Of a stretch of DNA of 64,000 bases, positions 1 through 64,000 are shown one piece after another; the first letter of the stretch is position 1, and every line of letters begins with the position of its first letter. Location of the stretch: positions 96,817,298 to 96,881,297 of the forward strand of contig CM041783.1 in NCBI GenBank assembly GCA_023374045.1, written 5' to 3'. The stretch comes from Limonium bicolor (Eukaryota; Streptophyta; Magnoliopsida; Caryophyllales; Plumbaginaceae). The notes below the pieces were generated by a model. It saw only the letters and a list, made by a program, of their open reading frames with translations. It was not told the origin of the DNA and searched no databases. A program made the position numbers and the translations under genes.

Positions 1-727
1 TCCTGACTCGGACCTTTCATTTTCAGCTACTTGAAGGGTTATGCCTTTTCCTCTATCTCTTAATGAGCTTTCATAATTTCCGTGTTGTAGCGTTAACGCA
101 AAAGCCATTAGAGATCCTAGCATGTCTGCCAGAGACATCTTGGAGAGATCATGTACTTCTTGCATGGCATTGACTTTGCTGTCAAAAGAGGCATGAAGAG
201 ATATGAGGAACTTTCGAATTTAATCCTCCTTAGAGATAGTTCTTCCAAGCACCAACATTTCGTTGATCAGCTTAGTGAACCTTGTCTGCATTTCAGAAAT
301 GCTCTCCTTTTTTTCCCTTATTGAATAGCTCCCAATGAGGGAGTAGCAACTCAATGCTAGTCTTTTTGATATCATCATTCCCTTCATAAGTGACCTCAAG
401 AGTTTTCCAAATCTCTTGAGCTGTTTTAGCTGAAGCAATCTTGGAGTATTGCTCAGGTAGTAGTGCATAGTGAAGTATTCTTACTGCTCGAGTGTTGAAT
501 ACCAGCTTCTTGATTTGATCATCCGTCATGCTGTCAATAGATGCTTTGTCCTTGAGCGTTCTGAAAGGTTACTCTCCATGTGTTATGACCCTCCACATTC
601 TTGGATCATCAGACTTGATATGAAACTCTATCTTATTCTTCCAGTGAGTGTAGTTGTCTCCATTGAAGAGTGGTTGTCGATTTGGTGCAGAACCTTCTTC
701 TACCGCTAGAATGCTTGCATGAGACAT
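1..727 (-). pseudogene. Ty1/copia gag fragment (UBN2-type), broken
   Basis: The minus strand reads a copia-type Gag starting with an ATG at 725-727, 43 bases after the PBS. The N-terminal part (NGDNYTHWKNKIEFH) and the later LEVTYEGNDDIKK and ESISEMQTRFTKLINEM stretches match the conserved core of plant copia Gag as I know it. Gag would form the virus-like particle. The frame is broken by an in-frame stop near 569-571, a frameshift at an A-run near 303-320 and another stop near 220-222, after which gag-like sequence (MLGSLMAFAL) continues to the window edge. Pol would lie to the left, outside the window. The family call is firm; the copy is dead. Confidence 0.85.
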
Positions 728-769
728 CTTGATCACCTTATAAAGCAGTTAGCTTTCTAGAAGAGACCC

Positions 770-781
770 GCTCTGATACCA
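770..781 (-). other. Primer-binding site of the copia element
   Basis: The minus strand reads TGGTATCAGAGC, the complement of the 3' end of initiator tRNA-Met used by most plant LTR elements. It lies two bases from the LTR end at 784 and just upstream of gag. Confidence 0.85.
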
Positions 782-783
782 AT

Positions 784-1564
784 TGAAACCAGCAAGCGCT
801 CCTTATGCGTCCCCGATGTGTCGTAGACGTATCATGGACTCTAATGAAACTTGATAGTTGAGGAATAGACACAAGACAAATTTAAACTGGAAAACCCATA
901 TCGATTGAGAATTTACACACACGAAATTCACTCAATCTCCCTCACCCCACACACGGACTCCCAGGATAGTTTCGACTTTACCCTTAAAGTCCTTAACCCT
1001 CTCCTGACTATCGGCCTACGGTTCACTGATCGCTCCCCGACCTGTCGGTCTATCAAATACCCAATGTATTGATATTCTAACCCAGCCTTGTCTAGCTCGC
1101 CAACTCTCTAGCACTTACACACACTCCTAAGTCTGATCCACAGTTGTCTAGATTATCTCTTTCTTTTCTCTCGTGCAGGCTTGATTTACATAGGACATAA
1201 ATGCTCAAATTTATACACGTGAGTTAAGGTGTAACTAAAAGCCTATGAATGTGTAGACTCTAGTAGTAGATTAGTTCGTGTTCTCTTATTATACTAGTCG
1301 TACCCTACTGCAGATTGTCTTCCAACTTGATCTGGAGCTATCAACACACGTGTAGCCTTGCGATTGGGCAAGTTGGTGGCGCGTCTCCCAAGTGGTCAGT
1401 CACCACTTGAACACTTCAACTTGTCTGACATTGTCTGGTTATTTAATGCTCATAAATGCTCTCTTCTGAATTTATTTCAGCTATGTAATGATGTTCATTA
1501 ATAGTCTTTGCTTATCTTGTTATCTTGCACATTAATGAGCTTCTCCTTTTGTCGTGGGCTAGTT
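784..1564 (-). repeat. Copia 5' LTR, main part (interrupted)
   Basis: On the minus strand this LTR ends in CA at 784, directly before the PBS. It has no reading frame of note. It is cut at 1564 by element D, with target duplication TAGTT at 1560-1564 and 26290-26294. The remaining LTR head lies at 26295-26343. Confidence 0.65.
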
Positions 1565-3061
1565 TGTAACACCCCACTCATAATCACGTAATAATCACTC
1601 TCGTAGTAATAACTAAGGACGTCTCACAGCGGAAGTCACACTGTAATAAAACTCACTTGGGTGTCACATCCCATTACTCGCCCATGTGAGTAAAGAAGCA
1701 GAAATAAATTATAATAGAACAACACTGACAATATATATAGATCCACAGTGATAACGAGATACTAACCTATACATCATTCTAAATCCGAAAGTAATCTTCA
1801 ACGACAAGTGAGCATCTAACATTCCCGATTGTATACAACACCATTAACAAAGTAACTAATATCCATCCTAATACAATATGAAAACACGTGCGGTATTTCA
1901 AAATGAAACCCTAACTACCCGGGTCCCGCACTTCGGCTTCGATCGTAATCATCACCTGCACAAATGCCGTAAAGGCTCAACGATAAACGCTGAGTATGCC
2001 AGGTTTGGACCCTATTGGTCACTTAATAGTCATGGTTGCCATTATATTAAGTTCATTACATGCTTTTACCGGTGTACAGGTATATTAAAGCAATAAACGC
2101 ATGAGTGGCGATAATATGAAACAGTTAAGATAGGCACTAAAGTTCACACACAACAGCACATACGTAAAATATTCAATCATAACAACAATTAACATATAGC
2201 CGTTAAGTAATGGTCTTGTATTTAATTATCACATACGACCCCCCGGGCCCTCATTACATTACCAACACATTTTAAGTGGGTGTCAAGTTAGGACAACCCG
2301 TAATTGTATTTTTATGGACAGTCGTCCTGGTGGCACCAACGGTAGTGCACTCCGCCCGAGATATAAGATCTCGGGATTTCCTCTTTGCCTAAAAGGCGTC
2401 ATTTAGTTTGTGGCAATAGCCGAGTACCACCAGCAGTACAATCTGGCCAACGATCTATGTAGGCTCGTGTGGGCTTAACTAGTAGAACCGATCTGGGAGA
2501 AAACACTCAAGAGATCTCTATGCGCAGCCAGTTAGTCCGGGACTACATTGGTCTTATTCTTCACACACCAACCCTCAAACATATGGTTAAATAGTTAATC
2601 GAATACCTAAGGTATAATTTTAGGTTATGGAGAATTCATTCATCACTTAGTTGCCCTAAGGGTCTTACGCATGCCTAGATGTAATCTAGGTCATATTTAT
2701 GTTCGAGAGCCGTGGTCAGACACCGACAATGTCATCTCGTTTTTTTACTACGTATTTTATAGGTTATTACCTGATATTATAAATACTAGTTGTGTTATAT
2801 TAAGTAACACCAATCACATCACGTTGATTGTATATGTATATTTATATAAGTCGATCTATAGTCGACATAGTATTAGTCCCGAAGGACGTTTGCGCACAAT
2901 TAAATAATGCGGGAATAGAAATAGTTAAACATCACATAACAGTTTTACACATACATACATCACACACGTTATACAACAAACATATCTTAGCCCGAGGAAG
3001 TCCTCATGACATCTCAGATCAAACCCCTTTACATACCGTTCACCTTAGACCTAGGATGCGC

Positions 3062-6000
3062 TGTAACACCCCACCTACCACCGTACACATAACATCAAAT
3101 TGCAGCGGAAAATTCAACTCATCACATTACTTAATTCAATGGTGTTACACGCCGTTAACCACCCACGTGGCTAACAAGGCTAATACATGTACATTGTATC
3201 GGTCTGATGGACTAGATTCCCGAGCAACTACACAATACAATCCTTATTCCGTCTCCAACATTTATTATTACATACATTCCCACTGTACCGAGTATTTACA
3301 AACTAATGCCGATAACAATTTCGGTCTTACTACGCCTACAATACTTACGCCATTAAATGGCTACCCATGTATAAACATCTACCCCGTCCTACTCTCGAAC
3401 GGCTTCCAGCTCCTTGTGCCTGAAATAGAAAAGGAGAGAAAGGGTGGCCCCAAGGGGCTCAGCACCTTTGCTGGTATGGTCCCGCAGCCCACATGCTACC
3501 GGGCCACGCACAACTAATTGTCGTCTTAGCATGCAGTTGATTATATTTAAATCATGCATACAAACCATAAACACACAACACTTTGCATACCCCAACGATA
3601 GGGCTCAACATATATCCAACACATCCACACTTAACAAACCATCAATGATTCCTTTAACCTTAGAGTGGCTCTCATCTAAAACGGAGCTACTTCCTTAATG
3701 AACGACACGTACCCATTAATCGGGTTCTCCCTAAACGCCTCTTGTCACAAACTAGGATTCATTTCCATGATCCACACATCCATATCATACAACATATCTC
3801 ATTTCTCACATAATAAAACATAACAACACCTTTTTTTTCGACGTACACATGATGACATCGCAATCATTTAAAACATCCAATATATATATATACCATAGCA
3901 TTGCAAGGGAATTTGCATAGCACCATAACATTACATAACACCATAAAATCGGTTCTCACAAGGAACCTTCCACCATAGTTAGTATACCATGTGAGCCTAG
4001 GGATTTTGCCAATCCATGTAAGCTGTTACCAAACTCGTTACCGTCCAGTTATATAGAACGGTTAACTTATACCCAAGGTGTGTCGGATATAGTGATCCCA
4101 AGCACACCGAAATAACATTCGTATGCCCCTGTGGCCCGACGTGAGTCAGTAACTAGCTTTGGATAAGCTAAGGGAAGGTAGAAACCAAATTGGAATACCA
4201 CCTATACATACACCAAGAGAGCCGAACCGGATATGATATCGACTCCCGTCCATCACACGCGTGGCCGGAACAACCGGACTCCTCACCCCCCATTAGTACA
4301 TATACACTTATAAATAAGTAGTTAGAGATCCATTATGGAGCCTACCACATCCACACACCATACGGTATCATAACCGAGTTAAGCACACAAGGGGGGTTCA
4401 CACACTTGCATACAACAACAATGTCCAACTAACTCACACATAGCCGTGGTTAGCACGTTCCCAAGGTTTGGGCCGTCAACTCCGAATACCGATCACTCAT
4501 GTGTTCCTAGATTTGGTTAGCTAAGGTTTAACACATATTTGAGATTAAATGGTATCAGAGGCCAAATTCGCCACATAAATGAATTACTATAAACTCATTA
4601 CATGTTTTAATCTTACAAGGTGGCAAACACTCAGTAAAACATATTGGCATACAAGCCGGTGTAATCCGGTAGGACACAGGTTGCAAGAAAACCATACCTG
4701 TCACCGGAGTCCACTTTACCACGTCACTCATGTTCCTCGAGCAATTCTCGAACAACTGATAACATTACATATACTTTTATTAAAATCGGGGTTGCATGTT
4801 TATTTAATGTCTAATGCTTATAATTTTCCCCGTTAGTTTTTAGTTTCATAACTTCACTTTTAACTTGTTTTACTTTCACATTTTATTACGACTTTTCACC
4901 CACTTAATTGTCATTAAAACTCACCTAACATGTCCTTAACAACCCCATAACATCATTAACCATCAATCCCCATCATTACACACCATTTCCATACCTTAAA
5001 CAATGTTTTTGGTCCATACAGCGCCTTGTCCGAACTTGTGTCCGGACTTCCCAAGTTCGGACACAAGCCGCGACCTAATACTGAAAACCATACACACGTC
5101 CGAACTTGTGTCCGGACTTCCCAAGTTCGGACACAGTTCGAGAGTAATCCAGATAGAAACAGTCACGTCCGAACTTGTGTCCGGACTTCCCAAGTTCGGA
5201 CACAGTTCGAGAATGAGAAAATCCTTTACCCCAGAGCCTGTCCGAACTTCCATGTCCGGACGAAGTTCGGACACGGCAAAACATTCAATTTCCAAGTCTT
5301 TAAACACTTAACCAATTTCACCAAACTTCTCCTAAGGCCTCATAATGTTTCCTACATCATTTGGCACATCAAACACACCTTTTGCCATGTGCTAAACTCT
5401 TTAAATCACTCACCAAAACCATCTTATCATTCACAAATTTTCTTACAAATTCCTATACTTGGGATGTTTTCTCTTTAAGATTTCTAAGTGGTAGTTCACC
5501 AATAATGACCACTACACCAAGGTGTTTCCTCTACACCTTAACATCATCTCTCAACTTCTTTTCTTACTAACTAAATCCTCTTTTCACAACTTCTTGAATT
5601 CCTTTCTCAAAACCTTATCTAAACATCATTTATTCCTTGGATACCAACATTACCTAAACCTTAAACAAACTTCTCCAAGACTTAAATACATTCTCAAAAC
5701 ACATATTGAATTCCTAGAACTTCCAAGACAATGCCTAAATCCTTATAGCACCTTAGTACACCTTAATGCATGCGTTCTTCCTTATTGAAGCATGTATCCA
5801 TTCCTAACAATTCCTAGTTCACCCAAGTTCATTTAAGCACTTAGAACTCCTTATACATTTTACAAATTTCGCGATGGGTTCTCTTAGCACATCATCATTC
5901 CAAAACTCATAGTTTTCACCATTAAACACTCAAGAACACCCAAATCCATCAAGAACACTATCACTCACAAAACTTCACCAAATTTACACTACATCACAAT

Positions 6001-7707
6001 ATAGTGCATAATTAAACTTGCTTGGCACTTAGGCCCTTAAATAACATGGCTCTTAGGCCCTTAAATTGCATAATCCTTAAACACTGAATTTCCACAATAC
6101 ATAAGCCTTTGACCTGCAATTACACACACCAAGACATAGTTCCTTTACTAGTCTCCTTGAGAACACCTTACTAAGTCATTCACCATTTGCTCTTTAGGTA
6201 GTTTTAGCAAGCATTATAACTCATTTCTCCCAAGGCATTATACCACATTGAGATAGCATATTTACCTCTTTTCCACTCAAACTTCTTTCTTGTTTCCTCT
6301 TAAACCGGTAAGGCATTTCTTTCCTTGTCAACTACTAAACAATATACCAACATTGAAATGAGTATATAAGCTTTATGCTTCATCTCATTGTAACCCTAGG
6401 TTTTACATTATTTCAAAAACATTAATGTAGTTGTTTTACCTTGATCTTTGAAGGGAGTTTGAATATCTACCAAGAGAGGACTCCACCAAGTCCTTGAAAG
6501 TTTCAAATGGAGCTAGAACAAAGCAACACATGAGCACCATTAATGGTGACTTTCGGACATCACACAAACATGAAGGAAATGTCATTTTTCTTTGAGTTTC
6601 CTTACCTTGAAGCAAAGGAGAACAATAATATGTGAAAATATAAGCTCAAGCTCCTTCAATGGTGGAACTCCATGGCACCGAAATGGTGGTCTTGAAGTTT
6701 TGAGAAGGTAGGAATGAAGAGCTTGATAGAGGAGGAGAATGGTGGTGTTTGTTCTTGATTTGGTTAAGTGAGCTAAGAATTATTGCCAATGGAAGGTGGA
6801 GCTTTGGTGAGCACTATTCCAAACCGTGAATGGGAGAAAGAAGAGAGGTTGAGGAAGCCTTGGAACCGTGGGAAATGAAGAAGGAAGGGAGAATGAAGAT
6901 AAGTTTTGTTAGTTTAGATATTTAGAAGTAAAGTAAATAGTGTTTTACTTTATCAATTTCTATCTTATCAATTTAACAAAGGGATGACTCATTCCCTTAT
7001 GAGAAAACCGGCCCCAAATAGTAGCAAGGGGTATTTTAGACTTTATTTGCCAATTTAATTACTTATGATAACATATGTTACAAACTAACTTATAAAAGTT
7101 ACTATTCATGAAAACAAGGCACATTGTTGTGAAATTTTTGATTTCCCATTGATATAGACTTCCAAATGTGATACTATATAGTACACATGATTAGGAGTAA
7201 TGATGGACATTTAGCCATTCAAAACTCATTTACAAGACAATTTTTCAAAAACGTGCTTTAAGACTCCTGAAAGCACTTTTTGTGTTTTAACTTGTTTTCA
7301 AGCTTGGTTTTCTTTGGTAATTGATTTAATATGTTCATTAACATATTATAAGGTATAGGTATGACCATTAGGTCTTATACAAATTTATCCCAAGCTAGAG
7401 CACATTTTAGCCCATATTGACCTTAAGGTATTTATTTGTGTGTGTTTGGTTTCATGTCTACCAAAGTTTCCTAAGACTTAATTAGCCTTATAAAGTCATA
7501 ATTAAATATTATCAAGTCTTGTAGGCTCTTTGGGTCCTAGCCAAGTTCACTCCAACCTTAGAGCATGTTTTTGCTCAAACCGTGTCTTAGTGTTTATTGT
7601 GTTTTACCATGGTTTAAATGGTTCATTTATGTTTTCTAAGGCACTTTTTAGCCTTTAAATACCATAGTTTAACATTTACACAACATACCAAGGTTTGGTG
7701 TATTTCA
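3062..7707 (-). repeat. Element C LTR, left copy (its 3' LTR)
   Basis: This 4646-bp LTR is on the minus strand, starting TGAAATACACCAAACC at 7707 and ending GGGGTGTTACA at 3062. It holds an inverted-repeat array at 5028-5274 and the CCGCTG motif near its 3' end (3103-3112). The ORFs of 80-230 codons in it are chance frames: they differ between the two LTR copies by simple indels and match no family I know. Confidence 0.92.
5028..5274. repeat. Tandem inverted-repeat (hairpin) array in element C LTR
   Basis: There are four units at roughly 70-bp spacing. Each has a perfect or near-perfect inverted repeat: GTCCGAACTTG pairs with CAAGTTCGGAC across a spacer of about 14 bases containing TGTCCGGACTTC. 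The last unit pairs GTCCGAACTTC with GAAGTTCGGAC. The opposite-strand ORFs here (about 100 codons) are products of the palindromes. Confidence 0.9.
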
Positions 7708-7709
7708 AT

Positions 7710-7744
7710 CTTCCCCCCTTAAAAGAACTTCGTCCTCGAAGTTC
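7710..7744 (-). other. Polypurine tract and adjacent hairpin, element C
   Basis: The minus strand reads AAGGGGGGAAGAT next to the LTR, preceded by GAACTTCG-AGGA-CGAAGTTC (7725-7744), a perfect 8-bp stem. The tract would prime plus-strand DNA synthesis. The hairpin is shared with A and B with a compensated base change. Confidence 0.85.
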
Positions 7745-10138
7745 ACATTTCCTCGCATCATGGATTAGAATACGGGAATCTTATAGCCATAAACTTCCAT
7801 TACCAACCCCCTTTACATCCAACCTCGGACTTAATGGTCCGGGCAACATATCCACATTATACATAAAATATCATACTCACATAACCTCGGACTTAATGGT
7901 CCGGGTACCTTCACCACATTTGCACTTACATAATATCCCTCAGACTCTTAGGTCTGGGTGACATAACCACATTTAGAAACATAGGTCTATGTAACACAAC
8001 AATTCAGAACCCACCCACATTAGAACTCAAGGTCTAAAATAATATTTATTACTTATTCCACACAACATGTCTTAGCATGTATATCAAACAGAAATACCTT
8101 TTCCATCTCTCCATGGGTTCGAATCCCACGTTGAGTACATATACACTGTGATCCCGCAGAACCCGTCGCGATGGACACCTTCTGGTCCCCGTTCCTTTGG
8201 AGATCAAAACATTCACTTAATTTTTAACATATGTACTTCTCATGTCACCGGTCCGAAGACAAAGGCTCATACGTCCTCAGCTCGTGAGCAAGTACTACAA
8301 AAATATTCTTTACTAGGTTAAGTATAAGAAGATCTTTTATTCAAAATATTAATCGATTGTTTGAAAACACCAATTGAAAATCCTTTTGAAAACACCACAC
8401 AACTCCAAGTCCGATTTATGCTCTTTGTATCTTTCTTAACATAGTTATTTATGACCACTTACAGGGAGCTTTAAGAGTCATCCAACCCTGATGTGATCAG
8501 CATCAGTGTTGAACTATCTTTTCACCCCAATTTGTGTTCGGCTTCCCTTGATCTCATGATAATCAAGTTTCACCTCCCACTTCATTTTCAACCAACAACT
8601 AGTTCAAACATGCCCCATTTCCTATCTTTAGATCCTTCTAGTCATAATCATTACATCTCCAAGGGATAGAACTCCGTCTATCAATCATCATCCAAATCCA
8701 ACTTAATTCAAGTTACCTAGGGGATTTAATTCTCACTAGGTTCTATGTCGATCTTATACCCCTCATAAATCACAACACTGTATATATATATATATTTTAT
8801 CAAAATACAATACATGGTTTACATTTATGCACCGTCGGGGTTTTAGTTCCCCGGGAGTTTCTTTACTCCCTTCCACTTGTACTCTCACACACCACTGTTA
8901 ACAAAATAACACACTTCCCACAATGGTATTCGCATCTTCTGTGCGCAATTACCACAATTTAACCACAAATAAATGCGTATGTTTATATAACACACGCGCC
9001 AACCATCATAACAAATCATTTTGTGCTATGCACAACCCCGTTCACGTACAATTGTACGGTAAAACACACTAAGTGGTTTTGCGCTCTACCCCCCCTAAAA
9101 GGGATTACGCCCACGTAATCAATCACTAAACCTTGGCTTAAAATATTCTGCCGTCGTGAAGTGTTTTGGCTTCCACCCGGTCTATTACACAATGGATTCT
9201 GATTAGAGGATCTTAACCATATTGGCGGTTTAGTCCCTAAACCAAGAATTCGCATTGGAGTTGTAACTCATAACCGGTTTCGGTCCTGGCCTGTGAGGCT
9301 TTTAGGCATTGATAACTAGCCATCCATTCCTATTCACAATGTATATTCGGCATTTGATGCATGGGCTCACTGGCCTTTGCTGCGCCATTCTGATAATTAT
9401 AGGGCTAGTTTGCCCCATTCGTTACTGTTACTGTATTGTACATCTCCAATGTATTACCCTTATCTTGGGAAGAATGGTTTCTCAACCGACGCATGGTATC
9501 TCTTACCCTGAGCGAATTCGGTGAGTTTCACAATTTTCCATTCACTTCTCCAATAGCTTACAGTGTAAACTACTATGCAATTCACAATGATTGACTTACT
9601 TCTACCGACTTACTGTCGGTTTCTACCGACTTACTGTCGGTTGAGATTGAGCTACTACCTAATGTGTAGTGCTCTCAGTTATTTCCCACACCTAGGGTAT
9701 ATCTCATACCGACCTTTGGTATTTAGTGTTACTGTAGTTATTTACTGTTAATCATGTCTCCACCTTTGGTTTTGTACATGTATTCTTTCATTCCTCGCTA
9801 TTAAATGCGGTTAACATTGTTCAGATGGAGACCGTCTCCGGGATTCCCAGTTTTCGGGATCTACCGTATGACAGGTTCTCCGTACCCTTAAAGGTATTTA
9901 ATAGCAGCCAGATCGGGTATTCCCGAGTAAGAGTGGACTTCCATCTCTCCGGCGTCCTTTCCCAAGTTATAAAATAGGGATTGTGGAGGGCGGGAAGGAT
10001 ACTGTAGGTTTCCAGTATTCACTGGTAGTTCCTATCTAGCGTATCTCTCACGCTATCACTCAACCCTTAACCCAAAGTACTTAAATCCTAACTCGGTACT
10101 TCCTAAGCTCGGTAATTCAGTCATCAGAGCGATACTTC

Positions 10139-10150
10139 GCTCTGATATCA
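10139..10150 (-). other. Primer-binding site of element C (one mismatch)
   Basis: The minus strand reads TGATATCAGAGC, differing from the initiator tRNA-Met complement TGGTATCAGAGC by one G-to-A change. It lies five bases inside the LTR end. Confidence 0.8.
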
Positions 10151-10155
10151 CTTTT

Positions 10156-13100
10156 TGTAACACCCCACCTACCACCGTACACATAACATCAAATTGCAGC
10201 GGAAAATTCAACTCATCACATTACTTAATTCAATGGTGTTACACGCCGTTAACCACCCACGTGGCTAACAAGGCTAATACATATACATTGTATCGGTCTG
10301 ATGGACTAGATTCCCGAGCAACTACACAATACAATCCTTATTCCGTCTCCAACATTTATTATTACATACATTCCCACTGTACCGAGTATTTACAAACTAA
10401 TGCCGATAACAATTTCGGTCTTACTACGCCTACAATACTTACGCCATTAAATGGCTACCCATGTATAAACATCTACCCCGTCCTACTCTCGAACGGCTTC
10501 CAGCTCCTTGTGCCTGAAATAGAAAAGGAGAGAAAGGGTGGCCCCCAAGGGGCTCAGCACCTTTGCTGGTATGGTAATCCCGCAGCCCACATGCTACCGG
10601 GCCACGCACAACTAATTGTCGTCTTAGCATGCAGTTGATTATATTTAAATCATGCATACAAACCATAAACACACAACACTTTGCATACACCCAACGATAG
10701 GGCTCAACATATATCCAACACATCCACACTTAACAAACCATCCAATGATTCCTTTAACCTTAGAGTGGCTCTCATCTAAAACGGAGCTACTTCCTTAATG
10801 AACGACACGTACCCATTAATCGGGTTATCCCTAAACGCCTCTTGTCACAAACTGGGATTCATTTCCATGATCCACACACTCCATATCATACAACATATCT
10901 CATTTCTCACATAATAAAACATAACAACACCTTTCTTGTTTCGACGTACACATGATGACATCGCAATCATTTAAAACATCCAATATATACATATACCATA
11001 GCATAGCAAGGGAATTTGCATAGCACCATAACATTACATAACACCATAAAATCGGTTCTCACAAGGAACCTTCCACCATAGTTAGTATACCATGTGAGCC
11101 TAGGGATTTTTGCCAATCCCATGTTAAGCTCGTTACCAACCTCGTTACCGTCCAGTTATATAGAACGGTTAACTTCTACCCAAGGTGTGTCGGATATAGT
11201 GATCCCAAGCACACCGAAATAACATTCGTATGCCCCTGTGGCCCGACGTGAGTCAGTAACTAGCTTTGGATAAGCTAAGGGAAGGTAGAAACCAAATTGG
11301 AATACCACCTATACATACACCAAGAGAGCCGAACCAGGATATGATATCGACTCCCGTCCATCACACGCGTGGCCGGAACAACCGGACTCCTCACCCCCAT
11401 TAGTACATATACACTTATAAATAAGTAGTTAGAGATCCATTATGGAGCCTACCACATCCACACACCATACGGTATCATAATCGAGTTAAGCACACAAGGG
11501 AGGTTCACACACTTGCATACAACAACAATGTCCAACTAACTCACACATAGCCGTGGTTAGCACGTTCCCAAGGTTTGGGCCGTCAACTCCGAATACCGAT
11601 CACACATGTGTTCCTAGATTTGGTTAGCTAAGGTTTAACACATATTTGAGATTAAATGGTATCGGAGGCCAAATTCGCCACATAAATGAATTACTATAAA
11701 CTCATTACATGTTTTAATCTTACAAGGTGGCAAACACTCAGTAAAACATATTGGCATACAAGCCGGTGTAATCCGGTAGGACACAGGTTGCAAGAAAACC
11801 ATACCTGTCACCGGAGTCCACTTTACCACGTCACTCATGTTCCTCGAGCAATTCTCGAACAACTGATAACATTACATATACTTTTATTAAAATCGGGGTT
11901 GCATGTTTATTTAATGTCTAATGCTTATAAATTTCCCCGTTAGTTTTTAGTTTCATAACTTCACTTTTAACTTGTTTTACTTTCACATTTTATTACGACT
12001 TTTCACCCACTTAATTGTCATTAAAACTCACCTAACATGTCCTTAACAACCCCATAACATCATTAACCATCAATCCCCATCATTACACACCATTTACATA
12101 CCTTAAACAATGTTTTTGGTCCATACAGCGCCTTGTCCGAACTTGTGTCCGGACTTCCCAAGTTCGGACACAAGCCGCGACCTAATACTGAAAACCATAC
12201 ACACGTCCGAACTTGTGTCCGGACTTCCCAAGTTCGGACACAGATCGAGAGTAATCCCAGATAGAAACAGTCACGTCCGAACTTGTGTCCGGACTTCCCA
12301 AGTTCGGACACAGTTCGAGAATGAGAAAATCCTTTACCCAACAGAGCCTGTCCGAACTTCCATGTCCGGACGGAAGTTCGGACACGGCAAAACATTCAAT
12401 TTCCAAGTCTTTAAACACTTAACCAATTTCACCAAACTTCTCCTAAGGCCTCATAATGTTTCCTAACATCATTTGGCACATCAAACACACCTTTTGCCAT
12501 GTGCTAAACTCTTTAAATCACTCACCAAAACCATCTTATCATTCACAAATTTTCTTACAAAATTCCTAGTACTTGGGATGTTTTCTCCTTAAGATTTCTA
12601 AGTGGTAGTTCACCAATAATGACCACTACACCAAGGTGTTTCCTCTACACCTTAACATCATCTCTCAACTTCTTTTCTTACTAACTAAATCCTCTTTTCA
12701 CAACTTCTTGAATTCCTTTCTCAAAACCTTATCTAAACATCATTTATTCCTTGGATACCAACATTACCTAAACCTTAAACAAACTTCTCCAAGACTTAAA
12801 TACATTCTCAAAACACATATTGAATTCCTAGAACTTCCAAGACAATGCCTAAATCCTTATAGCACCTTAGTACACCTTAATGCATGCGTTCTTCCTTATT
12901 GAAACATGTATCCATTCCTAACAATTCCTAGTTCACCCAAGTTCATTTAAGCACTTAGAACTCCTTATACATTTTACAAATTTCGCCATGGGTTCTCTTA
13001 GCACATCATCATTCCAAAACTCATAGTTTTCACCATTAAACACTCAAGCACACCCAAATCCATCAAGAACACTATCACTCACAAAACTTCACCAAATTTA

Positions 13101-13948
13101 CACTACATCACAATATAGTGCATAATTAAACTTGCTTGGCACTTAGGCCCTTAAATAACATGGCTCTTAGGCCCTTAAATTGCATAATCCTTAAACACTG
13201 AATTTCCACAATACATAAGCCTTTGACCTGCAATTACACACACCAAGACATATGTTCCTTTACTAGTCTCCTTGAGAACACCTTACTAAGTCATTCACCA
13301 TTTGCTCTTTAGGTAGTTTTAGCAAGCATTATAAGCTCATTTCTCCCAAGGCATTATACCACATTGAGATAGCATATTTACCTCTTTTCCACTCAAACTT
13401 CTTTCTTGTTTCCTCTTAAACTGGTAAGGCATTTCTTTCCTTGTCAACTACTAAACAATATACCAACATTGAAATGAGTATATAAGCTTTATGCTTCATC
13501 TCATTGTAAACCCTAGGTTTTACATTATTTCAAAAACATTAATGTAGTTGTTTTACCTTGATCTTTGAAGGGAGTTTGAATATCTACCAAGAGAGGACTC
13601 CACCAAGTCCTTGAAAGATTCAAATGGAGCTAGAACAAAGCAACACATGAGCACCATTAATGGTGATTTTCGGACATCACACAAACATGAAGGAAATGTC
13701 ATTTTTCTTTGAGTTTCCTTACCTTGAAGCAAAGGAGAACAATAATATGTGAAAATATAAGCTCAAGCTCCTTCAATGGTGGAACTCCATGGCACCGAAA
13801 TGGTGGTCTTGAAGTTTTGAGAAGGTAGGAATGAAGAGCTTGATGAGAGGAGGAGAATGGTGGTGTTTGTTCTTGATTTGGTTAAGTGAGCTAAGAATTA
13901 TTGCCAATGGAAGGTGGAGCTTTGGTGAGCACTATTCCAAACCGTGAA
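10156..13948 (-). repeat. Element C LTR, right copy, first part (its 5' LTR)
   Basis: This matches 3062-6837 closely with scattered single-base changes and small indels. It is cut at the target GTGAA (13944-13948) by element G and resumes at 20677. Confidence 0.92.
12135..12385. repeat. Hairpin array in the right LTR of element C
   Basis: This is the counterpart of 5028-5274: four units with GTCCGAACTTG / CAAGTTCGGAC arms. In the last unit an added base gives GGACGGAAGTTC. Confidence 0.9.
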
Positions 13949-14639
13949 TGTAACACCCCCGAATAACAATCAATAATTAAACGACGAGCCTAAGTTAGCA
14001 GGAGATGTCTACGCAGCGGTTTCTAACTTCATCCGGGTGTCACAGATGCCAACCACCCATGTGGTTGACAGACCACAATACCAACTCCAAGTTACGGTCT
14101 GAATGACTGGAAGTCAAACTTAACGAAATCCATATACAATATAAGGACAACTCAAGTACCGAGCATCTACAGTTTAGTTAATAATTTAAACAACTTAGCC
14201 CATACATAAGGAAGCATACTACTTAAAGTCTTGCCATGTGGACTACCCCCATGGTAGTCACTTGCCTACTCTCCGCCATTGTCCAACACAAGACCTGAAA
14301 AAAATTGGGTGTAAAGGACTCAGCAAACTACGCTGAGTATGAACGTGTGAAGCCCGCATGTTACCGGGCCACACGACTACTTGGTCGAATATTATTAAGT
14401 CAATTTTACATGCCATGTTAAAGCAGTAAAGCACACATTTGTACATCATAATATCATACACACTCATCGGTAGCATAGCAATATCAGCAAGCAACCAAGC
14501 ACAACTTGCAAGTAGCATAGCAATGTCAATAAGCAACCAAGCACAAAAGCTGCTAATGTAGCAACAACAATCAAGTACATGATACAACGTGTGCGCAGGT
14601 ATATTATACCGTCGATCCTCACTAGGGGATCATTCAAGA

Positions 14640-14920
14640 GATTACGTATCGTTTTCTCGTTCTCATTACACAGGTTTTCTTTTCTTGCACCGAGTCAGGG
14701 AATATAGGTTAGATCCCGAGACTTCATTATGTAGGTGCTATTCATTCCTTGTTTCTTAAAGGATCACATTTGTGACTTTCTCTTGTTTGCTTGGTCTCAT
14801 TACACAAGTTTTCCTTTATTCTCTGGCACCGAGTCAGGGGATATAGATTAGATCCCGAGACTTCATTATGTAGGTGCTAATCGTTCCTTGTTTCTTTAAG
14901 GATTATTTGTGAATTCTTTT
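14640..14920. repeat. Tandem duplication, about 130 bp, two copies
   Basis: Two diverged copies share GCACCGAGTCAGGG, GATCCCGAGACTTCATTATG and TAGGTGCTA, spaced about 140 bp apart, inside element G. Confidence 0.75.
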
Positions 14921-14935
14921 ATCACCGCACGTTGG

Positions 14936-15262
14936 AGGACGTCTCCTCCATAGCTAGTCCCCCATTCCCAACACCCAGGGTCAAGGAAGCGGAAGTCACC
15001 TCTAGACTCCAGGATAAGCTTCACCAATTTGTCACTCCCCCATTCCCGACACCCAGGGTCGAGAAAGCGGAAGTCACCTCTGGACTCCGGGATGTGCTTC
15101 ACCAATTTGTCACTCCCCCATTCCCGACACCCAGGGTCAAGGAAGCGGAAGTCACCTCTAGACTCCGGGATGTGCTTCACCAACTTGTCACTCCCCCATT
15201 CCCGACACCCAGGGTCAAGGAAGCGGAAGTCACCTCTGGACTCCGGGATGTGCTTCACCAAA
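14936..15262. repeat. 78-bp tandem repeat, four copies
   Basis: The CCCATTCCC landmark recurs at 14961, 15039, 15117 and 15195, exactly 78 bp apart. Because 78 is a multiple of three, open frames of 114-123 codons appear on both strands with a 26-residue repeat. I regard these as by-products and not genes. Confidence 0.92.
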
Positions 15263-16879
15263 ATATTCCATCATAGACGGTCGAAGGATCTGATGCAGAT
15301 ACCAACTCCCGATCATCCATACCGCGCGGCCCGAGCTGTTGTCTTCCCGGGTTATTCTCATGTTTCACAGTTGATACTTTTCATTTCATTATCGTTATAA
15401 TCTCGACACCATAGTGGGTGTCATTAGCGGTCCTCTAAATTTAGAGAGGATTCGTCTCTTTGTATATTTCTTTTGTTTTGTCTACGTGGTTCGTCATGTC
15501 TCACCCAAGGAGACTTGCTCTTCATTATGATTAATGAATAGACACCATAGTGGGTGTCATGGTAGTCCTCAATGGCTTAGAGAGGAGTTCCCCTTATTGA
15601 GTTTTCTTTATTTTCATAATTCGTAGTAGTTCTCGTATAGTTTCCCTTTATGAAGTTTCTTTGTTTACATAGTTCGTTGAGTCTCATCTCAAAGTTCCAT
15701 AACGCGAAAGGGACTAAACTACTGTGTGCGCGCAATGATATATGCAACAATGATATAGAAATCATACAACATGCTAAACAAGCAATCCAATTTCATGCTT
15801 TAATCTTATGTCATTTTCACACAAAGCACACAGCACACAAAGCAAACAAGCCGTGTAACACGGCAACATACGAACCACACATGTCCATACCTTTTTCGAA
15901 AGCACGAGTTGTCTTACACTCGAAATCCCGGTCGGAGCTCGCTACGGTCCTAGAGGTAATTAAAACAGTGTGTCAGTTTATTATTTTATGTGACGACACT
16001 TTATATCGTATGTCACTCCCTAGGTATGTTGTCACATGCCTTGTTCATATTGGCTCTTAGAACTTCACCTGCTTTAATCCTAAGCTCCACTTACTCCTAG
16101 GATATTCATATCTTTAGTCACATGTTAACTAAGCCCTTTTCTTTAGTTAATGTTTTAGGGCGTTTTAGGTGCTATTTATGTAACAAGTTTACATAGCATA
16201 GCTATAACTCGTATAATGTGTATTCTCTCCTTAGTTAACCAGGTACCAATGTTTTAACCCAAGCATCACGATAATATAGTCTTTAAAGCATCCCCAAAAT
16301 ACATTTATACAAGAGCCCCTAAGTTTATAAAATTGCCACATAGTTTCGGTACTGAATCCCACTTAACCTCTCATCTAATGTACCAATGGTGGCTTATTTT
16401 TATCTCAAAATATTTCATCAACTGGCTAGGTATGTTAGTACTGATTTGGTTCCAGTATCAAACTAAAATCACCCTTATAATGCCCCAGTAATCTAGTCAT
16501 ACAGAAACCGTGATACCAATGAGAAATCCGAAATCGAAATCTGAAGGTTCTTTCTGGTTTTTCTTGTTTTCCTTGAGTTGATTCTTGTGTCTAGTTAGCC
16601 AACTAAGGTCTACTTCTTTCCCACAGTATTCACCCAACTAATTATAGGTATTAACCACGGTTTAAACTCAAGACCAAACCCATAAAACACCCACAGAGCA
16701 TCTGTAATTAATCACACAGGAACAGCAACCCACGAACTGAAACAAAAAATCTGTGAAGGCCTCCACTTGACCTCTCTGTAAAAACCTAAATCTGTCTTCT
16801 GATTTCTTCCTCACTGTTCCCACTTGCAGGTAGATGTAATAGGAGGGTTTTAAGTTCACTTCTAGACCAAACAATTCTC

Positions 16880-19230
16880 TTAACCCTTGTGGTCACTCAG
16901 TTACACAGAAGCAGCTTCTTATAGAAACTTCTGAAACCAAACTGGTGCACTCCTCTCTATTTAATCTGTTAGATTATGAAACTGACCCCTATGTTTTTCC
17001 CTAGGTAGTTACAATCTAACCACGTGGGTTTGAGAGGTTTTTAGTTCATTAGAAACTCAGTTCAACCCTTTCTAAACCTTCTGTAAAATGTTATACAGAA
17101 CTGCAAAGAAGTGAAAACTGGACATCTGAGACTATGCAACTGATGTGTTTTTTTTTCTCTTTGTCTTTCTTTTCTGATCTGGATCTATTTTCTGTTTCCC
17201 CCTAAGCATTTGTACTTACTTGGTTAAGGTTTCTATCTATGGTTTAAACCCAACCTAACCCAATAAAACTCCATCTAATACCACTGTATGAAGTTATACA
17301 ACACTGAAATTATGAAAACTGCTATTTTTCTTCTCGTTTCTATGATTTCCTTTCTGTTTATTCATCGGTGTGACTCACTACTTCCCTCATATTGTTTAGC
17401 AAGGTTTTTATCTTATTTTTTTTTTCTATTACTAAACCACACGCTCTGTCATCTACTCAGTAATTTAGTCCTACAGAAAACTCGAGGACTGAAACACTGA
17501 AAAGAAAAGGTAATCAGAGACTCTCCATTCTATTCTTTTTTTTTTGTTCACGAACTGATCCTCAGTTCTTCCCTAACTGTTGACTCCGTTACTTAAGTGC
17601 TTTGTCAAGCTTCCAACCCCAAACAAAAAAAAAACAACACCGCTTGATCAATGTTACTGGTGTACTCACACACTGAAACTCAAACTGATAACAGACCTGA
17701 ACCTCCAAACCAAACTTCTCCTCACTGTTTTCTGTATATTCATAACTCTGGGTTTTCAACTTCATCTCTTTTGTCTAATTACTTAGTTAAACGTCTTAGT
17801 ATGGTTTAATCTTCAAGACAGACCTAAGACACCCAGACAAAACTACTGACACACACAAATACTAACTGAAACGAGAATAGGACAGAAACTGCTAACACAA
17901 CTGATGCTTTCCTCTAACTTTTTCTTTCTGTTCTCCAATCTATCTTCTGTTTTTCTTTTCCACTCGTTTGGCTACTTAGTGATGTATTTAATCACAGTTT
18001 TAATTCCAACCAACCCAAGGGAAACAAGGACTACGTATCTGAAAGTCTGTTACACAGAACCAAAAAGAAACTGAAAACTGATGCACTCTGATTGGTATTT
18101 TTACTCCTCTTCTGTTTCTTTTCTGCTTATTCTCACTTCAGTCTTTCAATTCTCCCTCAACTTGATTACCCATCTAGCTAAGTGTATCACCAAGCTTACA
18201 AATATGACACAGCCCAAATTAACATGGCTAATAACCCCGAAAGCTCACTTGCACAGAACTAAATAAAATCTGAAACAGAAAACTGCTATATCATTTCCTA
18301 TTTTCCTTTCTTTGTTTTTCCTGATTTGTTTTTCCCAGATCCTCCCACCTCATTGGCTACCATGATTAAGTGTGTTATAAGATTTTAAATTCCAAAACCA
18401 CTTTGGGAATATCACTGGTTCATCTGAACTGAAACCATACTAAACTGACAACCGGAGACACCAAACTGCTGGTGGCCTTACTTCTATCTCATTATGCCAT
18501 CTGTTTTTTTTTGTTTCTTGTTGTTCAACACTCTCACGTGTTAGTAAGTTTTCAGATTGGCCTTAAGGCCATTTCAACTGTTGGATTACTGCAGGTTGGT
18601 TGGTATACAGGGACATGAAGTTTTCAGAAACTGAAACTGAAACATACACCTGAGATTCGCACTTCTATTCCTTTTCTGCTTAATAACCTGATTGCTAGTT
18701 CCCTTGTTTGTTCAGTTAAAACTTAATGCATCTTAAATCCCCAAAACGAATTTACAGAAACTTACACACAACCTCTGAAACTTCTTTACACCAAACCTAA
18801 AAAAACTGAAACTGAATTCGTGGACTGAAGCAGGTCATTTTTAGTTGCTTCTTCTCTTCAGTTTGTTAATCTGTTTCTCTTTCATTTTCTTTTTGGCTCC
18901 CTAACGTGTCAGCATGTAGGCTCAGGTTTTTTTTTCACAGGTTTAACCTCCGAACAGGTCCAACACCACATTACTCCAGCTTCTACAAGGTTAGTATGCA
19001 GAAGACATCAAGGTTTCAGAAACTGAAAACATATCTGTTTTCTATCTCTTATGTTTCTGTCTGTTCACGATTTTAGTCCCTGGTTTTCTCCTAGGTTGTC
19101 AACTTAATTAGCTCAGTGGTAAACCAAGACTTAACCTCATAACCCCACATAGCAATATTATTATTGCAGCTAGAACTCCCGTTACAGGAATACAAAGTTT
19201 CAGAAACTGAAACTGGTTATCGGATTTGAG
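16880..19230. repeat. Degenerate repeat array, roughly 190-bp period
   Basis: The phrase (TTA)CACAGAA...ACTGAAACTGA recurs near 16905, 17092, 17292, 17470, 17670, 17870, 18050, 18250, 18620, 18760, 19015 and 19195. Each is followed by a pyrimidine-rich TTTTCTGTTTC tract and an AACC-rich block. Copies are heavily diverged. The period is read by eye and approximate. Confidence 0.6.
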
Positions 19231-20289
19231 TTCACCTGAGGGGTTGTCCCAGCAAAAAAACAGGATTGATCTTTCGGAGAAATGACTTGGATCCTTCCTG
19301 GGTGGAGTTGCATGTGATATTTATGCAAGATAGGAGGAGAATTTGGGTGAGAAATGTGGTGTGTTATTCAGAACCGTAAGTGAGAAACATGAGACAGTGG
19401 AGTTACTTATTTCTTACCTTGTTACAGTAAAAGTCGGGTTGGTTCGCTCCTGGTTTTCCCACAGCTGCAACTCCACAATGCGGCAAGTGACTAAGGGATA
19501 AGTGAGTTTGAGTTATTGATGAGGAAGTGAAATATTCGAGGACAGTTTCCTGATCAGGAACAATCAAGGGAAACGGAAGGACAACATTTATTTTCAGTTC
19601 TGATGTTCTTACCTGCACCAGTACCTGGGGTGGATTTCTTGGCTCAAGAATCTTCAAACATTTCTCTATTGAGTTTGCAGGTAATTCATGTACGGAGGAT
19701 CAGAAGAAGTAAAGCTGTTTGAGTGACAGTTTACTGAGAGAAATGAACCAGAGGCTAGAAGAGCAAAGGTTATTTGCGTGAGGAAATCAGAGGGAGAGGA
19801 AGGAGTTTCTGAACAAGCAGGAATGTGTGCATGCCAGAGGAGAGAAAGGATGGTCTGGATGCTTTTGACTCAACATGGCACCCGTACGGGAGGAGACCAC
19901 ATGCAGGACTAAATGGTTGTTGGTGGGAATAAGTCCCAATGTAGAATTTGTGGAATTTCGCAAAAGGAATGGTACTGGGTATTAAAGTGCTGGTTTCTGA
20001 TTACCAGTTTTGGCGTGATGCCTGTTGTCATTCCTCCATTTTTTTTTGATCCAGGGCGTGGCATTCAGGAGGGAATGGTGCTGGGTGATCTCAGGTTACA
20101 AGGAAAACATGGGCAGTGTGATAAAATAGGGACTGTCGCCCCAAGATTCCTCTGACTTAACCGTTTTTGGTCGATCTGGTTATAGTGAGGAAGAAGAAAA
20201 ATTTGTTGTTGCCACAGGGATACGTTTGATACTTTTTTTTTTGTAGTTGGCTTACTAGACTCGACACTAGTATTAAGCGGTTGGTATAT

Positions 20290-20405
20290 GTTACCGAAAA
20301 TGAGCACAGCTCAACCGGTTAAACACTTAGGGAAGGTATGGGAGGTCTCGGGTTCGAAACCTAGCGGGAGCGTCTTTGCTCCCTTTTTTTTTCTTTTCTT
20401 TCTCT
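20290..20405 (+). repeat. tRNA-derived SINE-like unit
   Basis: A pol III A-box-like stretch (AGCTCAACCGGTTAAA region, about 20309-20322) is followed by a perfect B box GGTTCGAAACC at 20351-20361 and a T-rich tail from about 20381. The spacing suits a tRNA-derived SINE. The acceptor stem does not pair, so it is not a tRNA gene. Confidence 0.55.
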
Positions 20406-20676
20406 TTGTTTTTGCATAGGTCATACATTATTATTTATATGTGTACGACTATATATTATAACATGTGACTCTATATATTTTTGTAACGCAATTATGCAGC
20501 GTTATTGTTTTTTATTACAGCGTTACGGTATTGTAACGTTACGTACATATATTTTCGTACTTGTACATATGTATATATATATACTGGATTTAATTGTTCG
20601 TACGTTATTTTATGTACGAATTATAAAGCGCGTTATAATTTTTATGCGTTCAAATGTTGAGGGGTGCTTCAGTGAA

Positions 20677-21560
20677 TGGGAGAAAGAAGAGAGGTTGAGG
20701 AAGCCTTGGAACCGTGGGAAATGAAGAAGGAAGGGAGAATGAAGATAAGTTTTGTTAGTTTAGATATTTAAGTAAAGTAAATAGTGTTTTACTTTATCAA
20801 TTTCTATCTTATCAATTTAACAAAGGGATGACTCATTCCCTTATGAGAAAACCGGCCCCAAATAGTAGCAAGGGGTATTTTAGACTTTATTTGCCAATTT
20901 AATTACTTATGATAACATATGTTACAAACTAACTTATAAAAGTTACTATTCATGAAAACAAGGCACATTGTTGTGAAATTTTTGATTTCCCATTGATATA
21001 GACTTCCAAATGTGATACTATATAGTACACATGTTAATTAAGGAGTAATGATGGACATTTAGCCATTCAAAACTCATTTACAAGACAATTTTTCAAAAAC
21101 GTGCTTTAAGACTCCTTAAAGCACTTTTTGTGTTTTAACTTGTTTTCAAGCTTGGTTTTCTTTGGTAATTGATTTAATATGTTCATTAACATATTTATAA
21201 GGTATAGGTATGACCATTAGGTCTTATACAAATTTATCCCAAGCTTAGAGCACATTTTAGCCCATATTGACCTTAAGGTATTTATTTGTGTGTGTTTGGT
21301 TTCATTGTCTACCAAAGTTTCCTAAGGACTTAATTAGCCTTATAAAGTCATAATTAAATATTATCAAGTCTTGGTAGGCTCTTTGGGTCCTAGCCAAGTT
21401 CACTCCAACCTTAGAGCATGTTTTTGCTCAAACCGTGTCTTAGTGTTTTATTGTGTTTTACCATGGTTTAAATGGTTCATTTATGTTTCTAAGGCACTTT
21501 TTAGCCTTTAAATACCATAGTTTAACATTTACACAACATACCAAGGTTTGGGGTATTTCA
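20677..21560 (-). repeat. Element C LTR, right copy, second part
   Basis: This continues the LTR after element G and ends GGGGTATTTCA at 21560, followed by the outer target duplication TGCGC. It corresponds to 6838-7707 of the left LTR. Confidence 0.92.
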
Positions 21561-21565
21561 TGCGC

Positions 21566-24500
21566 AGTAGACCACTAAGCTCGTCGGGCGCCTCCATCTG
21601 AAGGACGGCCTAAATAATCACAATACTATAAGTCAAACCACATGACTTAAGTAAACTCGGTATGCCCGAATAACGCTAGTAATCCCGACATTTAATCCCT
21701 CGATTTCAACAATTAATTGCCAAGGTATCGTTATACGAAACTAGTTATTTGTAGTATGTACTAATATTCCGCCTTAACAGAAGGGTCAGCTCTTGTAAAA
21801 CGTTTTAGTTAGCGTTATCAAACGTTGTAGTTATATTATTCCAACCTATAATATTTACAAATGTAACACTTATACTTATGTTCTTACACCTTAGTTTATA
21901 ATTAAACCGTTCCGGTCACACGTGCATTTATACATTATAACCTATGATTGCGTGTATGCATGCATCATGGGTTTATATTACTTATAATTTCACCATCCCT
22001 TACTGTACCATATATTATACATCTCATTATTCATCTTAACAAGATATGCTTCAACTTGTAATTTTATGACTTGTAGTATATAGTTGTACTAATGTCATAA
22101 TACTTGTCATTTATTATTACATGACATTTAAAACCATATTTTATACACTTATGTATATGCTCTCGGTTTATATATATACATACATATATATATATATGTT
22201 GTTATTATTTGATCTTAGTCATATAATATATAGTTGCATGTATACATGCACTATATTATATAGTTTCCAATTATACCATATACTTATTATGTATATGTTT
22301 TTACATATGCTTGCGCAACACACATATATATACTTATACATTTATATTTCATGAGTTATACTCTTATATTATATGTCATATTATTATCATCTTATGTAAG
22401 ATGATTATTTTCATTTGTTGCATTATTTTATGCAATTTATATTAAGAACTCCATCTTAACATTACGTGACATTTCATGACATGTCTTTATAACTCCTAAG
22501 GTTTATTTCATACTAACCTTAGTTTATAATTTCCATTTACTCATTAATTGTCACATTATTACCATATAATAATTGTAGTATTTATATCATTGTAAACTAT
22601 AGGCTAAAATCCATTTTCAAGCATGAATATTTTCGCAATAGCCCACTAGTTTTATTAATAATGTTTTGACCACTTTATTTTATACAATGTCACATTTATA
22701 TCATTACACCATATAATATGGTATTTTTATCTCATTATTTATTATAACCTATAGTTTTATAAAAACTATATTTAATTGCCGTGGAGGCACTAATAACATA
22801 ATCTGATTTTTATCAACTTCCTAAACTTTTGTATTATTACAATATTGCCACATATTTAATGTGATGTTATACATATCATATGTTATAACATTTTAACCTT
22901 ATAGTAAATATAACTTATAGTTTTTATGTCAAACTATCCATATTGCCGAAATGGCACATACTTTATAACTTCATTTTCTTCATATTATATACTTTTCCTT
23001 TATTTCAATTATAGCACACATTTATGTATAATGTAACATGTACTTTACATTATATTATTTAAACCTTATAATTAATATAACCTATGGTTATATTTTATCA
23101 AGTTTCCGAACAGACCTTAGGTCTGTTCAAATTTATTTTTCAACACATTAACTTTATATATTTACATAATCACCACACATTTCATGATATGTCACAAATA
23201 GCTTATATTATACCATATTAACACTTATAATTTGTATAACCTATGGTTTTACATTTCTCATAATTACTGAACGGACCTATGGTCTGTTTGGTTTATTTTT
23301 TTCCAGCAACATAAGTTTCTATATTCACACATTTACCACATATATTATAATAAGTAACATATAGCTTATATCATGTCTTATTATTATTTATAACATTTAT
23401 AACCTATAGTTTTAGGTTACCTAATTTCCGAACAGGCCTAAAGTCTTGTAGTAATTAATTTCTCACCCCATATACCTTATACATTTACGATTTTCACAGT
23501 TTTATAATATATGCTTTTAATATCACTTAAAACTATATATTATACAATTTTCTTAATATAACCTTTTATATAATTCTAAAAATCATCAAACTTTACCAAA
23601 ATATTATAAACTGTTATATTTACCACATGAACCCAAAATCTTCCGGTAATTGCATCTATATCCCTATAGTTTTGTAAATTTGATATTTAACTTATAATGT
23701 TATTATAAGTTCCTAGTTTAATCACTTATGTTATTAAAATTGGTCAAGGCTCCTAACATGGTCAATGTTGGCCTAAGGAATACTGGTTTGACCCCAACTT
23801 ATTTAAATTACGGTTTTCACCCATAATTTTCAGAAATTACATTCTGACCCCAAATTTTAATAAAACTTTATAAAATTCATTTAATAACCTTTTAATGTAT
23901 AGTTTTCGGCTATAATTATTATTTTGCCTCTAAATTTTGTTTTAATTGCAAACCAACCCTAAATTTCGTTGTGGTAATATTTACTTTAATTTAAAACTTG
24001 ATTTAAACTTAATATAACTTAAATTAAATGGCCTAAAGTACATGGCCTTATTACAACACTTTACATAGAACAAATGTTTCATTTCAATGTCATAAATACA
24101 CTATATAATTACGGCTTTATAGTATAGTTTTGCAAAAAGTTTTCTAAAATTATATTTTAATCATTTAATTAATTTCCACGACATTATATGTCATATAAAC
24201 ATTAGGTTAACTTACCAAACATGTTATAAAACATTTTAATATATAGTTTGGTTATTTTAAGCGTTATAACTCACGACTTTTATTATATTTACCCAGATAT
24301 TTTTATAAATAGTATTTGACCATTTAAATTACCCTTATGACATTATAAGTCATTTATAAGCTAAGTAAGCTAGCCAAAAATATTAATTAACATTTTAATA
24401 CACACTTAGGTTATATTAAACCTTGTATGTCATCAGCTTATATTATTAAGTAACATAATGACATAAACATTTATAATATACAAGTTTAGTATACTCACTT

Positions 24501-26289
24501 GATTAACAAGCACATAAATCAGCCAAACACTACCAATTGCCCACGGCTACATATGTATATACATTTGAGTTAGTCTTTGACATTAAACTCACATACAAAC
24601 TTAATTAGCATATAATTAAGGTAGTAATTAGCTTACTTTACTAGGTTTGATTTAGGCTAGCCTTCCTCCTTTTGGACAGAATATTTTACACAAGGGAAAA
24701 ACACATGTATTATTCTTGTGGTAGAAACAACTAATCAAGGTATTGTTAAGCTTAAGAATGTTGCTATTTTACCTTAATATGTAGAGCTGATTAGTGGCTA
24801 TTTTAGCCTGAATATTTGAAGCCAAACAAGGTGTTAAAACACCATACAAGGCAAGGTGTAAAACCGGTATTAACAAGGTGGGTAAATGGCTTGGACTACC
24901 TTGTTAAAATTTCAAAAAATGACATGTTTGGCATGGATCTTGATAGGTCTTGAAGGGATTGATGTATTGACTGATTAACCATGAAAAGAACAAGAAAATG
25001 AGCTAGGAAAACTGAGGAGAGAAACCGGAAGTAAGGAAGAGGAAGGATAGCATGTTTATGCATGATTTTACCTTATAAATGTCTAACATTTTCTTCCCCC
25101 TTGTTCTTGGGTTTCCAGTCGAGAATCCCCCTCCCTTTGAGCACCAAAATAAGGTGGATGAGAGGATGGAAATGGGCATCAAGTTGTAGCAATAGAAAGA
25201 AGAGGAAGAAAGGAAGAAATTGGTGGTTTTCATGACTAAAACCTTACCCATGGCAAAGCTTGTTGCTCCTTGAATCTAGCATCAGCTCACAGTGGAAGAG
25301 GAAGAAAGGGGATGGTTTTAGCTGAAAGAAGACGGCTAGAATGAGTAAAGATAGAAGAGAAAGAAGATTTCGCTTCTTAAAGTAATGAATGTCATAAAAG
25401 GGGAATAGTATAGGATGAGTCATTAGTAGATATTTTTGGAGGTTTCTTCATGCTGGGGGGAAACTCCTAAGCTGCCTTAAAGGGCTGCCAAGGTGGAAAT
25501 GATGGACTTGATTAGTTTATGTCATAAAATGGTATTAAAGTTACTTTATAAAATAGGTACTTATGAGTCATATTTATACATATTGTGACTGGCTATTAAG
25601 TAAGAAGAAGCTTCCAATTAGGAGGCAATATATGGTCAAGGTCAAAGAGGAAGTGTTGACCATTGACTATCTTGGAACGTTAGGTGTTATTTTGGGTACT
25701 ATTCACAAACCAATGCTCATATTTCTGATTTTTTTTAAACTTTGATTTAGACATTTTAATGTGATACATTATGTCACATTTGTATAATTAAGGGTAATCA
25801 AGACCCTAAAGTCCATCAAAAACCAATTTGGATGACAATTTCTTAAAAATGTGCTTTAAGGAGTTTTAGTGCACATTTAGTGTTAAAGCTTGTTTTTGAG
25901 CTTCATTTTATTTGGTAATTGATTTATTACATCCATTAAATGATAAAGCTTAGAAATCCAATTTGGACTCTAATGGAGGTCACAAGGCCTTTAATGCTTC
26001 TTAGAGCACATTTTGCCATAAGTGACTTTTAAGCATGTTAATGCTTGTTGTTTAAGTTGGAGTGTTGTCCAATAATTTTATTACGTTCATTTATGAGTTG
26101 ATATGCCTAGGAATTAATTTTGGGTCCTAAGGAGTTCATTTGGGCATATATTTGCCCTAAATGGTCAAAGGGTGCAATATTTGCTTTTTGTTGACCATTG
26201 TTGTTTTTAAATTGGTTTTAAGGCATGTTTAGGCCTTAATTTAATTTACTATATGTTTAACCAATGTTTAATTAGTTAAGGGTACTTCA
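21566..26289 (-). repeat. Element D LTR, second part
   Basis: This AT-rich sequence continues from 3061 after element C. It holds a diverged tandem array and no coding domain. Frames such as 25003-25251 are chance. Confidence 0.75.
22440..24400. repeat. Diverged tandem array, about 165-bp period, with palindromes
   Basis: Repeated landmarks are TATAACCTATGGTTTTA-type blocks, TTTCCGAACAG and CATTTACCACA-like blocks. The clearest copies run 23090-23460. One copy holds a perfect 10-bp inverted repeat around one T at 23108-23128 (GAACAGACCT / AGGTCTGTTC). The next copy (about 23266-23286) keeps the palindrome with a G-T wobble. Confidence 0.55.
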
Positions 26290-26294
26290 TAGTT

Positions 26295-26343
26295 GCTTGT
26301 GTGGGTGTGACACATCTTAGAGAGTTTGTTGACATTGCTAACA
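26295..26343 (-). repeat. Copia 5' LTR, outer tip beyond element D
   Basis: This follows the second TAGTT copy and on the minus strand begins TGTTAGCAATGTCAACAAAC, a typical copia LTR start. Joined with 784-1564 it gives an LTR of about 830 bp. The outer boundary cannot be proved because the other LTR is outside the window. Confidence 0.5.
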
Positions 26344-26818
26344 CATTTCCGTCCTTGTTTATTGTCTGATGTAAGAGATATGTGATAATGTGGTTCTTTA
26401 CTCCTTTTTTGTTACTAGAAGTTCTCCAGAGCTCTCAGAGACAGGTGCTCGACTGGTTGGGAACATATTGTTGATTGACCGCGCTTGCAACCTTGCATGC
26501 TAAGCCACTCATGACTTAAGTGTGCTTGCAACCTTGCGTGCTAAGCCACTTATTCACCTGTCTATCTGAATCATGAATCTTGACAAACACATTAGATAGA
26601 CACTACAAGGTTTGCTTTCATCAAAACTAAAGGATCTTGTCTTAACAATGGGTATGGTGATATTTATGGAGTGGGTTCATAATCCTTTGACTACGTTTGC
26701 TTCCTCCTCCATGCAGGTGATTGATCATGCTAAGTCCTAGCTGGTGTTCAGTAGGCAGATACTGGGGGCCGCCGACAGTCGGCATATCCATTTCAGGTCC
26801 CTTCAATCCTAAATACTT
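26344..26818. other. Unrecognised spacer with a 45-bp direct duplication
   Basis: Nothing coding is recognised. TGCTTGCAACCTTGC followed by TGCTAAGCCACT occurs twice (about 26484-26511 and 26523-26550). Confidence 0.5.
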
Positions 26819-27199
26819 AGGGCTATGGGTGTCCATTCAGTTAGCTGAAAACTAAATTTTGAAAATGAAAATTGCTTATAATTAACATTATTAACTGAAA
26901 TTCAGATCAATAACTAAAAATTGAATTAAGTGAAAATCAACCTTTTTCATTTAGTAACTAGAAACCTAACCACATTAATTTCAGTTAACTTAATTTTTTT
27001 AAAAGAAAAATTATTAATTTTTATTAATATATCTTTAATTTAAAAAAATATTTTGCTTATTAAAAAAAATTGAATTGAAATATAATTTGCTTAACCAAAT
27101 AACTGAAATTATAAAAAACGGTTAGGAAAGTCTGTTAAAAAGCTGGAACAAAATTGATTTTTGATTCTAACGAATTAACTGAACTGTATGGAAAGCCCT
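26819..27199. mobile_element. Possible MITE, AT-rich
   Basis: It starts AGGGCTATGGGTGTCCATTC and ends with the inverted form ...GTATGGAAAGCCCT. CAGTTAG / TTAACTG-type subterminal matches lie inside. It looks like a widespread plant MITE with AGGGCTGTNCAT-type ends. The target duplication is not clear. Confidence 0.4.
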
Positions 27200-27239
27200 A
27201 ATTACGGCTACATATGAGGTTGGGGAGGTCTAAGATGCC

Positions 27240-27900
27240 AAGGTTTAAGGAACATCATATGGGATTAAGAGTGTTCTCATAGTGGTTCCCTCCTATGTTA
27301 TACGGCTGTATATGCTCCCAAAGACTCTCTTACAGAAAATGAAGTCTTTAGTGTCCCAGCTTTTACAGAGTGTACGTCTTGGATGAAACCTCTGTAGTGG
27401 GTTTGTCTAGGGATCCTTCAGTAAAGTAAGAAGGTGGGGTTTTGGGCTTTAGGACTTTTGAAGCCCAAGATCTAGCACTCTTGAGTAAGTTTTGTTGGCG
27501 CCTATTGCCCAGCCAAGCTCTATTATGGGGAAGATTATGCAGGCTGTTTACTACCCTTCAACCTCTTTGTTGTCTATCAGGCCTAAGAAATGGGGGAGTC
27601 CGATATAGAGGACTCTTTGTTGGGGGTTAGAACTGATTGGACTATCGCTGGAGGATTAGGGATGGTTCTTCTATAAACATATGGAGTGGATCTTGGTTGG
27701 TACGACCCTTGTCTTATGGCCTGATCGCTTTGAGGGCTTTCCAGTTTGTTGGGTTGAGCATGTCCTATTTAAGAAGCAAAACAGGAGGGATGGATGTGGC
27801 CATTGTTCACTCAGTATTTGGGTAGGTGGGTGTATAAGTGATCTTGGAGGAGGATGCGCTCGTGTTTTGGGCTTTCTCGGTTTGTTCGATGTATTATTTG
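27240..27900 (+). pseudogene. LINE reverse transcriptase C-terminal remnant
   Basis: Frames on the plus strand read VVPSYVIRLYMLPKTLLQK (about 27279-27340), then GFRTFEAQDLALLSKFCWRL (from 27445), then LDYRWRIRDGSSINIW (from 27634). These match, in order, the thumb and C-terminal segment of plant L1-type ORF2 (motifs Y..S.F.LP, GFR.....N.ALL.K..WRLL, .L.W.I.DG..I.IW). Several frameshifts and stops separate them. The catalytic RT core and endonuclease are absent. The element type is fairly sure; exact ends are not. Confidence 0.65.
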
Positions 27901-28270
27901 GAGTACTGGAAATTCACGGTTTACCTACGAACATTCTCGTAGGTAAGTTGTAGGTAATCTGTTTTACCTACGGAATATCCACAGAACGGTTCTCAGGTAA
28001 ACACCTCGTAGGTAAGCTAATTACCCATCTCTAAAAAATTCATGTCGGTAACTACTTACCAAATTCCCATGGCTTTACCGATGGGTAAGCACCTACAGAA
28101 AAGTTCGTGGGTAGACACTCACAAAATAGCCACGGGAGACATGTTAGTTTGCCACGTGGATATCAACAAAATACCCCGAGGACTGGTTACCTTCGAAACT
28201 ACCCCTTAGGTATTTTGCATGGACTACCCATAGAAATGTGTTATATTTACCATGTAATTCCCGTGAGTAT
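27901..28270. mobile_element. Probable CACTA transposon terminal region
   Basis: GAGTACTGGAAATTCACGG at 27901 resembles a mutated CACTACTGGAAAA-type terminus. It is followed by many short subterminal repeats in both orientations (CGTAGGTAA, TTACCTACG, GGGTAAGCACC, CCACGGG), as in En/Spm ends. No transposase or opposite end was found. Confidence 0.45.
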
Positions 28271-29002
28271 TTCGTGGGCAAATCTTGCTTTTTTTTTAAA
28301 AAAAATAAAGGTTACGTCCACTTTGCATCACCAATACACACAAGAGAGTGTCAATTCAATTAAGTATCTTCCTCAAAGGGCACAACACAATAATAGGAGA
28401 GGATGTTATTGCATATAGACCAATACCATAAAATCATTATAAATAAAGTATATTACATGCATGTGGAACCGAAAGTACTCACTAAATTACTTAACTGCTA
28501 AATTACTTATACATAATAGAATTTTCAAAGCAACTCTTAGTATCATACTGTATACATGGTAAAGATGCAACACCAAATTACTTTTATGTGTTCTCGGCGG
28601 CCAAAATCACCATTTTGAGCTAAACAAGTATCAATTATCAAAGAGGCCCATGATGAAACAATCTAACTGGCTTGCAATTTCCACTTTCCTTTCATGCATG
28701 CTCTCCACTTCCTTCACTTCACCAACTGTTTCACCAGTAAGCTACATCAGCACACAAATCAAATTGTCAATTTCCTTTAAGAAACTAGAAAGTAGTTGGC
28801 TAGAAAGAAGGAACAAATCAAGGAAGCGTGGAGAAAATTCTTACTTGTAAAAGAGAAATAACTTGATCTTCTATCTCGAACGGATCTTCTTCTTTGATCT
28901 ATGGTATCCTGGTATTGAATTGAATGTTCGATTCAATGTTTTTCACAAAGTAAATGCTTTCAACTATGAACGCACGTATAAGTAGAAGTCTGAGAGAGAT
29001 CT
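28271..29002. other. Unrecognised stretch
   Basis: AT-rich sequence with a T/A run at 28290-28310. The short plus-strand frame at 28650-28850 and its complement show nothing I recognise. It could be inner sequence of the CACTA remnant. Confidence 0.4.
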
Positions 29003-29181
29003 AGAGACAGATCCAAAGGTGGGGCTGGGGGGGCACCGCCCCTTGAAACTTTTAAGAATTTGTCAAATGCTATAATAAATTTTTGAAAAAGTATAAAATG
29101 ACATAATATTATAAAGTATGATTGTGTCAAAAAAATTTTGCCCCCCCCCCCTTGAAACAAAGCTCCTGGATCTGCCACTGA
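29003..29181. mobile_element. Small hAT-like MITE
   Basis: The right end reads ...GGATCTGCCACTG and the left end is a degraded copy of its inverse (GAGACAGATCCAAAGG, consensus CAGTGGCAGATCC). C-runs and G-runs next to each end are also inverted. An 8-bp AGAGATCT flanks both sides, as expected for hAT, but that motif is itself repeated in the neighbourhood. Confidence 0.6.
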
Positions 29182-29290
29182 AGAGATCTTTTGTTGAAGG
29201 CAAGATATATCTCGTAGACAAGGGAGATCTTATGGACTAAAGAGATCTTGAAGTTAAATGAGAGATCTTGTGGCAAGAGAGATCAATTGA
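29182..29290. repeat. Scattered AGAGATCTT repeats
   Basis: GAGATCTT or close variants recur about every 15-35 bp. Function unknown. Confidence 0.5.
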
Positions 29291-29499
29291 GTTGTGTATT
29301 GGAAAATGATACAAGGGTAGGGTATTATTGGTGTTGGAAGTGATTCTATGGAAAGATATATCTTGAATAATGTCTTTCCATAAATACACGCTTCCAAGAC
29401 AAGTCCTTACCAAAAAGACACCTCTTACCCTAGTTGTAATTGTATTGAAAGACTTATCACCATTTGATGTCTTTCCATAGTGTATCCAAAATACATCTT

Positions 29500-29690
29500 T
29501 CCAACCAAAAGACACCTATTCACCATGAAGCACCTTTTCACCATAAGACACCCTTTCACCAAAAGACACGTTTTCACCACAAGACACTTTTTCACCAAAA
29601 GACATCTTTTCACCAAAAGACACCTTTTCACCTAGGCACCTTTTCACCATAAGACATGCACCTCTTCACCAAAAGATACATTTTTCTAGA
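29500..29690. repeat. Minisatellite, about 20-bp unit
   Basis: Around nine imperfect copies of TTTTCACCAAAAGACACC. Long frames with repeated lysine/valine or histidine/lysine on either strand (29425-29652) are artefacts of this repeat. Confidence 0.9.
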
Positions 29691-29718
29691 GACACATCTC
29701 TTACAAATGTTTTACATA

Positions 29719-32700
29719 TGAAATACCCCAAACTTAGATATGGTGTTTAAATGATAAACTAAGATATAAGGAGGCTAAATAATGCCTTAGAAACATTAAG
29801 AAACATTTCTAATCAAAGAAAATATAAGGAAACACCAAAAGAGCAGTTTAAGCAAAAACGTGCTCTAAGCTTGGAGAGACATGGGAGAGTACTAAAATAT
29901 TGTTCCAAGACCTTAGTAATATCCTAATGGTCATTTTAAGTCAATTACCAAAGAAAACCAAGCTTGAAAACAAGTTAAAACACAAAATGTGCTTTATGGA
30001 GTCTTAAAGCACGTTTTTGAAAAATTGTCTTGTAAATGAGTTTTGAATGGCTAAATGTCCATCATTACTCTTTAATTAATATGTGTACTATATAGTATCA
30101 CATTTGGAGGTCTATATCAATGGGAAATCAAAAATTTCACAACAATGTGCCTTGTTTTTGATGAATAGTGAATTTATTAAGCTAGTTTATAACATAAGTC
30201 TATATAAGTGAGACATTTGGTCAACAAAGACTAAACTACCCTCATTACTAAAAGGGGGCCGGTTTCTTAAGGGGTGAGTCACCACCTTCATGACTCATTA
30301 AGTGATTAAGAAAGCAAATAAGTCTTTTAAAGCCTAAAGTACTATTCACCTTTTTACATAATATCTCACCTTTAGTGATTCTCTCTCCTCACTTCTTCAT
30401 TCTTCCTTGTTCACACGGTTTTCTTGCTCTCTTTCTCTTCTCCATTCACGTAGAGCTCACCTCCATGAAAGCTCCATCTTCCCTTGGCCACATCTTGCTC
30501 ATTTTAGCTCCAAATCCAAAACAAAATACATATTCTTCTTAGTTAGCTCAAGCTCCTCCTTTCTATCTTTTCAAAACTTCAAGAGCTTCATTTTGGTGCC
30601 AAGTCAAACCACCATTAGAGGAGGAAATTCAAGTTTGGAGACTCCATTGGCATCTCCATTCTCTTAAGGTAAAGAAAGTGTAAGAAAATCTAGGTTCCCA
30701 CCATTTTCTTCACTTGACCGAAAATATATACTCATGGGACTCCATGTTTATGCCTTGTTCTAGCTTGTTTCTACTCTTCAAAGGAGAGAGGAGGTCCTTC
30801 TTGCTTCACATCCAAGTTGTCTTGAGAAACCAAGGTAAAACAATCACATTAATACCTTAAAACATATTTTTAAACCTAGGGTTTGTTCCTTAGGGTTAAT
30901 GTTTTATCTAGTACTCATTGGAGTCATTGGATATTGGTTAGAACATTGGCAAGGAGAATCACATTGGTGACCGAGATTGAACAAAGAAAACCTAAGGAGA
31001 AAAGCTTTTAAGCTTGTGAGAAAACAAGGTAAATTACTTACCTTAAGGTGTCTTGTTGTTTAAGGGAATGAGATGTGGATATATGATGAGTTTAGTGTAG
31101 AGTTTATATTGGGAAGGTGCTATAAAACCTAGGAGAAACAATGTCTATGCTTGTGAACTTGTGACTAAGGAGCAAATGAGAAAAGAGATAGTGTAAGAAT
31201 ATAAAGGTGAAGTACAAGAAGCATTTTATTTCAATGGGAGCCTTGTTGAGTGTATTCGCAGGTTGAAGGCAAATATATGTGGAAATTCAGTGGTTAAGAT
31301 TATTGTCATTTAAGGGCCTAAGTGCCAAGCATTTTAAGTTTAAGCATTATATGATGATGTGGTGAAGTTTTAGTGTAAATTGGGTGTTAAGCTATTGTGA
31401 TGAGCATTTGTGTGGTATTGGTTGTTTGATGGAGAAAAACCATTTGTTAGGAAGTACTATATACTAGAGAACCCATGGCAAAATTTAAAGGAGAGTTTAA
31501 GTGTTTAAGATATCCTAAGGGAATTTAATGACTAAGGAAGTACTAGGAATGTTCTATGGGTTGTCTTGATGAAAAAGGGTGAAGTTAAGGTGTTTTAATG
31601 ACTTATGATGACTTAGGTATCACCATGGAATATTTAAGAATCAAGAGAATGTATTTGGGTATTTAGGACTTAGGCAAATGTTGGTGCACATCTAGGAAGG
31701 AAATAATGTGATGATGATGAAAGTTTAAACTTGTTAAGGAACTTTAAGTGAATGCTTAAAAGAGTTTTGATAGTGAGAGATGCTTGGGAGATGATGTTAT
31801 GGTGGTGAAGAAAGCATTTGACATAGTGGTTACACTAGGTATGAACCACCACCTAGAAACCTAGAGGAAAACATTACAAGTGTTAGCATTATTACAAGGA
31901 AAATGCATAATGACTAAGATGGATTTTGGTGGATGATTTAAGGTATTTTAAGGAGGGCTTAAGGTGTATTTAAGGTGCCCAAATGAGGTTATAACATATG
32001 AGGATATATGAGGAGAAGTTTGGAGTTGAAAAAGAAATTAGAAGCAAGTTTTTGGAGCCGACCGGCCTTAGGACCGGACTTGCAAGGTCGGTCGGGCTCT
32101 GTTACACTACCGGAAAATGTTTCTGGAATCGACCGGACTTGGGGGACCGGACTTACAAGTCCGGTCGGGCATGTTTTGTGAGAGGGAAAATGGTTCTGGA
32201 ATGGACCGGACATGGGACCGGACTTGTCAAGTCCGGTCGGCATGAATTTTGTACGGATTATAAGTCTCTGGAATCGACCGGACATAGGACCGGACATGTA
32301 AGTCCGGTCGGAGTGAATTTTCAACGGTAAAAGGGTACTGGAATGGACCGGACTTAGGTAAGTCCGGTCGGGCCTAAAAATAAAAAAAAAGAAAATTTTA
32401 AATTCTAAGAATGGTAATGGGTAATGAGGTATGCCCTTGGTAGGGTAGTAATGATTGGGACCCTAAGAACTTAAGGAATTAAGTTAAGATTAAGTATAAG
32501 TTTTAATGTTTAAAGTAAAGTTTGTAAGACTAAGTGATAAAGACTTGAGAGGTTATTGAATGGAAGCCCTTAGAGACTAAGTGAGTTAAGTAAGGTTCAA
32601 ATAACTAATAACCTAAAAATGAATGAATGTTTTAGGTTTGTGAATTGGGACCCCGAAGAAGGTTAAACAAACAACGATCGACGGTGAACGGTACAATCCT

Positions 32701-33916
32701 TCTTGTGACCTGCTTGCTAACGAGGTGTCCCTCGGCTTGTGTGCTATCTGTTTATTTGCTATGACTAAAACAAGATAAAGCATGCAACCGGTTATATTGT
32801 TCTCGTTGTGATTGTGTTATAGTTACACTAACCCGCGAGACTTGAGATTGCTACTAACCAAGTTTAGTACTTACTGAGTTAAGGTTGAGAACTAAGTATC
32901 GGTGATTGTTGGTTTTACCCGTCAAGGTTTAACTAACACTTGGTAATTAAGGCTTTCACTAACCATAACTTGGGGTGGGAGTGAGGAATCCGGAATGGTA
33001 CCGGCACATGTGTATTGGGGGAGGTCGGTATCTGAATCAGATCCGACTTCCAAATAAGACTGGTCATTAGACTCGTCGCCTAGGGTCAACAAATCGACCC
33101 GACCACCCGGGCTACTGTTTGAGGTGGGAAGCACATTAAGGAAGGCGTGGGGGGATCAAGCCTACATCCCCAACAAATTAAGAAAGGTAGCTTATCGTCG
33201 GATAGTGCACTGCTACCGGCTAGGGTTAACCAAGCTCTACAAAGATAAGCACCCAATTAAGGGCTAACCGATCTAATAGTGGAGAGGTTGGCAAGTAAAA
33301 GATTAAGATAAGGTAAGGAACTGAGATTAAGGAAATGAGGACTAAGGAGGGGGTTACTAACCCACCATATAAGAGAACGCTTGAGTCGTTCAATACTTGT
33401 GAACTATATATGTTCATCTGTGGTTATTGTTATTGCACTTCATATTATGTTTGCATATGTAATCAATTTCCATGCTATCGACAATTAGTCGTCGTAGCCC
33501 CGTTAGCTTGGGGGCCATGAGAGGGTGTACCAGCATTCGTGCTGACCCCCTCGGGGGCTATTTTTACACTTGCAGGTAAGAGGCCCATGAGGACGCACTA
33601 CGAGAGTAGGAGCGGTTAGACTTAGGAGGGGACTTTTATTTTGAGTTCGGGTTGCGCCTGTGCACCCGACTGTTTATATTAAACTGATGTAAGTTTGGAA
33701 TTATGTTGAGATACTAGTACTCGGTTGGTTGTGGGATTGTGGATGTTGATGTTTTGAGTTGGATAAGTGTTTTGGTTAAGTATTGTATATATTAAGCCGG
33801 TATATTCTAACGATCAGACCGTGGCAAGGTCCAGGTATTGTTTATTTCCGCTGCGACGTTTTCGATTAAGTGTTCAGATTGCGATAACCACGATAGGCTT
33901 TGGATGGGGTGTTACA
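29719..33916 (+). mobile_element. Element E: solo LTR, 4.2 kb
   Basis: It runs from TGAAATACCCCAAAC at 29719 to GGGGTGTTACA at 33916, with perfect ACATA target duplications at 29714-29718 and 33917-33921. No PBS or internal region follows, so it is a solo LTR of a family related to A, B and C. It carries a hairpin array (32060-32371), a GC hairpin followed by a T-run (33541-33566) and the TTTCCGCTGCG motif (33845-33855). It encodes no protein. Confidence 0.92.
32060..32371. repeat. Hairpin array in element E LTR
   Basis: Five units at about 72-bp spacing. The arms are GACCGGACTTG and CAAGTCCGGTC (perfect in the second unit, near-perfect in others). The first unit has GACCGGCCTT / AAGGTCGGTC. 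Other family LTRs have different arm sequence but the same fold. Confidence 0.9.
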
Positions 33917-33921
33917 ACATA

Positions 33922-34655
33922 TGAGGCACCTTCTATTAGGCTTTGTTTGTTATTCCATATAACCAATATGGAACTTGATCATGTAGCTAATTACCATAAT
34001 AGCCTTTGAGTGCACTAATTACCAAATTACCCTTATAATTTCCTACATTGCCCACTCACTCAAATGGAAACTTTGGAGATGTATCTCTTTCTCCTATGTT
34101 GATCATACTCACAAATACTTTGTGTGATCAGGTAATAACACCTGTAACTTGGAAACCTGTAGATCAAACCACATTTGGCCAACCAAAGGATATTCCAACA
34201 CAAATACATTCTCAATTCAAAAGGTTTTCATGTGTTACCCCTCCCTAGGTATAATTTCGTCCAAATGATGTAAGCCATAATAGAACAGCATTGGGTTTGT
34301 GTACTGCTTGTATTACCAATCTACATTATATACGATCTATATTGCTCAACAAAATTTTGAAATCTTTTTGAAATATAAGAACTTATATGAAAAATATATG
34401 TAATTAAGACGTACAAAATTAAAAAATAATTTAGATCTTGACAAATCACAAAAAAGTGACTGATCTTTATCGTTTTGCTAAAAAAATCTCATACTAAGTG
34501 AAACTAGAAAAGAATATATGTCCAAACGACATGTTTGGAAATTAGTTATTGGAAATAGGTCATCTCATAAATACAACAGCATAATGTCTTTGTTAAAAAT
34601 GGGATGCAGGCCAATTGAGGTGGTAATTAGTTAAGGGTAAAGTTGTAGGTGTAAT
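33922..34655. other. Unrecognised stretch
   Basis: This is continuous with 29182-29718 before element E inserted. No protein domain, PBS or terminal repeat was recognised. It could be part of an old copia LTR. Confidence 0.4.
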
Positions 34656-35064
34656 TGTAACAACCCTATCTCCAATTGTCGACAGCGGAAGTAACCTTGA
34701 ACTCAATGAGTGTCACCATCGTTGCACACCTAGATGCACAACACCCGTCATACACCTAGGCGTGCAACAAGGCTAAGCTAATAGGAACGTTGTGCAGGAC
34801 AGAAAGCAAGTACATAAATCCTTATTATAAACCATTCAATCATGTCTCAACACTAGGAGCAAAATACACTTATTCTCCAAAATAATGACAAAACCAACCT
34901 CAAAGTACCCAGCTTCACTCTCCGTCTTAGTATATTCGCTTAGGCACCTGTAAAAACATTGTTGGAAGGGTCACCTCAACCCTGGGTATGATATATCATG
35001 CAACCCTCATACACCTTCAGGCCACACTTAGATTAATTGGTCAAGTTGGCATGCAGTCCGTTTT
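34656..35064 (-). mobile_element. Element F: edge of a minus-strand LTR
   Basis: It starts TGTAACAACCCTATC and has the CAGCGGAAGT motif at 34683-34692 that marks LTR 3' ends in C and D. It is interrupted by element A at 35065; the rest is beyond the window. No coding sequence. Confidence 0.6.
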
Positions 35065-35689
35065 TGAAATACCCCAAACCTTATTATGTTTTTTAAACAC
35101 CTAAATATGGTATATCAAGACTAAAAAGAGTCTTAGAAGCATTAGTAAACAAATCTAAACGATAGAAAACACAAAATGTGCTTTAAGGTCAATAAGAGCC
35201 AAAATGTGCTCTAAGCTTGGGATAAGCTTGGTTAAGACCTAATGAACTTACCAAGACGTTATTTATATACTAATGAACATATTAAACCAATTACCAATGA
35301 AAACCAAGCTTGAAAACAAGTTAAAACACAAAATGTGCTTTAAGGAGTCTTAAAGCACATTTTTGAAAAAATTGTCTTGTAAATGAGTTTTGAATGGCTA
35401 AATGTCCATCATTACTCTTTAATTAACATGTGTACTATATAGTATCACATTTGGAAGTCTATATCAATGGGAAATCAAAAATTTTACTTCTATGTGCCTT
35501 GTTTTATGAATAGTAACTTTTATAAGCTAGTTTGTAACATATGTTGTTATAAGTAATTAAATGAGTCATCAAAGACTAAAATACCCTTGTTATAATAATA
35601 GGGGCCGGTTTTCTTAAGTGTGGTGACTCACCACTCTCTTGTTAACATGTTAAGTAAATAAAGATGACTAATGGTTACTATTTGCTTTA

Positions 35690-35760
35690 AAGGCATAAAT
35701 ATCTTCAAAAGGCAAAACTTATCTCATTCTCTTCTTTCCCTCCTCATTTCACACGGTTCC
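35690..35760 (+). promoter_or_regulatory. Candidate LTR promoter region, element A
   Basis: CATAAATATCTTC is the only TATA-like block here kept at the same place in A, B (AACAAATATCTTC, about 50514-50526) and C (CTAAATATCTAA). It is followed by a CT-rich leader and CACACGGTTCC. Inferred from conservation only. Confidence 0.3.
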
Positions 35761-37348
35761 ATGCTCTCTTCAACCTCTCTTCTTCATTCTCTTCTACGGT
35801 TTGCAATAGTACACACCACCATCTCCATCTTTGACCTCTTGTAAAGTCTAGCTCACTTAACCAAACCAAAAACAAACACCACCATTCTCTTCCTCTCATC
35901 AAGCTCTTCATTCCTATCTTCTCAAAACTTCAAGAGTCCCATTTCGGTGCCATGGAGTTCCACCATTGAAGGAGCTTGAGCTTACATTTCTACATATTAT
36001 TACTCTCCTTTGCTGCTAGGTAAGGAATCTCAAAGAAAAATCATGTTTCCTCCATGTTTTTACCTTGACCGAAAATGCCCATTAATGGTGCTCTTTGAGT
36101 GACTTTGTTCTAGCTTCATTCCAACCTTTCAAGGACTAGGTGGAGTCCTCTCTTGATAGATATCCAAACTCTCTTCAAGATCTGAGGTAAAACAATTATC
36201 TTAATGCTTTTGAAACAATGTACAATCTAGGGTTTACAATGAGATGAAGCTTAAAGCTTGAATACTCATTATGCTGTTTGTATAATGTTTAGAAGTTGAC
36301 AAACAATCTAAAGCCTTGCCGATTTTAAACAAGGAAACAAGAAAGAAGTTTGTGAGGAAAAAGAGGTAAATGTGCTAACCTAAGGTGGTTTAAAGTCTTA
36401 GGAGAAATGAGCTTGTATTGCTTATGAAAATGATCTAAGGAGCCAATGGGAAGTGACTTAGAAGAATGCTCTTAAGGGCTTAGTAAAAGGCATATGTGTT
36501 GTTGAGTGTATTTACAGGTCAAAGGCAAATATATTGTGGAAATTCAGTGTTTACGATTTATGCATCTTAAGGGCCTAAGAGCCATGTTATTTAAGGGCCT
36601 AAGTGCCATGCAATTTAAATTATGCACTATTTGGTGATGAAGTGCTAATTGAGTGAAGTTTCGTGTATATGAATGTGTTTGATGGATTGTTAGTGTTCTT
36701 GATTGTAAAATGGTGAAAATAATGTGTTTTGGTTTAGTAATGTTCTAGGAGAACCTATGTCAAAATTTAGGTAATAAACAAGAAGTTCTAAGGGTTTAAA
36801 ATGAGTTTGATAAGTTAAGAAATATTTAGAATGGTTAAGTGCTTTCCTAGTGAAAGAAACATGCATTAAGGTGTTTAAAGATGTAAAAAGGGCTTAGGTG
36901 ATGTTCTAGAGGATTTAGAATGCAAAAGAATGCTTTGGGACATTTCAAGATTCTTGATGAGATTGTATTTTGGACTTGTGTATCGTTGGTGAAAAAGGGA
37001 TGAAGTGGATTGTTACATGAGAAGCTATAAACTTGTAAAGATGTTTAAGGAATTGTTTAGGAAGAAAAGATGCTTGAGAGATGATGTTGTTGTGATGAGG
37101 GAGTATTTTGGCATAAGAGATCATCTTAGGTATGAAACACCGCTTTGAGACCAAGGAGAAAACATTGTAAGTGTTAGGAATTTTGGGAAGAAATGAGTAA
37201 AGGTTTAAGGAATTAGAAAATGAGTTTTATGAGTGTTTAAGGATGTCTTAAGTTGTATTTGAAGTGCCCAAATGAGGTTAGGGTGTACTAGGATATATGA
37301 GGTGAAGTTTGAAGTTAAATGGGCAATGGAAAATAAGGGTCTGGAGCA

Positions 37349-37664
37349 GACCGAACTTGCGACCAAACTTGCAAGTTCGGTCGAGCCCAGTTTACCCTGC
37401 GAGAATTGGCTTCTGGAATGGACCGACCTTGGGGACCGGACTTGCAAGGTCGGTCGGGCTTGTATTTGGTGTACGAATTAAGTTTCTGGAATCGACCGAA
37501 CATGGGACCGGACCTGGCAAGTTCGGTCGGGCTTAAAAATTCCCACGGGGAAACTCTCGGGAATTGACCGACCTTGTGGACCAAACTTGCAAGTCCGGTC
37601 GGGGTAGGATTTTCAAACGGAAATGTGTTCTGGAATGGACCAAACTTGGGTAAGTTCGGTCGGA
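37349..37664. repeat. Hairpin array, element A 5' LTR
   Basis: Five units at 70-72 bp spacing. Arms: GACCGAACTTG / CAAGTTCGGTC (unit 1), GACCGACCTTG / CAAGGTCGGTC (unit 2), then variants. Units 1 and 2 differ in both arms in a paired way. Confidence 0.92.
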
Positions 37665-38615
37665 CCAAAACTTGTAAAAAAAAAATAGAAAAGAATGTGA
37701 CTTGTGTAGTTAACCCTAGGGGGTATAATGAAGGTAACCTAGGGTAAGTTGGGCATTAAAAACATGTCATATAATCATGTTTAACACTTAATAAAATTTG
37801 AAGTTAAGTAAATAATTAACCGACATTCTTAAACATGTATAGGAGTGACCTACGGAGGAAATCAATCGAAGCAAGGACCAAGGTATGGTTTTCTTGCAGT
37901 CTGTTGCCTACCGGTTACCCGGATGGTGTTGTATGTTTTTCTGTGTGTTTATGACGTTATAAGACTTAAACATGTAATGAGTTTACAGTTGTTCATATTA
38001 TCGTGATGTTATGATGTGACTCATTTCCCTTGTGTGTGTCTAACGTCACTTACAACCTGTTGTGTATTGGTTGTTCAGTTCCACCGTGAACTTCTAACAA
38101 GTGCTAACTGGGAAGTGAGGAATCCGGTTGTCCGGTCATGCATGTAAGTTAATAGTAGATATCTGAATCAGATTCGACTCTTATGTTGTTAAGATTGTTC
38201 TCCTTAATTTGGCGTTCGATCTCCCGCTAGCTTCCTCCAAAGCTTACCTATTCTGACTTATGATCGGTTTAGTGGGAACATGTGTTTGTGTGGTGTGTTT
38301 GGGTCACTATATCCGAACCATCTGTGACCTAAGTTACTCGTTCGAATAACAGAATGGTAATGAGTGTGTGTAACGAGCTTAACATGAGGGTGAACCATTC
38401 TCTAGGCTCTTATGTTGTTTAACCTTCTTGGTTTGTTATTGTGGAAAGAGTATCCACTGTGTATGTGATGTTGTGCTATGCACTATTGATGCTATGCCAC
38501 ATATTATGTTATGTTATGATATGTTTAAAATGAATGCCATGTTATCATGACAATTAGTTGCGCGTATCCCGGTAGCCGATGGGCTGCGCGTTAACCATAC
38601 CAGCCAAGGGTTGCT

Positions 38616-38642
38616 GACCCCCTCGGGGGCTCCATATTTTTA
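38616..38642 (+). other. GC hairpin followed by T-run near LTR 3' end
   Basis: GACCCCCTCGGGGGCTC then ATATTTTTAC and TGCAGG. The same arrangement is at 53160, 63238 and 33543. C has a compensated variant on the minus strand. Confidence 0.6.
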
Positions 38643-39031
38643 CTGCAGGATGAGGATTGAGGAAGCAGAGTGGCTGTAGGATCTAGGCTGCAGTTGTACT
38701 TTGGTTTATTTTGGATGTTGAGCCTGGGATGCGCCTGTGCTCCTGTGGGATTATATTTTGATCCCGTTGAAACTACTATGGCGGTATATTGACAGTTTAC
38801 AGTGTAGGAATGTATTTAAATACTCGGTATTGTATATGATGTATTAATGGTTTTAGTTCTATGCTCGGGAGTCTGCTCATCAGACCGGTACACTTGTATT
38901 TATTCTGCCTTGTTAACCACGTGGGTGGTTGACGGCGTTGTAGCACCGAAGCGTTTAGTTATTGTTTAGTCGTTTATTTCCGCTGCGATTTCAATTAGTT
39001 GTGAAGTAAGATGTAGGGGTGTTACAAAAAG

Positions 39032-39043
39032 TGGTATCAGAGC
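39032..39043 (+). other. Primer-binding site, element A
   Basis: TGGTATCAGAGC, complementary to initiator tRNA-Met, five bases after the LTR end. Confidence 0.95.
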
Positions 39044-39919
39044 GAAGTATCGCTCTGATGACTAGAATACCGAGCTTAGGAATATACCGAGTTAGGAAAC
39101 CTAACTACAGTTACCTGAGTGAGCAGTTACGGAAAGGTTAACCACTAACCAAGTGAGGAGATACCTTATTGTCGGGAAGATGATACAACCGTTGGAACCG
39201 ATAAGTGTGTAAGCATAATGCTAATAATGTTCGTGTGAATTCAGATGTCAAGTAGACCGAGAGGTAGAGGCCGTGGACACGGTACTGGAGATACAGATGA
39301 CCAGGGCGAGAATACTACGGCTCAGGTTATGGCCGAAGCTGTAGCGGCCGCCGTAGCCCAAATGGTTCCACAACTAGTAGCTACAATTTAGCAGGGGCAA
39401 CAGCCCGAAGTTCAACCACCACCGCCACCGCCACGAGAGACCAACTGGGTCAAGGCATTGGCAGATCTTAGACCCTCGTCATTTCATGGGGAGACCGACC
39501 CACGTAAGCTGGAGGCGTACATATCCGAGTTGGAGACCGCCTACGAGACCTTGGATGTGCCTGCTGGGGCCAAGGTCCGTCTTGCCGCTTACTACCTGAA
39601 GGGTTCGACACAGAGTTGGTGGAAGCTTGTGAGAGAGGACCGGATGGCGAATCCTCAGTTTGGATGGAGGGAGTACACGGCTCTACTGCGAGCTAAATAC
39701 TACCATGTGCACGTTCAAGAGGCCAAGCGCCTGGAGCTGGATAGTTTGAGGCAGGGGGACAAGGTGTCGGTTGATGAGTACTACACTGCATTCACCGGCC
39801 TTATCCACTTGTTACCAGACCTGGGATACTCGAACTGGGTGCTGGTAAACTGTTTCTACAACAGTCTCAGCCACCGTCTTCGCTATGGGATGGGGCCAGC
39901 TGAATATACTACCTTGCAA

Positions 39920-40023
39920 GTAATTTGAATGGAGTGTGATGTGAATAAGTGTAAACCATAAGTGAGTATTAGTGTGAGTTTGCGAGTATGTATTGCGGAG
40001 CATGACTGACGTCCTAAATTCAG
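39920..40023 (+). other. Gag intron 1, element A
   Basis: GTAATT...AATTCAG, 104 bp, phase 0, with a branch-like CTGAC about 15 bases before the acceptor. Contains stops. Confidence 0.75.
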
Positions 40024-40285
40024 GAGTGCTATCATGCCGCTGCTAAGGTTGAGATCACCGTCCGTCTGAGGGACGAGGAGAATGCGCACAAGCGCAAGGC
40101 CACGAGCGAAGGCCAGAGTCCGCAGGGGTACGGGGGAGGAAAGAAGAAGAAGAAACCTTATCCCTAGCCCCAGAAGAGTCAGCACCAGGGTGACAAGGGC
40201 CAAGCCCAGACCACCACAGCTGAGGAGCCATTAAAGCTCACATATGCTTATGCGGCGAAACCCCTACGCTCTTACCCACCTAAGG

Positions 40286-40368
40286 GTAATTATCTAATCA
40301 TGTGTGACAAGTTGAAGTGTGTGTTGTTAAGTTATGATATAAGTATTGATTGTGTATTGTGATAGCAG
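40286..40368 (+). other. Gag intron 2, element A
   Basis: GTAATTATC...GATAGCAG, 83 bp, phase 1. Same length as in B. Confidence 0.75.
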
Positions 40369-40710
40369 CTAGCACGGGTTCTGGACCGGAGCGCCACTAT
40401 TACTGTAAGTGGTGTAACGGAGACCACCCCAGCAAGGACTACAAGGGAAACGACGTACAGTGTCGTTACTGCGAGAAGTGGGGTCACCGTGACTACGAGT
40501 GTTACCGGAACCCTAACTGCAGAGTCAACAAGCCCAAGGGGCAGTGGAAGGGTAAGGCCACAGCAACTATTGATGGCCCGAAGACGGCTAACCAGCCACC
40601 CACAGATCAGAGGCACACTGATTCCCAGAAGGGGAAGGGGTCGGGACCTGGCAAGGCCGCCCTGAATGTGGTGGACCGGTCTGAGGCGCCAGGACCCTCT
40701 TCTAGACCAG

Positions 40711-40857
40711 GTACCGCCGACACTGTTGAATGAAATAAGTGATTGCATACCGCATTTCATGCATGTGTGTACTAGTGAGTCCAAGTGTATTATCATGTGA
40801 GTAAAGAGTTAAAGTATAGTGTGAAAGTCACCTAATTAGATAATTCTAAACTTAAAG
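40711..40857 (+). other. Intron 3 before the AlkB exon, element A
   Basis: GTACCG...CTTAAAG, 147 bp, phase 1. The acceptor is AAAG here and TTAG in B. Confidence 0.65.
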
Positions 40858-41597
40858 GAACCTTCAATATATGTTATCCAATCCCACCCACACCAAACCC
40901 TGAAGAAACCACCATCAACATCACCGACTTTCCAATGGAGCAATGTCAGGTTATCCAGCCAGGTATGATACTCTTAAATGGATACCTGACACCGGAAGCA
41001 CAAGTCCATATCATCAGACGATGCAATGAACTTGGAGCAAAACCTAGAGGTTTCTACACACCTGAATACCCGAGCGGATCAAGAATGAGATTGAAGATGA
41101 TGTGCATGGGTAAGGACTGGAATCCTTACACCAAGACATATCAAGAAGTGCGAGCGGAAGACGGAGCAAATGTACCAATGATACCTGAGGAGTTCCTTGC
41201 GGTCGTGAACCACGCCGTGGGAATTGCTCAGCAAGTTGAAACGGATTCAATTCCAAGTGTTAAAGCAGATTTGTGTATTGTGAACTTCTACCATAAGGGT
41301 GGATGATTAGGTTTACACCAAGATAAGGACGAGTCACCCGAGTCTCAAAGTAAGGGAGTACCCGTGGTGTCTTGGTCCATTGGCGATACCGCAGTATTTA
41401 TATATGGCGAGCAGAAGCGTGCTGATCTCGCAAAGAAGTTAGTTCTAAAGTCAGGAGATGTGTTAGTCATGGGTGGGTAGTCAAGGATGCTATATCATGG
41501 CATCAGAAAGATCAAACTGAATACCGCACCGTCGACAGTGATCAATGCCACACACATGAAACCCGGACGTTTGAATTTGACCTTCAGACAGTTTTAA
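40858..41597 (+). pseudogene. AlkB-type dioxygenase exon of element A (two stops)
   Basis: The same 740-base exon as in element B. It encodes the full AlkB fold region, from EQCQVIQPGMILLNGYL through the iron site LGLHQDKDES to RLNLTFRQF and a TAA at 41595-41597. Two in-frame stops interrupt it: TGA at 41304-41306, where B has CGA (Arg), four codons before the HxD motif, and TAG at 41478-41480, where B has CAA (Gln), before the distal His. An AATAAA at 41711-41716, about 115 bases after the stop, could serve as a polyadenylation signal for a Gag-AlkB transcript. Identity with the B exon is high with scattered substitutions. Confidence 0.92.
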
Positions 41598-41781
41598 AGC
41601 CTTGTATAATTATGTAATGTGTTAAGCCAGTATATGTTAAGGAAGTTATGTATGTGTTAGTTATGTTAGCAGTGTAAACCAACGTATGATGTAAAAAGAG
41701 TGAGTTAATGAATAAAGTGAAGCTGTTGAAGTATATCAACCGTGTTGTTACCCAATACTTATTAGTTTCCCAATGAATTAG

Positions 41782-44700
41782 GCTGTGCACTCGGAACGGG
41801 AGGTACACTGAGTGTCTGCAATGAGGCAGAAGCCGGCAAGAGCGGCACAATCCTCACCGGTACCTTTCCAGTCAATGGCGTGGACGCTTCGATCTTGTTC
41901 GACTCCGGAGCCAAACATACATTTATTTCGCTATCCTTTGCGAAGAGGCTGGGGTTAGACGGTGACGAGATGCCAGACTTCCTAGTCACTCTCCCGTCGA
42001 AAGAGCGGATCAGGTGTACCCGCTACCACCGAGATGTTGTTGTGCGAGTTAGAGGTGAAGAGTTTCTGATCGACTTGATAGAATTCGACGGACTTGGTTT
42101 TGATGTGATTGTCGGGATGAACTGGTTGGAGCGGTACAAGGGCAGAATCCTATGTGCCGAGCATCGACTGCTTCTTCGGAGTCCATCTGGGGTTACTATA
42201 TCTTACCGCCAGAGGACCAGGGAGCCTTCGACTCAGATCATCACCGCCATGGCTATGTGTCGTGAACTACGACGAGGGAGTGATGTATACCTCTGCTATG
42301 TCCAGGACATAGAGAGAGATCCAGAGTTTAGCCCAGATGTGCCGGTACTATCGGAGTTTCCTGATGTATTTCCTAAGGAACTGCCAGGCATGCCGCCAGC
42401 ACGGGAAGTGGAGTTTGAGATTGATTTGGTTCCGGGTACCGGACCAATTGCGAAGGCGCCCTATCGTATGGCTCCAGCCGAGATGACAGAGCTCAAGGAG
42501 CAGCTGAGAGACCTACTCGACAAGGGATTTATCCGCCCTAGCGTTTCACCATGGGGAGCGCCGGTCCTCTTCGTGAAGAAGAAGGACGGTAGTCTCTGCC
42601 TGTGTATTGACTATCGAGAACTGAATGCAGTTACGGTGAAGAACCGTTACCCTTTACCACGCATCGACGATCTATTTGATCAGTTGAGGGGAGCATCAGT
42701 ATTCTCCAAGTTAGATCTACGATCCGGATATCATCAGATTGCCATCCGTGACAGTGACATTGAGAAGACAGCATTCAGAACAAGGTATGGACATTATGAG
42801 TTTACGGTTATGCCGTTTGGTTTATCCAATGCACCAGCTAAGTTCATGGACTTAATGAACCGCTTGTTCCAAGATCAGTTGGACAAGTCAGTGGTAGTCT
42901 TCATCGACGACATTCTTGTGTACTCGAAATCGAGAGGTGAGCATGAAAGCCACCTGAAGAATGTGTTACAAACATTGAGGAAGAATCAGTTATATGCTAA
43001 ATTTTCAAAGTGTGAGTTTTGGTTGAACCAAGTATCCTTCCTTGGTCATGCGATTTCTGAGGCCGAGATCGCTGTTGATCCGGCAAAGATTGATGCAGTG
43101 CGCACCTGGCCTAGGCCGAAGACAGTTACCGATATCAGGAGCTTCCTAGGTCTGGTCGGTTATTATAGGAGGTTTGTGAAGGACTTCTCCAGTGTCTCGA
43201 AGCCGATGACTTCCTTGATGAAGAAGGATGCACCATTTGAGTGGACAGTCGACTGTGAGAGTTCTTTCTAGAGTCTCAAGGATGCTCTGACATCTGCACC
43301 AGTCCTGACTATACCAGACGGTCCAGATGGTTTTGAGGTCTATTGCGACGCATCAGACAGAGGTATGGGTTGTGTGTTGATGCAACACGGGAAGGTCGTA
43401 GCTTACGCCTCCCGACAGCTGAAAAAGCATGAAGAGAACTACCCTACCCACGATTTAGAACTGGGGGCCATTGTCTTCGCATTGAAGATATGGCGACATT
43501 ATTTGTATGAGGTAAGTGTGACAATTTATTCAGACCACAAAAGCTTAAAGTACTTGTTCACTCAGAAGGAGTTGAACATGAGGCAAAGAAGGTGGGTTGA
43601 GTTTCTAAACGACTATGACATTAATCTACACTACAAAGAGGGTAAGGCAAATGTGGTAGCTGACGCATAGAGTCGCCGAGCACACTCTCTCCATTCGCTA
43701 GTCTCTCATACTGGCTTGGTTGAAGAGGTGCGGAGTGCTCAGATGACGGATCAGTATATGTTGGAGATCAGGCAAAAGCTTATTGATGGCACATTCGAGG
43801 GTTAGAAGTATGACTTCAGACTCCACGATGATGACCTGATTAGGCTTAATGGCCGACTGTGTATACCGAGGAGTAGCGCTGAGTTGAAGGAGCGCATATT
43901 GAGTGAATCCCATTGTTCTACTACTTCGATTCACCCCGGAGCTTCAAAGATGTACAAGGGTATGAAAAGATATTTTTGGTGGACTGGAATGAAAAAGGAT
44001 GTTACTGACTATGTATTGAGGTGTCTCACTTGCCAGAAGGTCAAGTTTGAGCACCGACGGCCTGGTGGTATGGTACAGCCAATGCCAGTGCCTGAGTGGA
44101 AGTTCCATGACATTTCTATGGACTTCGTAGTAGGCTTCCGCCTACAAGGGGAGGTCTGAATATGATTTGGGTTGTTGTTGACCGACTGACCAAGGTGGCC
44201 CGATTCATACCGATGAAGGACACCTGGAAAGTGGCAAAACTAGCAGAACTCTTTGACAGAGAAATTGTAAGACATCATGGGGTGCCGAAAACGATTGTAT
44301 CTGACAGAGATACTAGATTCTTATCGAGGTATTGGAAGTCCACACGGGAAGCGCTTGGTACCGAGCTAAAGCTAAGTACAGCGTTCCACCCGCAGACAGA
44401 TGGTCAGAGTGAGCGTACCATCCAGACACTTGAGGATATGTTACGTGCATGTGCACTTGACTTTCAGACCCGCTGGATTGATAAGTTACATCTGATCGAG
44501 TTTAGTTACAACAACAGTTACCATGCATCGATCAAGATGTCACCCTTCCAGGCTTTGTACGGTAGACCATGCCGCACGCCATTATGCTGGGATGAGTCGA
44601 GTGAGACGGTCATTATAGGACCAGAGTATCTTGAACAAGTTCAGGCAGAATTTCGCCAGATCCGGGCTAATATGAAGACAGCTCAGGATAGACAGAAGTC

Positions 44701-45159
44701 GTACGCAGATGTGCGCAGACGTGACCTGGAGTTCGCCGAGGGCGATCAGGTATTTTTGAGAGTATCCCCATGAAGGGAGTATTTCGTTTTGGCCAGAAAG
44801 GCAAGTTGAGCCCAAAATATGTGGGGCCTTATGTTGTGACGGAGCGGATCGGCCCGGTAGCTTACAGACTTGATCTACCCGCCGAGCTGGGCAAGGTACA
44901 TGATGTATTTCATGTGTCCCAGTTGAAGAAGTATGTGTCTCATCCGTCTCATGTGCTTCAGCCTGAAAGGCTAACCTTAGAGCCGACCATGCGATCAGTG
45001 GAGACTCCGGTACGGATTCTGGATACTAAGACTCGAGACACTCGCCATAAGTCTGTGAGACTGGTGAAAGTTCTTTGGTCTAACCAGGACGTTGAGGAGG
45101 CCACTTGGGAGCTGGAAAATAAGATGAAGGCGAAGTACCCGTCATTGTTTACTTCTTAG
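41782..45159 (+). pseudogene. pol: Pol of element A: protease-RT-RNaseH-integrase-chromodomain
   Basis: This begins at an AG/GCTGTGCACTCGG acceptor in phase 1, matching the end of gag exon 3. Protease: DSGA at 41901-41912. RT: FIDD at 42900-42911, with the [10 protein letters not shown] and MPFGLSNAP blocks; protease to RT is one open frame up to TAG 43269-43271. RNase H: CDAS, then [13 protein letters not shown] and SDHKSL; TAG at 43668-43670. Another TAG is at 43803-43805. Integrase: HHCC finger from about 43910, then catalytic Asp (MDF, about 44118), Asp (VSDRD, 44303) and Glu (SERT, 44411), DX35E spacing. A one-base deletion near 44136 and another near 44768 shift the frame. The C-terminal chromodomain (ILDTKTRD, VLWSNQDVEEATWE) would target histone marks. 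Confidence 0.95.
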
Positions 45160-45269
45160 TGTTTGTATGTATAGGGTACGGGGCGTACCCCTATTTAAGG
45201 GGGGTAGAGCCGTTTCGGTTATGTGAGTACGACGTGTATTTAAATACATCGTCTATGTTATGTTGTCAT

Positions 45270-45380
45270 ATTACAGACCGTTGTGTCTGAATGATGTGGA
45301 TGATGTTGTATGGACCTTGTGTCCAATGTTATGTACCCGATGTTATGTTGTATGGACCTTGTGTCCAATGTTATGTAAGT
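45270..45380 (+). repeat. Short palindromic repeats in the 3' untranslated region, element A
   Basis: ATGTTGTATGGACCTTGTGT occurs twice. Each copy has GGACcttgtGTCC, and a CAGACcgttgtGTCTG lies nearby. Element C has equivalents at 7825-7960 and B has GGACCTTGAGTCC near 59837. Confidence 0.6.
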
Positions 45381-45458
45381 GTGTTGTTAATATAATTATG
45401 GAAGTATTGTTTATACGTATTCCCGTGTTCTAACATTAGGATATGAGGAAGTGTGAAC

Positions 45459-45490
45459 TTTGAGGACAAAGTTCTTTTAAGGGGGGTAGA
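45459..45490 (+). other. Hairpin and polypurine tract, element A
   Basis: GAACTTTG-AGGA-CAAAGTTC is a perfect 8-bp stem, followed by TTTTAAGGGGGGTAGA, which primes plus-strand DNA synthesis, one base before the 3' LTR. Confidence 0.9.
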
Positions 45491-45491
45491 T

Positions 45492-47707
45492 TGAAATACC
45501 CCAAACCTTATTATGTTGTTTAAACACCTAAATATGGTATATCAAGACTAAAAAGAGTCTTAGAAGCATTAGTAAACAAATCTAAATGATAGAAAACACA
45601 AAATGTGCTTTAAGGTCAATAAGAGCCAAAATGTGCTCTAAGCTTGGGATAAGCTTGGTTAAGACCTAATGAACTTACCAAGACCTTATTTATATACTAA
45701 TGAACATATTAAACCAGTTACCAAAGAAAACCAAGCTTGAAAACAATTTAAAACACAAAATGTGCTTTAAGGAGTCTTAAAGAACATTTTTTAAAAAATT
45801 GTCTTGTAAATGAGTTTTGAATGGATAAATGTCCATCATTACTCTTTAATTAACATGTGTACTATATAGTATCACATTTGGAAGTCTATATCAATGGGAA
45901 ATCAAAAATTTCACTTCTATGTGCCATGTTTTATGAATAGTAACTTTTATAAGCTAGTTTGTAACATATGTTGTTATAAGTAATTAAATGAGTCATCAAA
46001 GACTAAAATACCCTTGTTATAATAATAGGGGCCGGTTTTCTTAAGTGTGGTGATTCACCACTCTCTTGTTAACATGTTAAGTAAATAAAGATGACTAATG
46101 GTTACTATTTGCTTTTAAGGCATAAATATCTTCAAAAGGCAAAACTTATCTCATTCTCTTCTTTCCCTCCTCATTTCACACGGTTCCATGCTCTCTTCAA
46201 CCTCTCTTCTTCATTCTCTTCTACGGTTTGCAATAGTACACACCACCATCTCCATCTTTGACCTCTTGTAAAGTCTAGCTCACTTAACCAAACCAAAAAC
46301 AAACACCACCATTCTCTTCCTCTCATCAAGCTCTTCATTCCTATCTTCTCAAAACTTCAAGAGCCCCATTTCGGTGCCATGGAGTTCCACCATTGAAGGA
46401 GCTTGAGCTTACATTTCTACATATTATTACTCTCATTTGCTGCTAGGTAAGGAATCTCAAAGAAAAATCATGTTTCCTCCATTTTTTACCTTGACCGAAA
46501 ATGCCCATTAATGGTGCTCTTTGTGTGACTTTGTTCTAGCTTCATTCCAACCTTTCAAGGACTAGGTGGAGTCCTCTCTTGATAGATATCCAAACTCTCT
46601 TCAAGATCTAAGGTAAAACAATTATCTTAATGCTTTTGAAACGATGTACAATCTAGGGTTTACAATGAGATGAAGCTTAAAGCTTGAATACTCATTATGT
46701 TGTTTGTATAATGTTTAGAAGTTGACAAACAATCTAAAGCCTTGCCGATTTTAAACAAGAAAACAAGAAAGAAGTTTGTGAGGAAAAAGAGGTAAATGTG
46801 CTAACCTAAGGTGGTTTAAAGTCTTAGGAGAAATGAGCTTGTATTGCTTATGAAAATGATCTAAGGAGCCAATGGGAAGTGACTTAGAAGAATGCTCTTA
46901 AGGGCTTAGTAAAAGGCATATGTGTTGTTGAGTGTATTTACAGGTCAAAGGCAAATATATTGTGGAAATTCAGTGTTTACGATTTATGCATCTTAAGGGC
47001 CTAAGAGCCATGTTATTTAAGGGCCTAAGTGCCATGCAATTTAAATTATGCACCATTTGGTGATGAAGTGCTAATTGAGTGAAGTTTCGTGTATATGAAT
47101 GTGTTTGATGGATTGTTAGTGTTCTTGATTGTAAAATGGTGAAAATAATGTGTTTTGGTTTAGTAATGTTCTAGGAGAACCTATGTCAAAATTTAGGTAA
47201 TAAACAAGAAGTTCTAAGGGTTTAAAATGAGTTTGATAAGTTAAGAAATGTTTAGAACGGTTAAGTGCTTTCCTAGTGAAAGAAACATGCTTTAAGGTGT
47301 TTAAAGATGTAAAAAGGGCTTAGGTGATGTTCTAGAGGATTTAGAATGCAAAAGAATGCTTTGGGACATTTCAAGATTCTTGATGAGATTGTATTTAGGA
47401 CTTGGGTATCGTTGGTGAAAAAGGGATGAAGTGGATTGTTACATGAGAAGCTATAAACTTGTAAAGATGTTTAAGGAATTGTTTACGAAGAAAAGATGCT
47501 TGAGAGATGATGTTGTTGTGATGAGGGAGTATTTTGGCATAAGAGATCATCTTAGGTATGAAACACCACTTGGAGACCTAGGAGAAAACATTGTAAGTGT
47601 TAGGAATTTTGGGAAGAAATGAGTAAAGGTTTAAGGAATTAGAAAATGAGTTTTATGAGTGTTTAAGGATGTCTTAAGGTGTATTTGAAGTGCCCAAATG
47701 AGGTTAG
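45492..47707 (+). repeat. Element A 3' LTR, part 1
   Basis: Near-identical to 35065-37281. It is cut by the solo LTR at 47708 with the target copy GTTAG (47703-47707). Confidence 0.93.
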
Positions 47708-49421
47708 TGATAAGTGCAAAACATATAGACTTATTAAGGTTTAATCACCTTATAATTTGCAGCATTTTTAGTAATGTTTTTCACTTATCTTGGGTTTTTC
47801 CTGTATTTATGTTGTTATATTAACTGATGTATTATATGTGTTAAAATGTAGGAAAAATGACAAACAAACACATATATTATATAAAGGATTAAACAAGGTC
47901 GCATGAAGCAGGGATGTGTCCGCCCGGACAACACTCATGCAACCGCCTGTTGTTTAGGCGGACAACACATACGTGCATGTGGAACCGCCTCTACTACCGC
48001 CTGAAATGGAGGCGGACGTGTGGCCATCAACCGAACAGGGGCAACCGCCTGATTGTTGGGCGGTCTGGGAGGCGGTACCATGGACATGCAACCGCATGCA
48101 ATGCAGGCGGACAGTTAGGCGGACAAGGAACAGAATTAAACAGGAGACAACCGCATGGCATTTGGGCGGTAGTAAAGGCGGACGGCAAGAGAGGTCCGCA
48201 TGCTTTAGAGGCGGACATAGAGGCGGACAGCAGCAGTTAGTCAGTCGCACCAGTTTTCTTCTTCGCGTCGACTTCGTCCGTCGACTTGTCTTCGCCGACT
48301 TCTGCAACTCGTCCACTCGTCCACTGTCTGCAATTATCCATCTACTCTGCACATTCTGTCCCCTGCAATAAATGATCAATCAGTCTGCAAATCTTATCCA
48401 GCTTCTTCCACCGCCTCAATCCATTCCTCAAAACCTCACGCGTCTGTCTATCTTCTCTGCTGTTTCTTCCTTTCCCTATATAAATACACATCCTCCACCA
48501 TCAATCCAGAAAACAATCGACCACCCATACAATCCATCACCGTACCACTTCACCACACATCACACGTTCATCTCATTTCTCTCCTCCCGCCTTCTCCATT
48601 TTATTTATTTTACAGTCCACCATATCCACCTCTAGCCCTACGTATACAAAATAGCAGAGCGAGCTGGAGTGATTACAGATGATTTCTATTACTCTTGTTT
48701 CTGTTTATCTATTTAATATGTTAGGCTAGAATATTTATACTCGGGGAATGGTTATTATGTGTTTGTATTAATTGTGCAATATTTTTACTGGTTTATTTAA
48801 ATACAGTTTGTTACGTTTTAAAGGTTATCTCGCACCTTTTTAATAAATGTCATGAGTTTATTAAATTGCTTTCCTAAGTCTATTTTGATCAGACCGGTGA
48901 TAAATAGATAGGTTAATTAAGACGTAAAACTGGAGGAAACTTGTTATGATTTAATAAGTTAGTATTCAGTTGCAAATGTAATTCCTAAATACTCCTCTGC
49001 CGTTTACAGGCATTTTGCTTGAACCTTGATTAGAACCTTGCATTTTCAGGTAAACGAGTTCTTTTGAGTCTATGACTTAGACCTTAAGAAAATAACAGGA
49101 ACCTTGCCAAATTATTAAACCAGTAGAGATAGCTTAATTATGCAGATTATAATAACCTGACCCAGAGTTCCGTTTTATTTACCTGTTAACTTAGTTTATT
49201 TTATTTTTTTTATTTATATTACAAGTCAATTAATCCCCCCTCTTGTGACACGCTTAGGTACTATATATGTATATTAGTCCCACGGTTCGACATCCGGTCG
49301 CTTACATTTTCACTATACTACTACGACCGGGATTTGTTTGCAGCCCGACGTTTATTTTGAGTTTTTAATTTCTTTTCTTTTATTTTACACCAGTTTAATC
49401 ACTCACGATATAACGTCTGCA
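47708..49421. mobile_element. Unrelated solo LTR, 1.7 kb
   Basis: TGATAAGTGC...GTCTGCA with perfect GTTAG duplications (47703-47707 and 49422-49426). A TATA box (CTATATAAATACAC, about 48476-48489) suggests plus orientation. The ORFs of 108-141 codons around 47914-48379 overlap on both strands and come from GC-rich repeats. The superfamily is not determined. Confidence 0.88.
47917..48236. repeat. CCGCCT / AGGCGG inverted-repeat cluster
   Basis: About six units of the form AACCGCCTG...AGGCGGACA (or AACCGCATG...AGGCGG), roughly 50-60 bp apart, upstream of the TATA box in the 47708 solo LTR. Confidence 0.8.
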
Positions 49422-49426
49422 GTTAG

Positions 49427-49896
49427 GGTGTACTAGGATATATGAGGTGAAGTTTGGAGTTAAATGGGCAATGGAAAATAAGGGTCTGGAGCAGACCAAA
49501 CTTGGACCGAACTTGCAAGTTCGGTCGAGCCCAGTTTACCCTACGAGAATTGGCTTCTGGAATGGACCGACCTTGGGGACCGGACTTGCAAGGTCGGTCG
49601 GGCTTGTATTTGGTGTACGAATTAAGTTTCTGGAATCGACCGAACATGGGACCGGACCTGGCAAGTTCGGTCGGGCTTAAAAATTCCCACGGGGAAACTC
49701 TCGGGAATGGACCGACCTTGTGGACCGAACTTGCAAGTCCGGTCGGGGTAGGATTTTCAAACGGAAATGTGTTCTGGAATGGACCGAACTTGGGTAAGTT
49801 CGGTCGGTAAGTTCGGTCGGACCAAAACTTGTAAAAAAAAAAACAGAAAAGAATGTGACTTGTGTAGTTAACCCTAGGGGGTATAATGAAGGTAAC
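49427..49896 (+). repeat. Element A 3' LTR, part 2
   Basis: Continues from 47707 after the solo LTR. It includes the hairpin array (49494-49820), with one extra TAAGTTCGGTCGG copy compared with the 5' LTR. It is cut at GTAAC by element B. Confidence 0.92.
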
Positions 49897-52800
49897 TGAA
49901 ATACCCCAAACCTAGGTATGTTGTTTAAACATTAAAACATAATTTATTAAGACAAGAAAATGTCTTAGAAACATTAGTAAACAATTTAAACCATAAAGAA
50001 TACAATTAAACACCTTAAGGTCAATAAAGGCTCTAAGCTTGGAATAAGCTTGGGTAAGACCTAATGAACTTACCAAGACCTTATTTATATATTAATGGAC
50101 ATATTAAATCAATTACCCAAGAAAACCATGTTTGAAAACAAGTTAAAACACAAAATGTGCTTTAAGAAGTCTTAAAGCACATTTTTGAAAAATTGTCTTG
50201 TAAATGAGTTTTGAGTGGCTAAATGTCCATCATTACTCCTAAATATATATGTGTACTATATAATATCACGTTTGGGTGGCTATATCAATAGGAAATCAAA
50301 AATTTCACTTCTATGTGCCTTGTTTTTATGAATAGTGATTTTAATAAGCTATTTTGTAACATATGTTATCTTAAGTAATTAAATTGACAAATAAAGACTA
50401 AAATACCCTTATGTAATAAAGGGGGCCGGTTTCTTAAGTGTGGTGACTCACCACTCACTTGTTAACATGTTAAATAAATAAGATGACTAGTTTAGTTACT
50501 ATTTACTTTTTAAGAACAAATATCTTCTTAAAGCAAATTCTATCTTCATTCTCATTTCCCTCCTCCATTTCACACGGTTCCAAACTCCATCTCCTTCCTT
50601 CTTGCTGCTCTCTCACAGTAATATTCACCACCACCATTAAAACTCTAGCTTTGACCCCTTGTAAAATCTAGCTCACTTGTCCAAATAAAAAACAAACACC
50701 ACCAATCTCTTCCTCTCATCAAGCTCTTCATTTCTATCTTCTCAAAACTTCAAGAGCCCCATTTCGGTGCCATGGAGTTCCACCATTGAAGGAGCTTGAG
50801 CTTGTCTTTCTACATATTATTGATCTCTTTTGCTTCTAGGTAAGGAATCTCAAAGAAAAATCAAGTTTCCTTCATGTTTTTGCCTTGACCGAAAATGTAC
50901 ATTGATGGAGCTCTTTGTGTGACTTTGTTCTAGCTTCATTCCAACCTTTCATGGACTAGGTGGAGTCCTCTCTTGTTAGATATTCAAACTCTCTTCAAAG
51001 ATCAAGGTAAAACAACTACATTAATGTTTTTGAAACAATGTAAAATTAGGGTTTACAATGAGATGAAGCTTAAAGCTTGAATACTCATTATGATGTTTGT
51101 ATATTGTTTAGAACTTGACAAGGAATCAAATACCTTACCGGTTTTATAAGGAAACAAGAAAGAGGTTGTTTGGAAAAGAGGTAAATATACTAACCTAATG
51201 TTGTTTAATGCCTTAGGAGAAATGAGCTTACAATGCTTGTTAAAACTACCTAAAGAGCAAATGGTGAATGACTTAGTAAAGTATTCTCAAGAGACTAGTA
51301 AAAGAACATATGTCTTGTTGTATGTATTTGCAGGTCAAAGGCATGTATATTGTGGAAATTCAGTGTTTATGATTTAAGCACTTTAAGGGCCTAAGAGCCA
51401 TGCATTTTAAGGGCCTAAGTGCCATGCAATTTAAATTATGCATTATATTGTAATGTAGTGTGATTTGAGTGAAGTTTTTATACGAGAGTGTTCTTGGTGA
51501 TTTTAGGAGTTCTTGTGTGATTAATGGAGAGAACAATGTGTTTTGGTTTAGTAATGTTCTAGGAGAATCCATGTCAAAATTTAGGAAATATCCAAGGAGT
51601 TCTAGGTGTTAATGTAAGGCTTGGTGAACTAGAGGTGATAGAAATCGACTAAGTGTTTTACAAGAGATGAAATAATGTCTTAAGTTGTTCTAGGTAACAA
51701 AAGGACTTAGACATCAACTAGGGTTTAGGTTGGTAAGAAATAATGCTTAGGAGGTGATGTTAAGATGAGGAGAAAACATTTTGGGATAGTAGTTATCATA
51801 GGTAAGAAACACCATTTAGAAACCTAGTATAAAATGTTATAAGTGTTAAGGAATTTTACAAGGAAATGAGTGAATGTTGAGGAGTTTAAATGAGTTAGAA
51901 CTTGAGTTGAATGGAGGTTATTTGAGGTAATTAGTGTGCCAAAAGGTGTTACAACACATTGGGTGACTTAAGGGAAAATTTGGAACAATTTGGAGAATTC
52001 CTAGGAAGTTCCTGCAGTAGACCGACCCGGGGGACCGACCCTGGCAGGGTCGGTCGGACTGTAAATGGCAGGTTGAAAATGGTTCTGTTAGAGACCGACC
52101 CAGGGGACCGACCCTGTCTGGGTCGGTCGGATAGGAAAGAAAGACGGTAAATGTCTCTGTAAGAGACCGACCCAAGGGTAGGGTCGGTCGGTAGGGTCGG
52201 TCGGACCTAAACTTGTAAAAAAAAGAAATGTGACTTTTGTAGTTAACCCTAGGGGGTATAATGAAGGTAACCTAGGGTAAGTTAGACATTTAAACATGAC
52301 ATATAATCATGAGAATACTTAGTAAGAATTGAATGTCAAGGAAGATAATTAACCGACGTTACTAAATGTGTTTAGGATTCTCTCAAGGTGGAAATGAATC
52401 GAGGCAAGGACCAAGGTATGGTTTTCTTGCAGTCTGTTGTCTACCGGTTTACACCGGCTTGGGTGTTGTTTGCTTTTCTGAGTGTTATGACCTTATAAGA
52501 CTTAAGGCATGAAAAGAGTTTACAGTTGTTATACATTATGATGTTGTAATGTTGTGACTCCTTTCCCTTGGTGTGTCTAACAAGACCTAAATATTTGCTG
52601 GTATGTGACTTAACAAAATATTGTGTGACCACTAACAAGTGCTAATCGGGGGGAGTGTGGAGTCCGGTATGTTCCGGCCACGCGTGTGAGGACGGGAGTC
52701 GATGTCATATCCGGTTCGGCTCTCTTGGTGTATGTATGGGTTGTATTCCAATTTGGTCTCAACCTTCCCTTAGCTTATCCAAAGCTAGTTTACTGACTCA

Positions 52801-53572
52801 CGTCGGGCCACAGGGGCATACAAATGTTGTTTCGGTGTGCTTGGGATTACTATATCCGACACACCTTGGGTTTAAGTTAACCGTTCGATATAACTGGACG
52901 GTAACGAGGTTGGTAACGAGCTTAGCATGAGATTGGCAATAATCTCTAGGCTCACTATGTATACTAACTATGGTGGAAGGTTCCTTGTGTGAACCGATTT
53001 TATGGTGTTATGTATTGTTGTGGTGCTATGCAATTTCCCTTGCTATGCTATGGTATATATATGTTGGATGTTTAAAATGAATGCCATGTTATCATGACAA
53101 TTGGTTGCGCGTATCCCGGTAGCCGATGGGCTACGCGTTAACCATACCAGCAAAGGTTGCTGACCCCCTCGGGGGCTCCATATTTTTACTGCAGGATGAG
53201 GATCGAAGAAGCGGAGTGGCTCTAGATCCTAGGTCGTTGATATACTTTTGGTTATTTTGGTAGTTGAGCCCGGGATGCACCTGTGCTCCCGTGATGTTTA
53301 TTTTGGCGCCATTTGTTAAACAGTGGTGGATGTTTACAGTTGGAAGTTGTGATGTAAATTAAATACTCGGTATTGTTGGTTATATATATATGTGGATGTT
53401 AGGACCTATGCTCGGGAGTCTGATCATCAGACCGATACACTTGTATTTATTCTGCCTAGTTAACCACGTGGGTGGTTAACGGCGTTGTAACACCAAAGCG
53501 TTTAGTTATTGTTTGGTTGGTTATTTCCGCTGCGATTTCAGTAGTTGGTAGGGGCATTGTAGGGGTGTTACA
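49897..53572 (+). repeat. Element B 5' LTR
   Basis: 3676 bp, TGAAATACCCC...GGGGTGTTACA. It holds a hairpin array at 52020-52204, a GC hairpin and T-run near 53160-53187, and TTTCCGCTGCG near 53524-53534. Confidence 0.96.
52020..52204. repeat. Hairpin array, element B 5' LTR
   Basis: Three units with GACCGACCC / GGGTCGGTC arms. The second extends to GACCGACCCA / TGGGTCGGTC. The 3' LTR (62112-62283) has lost 16 bases of one unit. Confidence 0.9.
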
Positions 53573-53577
53573 AAAAG

Positions 53578-53589
53578 TGGTATCAGAGC
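53578..53589 (+). other. Primer-binding site, element B
   Basis: TGGTATCAGAGC, five bases after the LTR, identical to A. Confidence 0.95.
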
Positions 53590-54462
53590 GAAGTATCGCT
53601 CTGATGACTAGAATACCGAGCTAGAAATATACCGAGTTAGGAGACCTAACCATAGTTACCTAAGTGAACAGATTTGGAAAGGTTAACCACTAACTAAGTC
53701 TGGAATTACCTTGTTGTCGGGAAGATGCTACAATCGTTGGACCGATAAATGTGCAAGCACAATGCTAATGAAATGTTCATATGAATTCAGAAGTCAGGTA
53801 GACCACGAGGTAGAGGCCACGGGCGCGGTACTGGAGGTACGGGTGACCAGGGCGATGATACTACGGCACAGACCATGGCTGAGGCAGTAGCAGCCGCCGT
53901 AGCCCAGATGGTACCCCAGATGGTTGCTGCATTACAGCAAGGGCAACAGCCCGGAGTTCAGCCACCGCCACCGCCACGAGAGACCAATTGGGTCAAGGCG
54001 TTGGCTGATCTGAGACCGCCGTCGTTCAATGGGGAGACCGACCCTCGTAAGCTGGAGGCGTATATCTCTGAGCTGGAGACCGCCTACGAGACCTTGGTTG
54101 TACCTGCTGAAGCTAAGGTCCGTCTTGCCGCTTACTACTTGAAGGGATCGGCACAGAGTTGGTGGAAGTTGGTGAGAGAGGACAGGATAGCTGATCCTGA
54201 GTTTGGTTGGAGGGAGTACACGGCTCTACTGTGAGCCAAGTATTACCCTGTACATGTGCAGGAGGCCAAGCGCCTCGAGCTGGATAGTCTGAGGCAGGGG
54301 GATAAGATGTCGGTTGATGACTACTACACCGCATTCACCGGCCTTATCCACCTGTTACCAGACCTTGGGTACTCGAACCGGGTGTTGGTGAACCGGTTCT
54401 ACAATGGTCTTAGCCACCGTCTCCGCTACGGGATGCGGCCAACTGAGTACACTACCTTGCAG

Positions 54463-54565
54463 GTAATTGAAATACCGTGTTGTGATTTAGTTTATACCGT
54501 GAGTGAATGTTAATGTGAGTTGGTGAGTTTTGTTTTGCGGGGCATGACTGACATCCTAAATTCAG
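54463..54565 (+). other. Gag intron 1, element B
   Basis: CAG/GTAATT...AATTCAG/GAG, 103 bp, phase 0, with CTGAC and CCTAAA branch-like motifs before the acceptor. Confidence 0.8.
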
Positions 54566-54824
54566 GAGTGCTATCATGCCGCTGCTAAGGTTGAGATTAC
54601 CGTCCGACTGAGGGACGAGGAGAATGCGCACAAGCGCAAGGCCACGAACGAGGGCCAGAGTCAGCAAGGGTATGGGGGAGGAAAGAAGAAGAAACACTAC
54701 CCTCAGCCCCAGAAGAGTCAGTACCAGGGTGACAAGGGCCAAGCCCAGACCACTACAGCTGAGGAGCCACTGAAGCTCACATATGCGTATGCGGCGAAGC
54801 CACTACGCTCCTACCCGCCTAAGG

Positions 54825-54907
54825 GTAAATATCTAATCATGTGTATCTAGTTGAGGTGTATGTTGTTAAGATGTGAAGTGAGTATTGATTGTGTGTTGTG
54901 ATAGCAG
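54825..54907 (+). other. Gag intron 2, element B
   Basis: AAGG/GTAAATATC...GATAGCAG, 83 bp, phase 1. Confidence 0.8.
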
Positions 54908-55249
54908 CTAGCACGGGCACTGGTCCGGAGCGCCACTTTTACTGTAAGTGGTGCAACGGAGACCACCCCGGCAAAGACTGCAAGGGAAATGACGTGTGGT
55001 GTCGTTATTGCCAGAAGATGGGGCACCGCGAGTTTGAGTGTTGGACGAACCCCAACAGCAGGAACTATAAGCCAAAGGGGCAGTGGAAGGGTAATACTAC
55101 CGCGACCACCGAAAGCCCGAAGGTGATCATCTAGCAGTCTTCTGACAAGAAGTACACTGAATCCCAGAAGGGGAAGGGTACGGGGTCCGGCAAGGCCGCC
55201 CTGAATGTGGTGGACCGGTCTGAGGCACCAGGATCCTCTTCGAGACCAG

Positions 55250-55398
55250 GTACCGCCTAAACTATTAAATGAAAAAGTAATTGCTTACCGCATTTCATGC
55301 ATGAGTGTTGTATTAGTGAGTCTAATGTACGACCACCTAAGTGATGAGTTAAAGAATAATGTGAGAGACACCAAAATTAGACAATGTGGAAAACTTAG
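55250..55398 (+). other. Intron 3 before the AlkB exon, element B
   Basis: CCAG/GTACCG...AACTTAG/GAACC, 149 bp, phase 1. The same donor could instead join the acceptor at 56314/56315 and skip AlkB. Confidence 0.7.
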
Positions 55399-56138
55399 GA
55401 ACCTTCAATATCTGCTATCCAATCCCGCCCACACCAAACCCTGAAGAGACCACCATCAGCATCACCGAATTCCCACTGGAGCAATGTCAGGTTATCCAAC
55501 CAGGTATGATACTCTTAAATGGATACCTGACACCGGAAGCACAAATCCACATCATCAGGCGTTGCAACGAACTTGGAGCAGCACCAGGAGGTTTCTACAC
55601 ACCCGAATACCCGAGCGGTTCGAAGATGAAGCTGAAGATGATGTGCATGGGTAGGGACTGGAATCCCTACACCAAGTCATATCAGGATGTGCGAGCTGAA
55701 GACGGAGCAACTGTACCAGGCATACCTGAGGAGTTCCTTGCGGTCGTTAACCACGCCGTGGGAATTGCTCAGCAAGTTGAATCGGAACCGATTCCGAACG
55801 TGGAAGCAGACTTGTGTATTGTGAACTTCTACCAAAAATGTGGACGATTAGGATTACACCAAGATAAGGACGAGTCACCCGAGTCTCTAAGTAAGGGAGT
55901 ACCCGTGGTGTCTTGGTCCATTGGTGATACCGCTGTGTTTATGTACGGCGAGCAGAAGCGTGGTGATCTCGCGAAGAAGCTAGTGTTGAAGTCAGGTGAT
56001 GTATTAATCATGGGAGGACAATTAAGGATGTTATACCACGGTATCAAGAAGATTAAATTGAATACCGCACCATCGACAGTGGTAAATGCCACACATCTGA
56101 AACCCGGACGTTTGAATTTGACTTTCAGGCAGTTTTGA
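55399..56138 (+). CDS. AlkB-type Fe(II)/2-oxoglutarate dioxygenase exon of element B (open)
   Basis: AlkB enzymes oxidise N-linked alkyl groups on nucleic-acid bases using Fe(II), O2 and 2-oxoglutarate. The exon encodes about 246 residues and ends in TGA (56136-56138). Counting from an in-frame ATG at 55386, the iron ligands are His158 and Asp160 (LGLHQDKDE, with NFY upstream at 147-149) and His218 (YHGI); the 2-oxoglutarate arginines are Arg242 and Arg248 (RxxxxxR in RLNLTFR). SIGDTAVFMYG and SGDVLIMGG are the expected strands. The length fits a whole catalytic domain. Resemblance is closest to plant ALKBH1-like proteins from memory; the substrate is unknown. It lies between the Gag zinc knuckles and the protease. 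No start codon sits in a good context, so it is probably translated as a Gag fusion after splicing; the gag part of B has stops. Confidence 0.93.
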
Positions 56139-56314
56139 GCCTTGTGTAATCATGTAATGTATTAAGCCAGTTGTTTGATAAGGGAGCTATATATAGCCAT
56201 GTCTACAATGTAACCAACTTATGGTGTAAAGACTGTGTTAATGGATAAAGGGATGTGTGTTGGAGTGTATCAATGTGTTACTACCGTGTACTTATGAGTT
56301 TGCCAATGAATTAG
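56139..56314 (+). other. Spacer between AlkB stop and protease exon, element B
   Basis: 176 bp, AT-rich, with no domain. It ends in TGAATTAG/GCTGTG, a possible splice acceptor. A has AATAAA at the corresponding place; B reads GGATAAAG. Confidence 0.6.
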
Positions 56315-59300
56315 GCTGTGCACTCGGAACGGGAGGTATACTGAGTGTCTGCAATAAGGCAGAAGCCGACAAGAGCGGCACAATCCTCACCGGTAAATTT
56401 CCAGTGAATGGCGTGGATGCATCGATCTTGTTCGACTCTGGAGCCTCACATACATTCATTTCGCTATCATTTGCGAAGAGGCTGGGGTTAGACGGTGAAG
56501 AGATGCCTGACTTCGTGGTCACTCTCCCGTCGAAAGAGCGGATCAGGTGTACCCGCTACTACCGAGATGCTGTTGTTCGAATCAAGGATGAGGAGTTTCC
56601 GATCGACTTGATAGAGTTCGACGGACTAGGTTTTGATGTGATTGTCGGGATGAACTGGTTGGAGCGGTACAAGGGTAGAATCCTATGTGCCGAGCATTGA
56701 CTGCTTCTTCGGAGTCCATCTGGGGTTATTATATCATACCGCCAGAGGCCCAGGGAGCCTTCGACACAGATCATCACCGCCATGGCCATGTATCGTGAGA
56801 TACGACGAGGGAATGATGTATGCCTCTGCTATGTCCAGGACATAGAGAGAGACCCTGAGTTTAGCCCAGATGTGCCGGTAGTGTCGGAGTTTCCTGATGT
56901 ATTTCCTAAGGAACTGCCGGGCATGCCGCCAGCACGAGAGGTTGAGTTTGAGATTGACTTAGTTCCGGGCACCGGACCCATTGCGAAGGCACCTTATCGT
57001 ATGGCTCCAGCAGAGATGACAGAGCTCAAGGAGCAGCTGAGAGACCTACTCGACAAGGGCTTTATCCGCCCTAGTGTTTCACCATGGGGAGCGCCGGTCC
57101 TCTTCGTGAAGAAGAAGGACGGTAGCCTCCGCCTGTGTATTGATTATCGGGAGCTGAATGCTGTTACGGTGAAGAACCGTTACCCTTTACCACGCATCGA
57201 CGATCTATTTGATCAGCTGAGGGGAGCATCAGTATTCTCCAAGATAGACCTACGTTCCGGATACCACCAGATTGCCATCCGTGACAGTGATATCGAAAAG
57301 ACAGCATTCAGGACTAGGTATGGGCATTATGAGTTCACAGTTATGCCGTTTGGCTTATCAAATGCACCAGCAAAGTTCATGGAATTAATGAACCGTTTGT
57401 TCCAAGATCAGTTGGAAAAATCAGTGGTAGTCTTCATCGATGACATACTTGTGTATTCGAAATCGAGAGGTGAGCATGAAAGCCACCTGAGAGATGTGTT
57501 GCAAACATTGAGGAAGAATCAGCTGTATGCTAAATTTTCTAAGTGTGAGTTTTGGTTGAACCAAGTATCCTTTCTTGGTCATGTGATTTCTGAGGCCGGG
57601 ATCGCTGTTGATCCGGCAAAGATAGATGCAGTGCGCACCTGGCCTAGGCCGAAGACAGTTACCGATATCAGGAGCTTCCTCGGTCTGCAGGTATTATAGG
57701 AGGTTTGTTAAGGACTTCTCCAGTGTCTCGAAGCCGATGACTTCCTTGATGAAGAAGGATGCTCCATTCGAGTGGACAGTCGACTGTGAGAGTTCTTTTC
57801 AGAGGCTCAAGGATGCTCTGACATCTGCACCAGTCCTGACTATACCAGACGGTCCAGATGGTTTTGAGGTCTATTGCGACGCATCAGGCAGGGGTATGGG
57901 TTGTGTGTTGATGCAACACGGGAAGGTCGTGGCTTACGCCTCCCGACAGCTGAAGAAGCATGAAGAGAACTACCCTACCCACGACTTAGAATTGGGTGCC
58001 ATTGTCTTCGCATTGAAGATATGGACATCATTTGTATGGGGTAAGCGTGACAATCTATTCCGACCACAAGAGTTTGAAATACTTGTTCACTCAGAAAGAG
58101 TTGAACATGAGGCAAAGAAGGTGGGTCGAGTTCTTAAATGATTATGACATCAATTTACAGTAATAAGGAGGGTAAGGCGAATGTGGTAGCTGACGCATTG
58201 AGTCGCCGAGCACACTCTCTCCATTCGCTAGTCTCTCATACTAGCTTGGTTGAAGAGGTGCGGAGTGCTCAGATGACGGATCAGTATATGGTGGAGATTA
58301 GACAGAAGCTTATTGATGGCACATTCGAGGGTCAGAAGTACGACTTCAGACTCCACGATGATGACCTGATTAGGCTCAATGGCAGATTATGTATACCGAG
58401 GAGTAGCGCTGAGCTGAAGGAGCGCATATTGAGTGAATCCCATTGTTCTACGACTTCGATTCACCCCGGAGCTTCAAAGATGTATAAGGGTATGAAACGT
58501 TATTTTTGGTGGGCTGGAATGAAAAAGGATGTAAATGATATGTGTTGAGGTGTCTCACTTGTCAGAAGGTCAAGTTTGAGCACCGACGGCCTGGTGGTAT
58601 GGTGCAGCCAATGCCAGTGCCTGAGTGGAAGTTCCATGACATATCTATGGACTTCGTGGTAGGGCTTCCGCCTACAAGGGGAGGTCTGAATATGATTTGG
58701 GTTGTGGTAGACCGACTGACCAAGGTGGCTCGATTCATACCGATGAAGGACACCTGGAAAGTGGCTAAGCTTGCAGAGCTCTTCGACAGAGAGATTGTAA
58801 GACATCATGGGGTTCCGAAAACGATTGTATCTGACAGAGATACCAGATTCTTATCGAGGTATTGGAGATCCACACGAGAGGCACTGGGTACTGAACTGAA
58901 ATTGAGCACAGCGTTTCACCCACAGACAGATGGTCAGAGTGAGCGCACCATCCAGACACTTGAGGATATGTTACGTGCATGTGCACTTGACTTTCAGACC
59001 AGCTGGATTGATAAGTTACATCTGATCGAGTTTAGTTACAACAACAGTTACCATGCTTCGATCAAGATGTCTCCCTTCCAGGCATTGTACGGTAGACCAT
59101 GCCGCACGCCTTTGCTGGGATGAGTCGAGTGAGACGGTCATTATAGGACCAGAGTATCTGGAACAGGTTCAGGCAGAAGTTCGCCAGATCCGGGCTAACA
59201 TGAGAGCAGCTCAGGATAGACAGAAGTCGTACGCTGATGTGTGCAGACGTGACCTGGAGTTCGCCGTAGGCGATCAGGTATTTCTTAGGGTATCCCCCAT

Positions 59301-59687
59301 GAAGGGAGTATTTCGTTTTGGCCAGAAGGGCAAGTTGAGCCCGAAATTGTGGGTCCTTATGTTGTGACGGAGCGGATCGGCCCGGTAGCTTATAGACTTG
59401 ATTTACCCGCCGAGCTGGGCAAGGTACATGATGTATTTCATGTGTCTCAGTTGAAGAAGTATATGTCTCATCCGTCTCATGTGCTTCAGCCTGAAAGGCT
59501 AACCTTAGAGCCGACCATGCGATCAGTGGAGACTCCCGTACAGATTCTGGATACTAAGACTCGAGACACTCGTCATAAGTCCGTGAGACTGGTGAAGGTC
59601 CTCTGGTCTAACCAAGACATTGAGGAGGCCACTTGGGAGCTGGAAGATAAGATGAAGGCGAAGCACCCGTCATTGTTTGCTTCTTAG
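56315..59687 (+). pseudogene. pol: Pol of element B: protease-RT-RNaseH-integrase-chromodomain
   Basis: Protease DSGA is at 56434-56445. A TGA at 56698-56700 (CGA in A) separates it from the RT. The RT frame 56782-57699 is intact, with FIDD at about 57433-57444. Frameshifts relative to A lie near 57687, 58025-58040, 58158, 58530, 59112 and 59347. RNase H ([22 protein letters not shown]) spans about 57870-58200. Integrase has the HHCC finger from about 58437, catalytic Asp (MDF), Asp (VSDRD) and Glu (SERT) at DX35E spacing. The chromodomain (VLWSNQDIEEATWE) ends at 59687. Every domain is recognisable, but no complete Pol can be read. Confidence 0.95.
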
Positions 59688-59947
59688 TGTTTATATGTAT
59701 AGGGTACGGGGCGTACCCCTTTTAAGGGGGGTAGAGCCGTTTCGGTTGTGGATGTGTTCGACATGTATTGTATACATTGTCTATGTTATGTTATAGACCG
59801 TTGTGTCTGAATGGTATTATGTGGTCTGGACCTTGAGTCCGTTGTGGTGTAAGTATGATGGTAATGTTGGTAATGATGTTTTTGGAAGTATTATGTTATA
59901 AGATTTTTCCCCGTGTTCTAATATTAAGATATGTGGGAAGTGTGAAC

Positions 59948-59979
59948 TTTGGGGACAAAGTTCTTTTAAGGGGGGTAGA
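59948..59979 (+). other. Hairpin and polypurine tract, element B
   Basis: GAACTTTG-GGGA-CAAAGTTC stem, then TTTTAAGGGGGGTAGA, one base before the 3' LTR. Confidence 0.9.
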
Positions 59980-59980
59980 T

Positions 59981-62900
59981 TGAAATACCCCAAACCTAGG
60001 TATGTTGTTTAAACATTAAAACATAATTTATTAAGACAAGAAAATGTCTTAGAAACATTAGTAAACAATTTAAACCATAAAGAATACAATTAAACACCTT
60101 AATCAATAAAGGCCAAAATGTGCTCTAAGCTTGGAATAAGCTTGGGTAAGACCTAATGAACTTACCAAGACCTTATTTATATATTAATGACATATTAAAT
60201 CAATTACCAAAGAAAACCAAGCTTGAAAACAAGTTAAAACACAAAATGTGCTTTAAGAAGTCTTAAAGCACATTTTTGAAAAATTGTCTTGTAAATGAGT
60301 TTTGAGTGGCTAAATGTCCATCATTACTCTTAAATAATATGTGTACTATATAATATCACATTTGGGTGGCTATATCAATAAGAAATCAAAAATTTCACTT
60401 CTATGTGCCTTGTTTTTATGAATAGTGATTTTAATAAGCTATTTTGTAACATATGTTATCTTAAGTAATTAAATTGACAAATAAAGACTAAAATACCCTT
60501 TTGTAATAAAGGGGGCCGGTTTCTTAAGTGTGGTGACTCACCACTCACTTGTTAACATGTTAAATAAATAAGATGACTAGTTTAGTTACTATTTACTTTT
60601 TAAGAACAAATATCTTCTTAAAGCAAATTCTATCTTCATTCTCATTTCCCTCCTCCATTTCACACGGTTCCAAACTCCATCTCCTTCCTTCTTGCTGCTC
60701 TCTCACGGTAATATTCACCACCACCATTAAAACTCTAGCTTTGACCCCTTGTAAAATCTAGCTCACTTGTCCAAATCAAAAACAAACACCACCAATCTCT
60801 TCCTCTCATCAAGCTCTTCATTTCTATCTTCTCAAAACTTCAAGAGCCCCATTTCGGTGCCATGGAGTTCCACCATTGAAGGAGCTTGAGCTTGTCTTTC
60901 TACATATTATTGATCTCCTTTGCTTCTAGGTAAGGAATCTCAAAGAAAAATCAAGTTTCCTTCATGTTTTTGCCTTGACCGAAAATGTACATTGATGGAG
61001 CTCTTTGTGTGACTTTGTTCTAGCTTCATTCCAACCTTTCATGGACTAGGTGGAGTCCTCTCTTGTTAGATATTCAAACTCTCTTCAAAGATCAAGGTAA
61101 AACAACTACATTAATGTTTTTGAAACAATGTAAAATTAGGGTTTACAATGAGATGAAGCTTAAAGCTTGAATACTCATTATGATGTTTGTATATTGTTTA
61201 GAACTTGACAAGGAATCAAATACCTTACCGGTTTTATAAGGAAACAAGAAAGAGGTTGTTTGGAAAAGAGGTAAATATACTAACCTAATGTTGTTTAATG
61301 CCTTAGGAGAAATGAGCTTACAATGCTTGTTAAAACTACCTAAAGAGCAAATGGTGAATGACTTAGTAAAGTATTCTCAAGAGACTAGTAAAAGAACATA
61401 TGTCTTGTTGTATGTATTTGCAGGTCAAAGGCATATATATTGTGGAAATTCAGTGTTTATGATTTAAGCACTTTAAGGGCCTAAGAGCCATGCATTTTAA
61501 GGGCCTAAGTGCCATGCATTTTAAATTATGCATTATATTGTAATGTAGTGTGATTTGAGTGAAGTTTTTATACGAGAGTGTTCTTCGTGATTTTAGGAGT
61601 TCTTGTGTGATTAATGGAGAGAACAATGTGTTTTGGTTTAGTAATGTTCTAGGAGAATCCATGTCAAAATTTAGGAAATATCCAAGGAGTTCTAGGTGTT
61701 AATGTAAGGCTTGGTGAACTAGAGGTGTTAGAAATCGACTAAGTGTTTTACAAGAGATGAAATAATGTCTTAAGTTGTTCTAGGTAACAAAAGGACTTAG
61801 ACATCAACTAGGGTTTAGGTTGGTAAGAAATAATGCTTAGGAGGTGATGTTATGATGAGGAGAAAACATTTTGGGATAGTAGTTATCATAGGTAAGAAAC
61901 ACCATTTAGAAACCTAGTATAAAATGTTATAAGTGTTAAGGAATTTTACAAGGAAATGAGTGAATGTTGAGGAGTTTAAAAATGAGTTAGAACTTGAGTT
62001 GAATGGAGGTTATTTGAGGTAATTAGTGTGCCACAAGGTGTTACAACACATTGGGTGACTTAAGGGAAAATTTGGAACAATTTGGAGAATTCCTAGGAAG
62101 TTCCTGCAGTAGACCGACCCGGGGGACCGACCCTGGCAGGGTCGGTCGGACTGTAAATGGCAGGTTGAAAATGGTTCTGTTAGAGACCGACCCTGTCTGG
62201 GTCGGTCGGATGGGAAAGAAAGACGGTAAATGTCTCTGTAAGAGACCGACCCGAGGGTAGGGTCGGTCGGTAGGGTTGGTCGGACCTAAACTTGTAAAAA
62301 AAAAAGTGACTTATGTAGTTAACCCTAGGGGGTATAATGAAGGTAACCTAGGGTAAGTTAGACATTTAAACATGACATATAATCATGAGAATACTTAGTA
62401 AGAATTGAATGTCAAGGAAGATAATTAACCGACGTTACTAAATGTGTTTAGGATTCTCTCAAGGTGGAAACGAATCGAGGCAAGGACCAAGGTATAGTTT
62501 TCTTGCAGTCTGTTGTCTACCGGTTTACACCGGCTTGGGTGTTGTTTGCTTTTCTGAGTGTTATGACCTTATAAGACTTAAGGCATGAAAAGAGTTTATA
62601 GTTGTTATACATTATGATGTTGTAATGTTGTGACTCCTTTCCCTTGGTGTGTCTAACAAGACCTAAATATTTGCTGGTATGTGACTTAACAAAATATTGT
62701 GTGACCACAAACAAGTGCTAATCGGGGGGAGTGAGGAGTCCGGTATGTTCCGGCCACGCGTGTGAGGACGGGAGTCGATGTCATATCTAGTTTGGCTCTC
62801 TTGGTGTATGTATGGGTTGTATTCCAATTTGGTCTCAACCTTCCCTTAGCTTATCCAAAGCTAGTTTACTGACTCACGTCGGGCCACAGGGGCATACAAA

Positions 62901-63648
62901 TGTTGTTTCGGTGTGCTTGGGATTACTATATCCGACACACCTTGGGTTTAAGTTAACCGTTCGATATAACTGGACGGTAACGAGGTTGGTAACGAGCTTA
63001 GCATGAGATTGGCAATAATCTCTAGGCTCACTATGTATACTAACTATGGTGGAAGGTTCCTTGTGTGAACCGATTTTATGGTGTTATGTATTGTTGTGGT
63101 GCTATGCAATTTCCCTTGCTATGCTATGGTATATATATGTTGGATGTTTAAAATGAATGCCATGTTATCATGACAATTGGTTGCGCGTATCCCGGTAGCC
63201 GATGGGCTGCGCGTTAACCATACCAGCAAAGGTTGCTGACCCCCTGGGGGGCTCCATATTTTTACTGCAGGATGAGGATCGAAGAAGCGGAGTGGCTCTA
63301 GATCCTAGGTCGTTGATATACTTTTGGCTATTTTGGTAGTTGAGCCCGGGATGCGCCTGTGCTCCCGTGGCGTTTATTTTGGCGCCGTTTGTTAAACAGT
63401 GGTGGATGTTTACAGTTGGAAGTTGTGATGTAAATTAAATACTCGGTATTGTTGGTTATATATATATGTGGATGTTAGGACCTATGCTCGGGAGTCTGAT
63501 CATTAGACCGATACACTTGTATTTATTCTGCCTAGTTAACCACGTGGGTGGTTAACGGCGTTGTAACACCAAAGCGTTTAGTTATTGTTTGGTTGGTTAT
63601 TTCCGCTGCGATTTCAGTAGTTGGTAGGGGCGTTGTAGGGGTGTTACA
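59981..63648 (+). repeat. Element B 3' LTR
   Basis: 3668 bp, near-identical to 49897-53572. Visible differences include small indels near 60100 and the shortened hairpin array at 62112-62283. Confidence 0.96.
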
Positions 63649-63653
63649 GTAAC

Positions 63654-64000
63654 CTAGGGTAAGTTGGGCATTAAAAACATGTCATATAATCATGTTGAAC
63701 ACTTAGTAAAATTTGAAGTTAAGTAAATAATTAACCGACATTCTTAAACATGTATAGGAGTGACCTACGGAGGAAATCAATCGAAGCAAGGACCAAGGTA
63801 TGGTTTTCTTGCAGTCTGTTGCCTACCGGTTTACACCGGCTTGTGTGTTGTATGTTTTTCTGTGTGTTTATGTCGTTAGAAGACTTAAACATGTAATGAG
63901 TTTACAGTTGTTCATATTATCGTGATGTTATGATGTGACTCATTTTCCTTGTGTGTGTCTAACGTGACTTACCACCTGTTGTGTATTGGTTGTTAAGTTC
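63654..64000 (+). repeat. Element A 3' LTR, part 3 (runs off window)
   Basis: Matches 37741-38085 of the 5' LTR and resumes after the second GTAAC copy (63649-63653). Confidence 0.92.

Follow-up and report, generated by a model that had tools for sequence, protein, structure and literature searches.

A Ty3/gypsy retrotransposon of the chromovirus type carries a captured AlkB domain between gag and protease, in two diverged copies (elements A and B) within the window, that is, the whole stretch of 64,000 nucleotides analysed. Judged by sequence and predicted fold, the domain is of the ALKBH1 type, on the side of rice OsALKBH1 and Escherichia coli AlkB. The broadest reading, which we offer tentatively and with doubt slightly outweighing belief, is that a chromovirus has put a captured enzyme of the ALKBH1 type to use as an alternative 3' exon of gag; the Gag-AlkB protein made by splicing would carry a demethylase into the virus-like particle and act there on packaged RNA or single-stranded cDNA. 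The element would then be an independent, architecturally different parallel to elements of orchids, and demethylase capture would be recurrent in plant retrotransposons. The features of the two elements are given below, with strand and basis in brackets.

35065..39026 (+): 5' LTR of element A, approximate ends (LTR comparison)
40836..41597 (+): AlkB copy of element A, with stops at 41304 and 41478 and a final TAA (sequence comparison with B)
49892..49896 (no strand): left GTAAC, 5-bp target duplication (sequence)
49897..63648 (+): element B, Ty3/gypsy LTR retrotransposon of 13,752 bp, inserted into the 3' LTR of A (LTR pair, unoccupied site)
49897..53572 (+): 5' LTR of B, 3,676 bp (LTR comparison)
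53578..53589 (+): TGGTATCAGAGC, likely primer binding site just inside the 5' LTR of B, which we take to be of the initiator Met tRNA type (sequence)
53791..54462 (+): gag exon 1 (capsid), with a stop at 54232 (A/B comparison; capsid profiles on the A copy)
54463..54565 (+): putative intron 1, GT-AG, 103 bp (splice sites)
54566..54824 (+): gag exon 2 (dN/dS 0.057, splice sites)
54825..54907 (+): putative intron 2, GT-AG, 83 bp (splice sites)
54908..55249 (+): gag exon 3 (zinc knuckles), with a stop at 55132 and a phase-1 donor CCAG/GTACC at 55249/55250 (sequence, dN/dS)
55250..55380 (+): putative intron 3, acceptor AATTAG/A; an alternative acceptor ends at 55398 (splice sites)
55381..56138 (+): AlkB exon, ending at the native C-terminus in a TGA stop of its own; frame open back to 55365 (frame, profile, dN/dS, fold)
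56139..56314 (+): AT-rich spacer separating AlkB from protease, with acceptor AATTAG/GC at its end (sequence)
56315..59687 (+): protease, reverse transcriptase, RNase H, integrase and a C-terminal chromodomain-like region, with a stop at 56698 and frame changes (frames, Pfam)
59981..63648 (+): 3' LTR of B, 3,668 bp (LTR comparison)
63649..63653 (no strand): right GTAAC, 5-bp target duplication (sequence)

The original prediction had placed the AlkB domain between gag zinc knuckles and protease, inside an LTR element with a 5-bp target duplication, and the LTR pair and the flanking GTAAC confirm this. The two LTRs of B are 98.96% identical over 3,656 ungapped positions (K2P 0.0105). Those of A differ by a K2P of 0.0141 over the 2,217 bp compared; its 3' LTR starts at 45492, extends beyond the end of the window and is split by B and by another insertion. 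The unoccupied insertion site of B can be read at 37730 in the 5' LTR of A, and the nesting of B in the 3' LTR of A makes the insertion of A the older. By Pfam, B contains protease, reverse transcriptase, integrase core and the SH3/integrase C-terminal region, and A contains these together with gag and RNase H. The order gag, protease, reverse transcriptase, RNase H and integrase, between LTRs with a 5-bp duplication, is that of a Ty3/gypsy chromovirus; the chromodomain profile PF00385 scores 21.8 and 21.7 bits after integrase in the two copies, below its cut-off of 25.1.

Both elements are damaged. In B, stop codons interrupt gag at 54232 and 55132 and the protease-reverse transcriptase region at 56698, and AAG stands in place of the ATG with which gag starts in A. 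Given these gag stops and the missing start codon, the B copy would be unable to make Gag-AlkB itself, though its AlkB frame is open; with gag stops in both copies, neither can now make the product. Other repeats occur in the window. The second insertion in the 3' LTR of A (47708-49421, 1,714 bp, TG...CA ends, 5-bp duplication GTTAG) probably represents a solo LTR from a different family. A pair of direct repeats, each about 3.8 kb long (3062-6832 and 10156-13950), 98.7% identical and on the strand opposite to the B LTRs, is related to those LTRs at 75-92% over parts; between them there is no frame of at least 150 codons except ones extending into the repeats, and the pair is perhaps a non-autonomous relative.

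The AlkB frame of B comprises 257 codons and a stop (55365-56138). The Pfam profile PF13532 (2OG-FeII_Oxy_2) aligns over its full length with residues 47-255 (E=2.8e-46; 158.6 bits, cut-off 31.2), which bears out the claim of a full AlkB-type domain and provides the profile match suggested as its check. Numbered from 55365, the metal ligands are H165, D167 and H225 and the 2OG arginines R249 and R255, and N154 and Y156 are also present. The original prediction had pointed to the same residues, at 158/160, 218 and 242-248 as counted from base 55386; only the numbers change, to 165/167, 225 and 249/255. Among 57 aligned rows, H165, D167, H225, N154 and Y156 are invariant, and R249 and R255 are at least 90% conserved. 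The profile, the HxD...H ligands and the RxxxxxR arginines of an ALKBH1-type domain are all present. The NCBIfam equivalog for bacterial AlkB reaches 106.9 bits, against a cut-off of 267; since the Arabidopsis homologue P0263 also falls far below it (92.9 bits), this failure excludes the bacterial equivalog only.

In a sequence search of solved structures, the best relative of the B domain was rice OsALKBH1 (5xeg, 5xoi; E=1.1e-69), followed by E. coli AlkB (about 1e-22) and mammalian ALKBH1 (about 1e-10); no chain of ALKBH2, ALKBH3, ALKBH5 or FTO appeared up to E=10. An AlphaFold2 model built on a 57-row alignment (pLDDT 91.0, pTM 0.89) has the double-stranded beta-helix fold of AlkB and OsALKBH1. 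The top Foldseek match of this predicted model was again OsALKBH1 (TM 0.90-0.91, 48% identity), with E. coli AlkB chains next among the matches listed (target-normalised TM 0.82-0.89, 28-30% identity) and no ALKBH5 chain among the 50 fold matches listed. Among solved structures the nearest relatives are thus OsALKBH1 and E. coli AlkB, and no sign was found there of the ALKBH5/9/10 branch to which the orchid AlkB belongs. The analogy originally drawn with Onsen and ALKBH9B-dependent m6A does not carry over directly, because the sequence matches and the listed fold matches lie on the OsALKBH1/E. coli AlkB side and contain no ALKBH5 chain. A set of acidobacterial AlkB proteins (L001-L011) reached as much as 45% identity with the plant-type domain, against 28-30% for E. 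coli AlkB.

Among the best 120 matches of each protein search, the sequences closest to the captured domain were P0001-P0004 (59-71% identity), ahead of named angiosperm ALKBH1C/D-like proteins, mostly 44-53% identical. P0241 of Artemisia annua contains a repeated AlkB segment, of which the first copy seems shortened; it ranks high in one of the two protein searches only because the domain is repeated. The window copies and P0001-P0004 formed one clade with an SH-aLRT of 100 in a 122-row tree, and the same six rows grouped at 97/84 in an 83-row tree that included 13 bacterial rows. When this tree was rooted with the bacterial proteins, the clade fell outside the 64 other plant-type rows, with long branches flagged; the order of grasses and orchids was odd, long-branch warnings were raised, and no age or donor of the capture is claimed from it.

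P0001-P0004 may have come either from element copies or from the host genes of an unsampled plant group. P0003 is truncated and without nearly invariant residues, as decayed repeats are, which favours element copies; among the 120 pol matches listed, none exceeded 60% identity at 90% or more query coverage, and this lack of a close pol relative speaks against them. PF13532 was not seen among the precomputed domains of the 120 listed pol matches, a search in which candidate length was limited, and a search for relatives in viral contigs gave no match.

The same domain lies in the same place in element A (40836-41597), as originally predicted, with the difference that the A copy has two in-frame stops. 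The two AlkB proteins are 86.6% identical and end at the same codon, TAA in A and TGA in B, which is also where full-length plant homologues end. Across 246 codons, AlkB dN/dS between A and B is 0.135 (bootstrap 0.08-0.21), with 55 of the 87 changes at third positions. The corresponding values are 0.119, 0.057 and 0.270 for gag exons 1, 2 and 3, 0.258 for protease, 0.046 for reverse transcriptase, 0.070 and 0.064 for two integrase pieces and 0.153 for the C-terminal piece. This low AlkB value, within the range of the element's own genes, indicates that AlkB was kept under purifying selection; the test compares one pair of copies and so shows ancestral constraint, saying nothing of the present function of either copy. 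The LTR divergences of A and B are much smaller than their coding divergence, so that most of the latter arose while the lineage was active. Two diverged copies, an identical position and a low dN/dS uphold the view that the family retained the domain as a heritable part.

The sequence upstream of AlkB appears to be a gag split by two introns. The putative gag introns (103-104 bp and 83 bp) are AT-rich and GT-AG in both copies, and GT-AG ends are found at all proposed introns of A and B. The intronless gag-pol proteins P0220, P0152 and P0137 align with the flanking exons 1 and 3, and by eye the exon 1/exon 2 junction TTLQ/ECYHAA resembles the unbroken TLQEAYVSAA of P0220. A chromovirus-type gag with two putative, conserved GT-AG introns (53791-55249 in B, 39245-40710 in A) is unusual in itself. 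Exon GC in B is 0.476-0.575 against 0.337-0.379 in the spacers. Nucleotide identity between A and B does not set exons apart from spacers: it is 0.793 in gag exon 3 and 0.80-0.85 in four spacers, with slightly different limits. Divergence in the spacers is lower than at synonymous positions in gag and AlkB, for which we have no full explanation.

The zinc-knuckle donor is in phase 1, and the AlkB and protease acceptors both leave two bases, in phase with it. Three in-phase AG sites before AlkB are common to A and B. The acceptor ending at 40839 (A) or 55380 (B) is TAG in both copies, and the second is atypical in A. The start first assigned to the exon, 55399, does follow one of these three shared candidates; the acceptor ending at 55380 looks better. 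A duplication of the gag-protease junction around AlkB had been suggested by a part of P0137 that aligned to both sides. It was rejected: 356 of 1,000 shuffles were as good in A and 36 of 1,000 in B, the top-scoring alignments failed to bring the expected residues together, and the resemblance of introns 3 and 4 was matched by shuffles in 96 of 500 and 252 of 500, which also argues against it.

The explanation that we favour, and hold to be on balance slightly probable as a whole, combines capture of an ALKBH1C/D-type gene, selection and alternative splicing to Gag-AlkB or Gag-Pol. A chromovirus lineage would have taken up the 3' coding portion of a plant gene of the ALKBH1C/D type, native stop included, placed it between gag and protease and maintained it by selection. 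The 5' gene of the element would then be divided into three gag exons followed by AlkB and pol. Joining of the zinc-knuckle donor to the AlkB acceptor would yield a Gag-AlkB ending at AlkB's own stop, and joining of the same donor to the protease acceptor would yield Gag-Pol. Because AlkB keeps its stop at the native C-terminus, a Gag-AlkB-Pol fusion is unlikely, and the balance tips towards an either/or choice of splice. Gag-AlkB would tether an Fe(II)/2OG demethylase to the nucleocapsid, on packaged RNA and single-stranded cDNA, where AlkB would remove N-methyl adducts or marks, adenine methyl among them. The splicing to Gag-AlkB, its packaging and its substrate are what we infer from the exon layout and the type of enzyme; given the fold and the conserved active site, demethylation of the element's own RNA or cDNA is plausible.

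A host gene piece might instead have been trapped once and copied as a passenger without function. Plant retroelements commonly transduplicate host genes, the AlkB copy of A is broken, and there are two AlkB copies only within the 64,000-nt window; the AlkB changes, over a divergence of about 12%, are nevertheless far from neutral, and their dN/dS is similar to that of gag and protease. The passenger explanation is disfavoured, and we consider it very improbable. The exon might also serve mainly to set the Gag/Gag-Pol ratio as an alternative terminator, with catalysis secondary. EVD (PMC8892269) and BARE (PMC3735527) are reported, in the passages cited, to produce short Gag messages by splicing, and inclusion of AlkB would likewise end Gag before Pol. 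A terminator needs no intact active site, however, whereas B has retained every one of H, D, H, R, R, N and Y, which leaves this role quite unlikely as the main one.

Less easily set aside, though still unlikely, is that AlkB is an additional gene kept by the element and translated on its own from Met48, on a subgenomic or unspliced RNA, as has been proposed for ORF2 of the orchid elements. The catalytic domain starts at residue 47 and adjoins Met48, the gene models of P0001 and P0003 begin at the equivalent Met, and the orchid AlkB is a separate ORF (PMC9289625). Nevertheless, the sequence upstream of Met48 is conserved between A and B and partly shared with P0002, and the conserved acceptors lie before Met48.

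The splicing to Gag-AlkB or Gag-Pol that we prefer has partial counterparts. Spliced short-Gag RNAs are made by EVD, a Ty1/copia element (PMC8892269), and by BARE (PMC3735527), and Ogre has a gag-pol intron. In all three, splicing is proposed to set Gag against Gag-Pol; in contrast to the present element, no enzyme exon is added according to the passages cited.

The nearest known system is that of the Gypsy_Pa_2799 elements of Phalaenopsis, with a 2-ODD/AlkB ORF2. AlkB-bearing Gypsy elements of two Phalaenopsis species are described in the cited passages as Ogre/Tat by reverse transcriptase, with an ALKBH5-clade AlkB in ORF2 that is active on m6A in vitro; the authors, citing work on Onsen and ALKBH9B, propose m6A removal from element RNA (PMC9289625). 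Both cases are plant Ty3/gypsy elements in which a captured, catalytically complete AlkB was retained by the family. They differ in that the orchid element has 25.5 kb, 6.4-kb LTRs and an ALKBH5/9/10-type domain at the C-terminus of ORF2 (PMC9289625), whereas the present one is of chromovirus type, with 13.75 kb, 3.7-kb LTRs and an ALKBH1-type domain between gag and protease; the orchid layout with its separate ORF2 is not found here. With lineage, AlkB subfamily and position all different, the present capture looks independent of the orchid case.

The orchid screen of 121 angiosperm genomes, which extended 5 kb on each side of the reverse transcriptase, is reported in the passages cited to have found the AlkB domain in no other plant (PMC9289625). 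As such an extension would show the present layout, the present family lies outside the 121-genome set or has too few copies for the filters. In the part consulted, a review cites only the orchid case of an AlkB-bearing retroelement (PMC12786077), and no AlkB-bearing chromovirus was found among the matches listed from the literature covered, which left out most subscription papers and bioRxiv. The novelty is narrower than first supposed, an AlkB-bearing Gypsy lineage of orchids being already published, albeit outside the chromoviruses (PMC9289625).

Rice OsALKBH1 and ALKBH1C/D share with the captured domain its profile, catalytic residues, predicted fold and the C-terminal GRLNLTFRQ(F/Y); unlike plant ALKBH1C/D proteins, it lacks most of the host N-terminal region and clusters with P0001-P0004, outside the 64 other rows. 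AlkB domains are also carried by Alphaflexi-, Betaflexi- and Closteroviridae, according to the passages cited (PMC9289625); these too are mobile plant genomes with an AlkB, but they are RNA viruses.

AlkB capture by Gypsy elements itself is already known; new here are its presence in a chromovirus-type element and the apparent exon layout combined with the native AlkB stop. The single orchid capture could be an accident. A second capture that differs in Gypsy lineage, AlkB subfamily and position suggests that plant retrotransposons are limited by methyl marks or methyl damage on their nucleic acid often enough for a countermeasure to pay, and the exon layout offers a testable way in which such an element could balance Gag and Gag-Pol and at the same time supply the particle with an enzyme.
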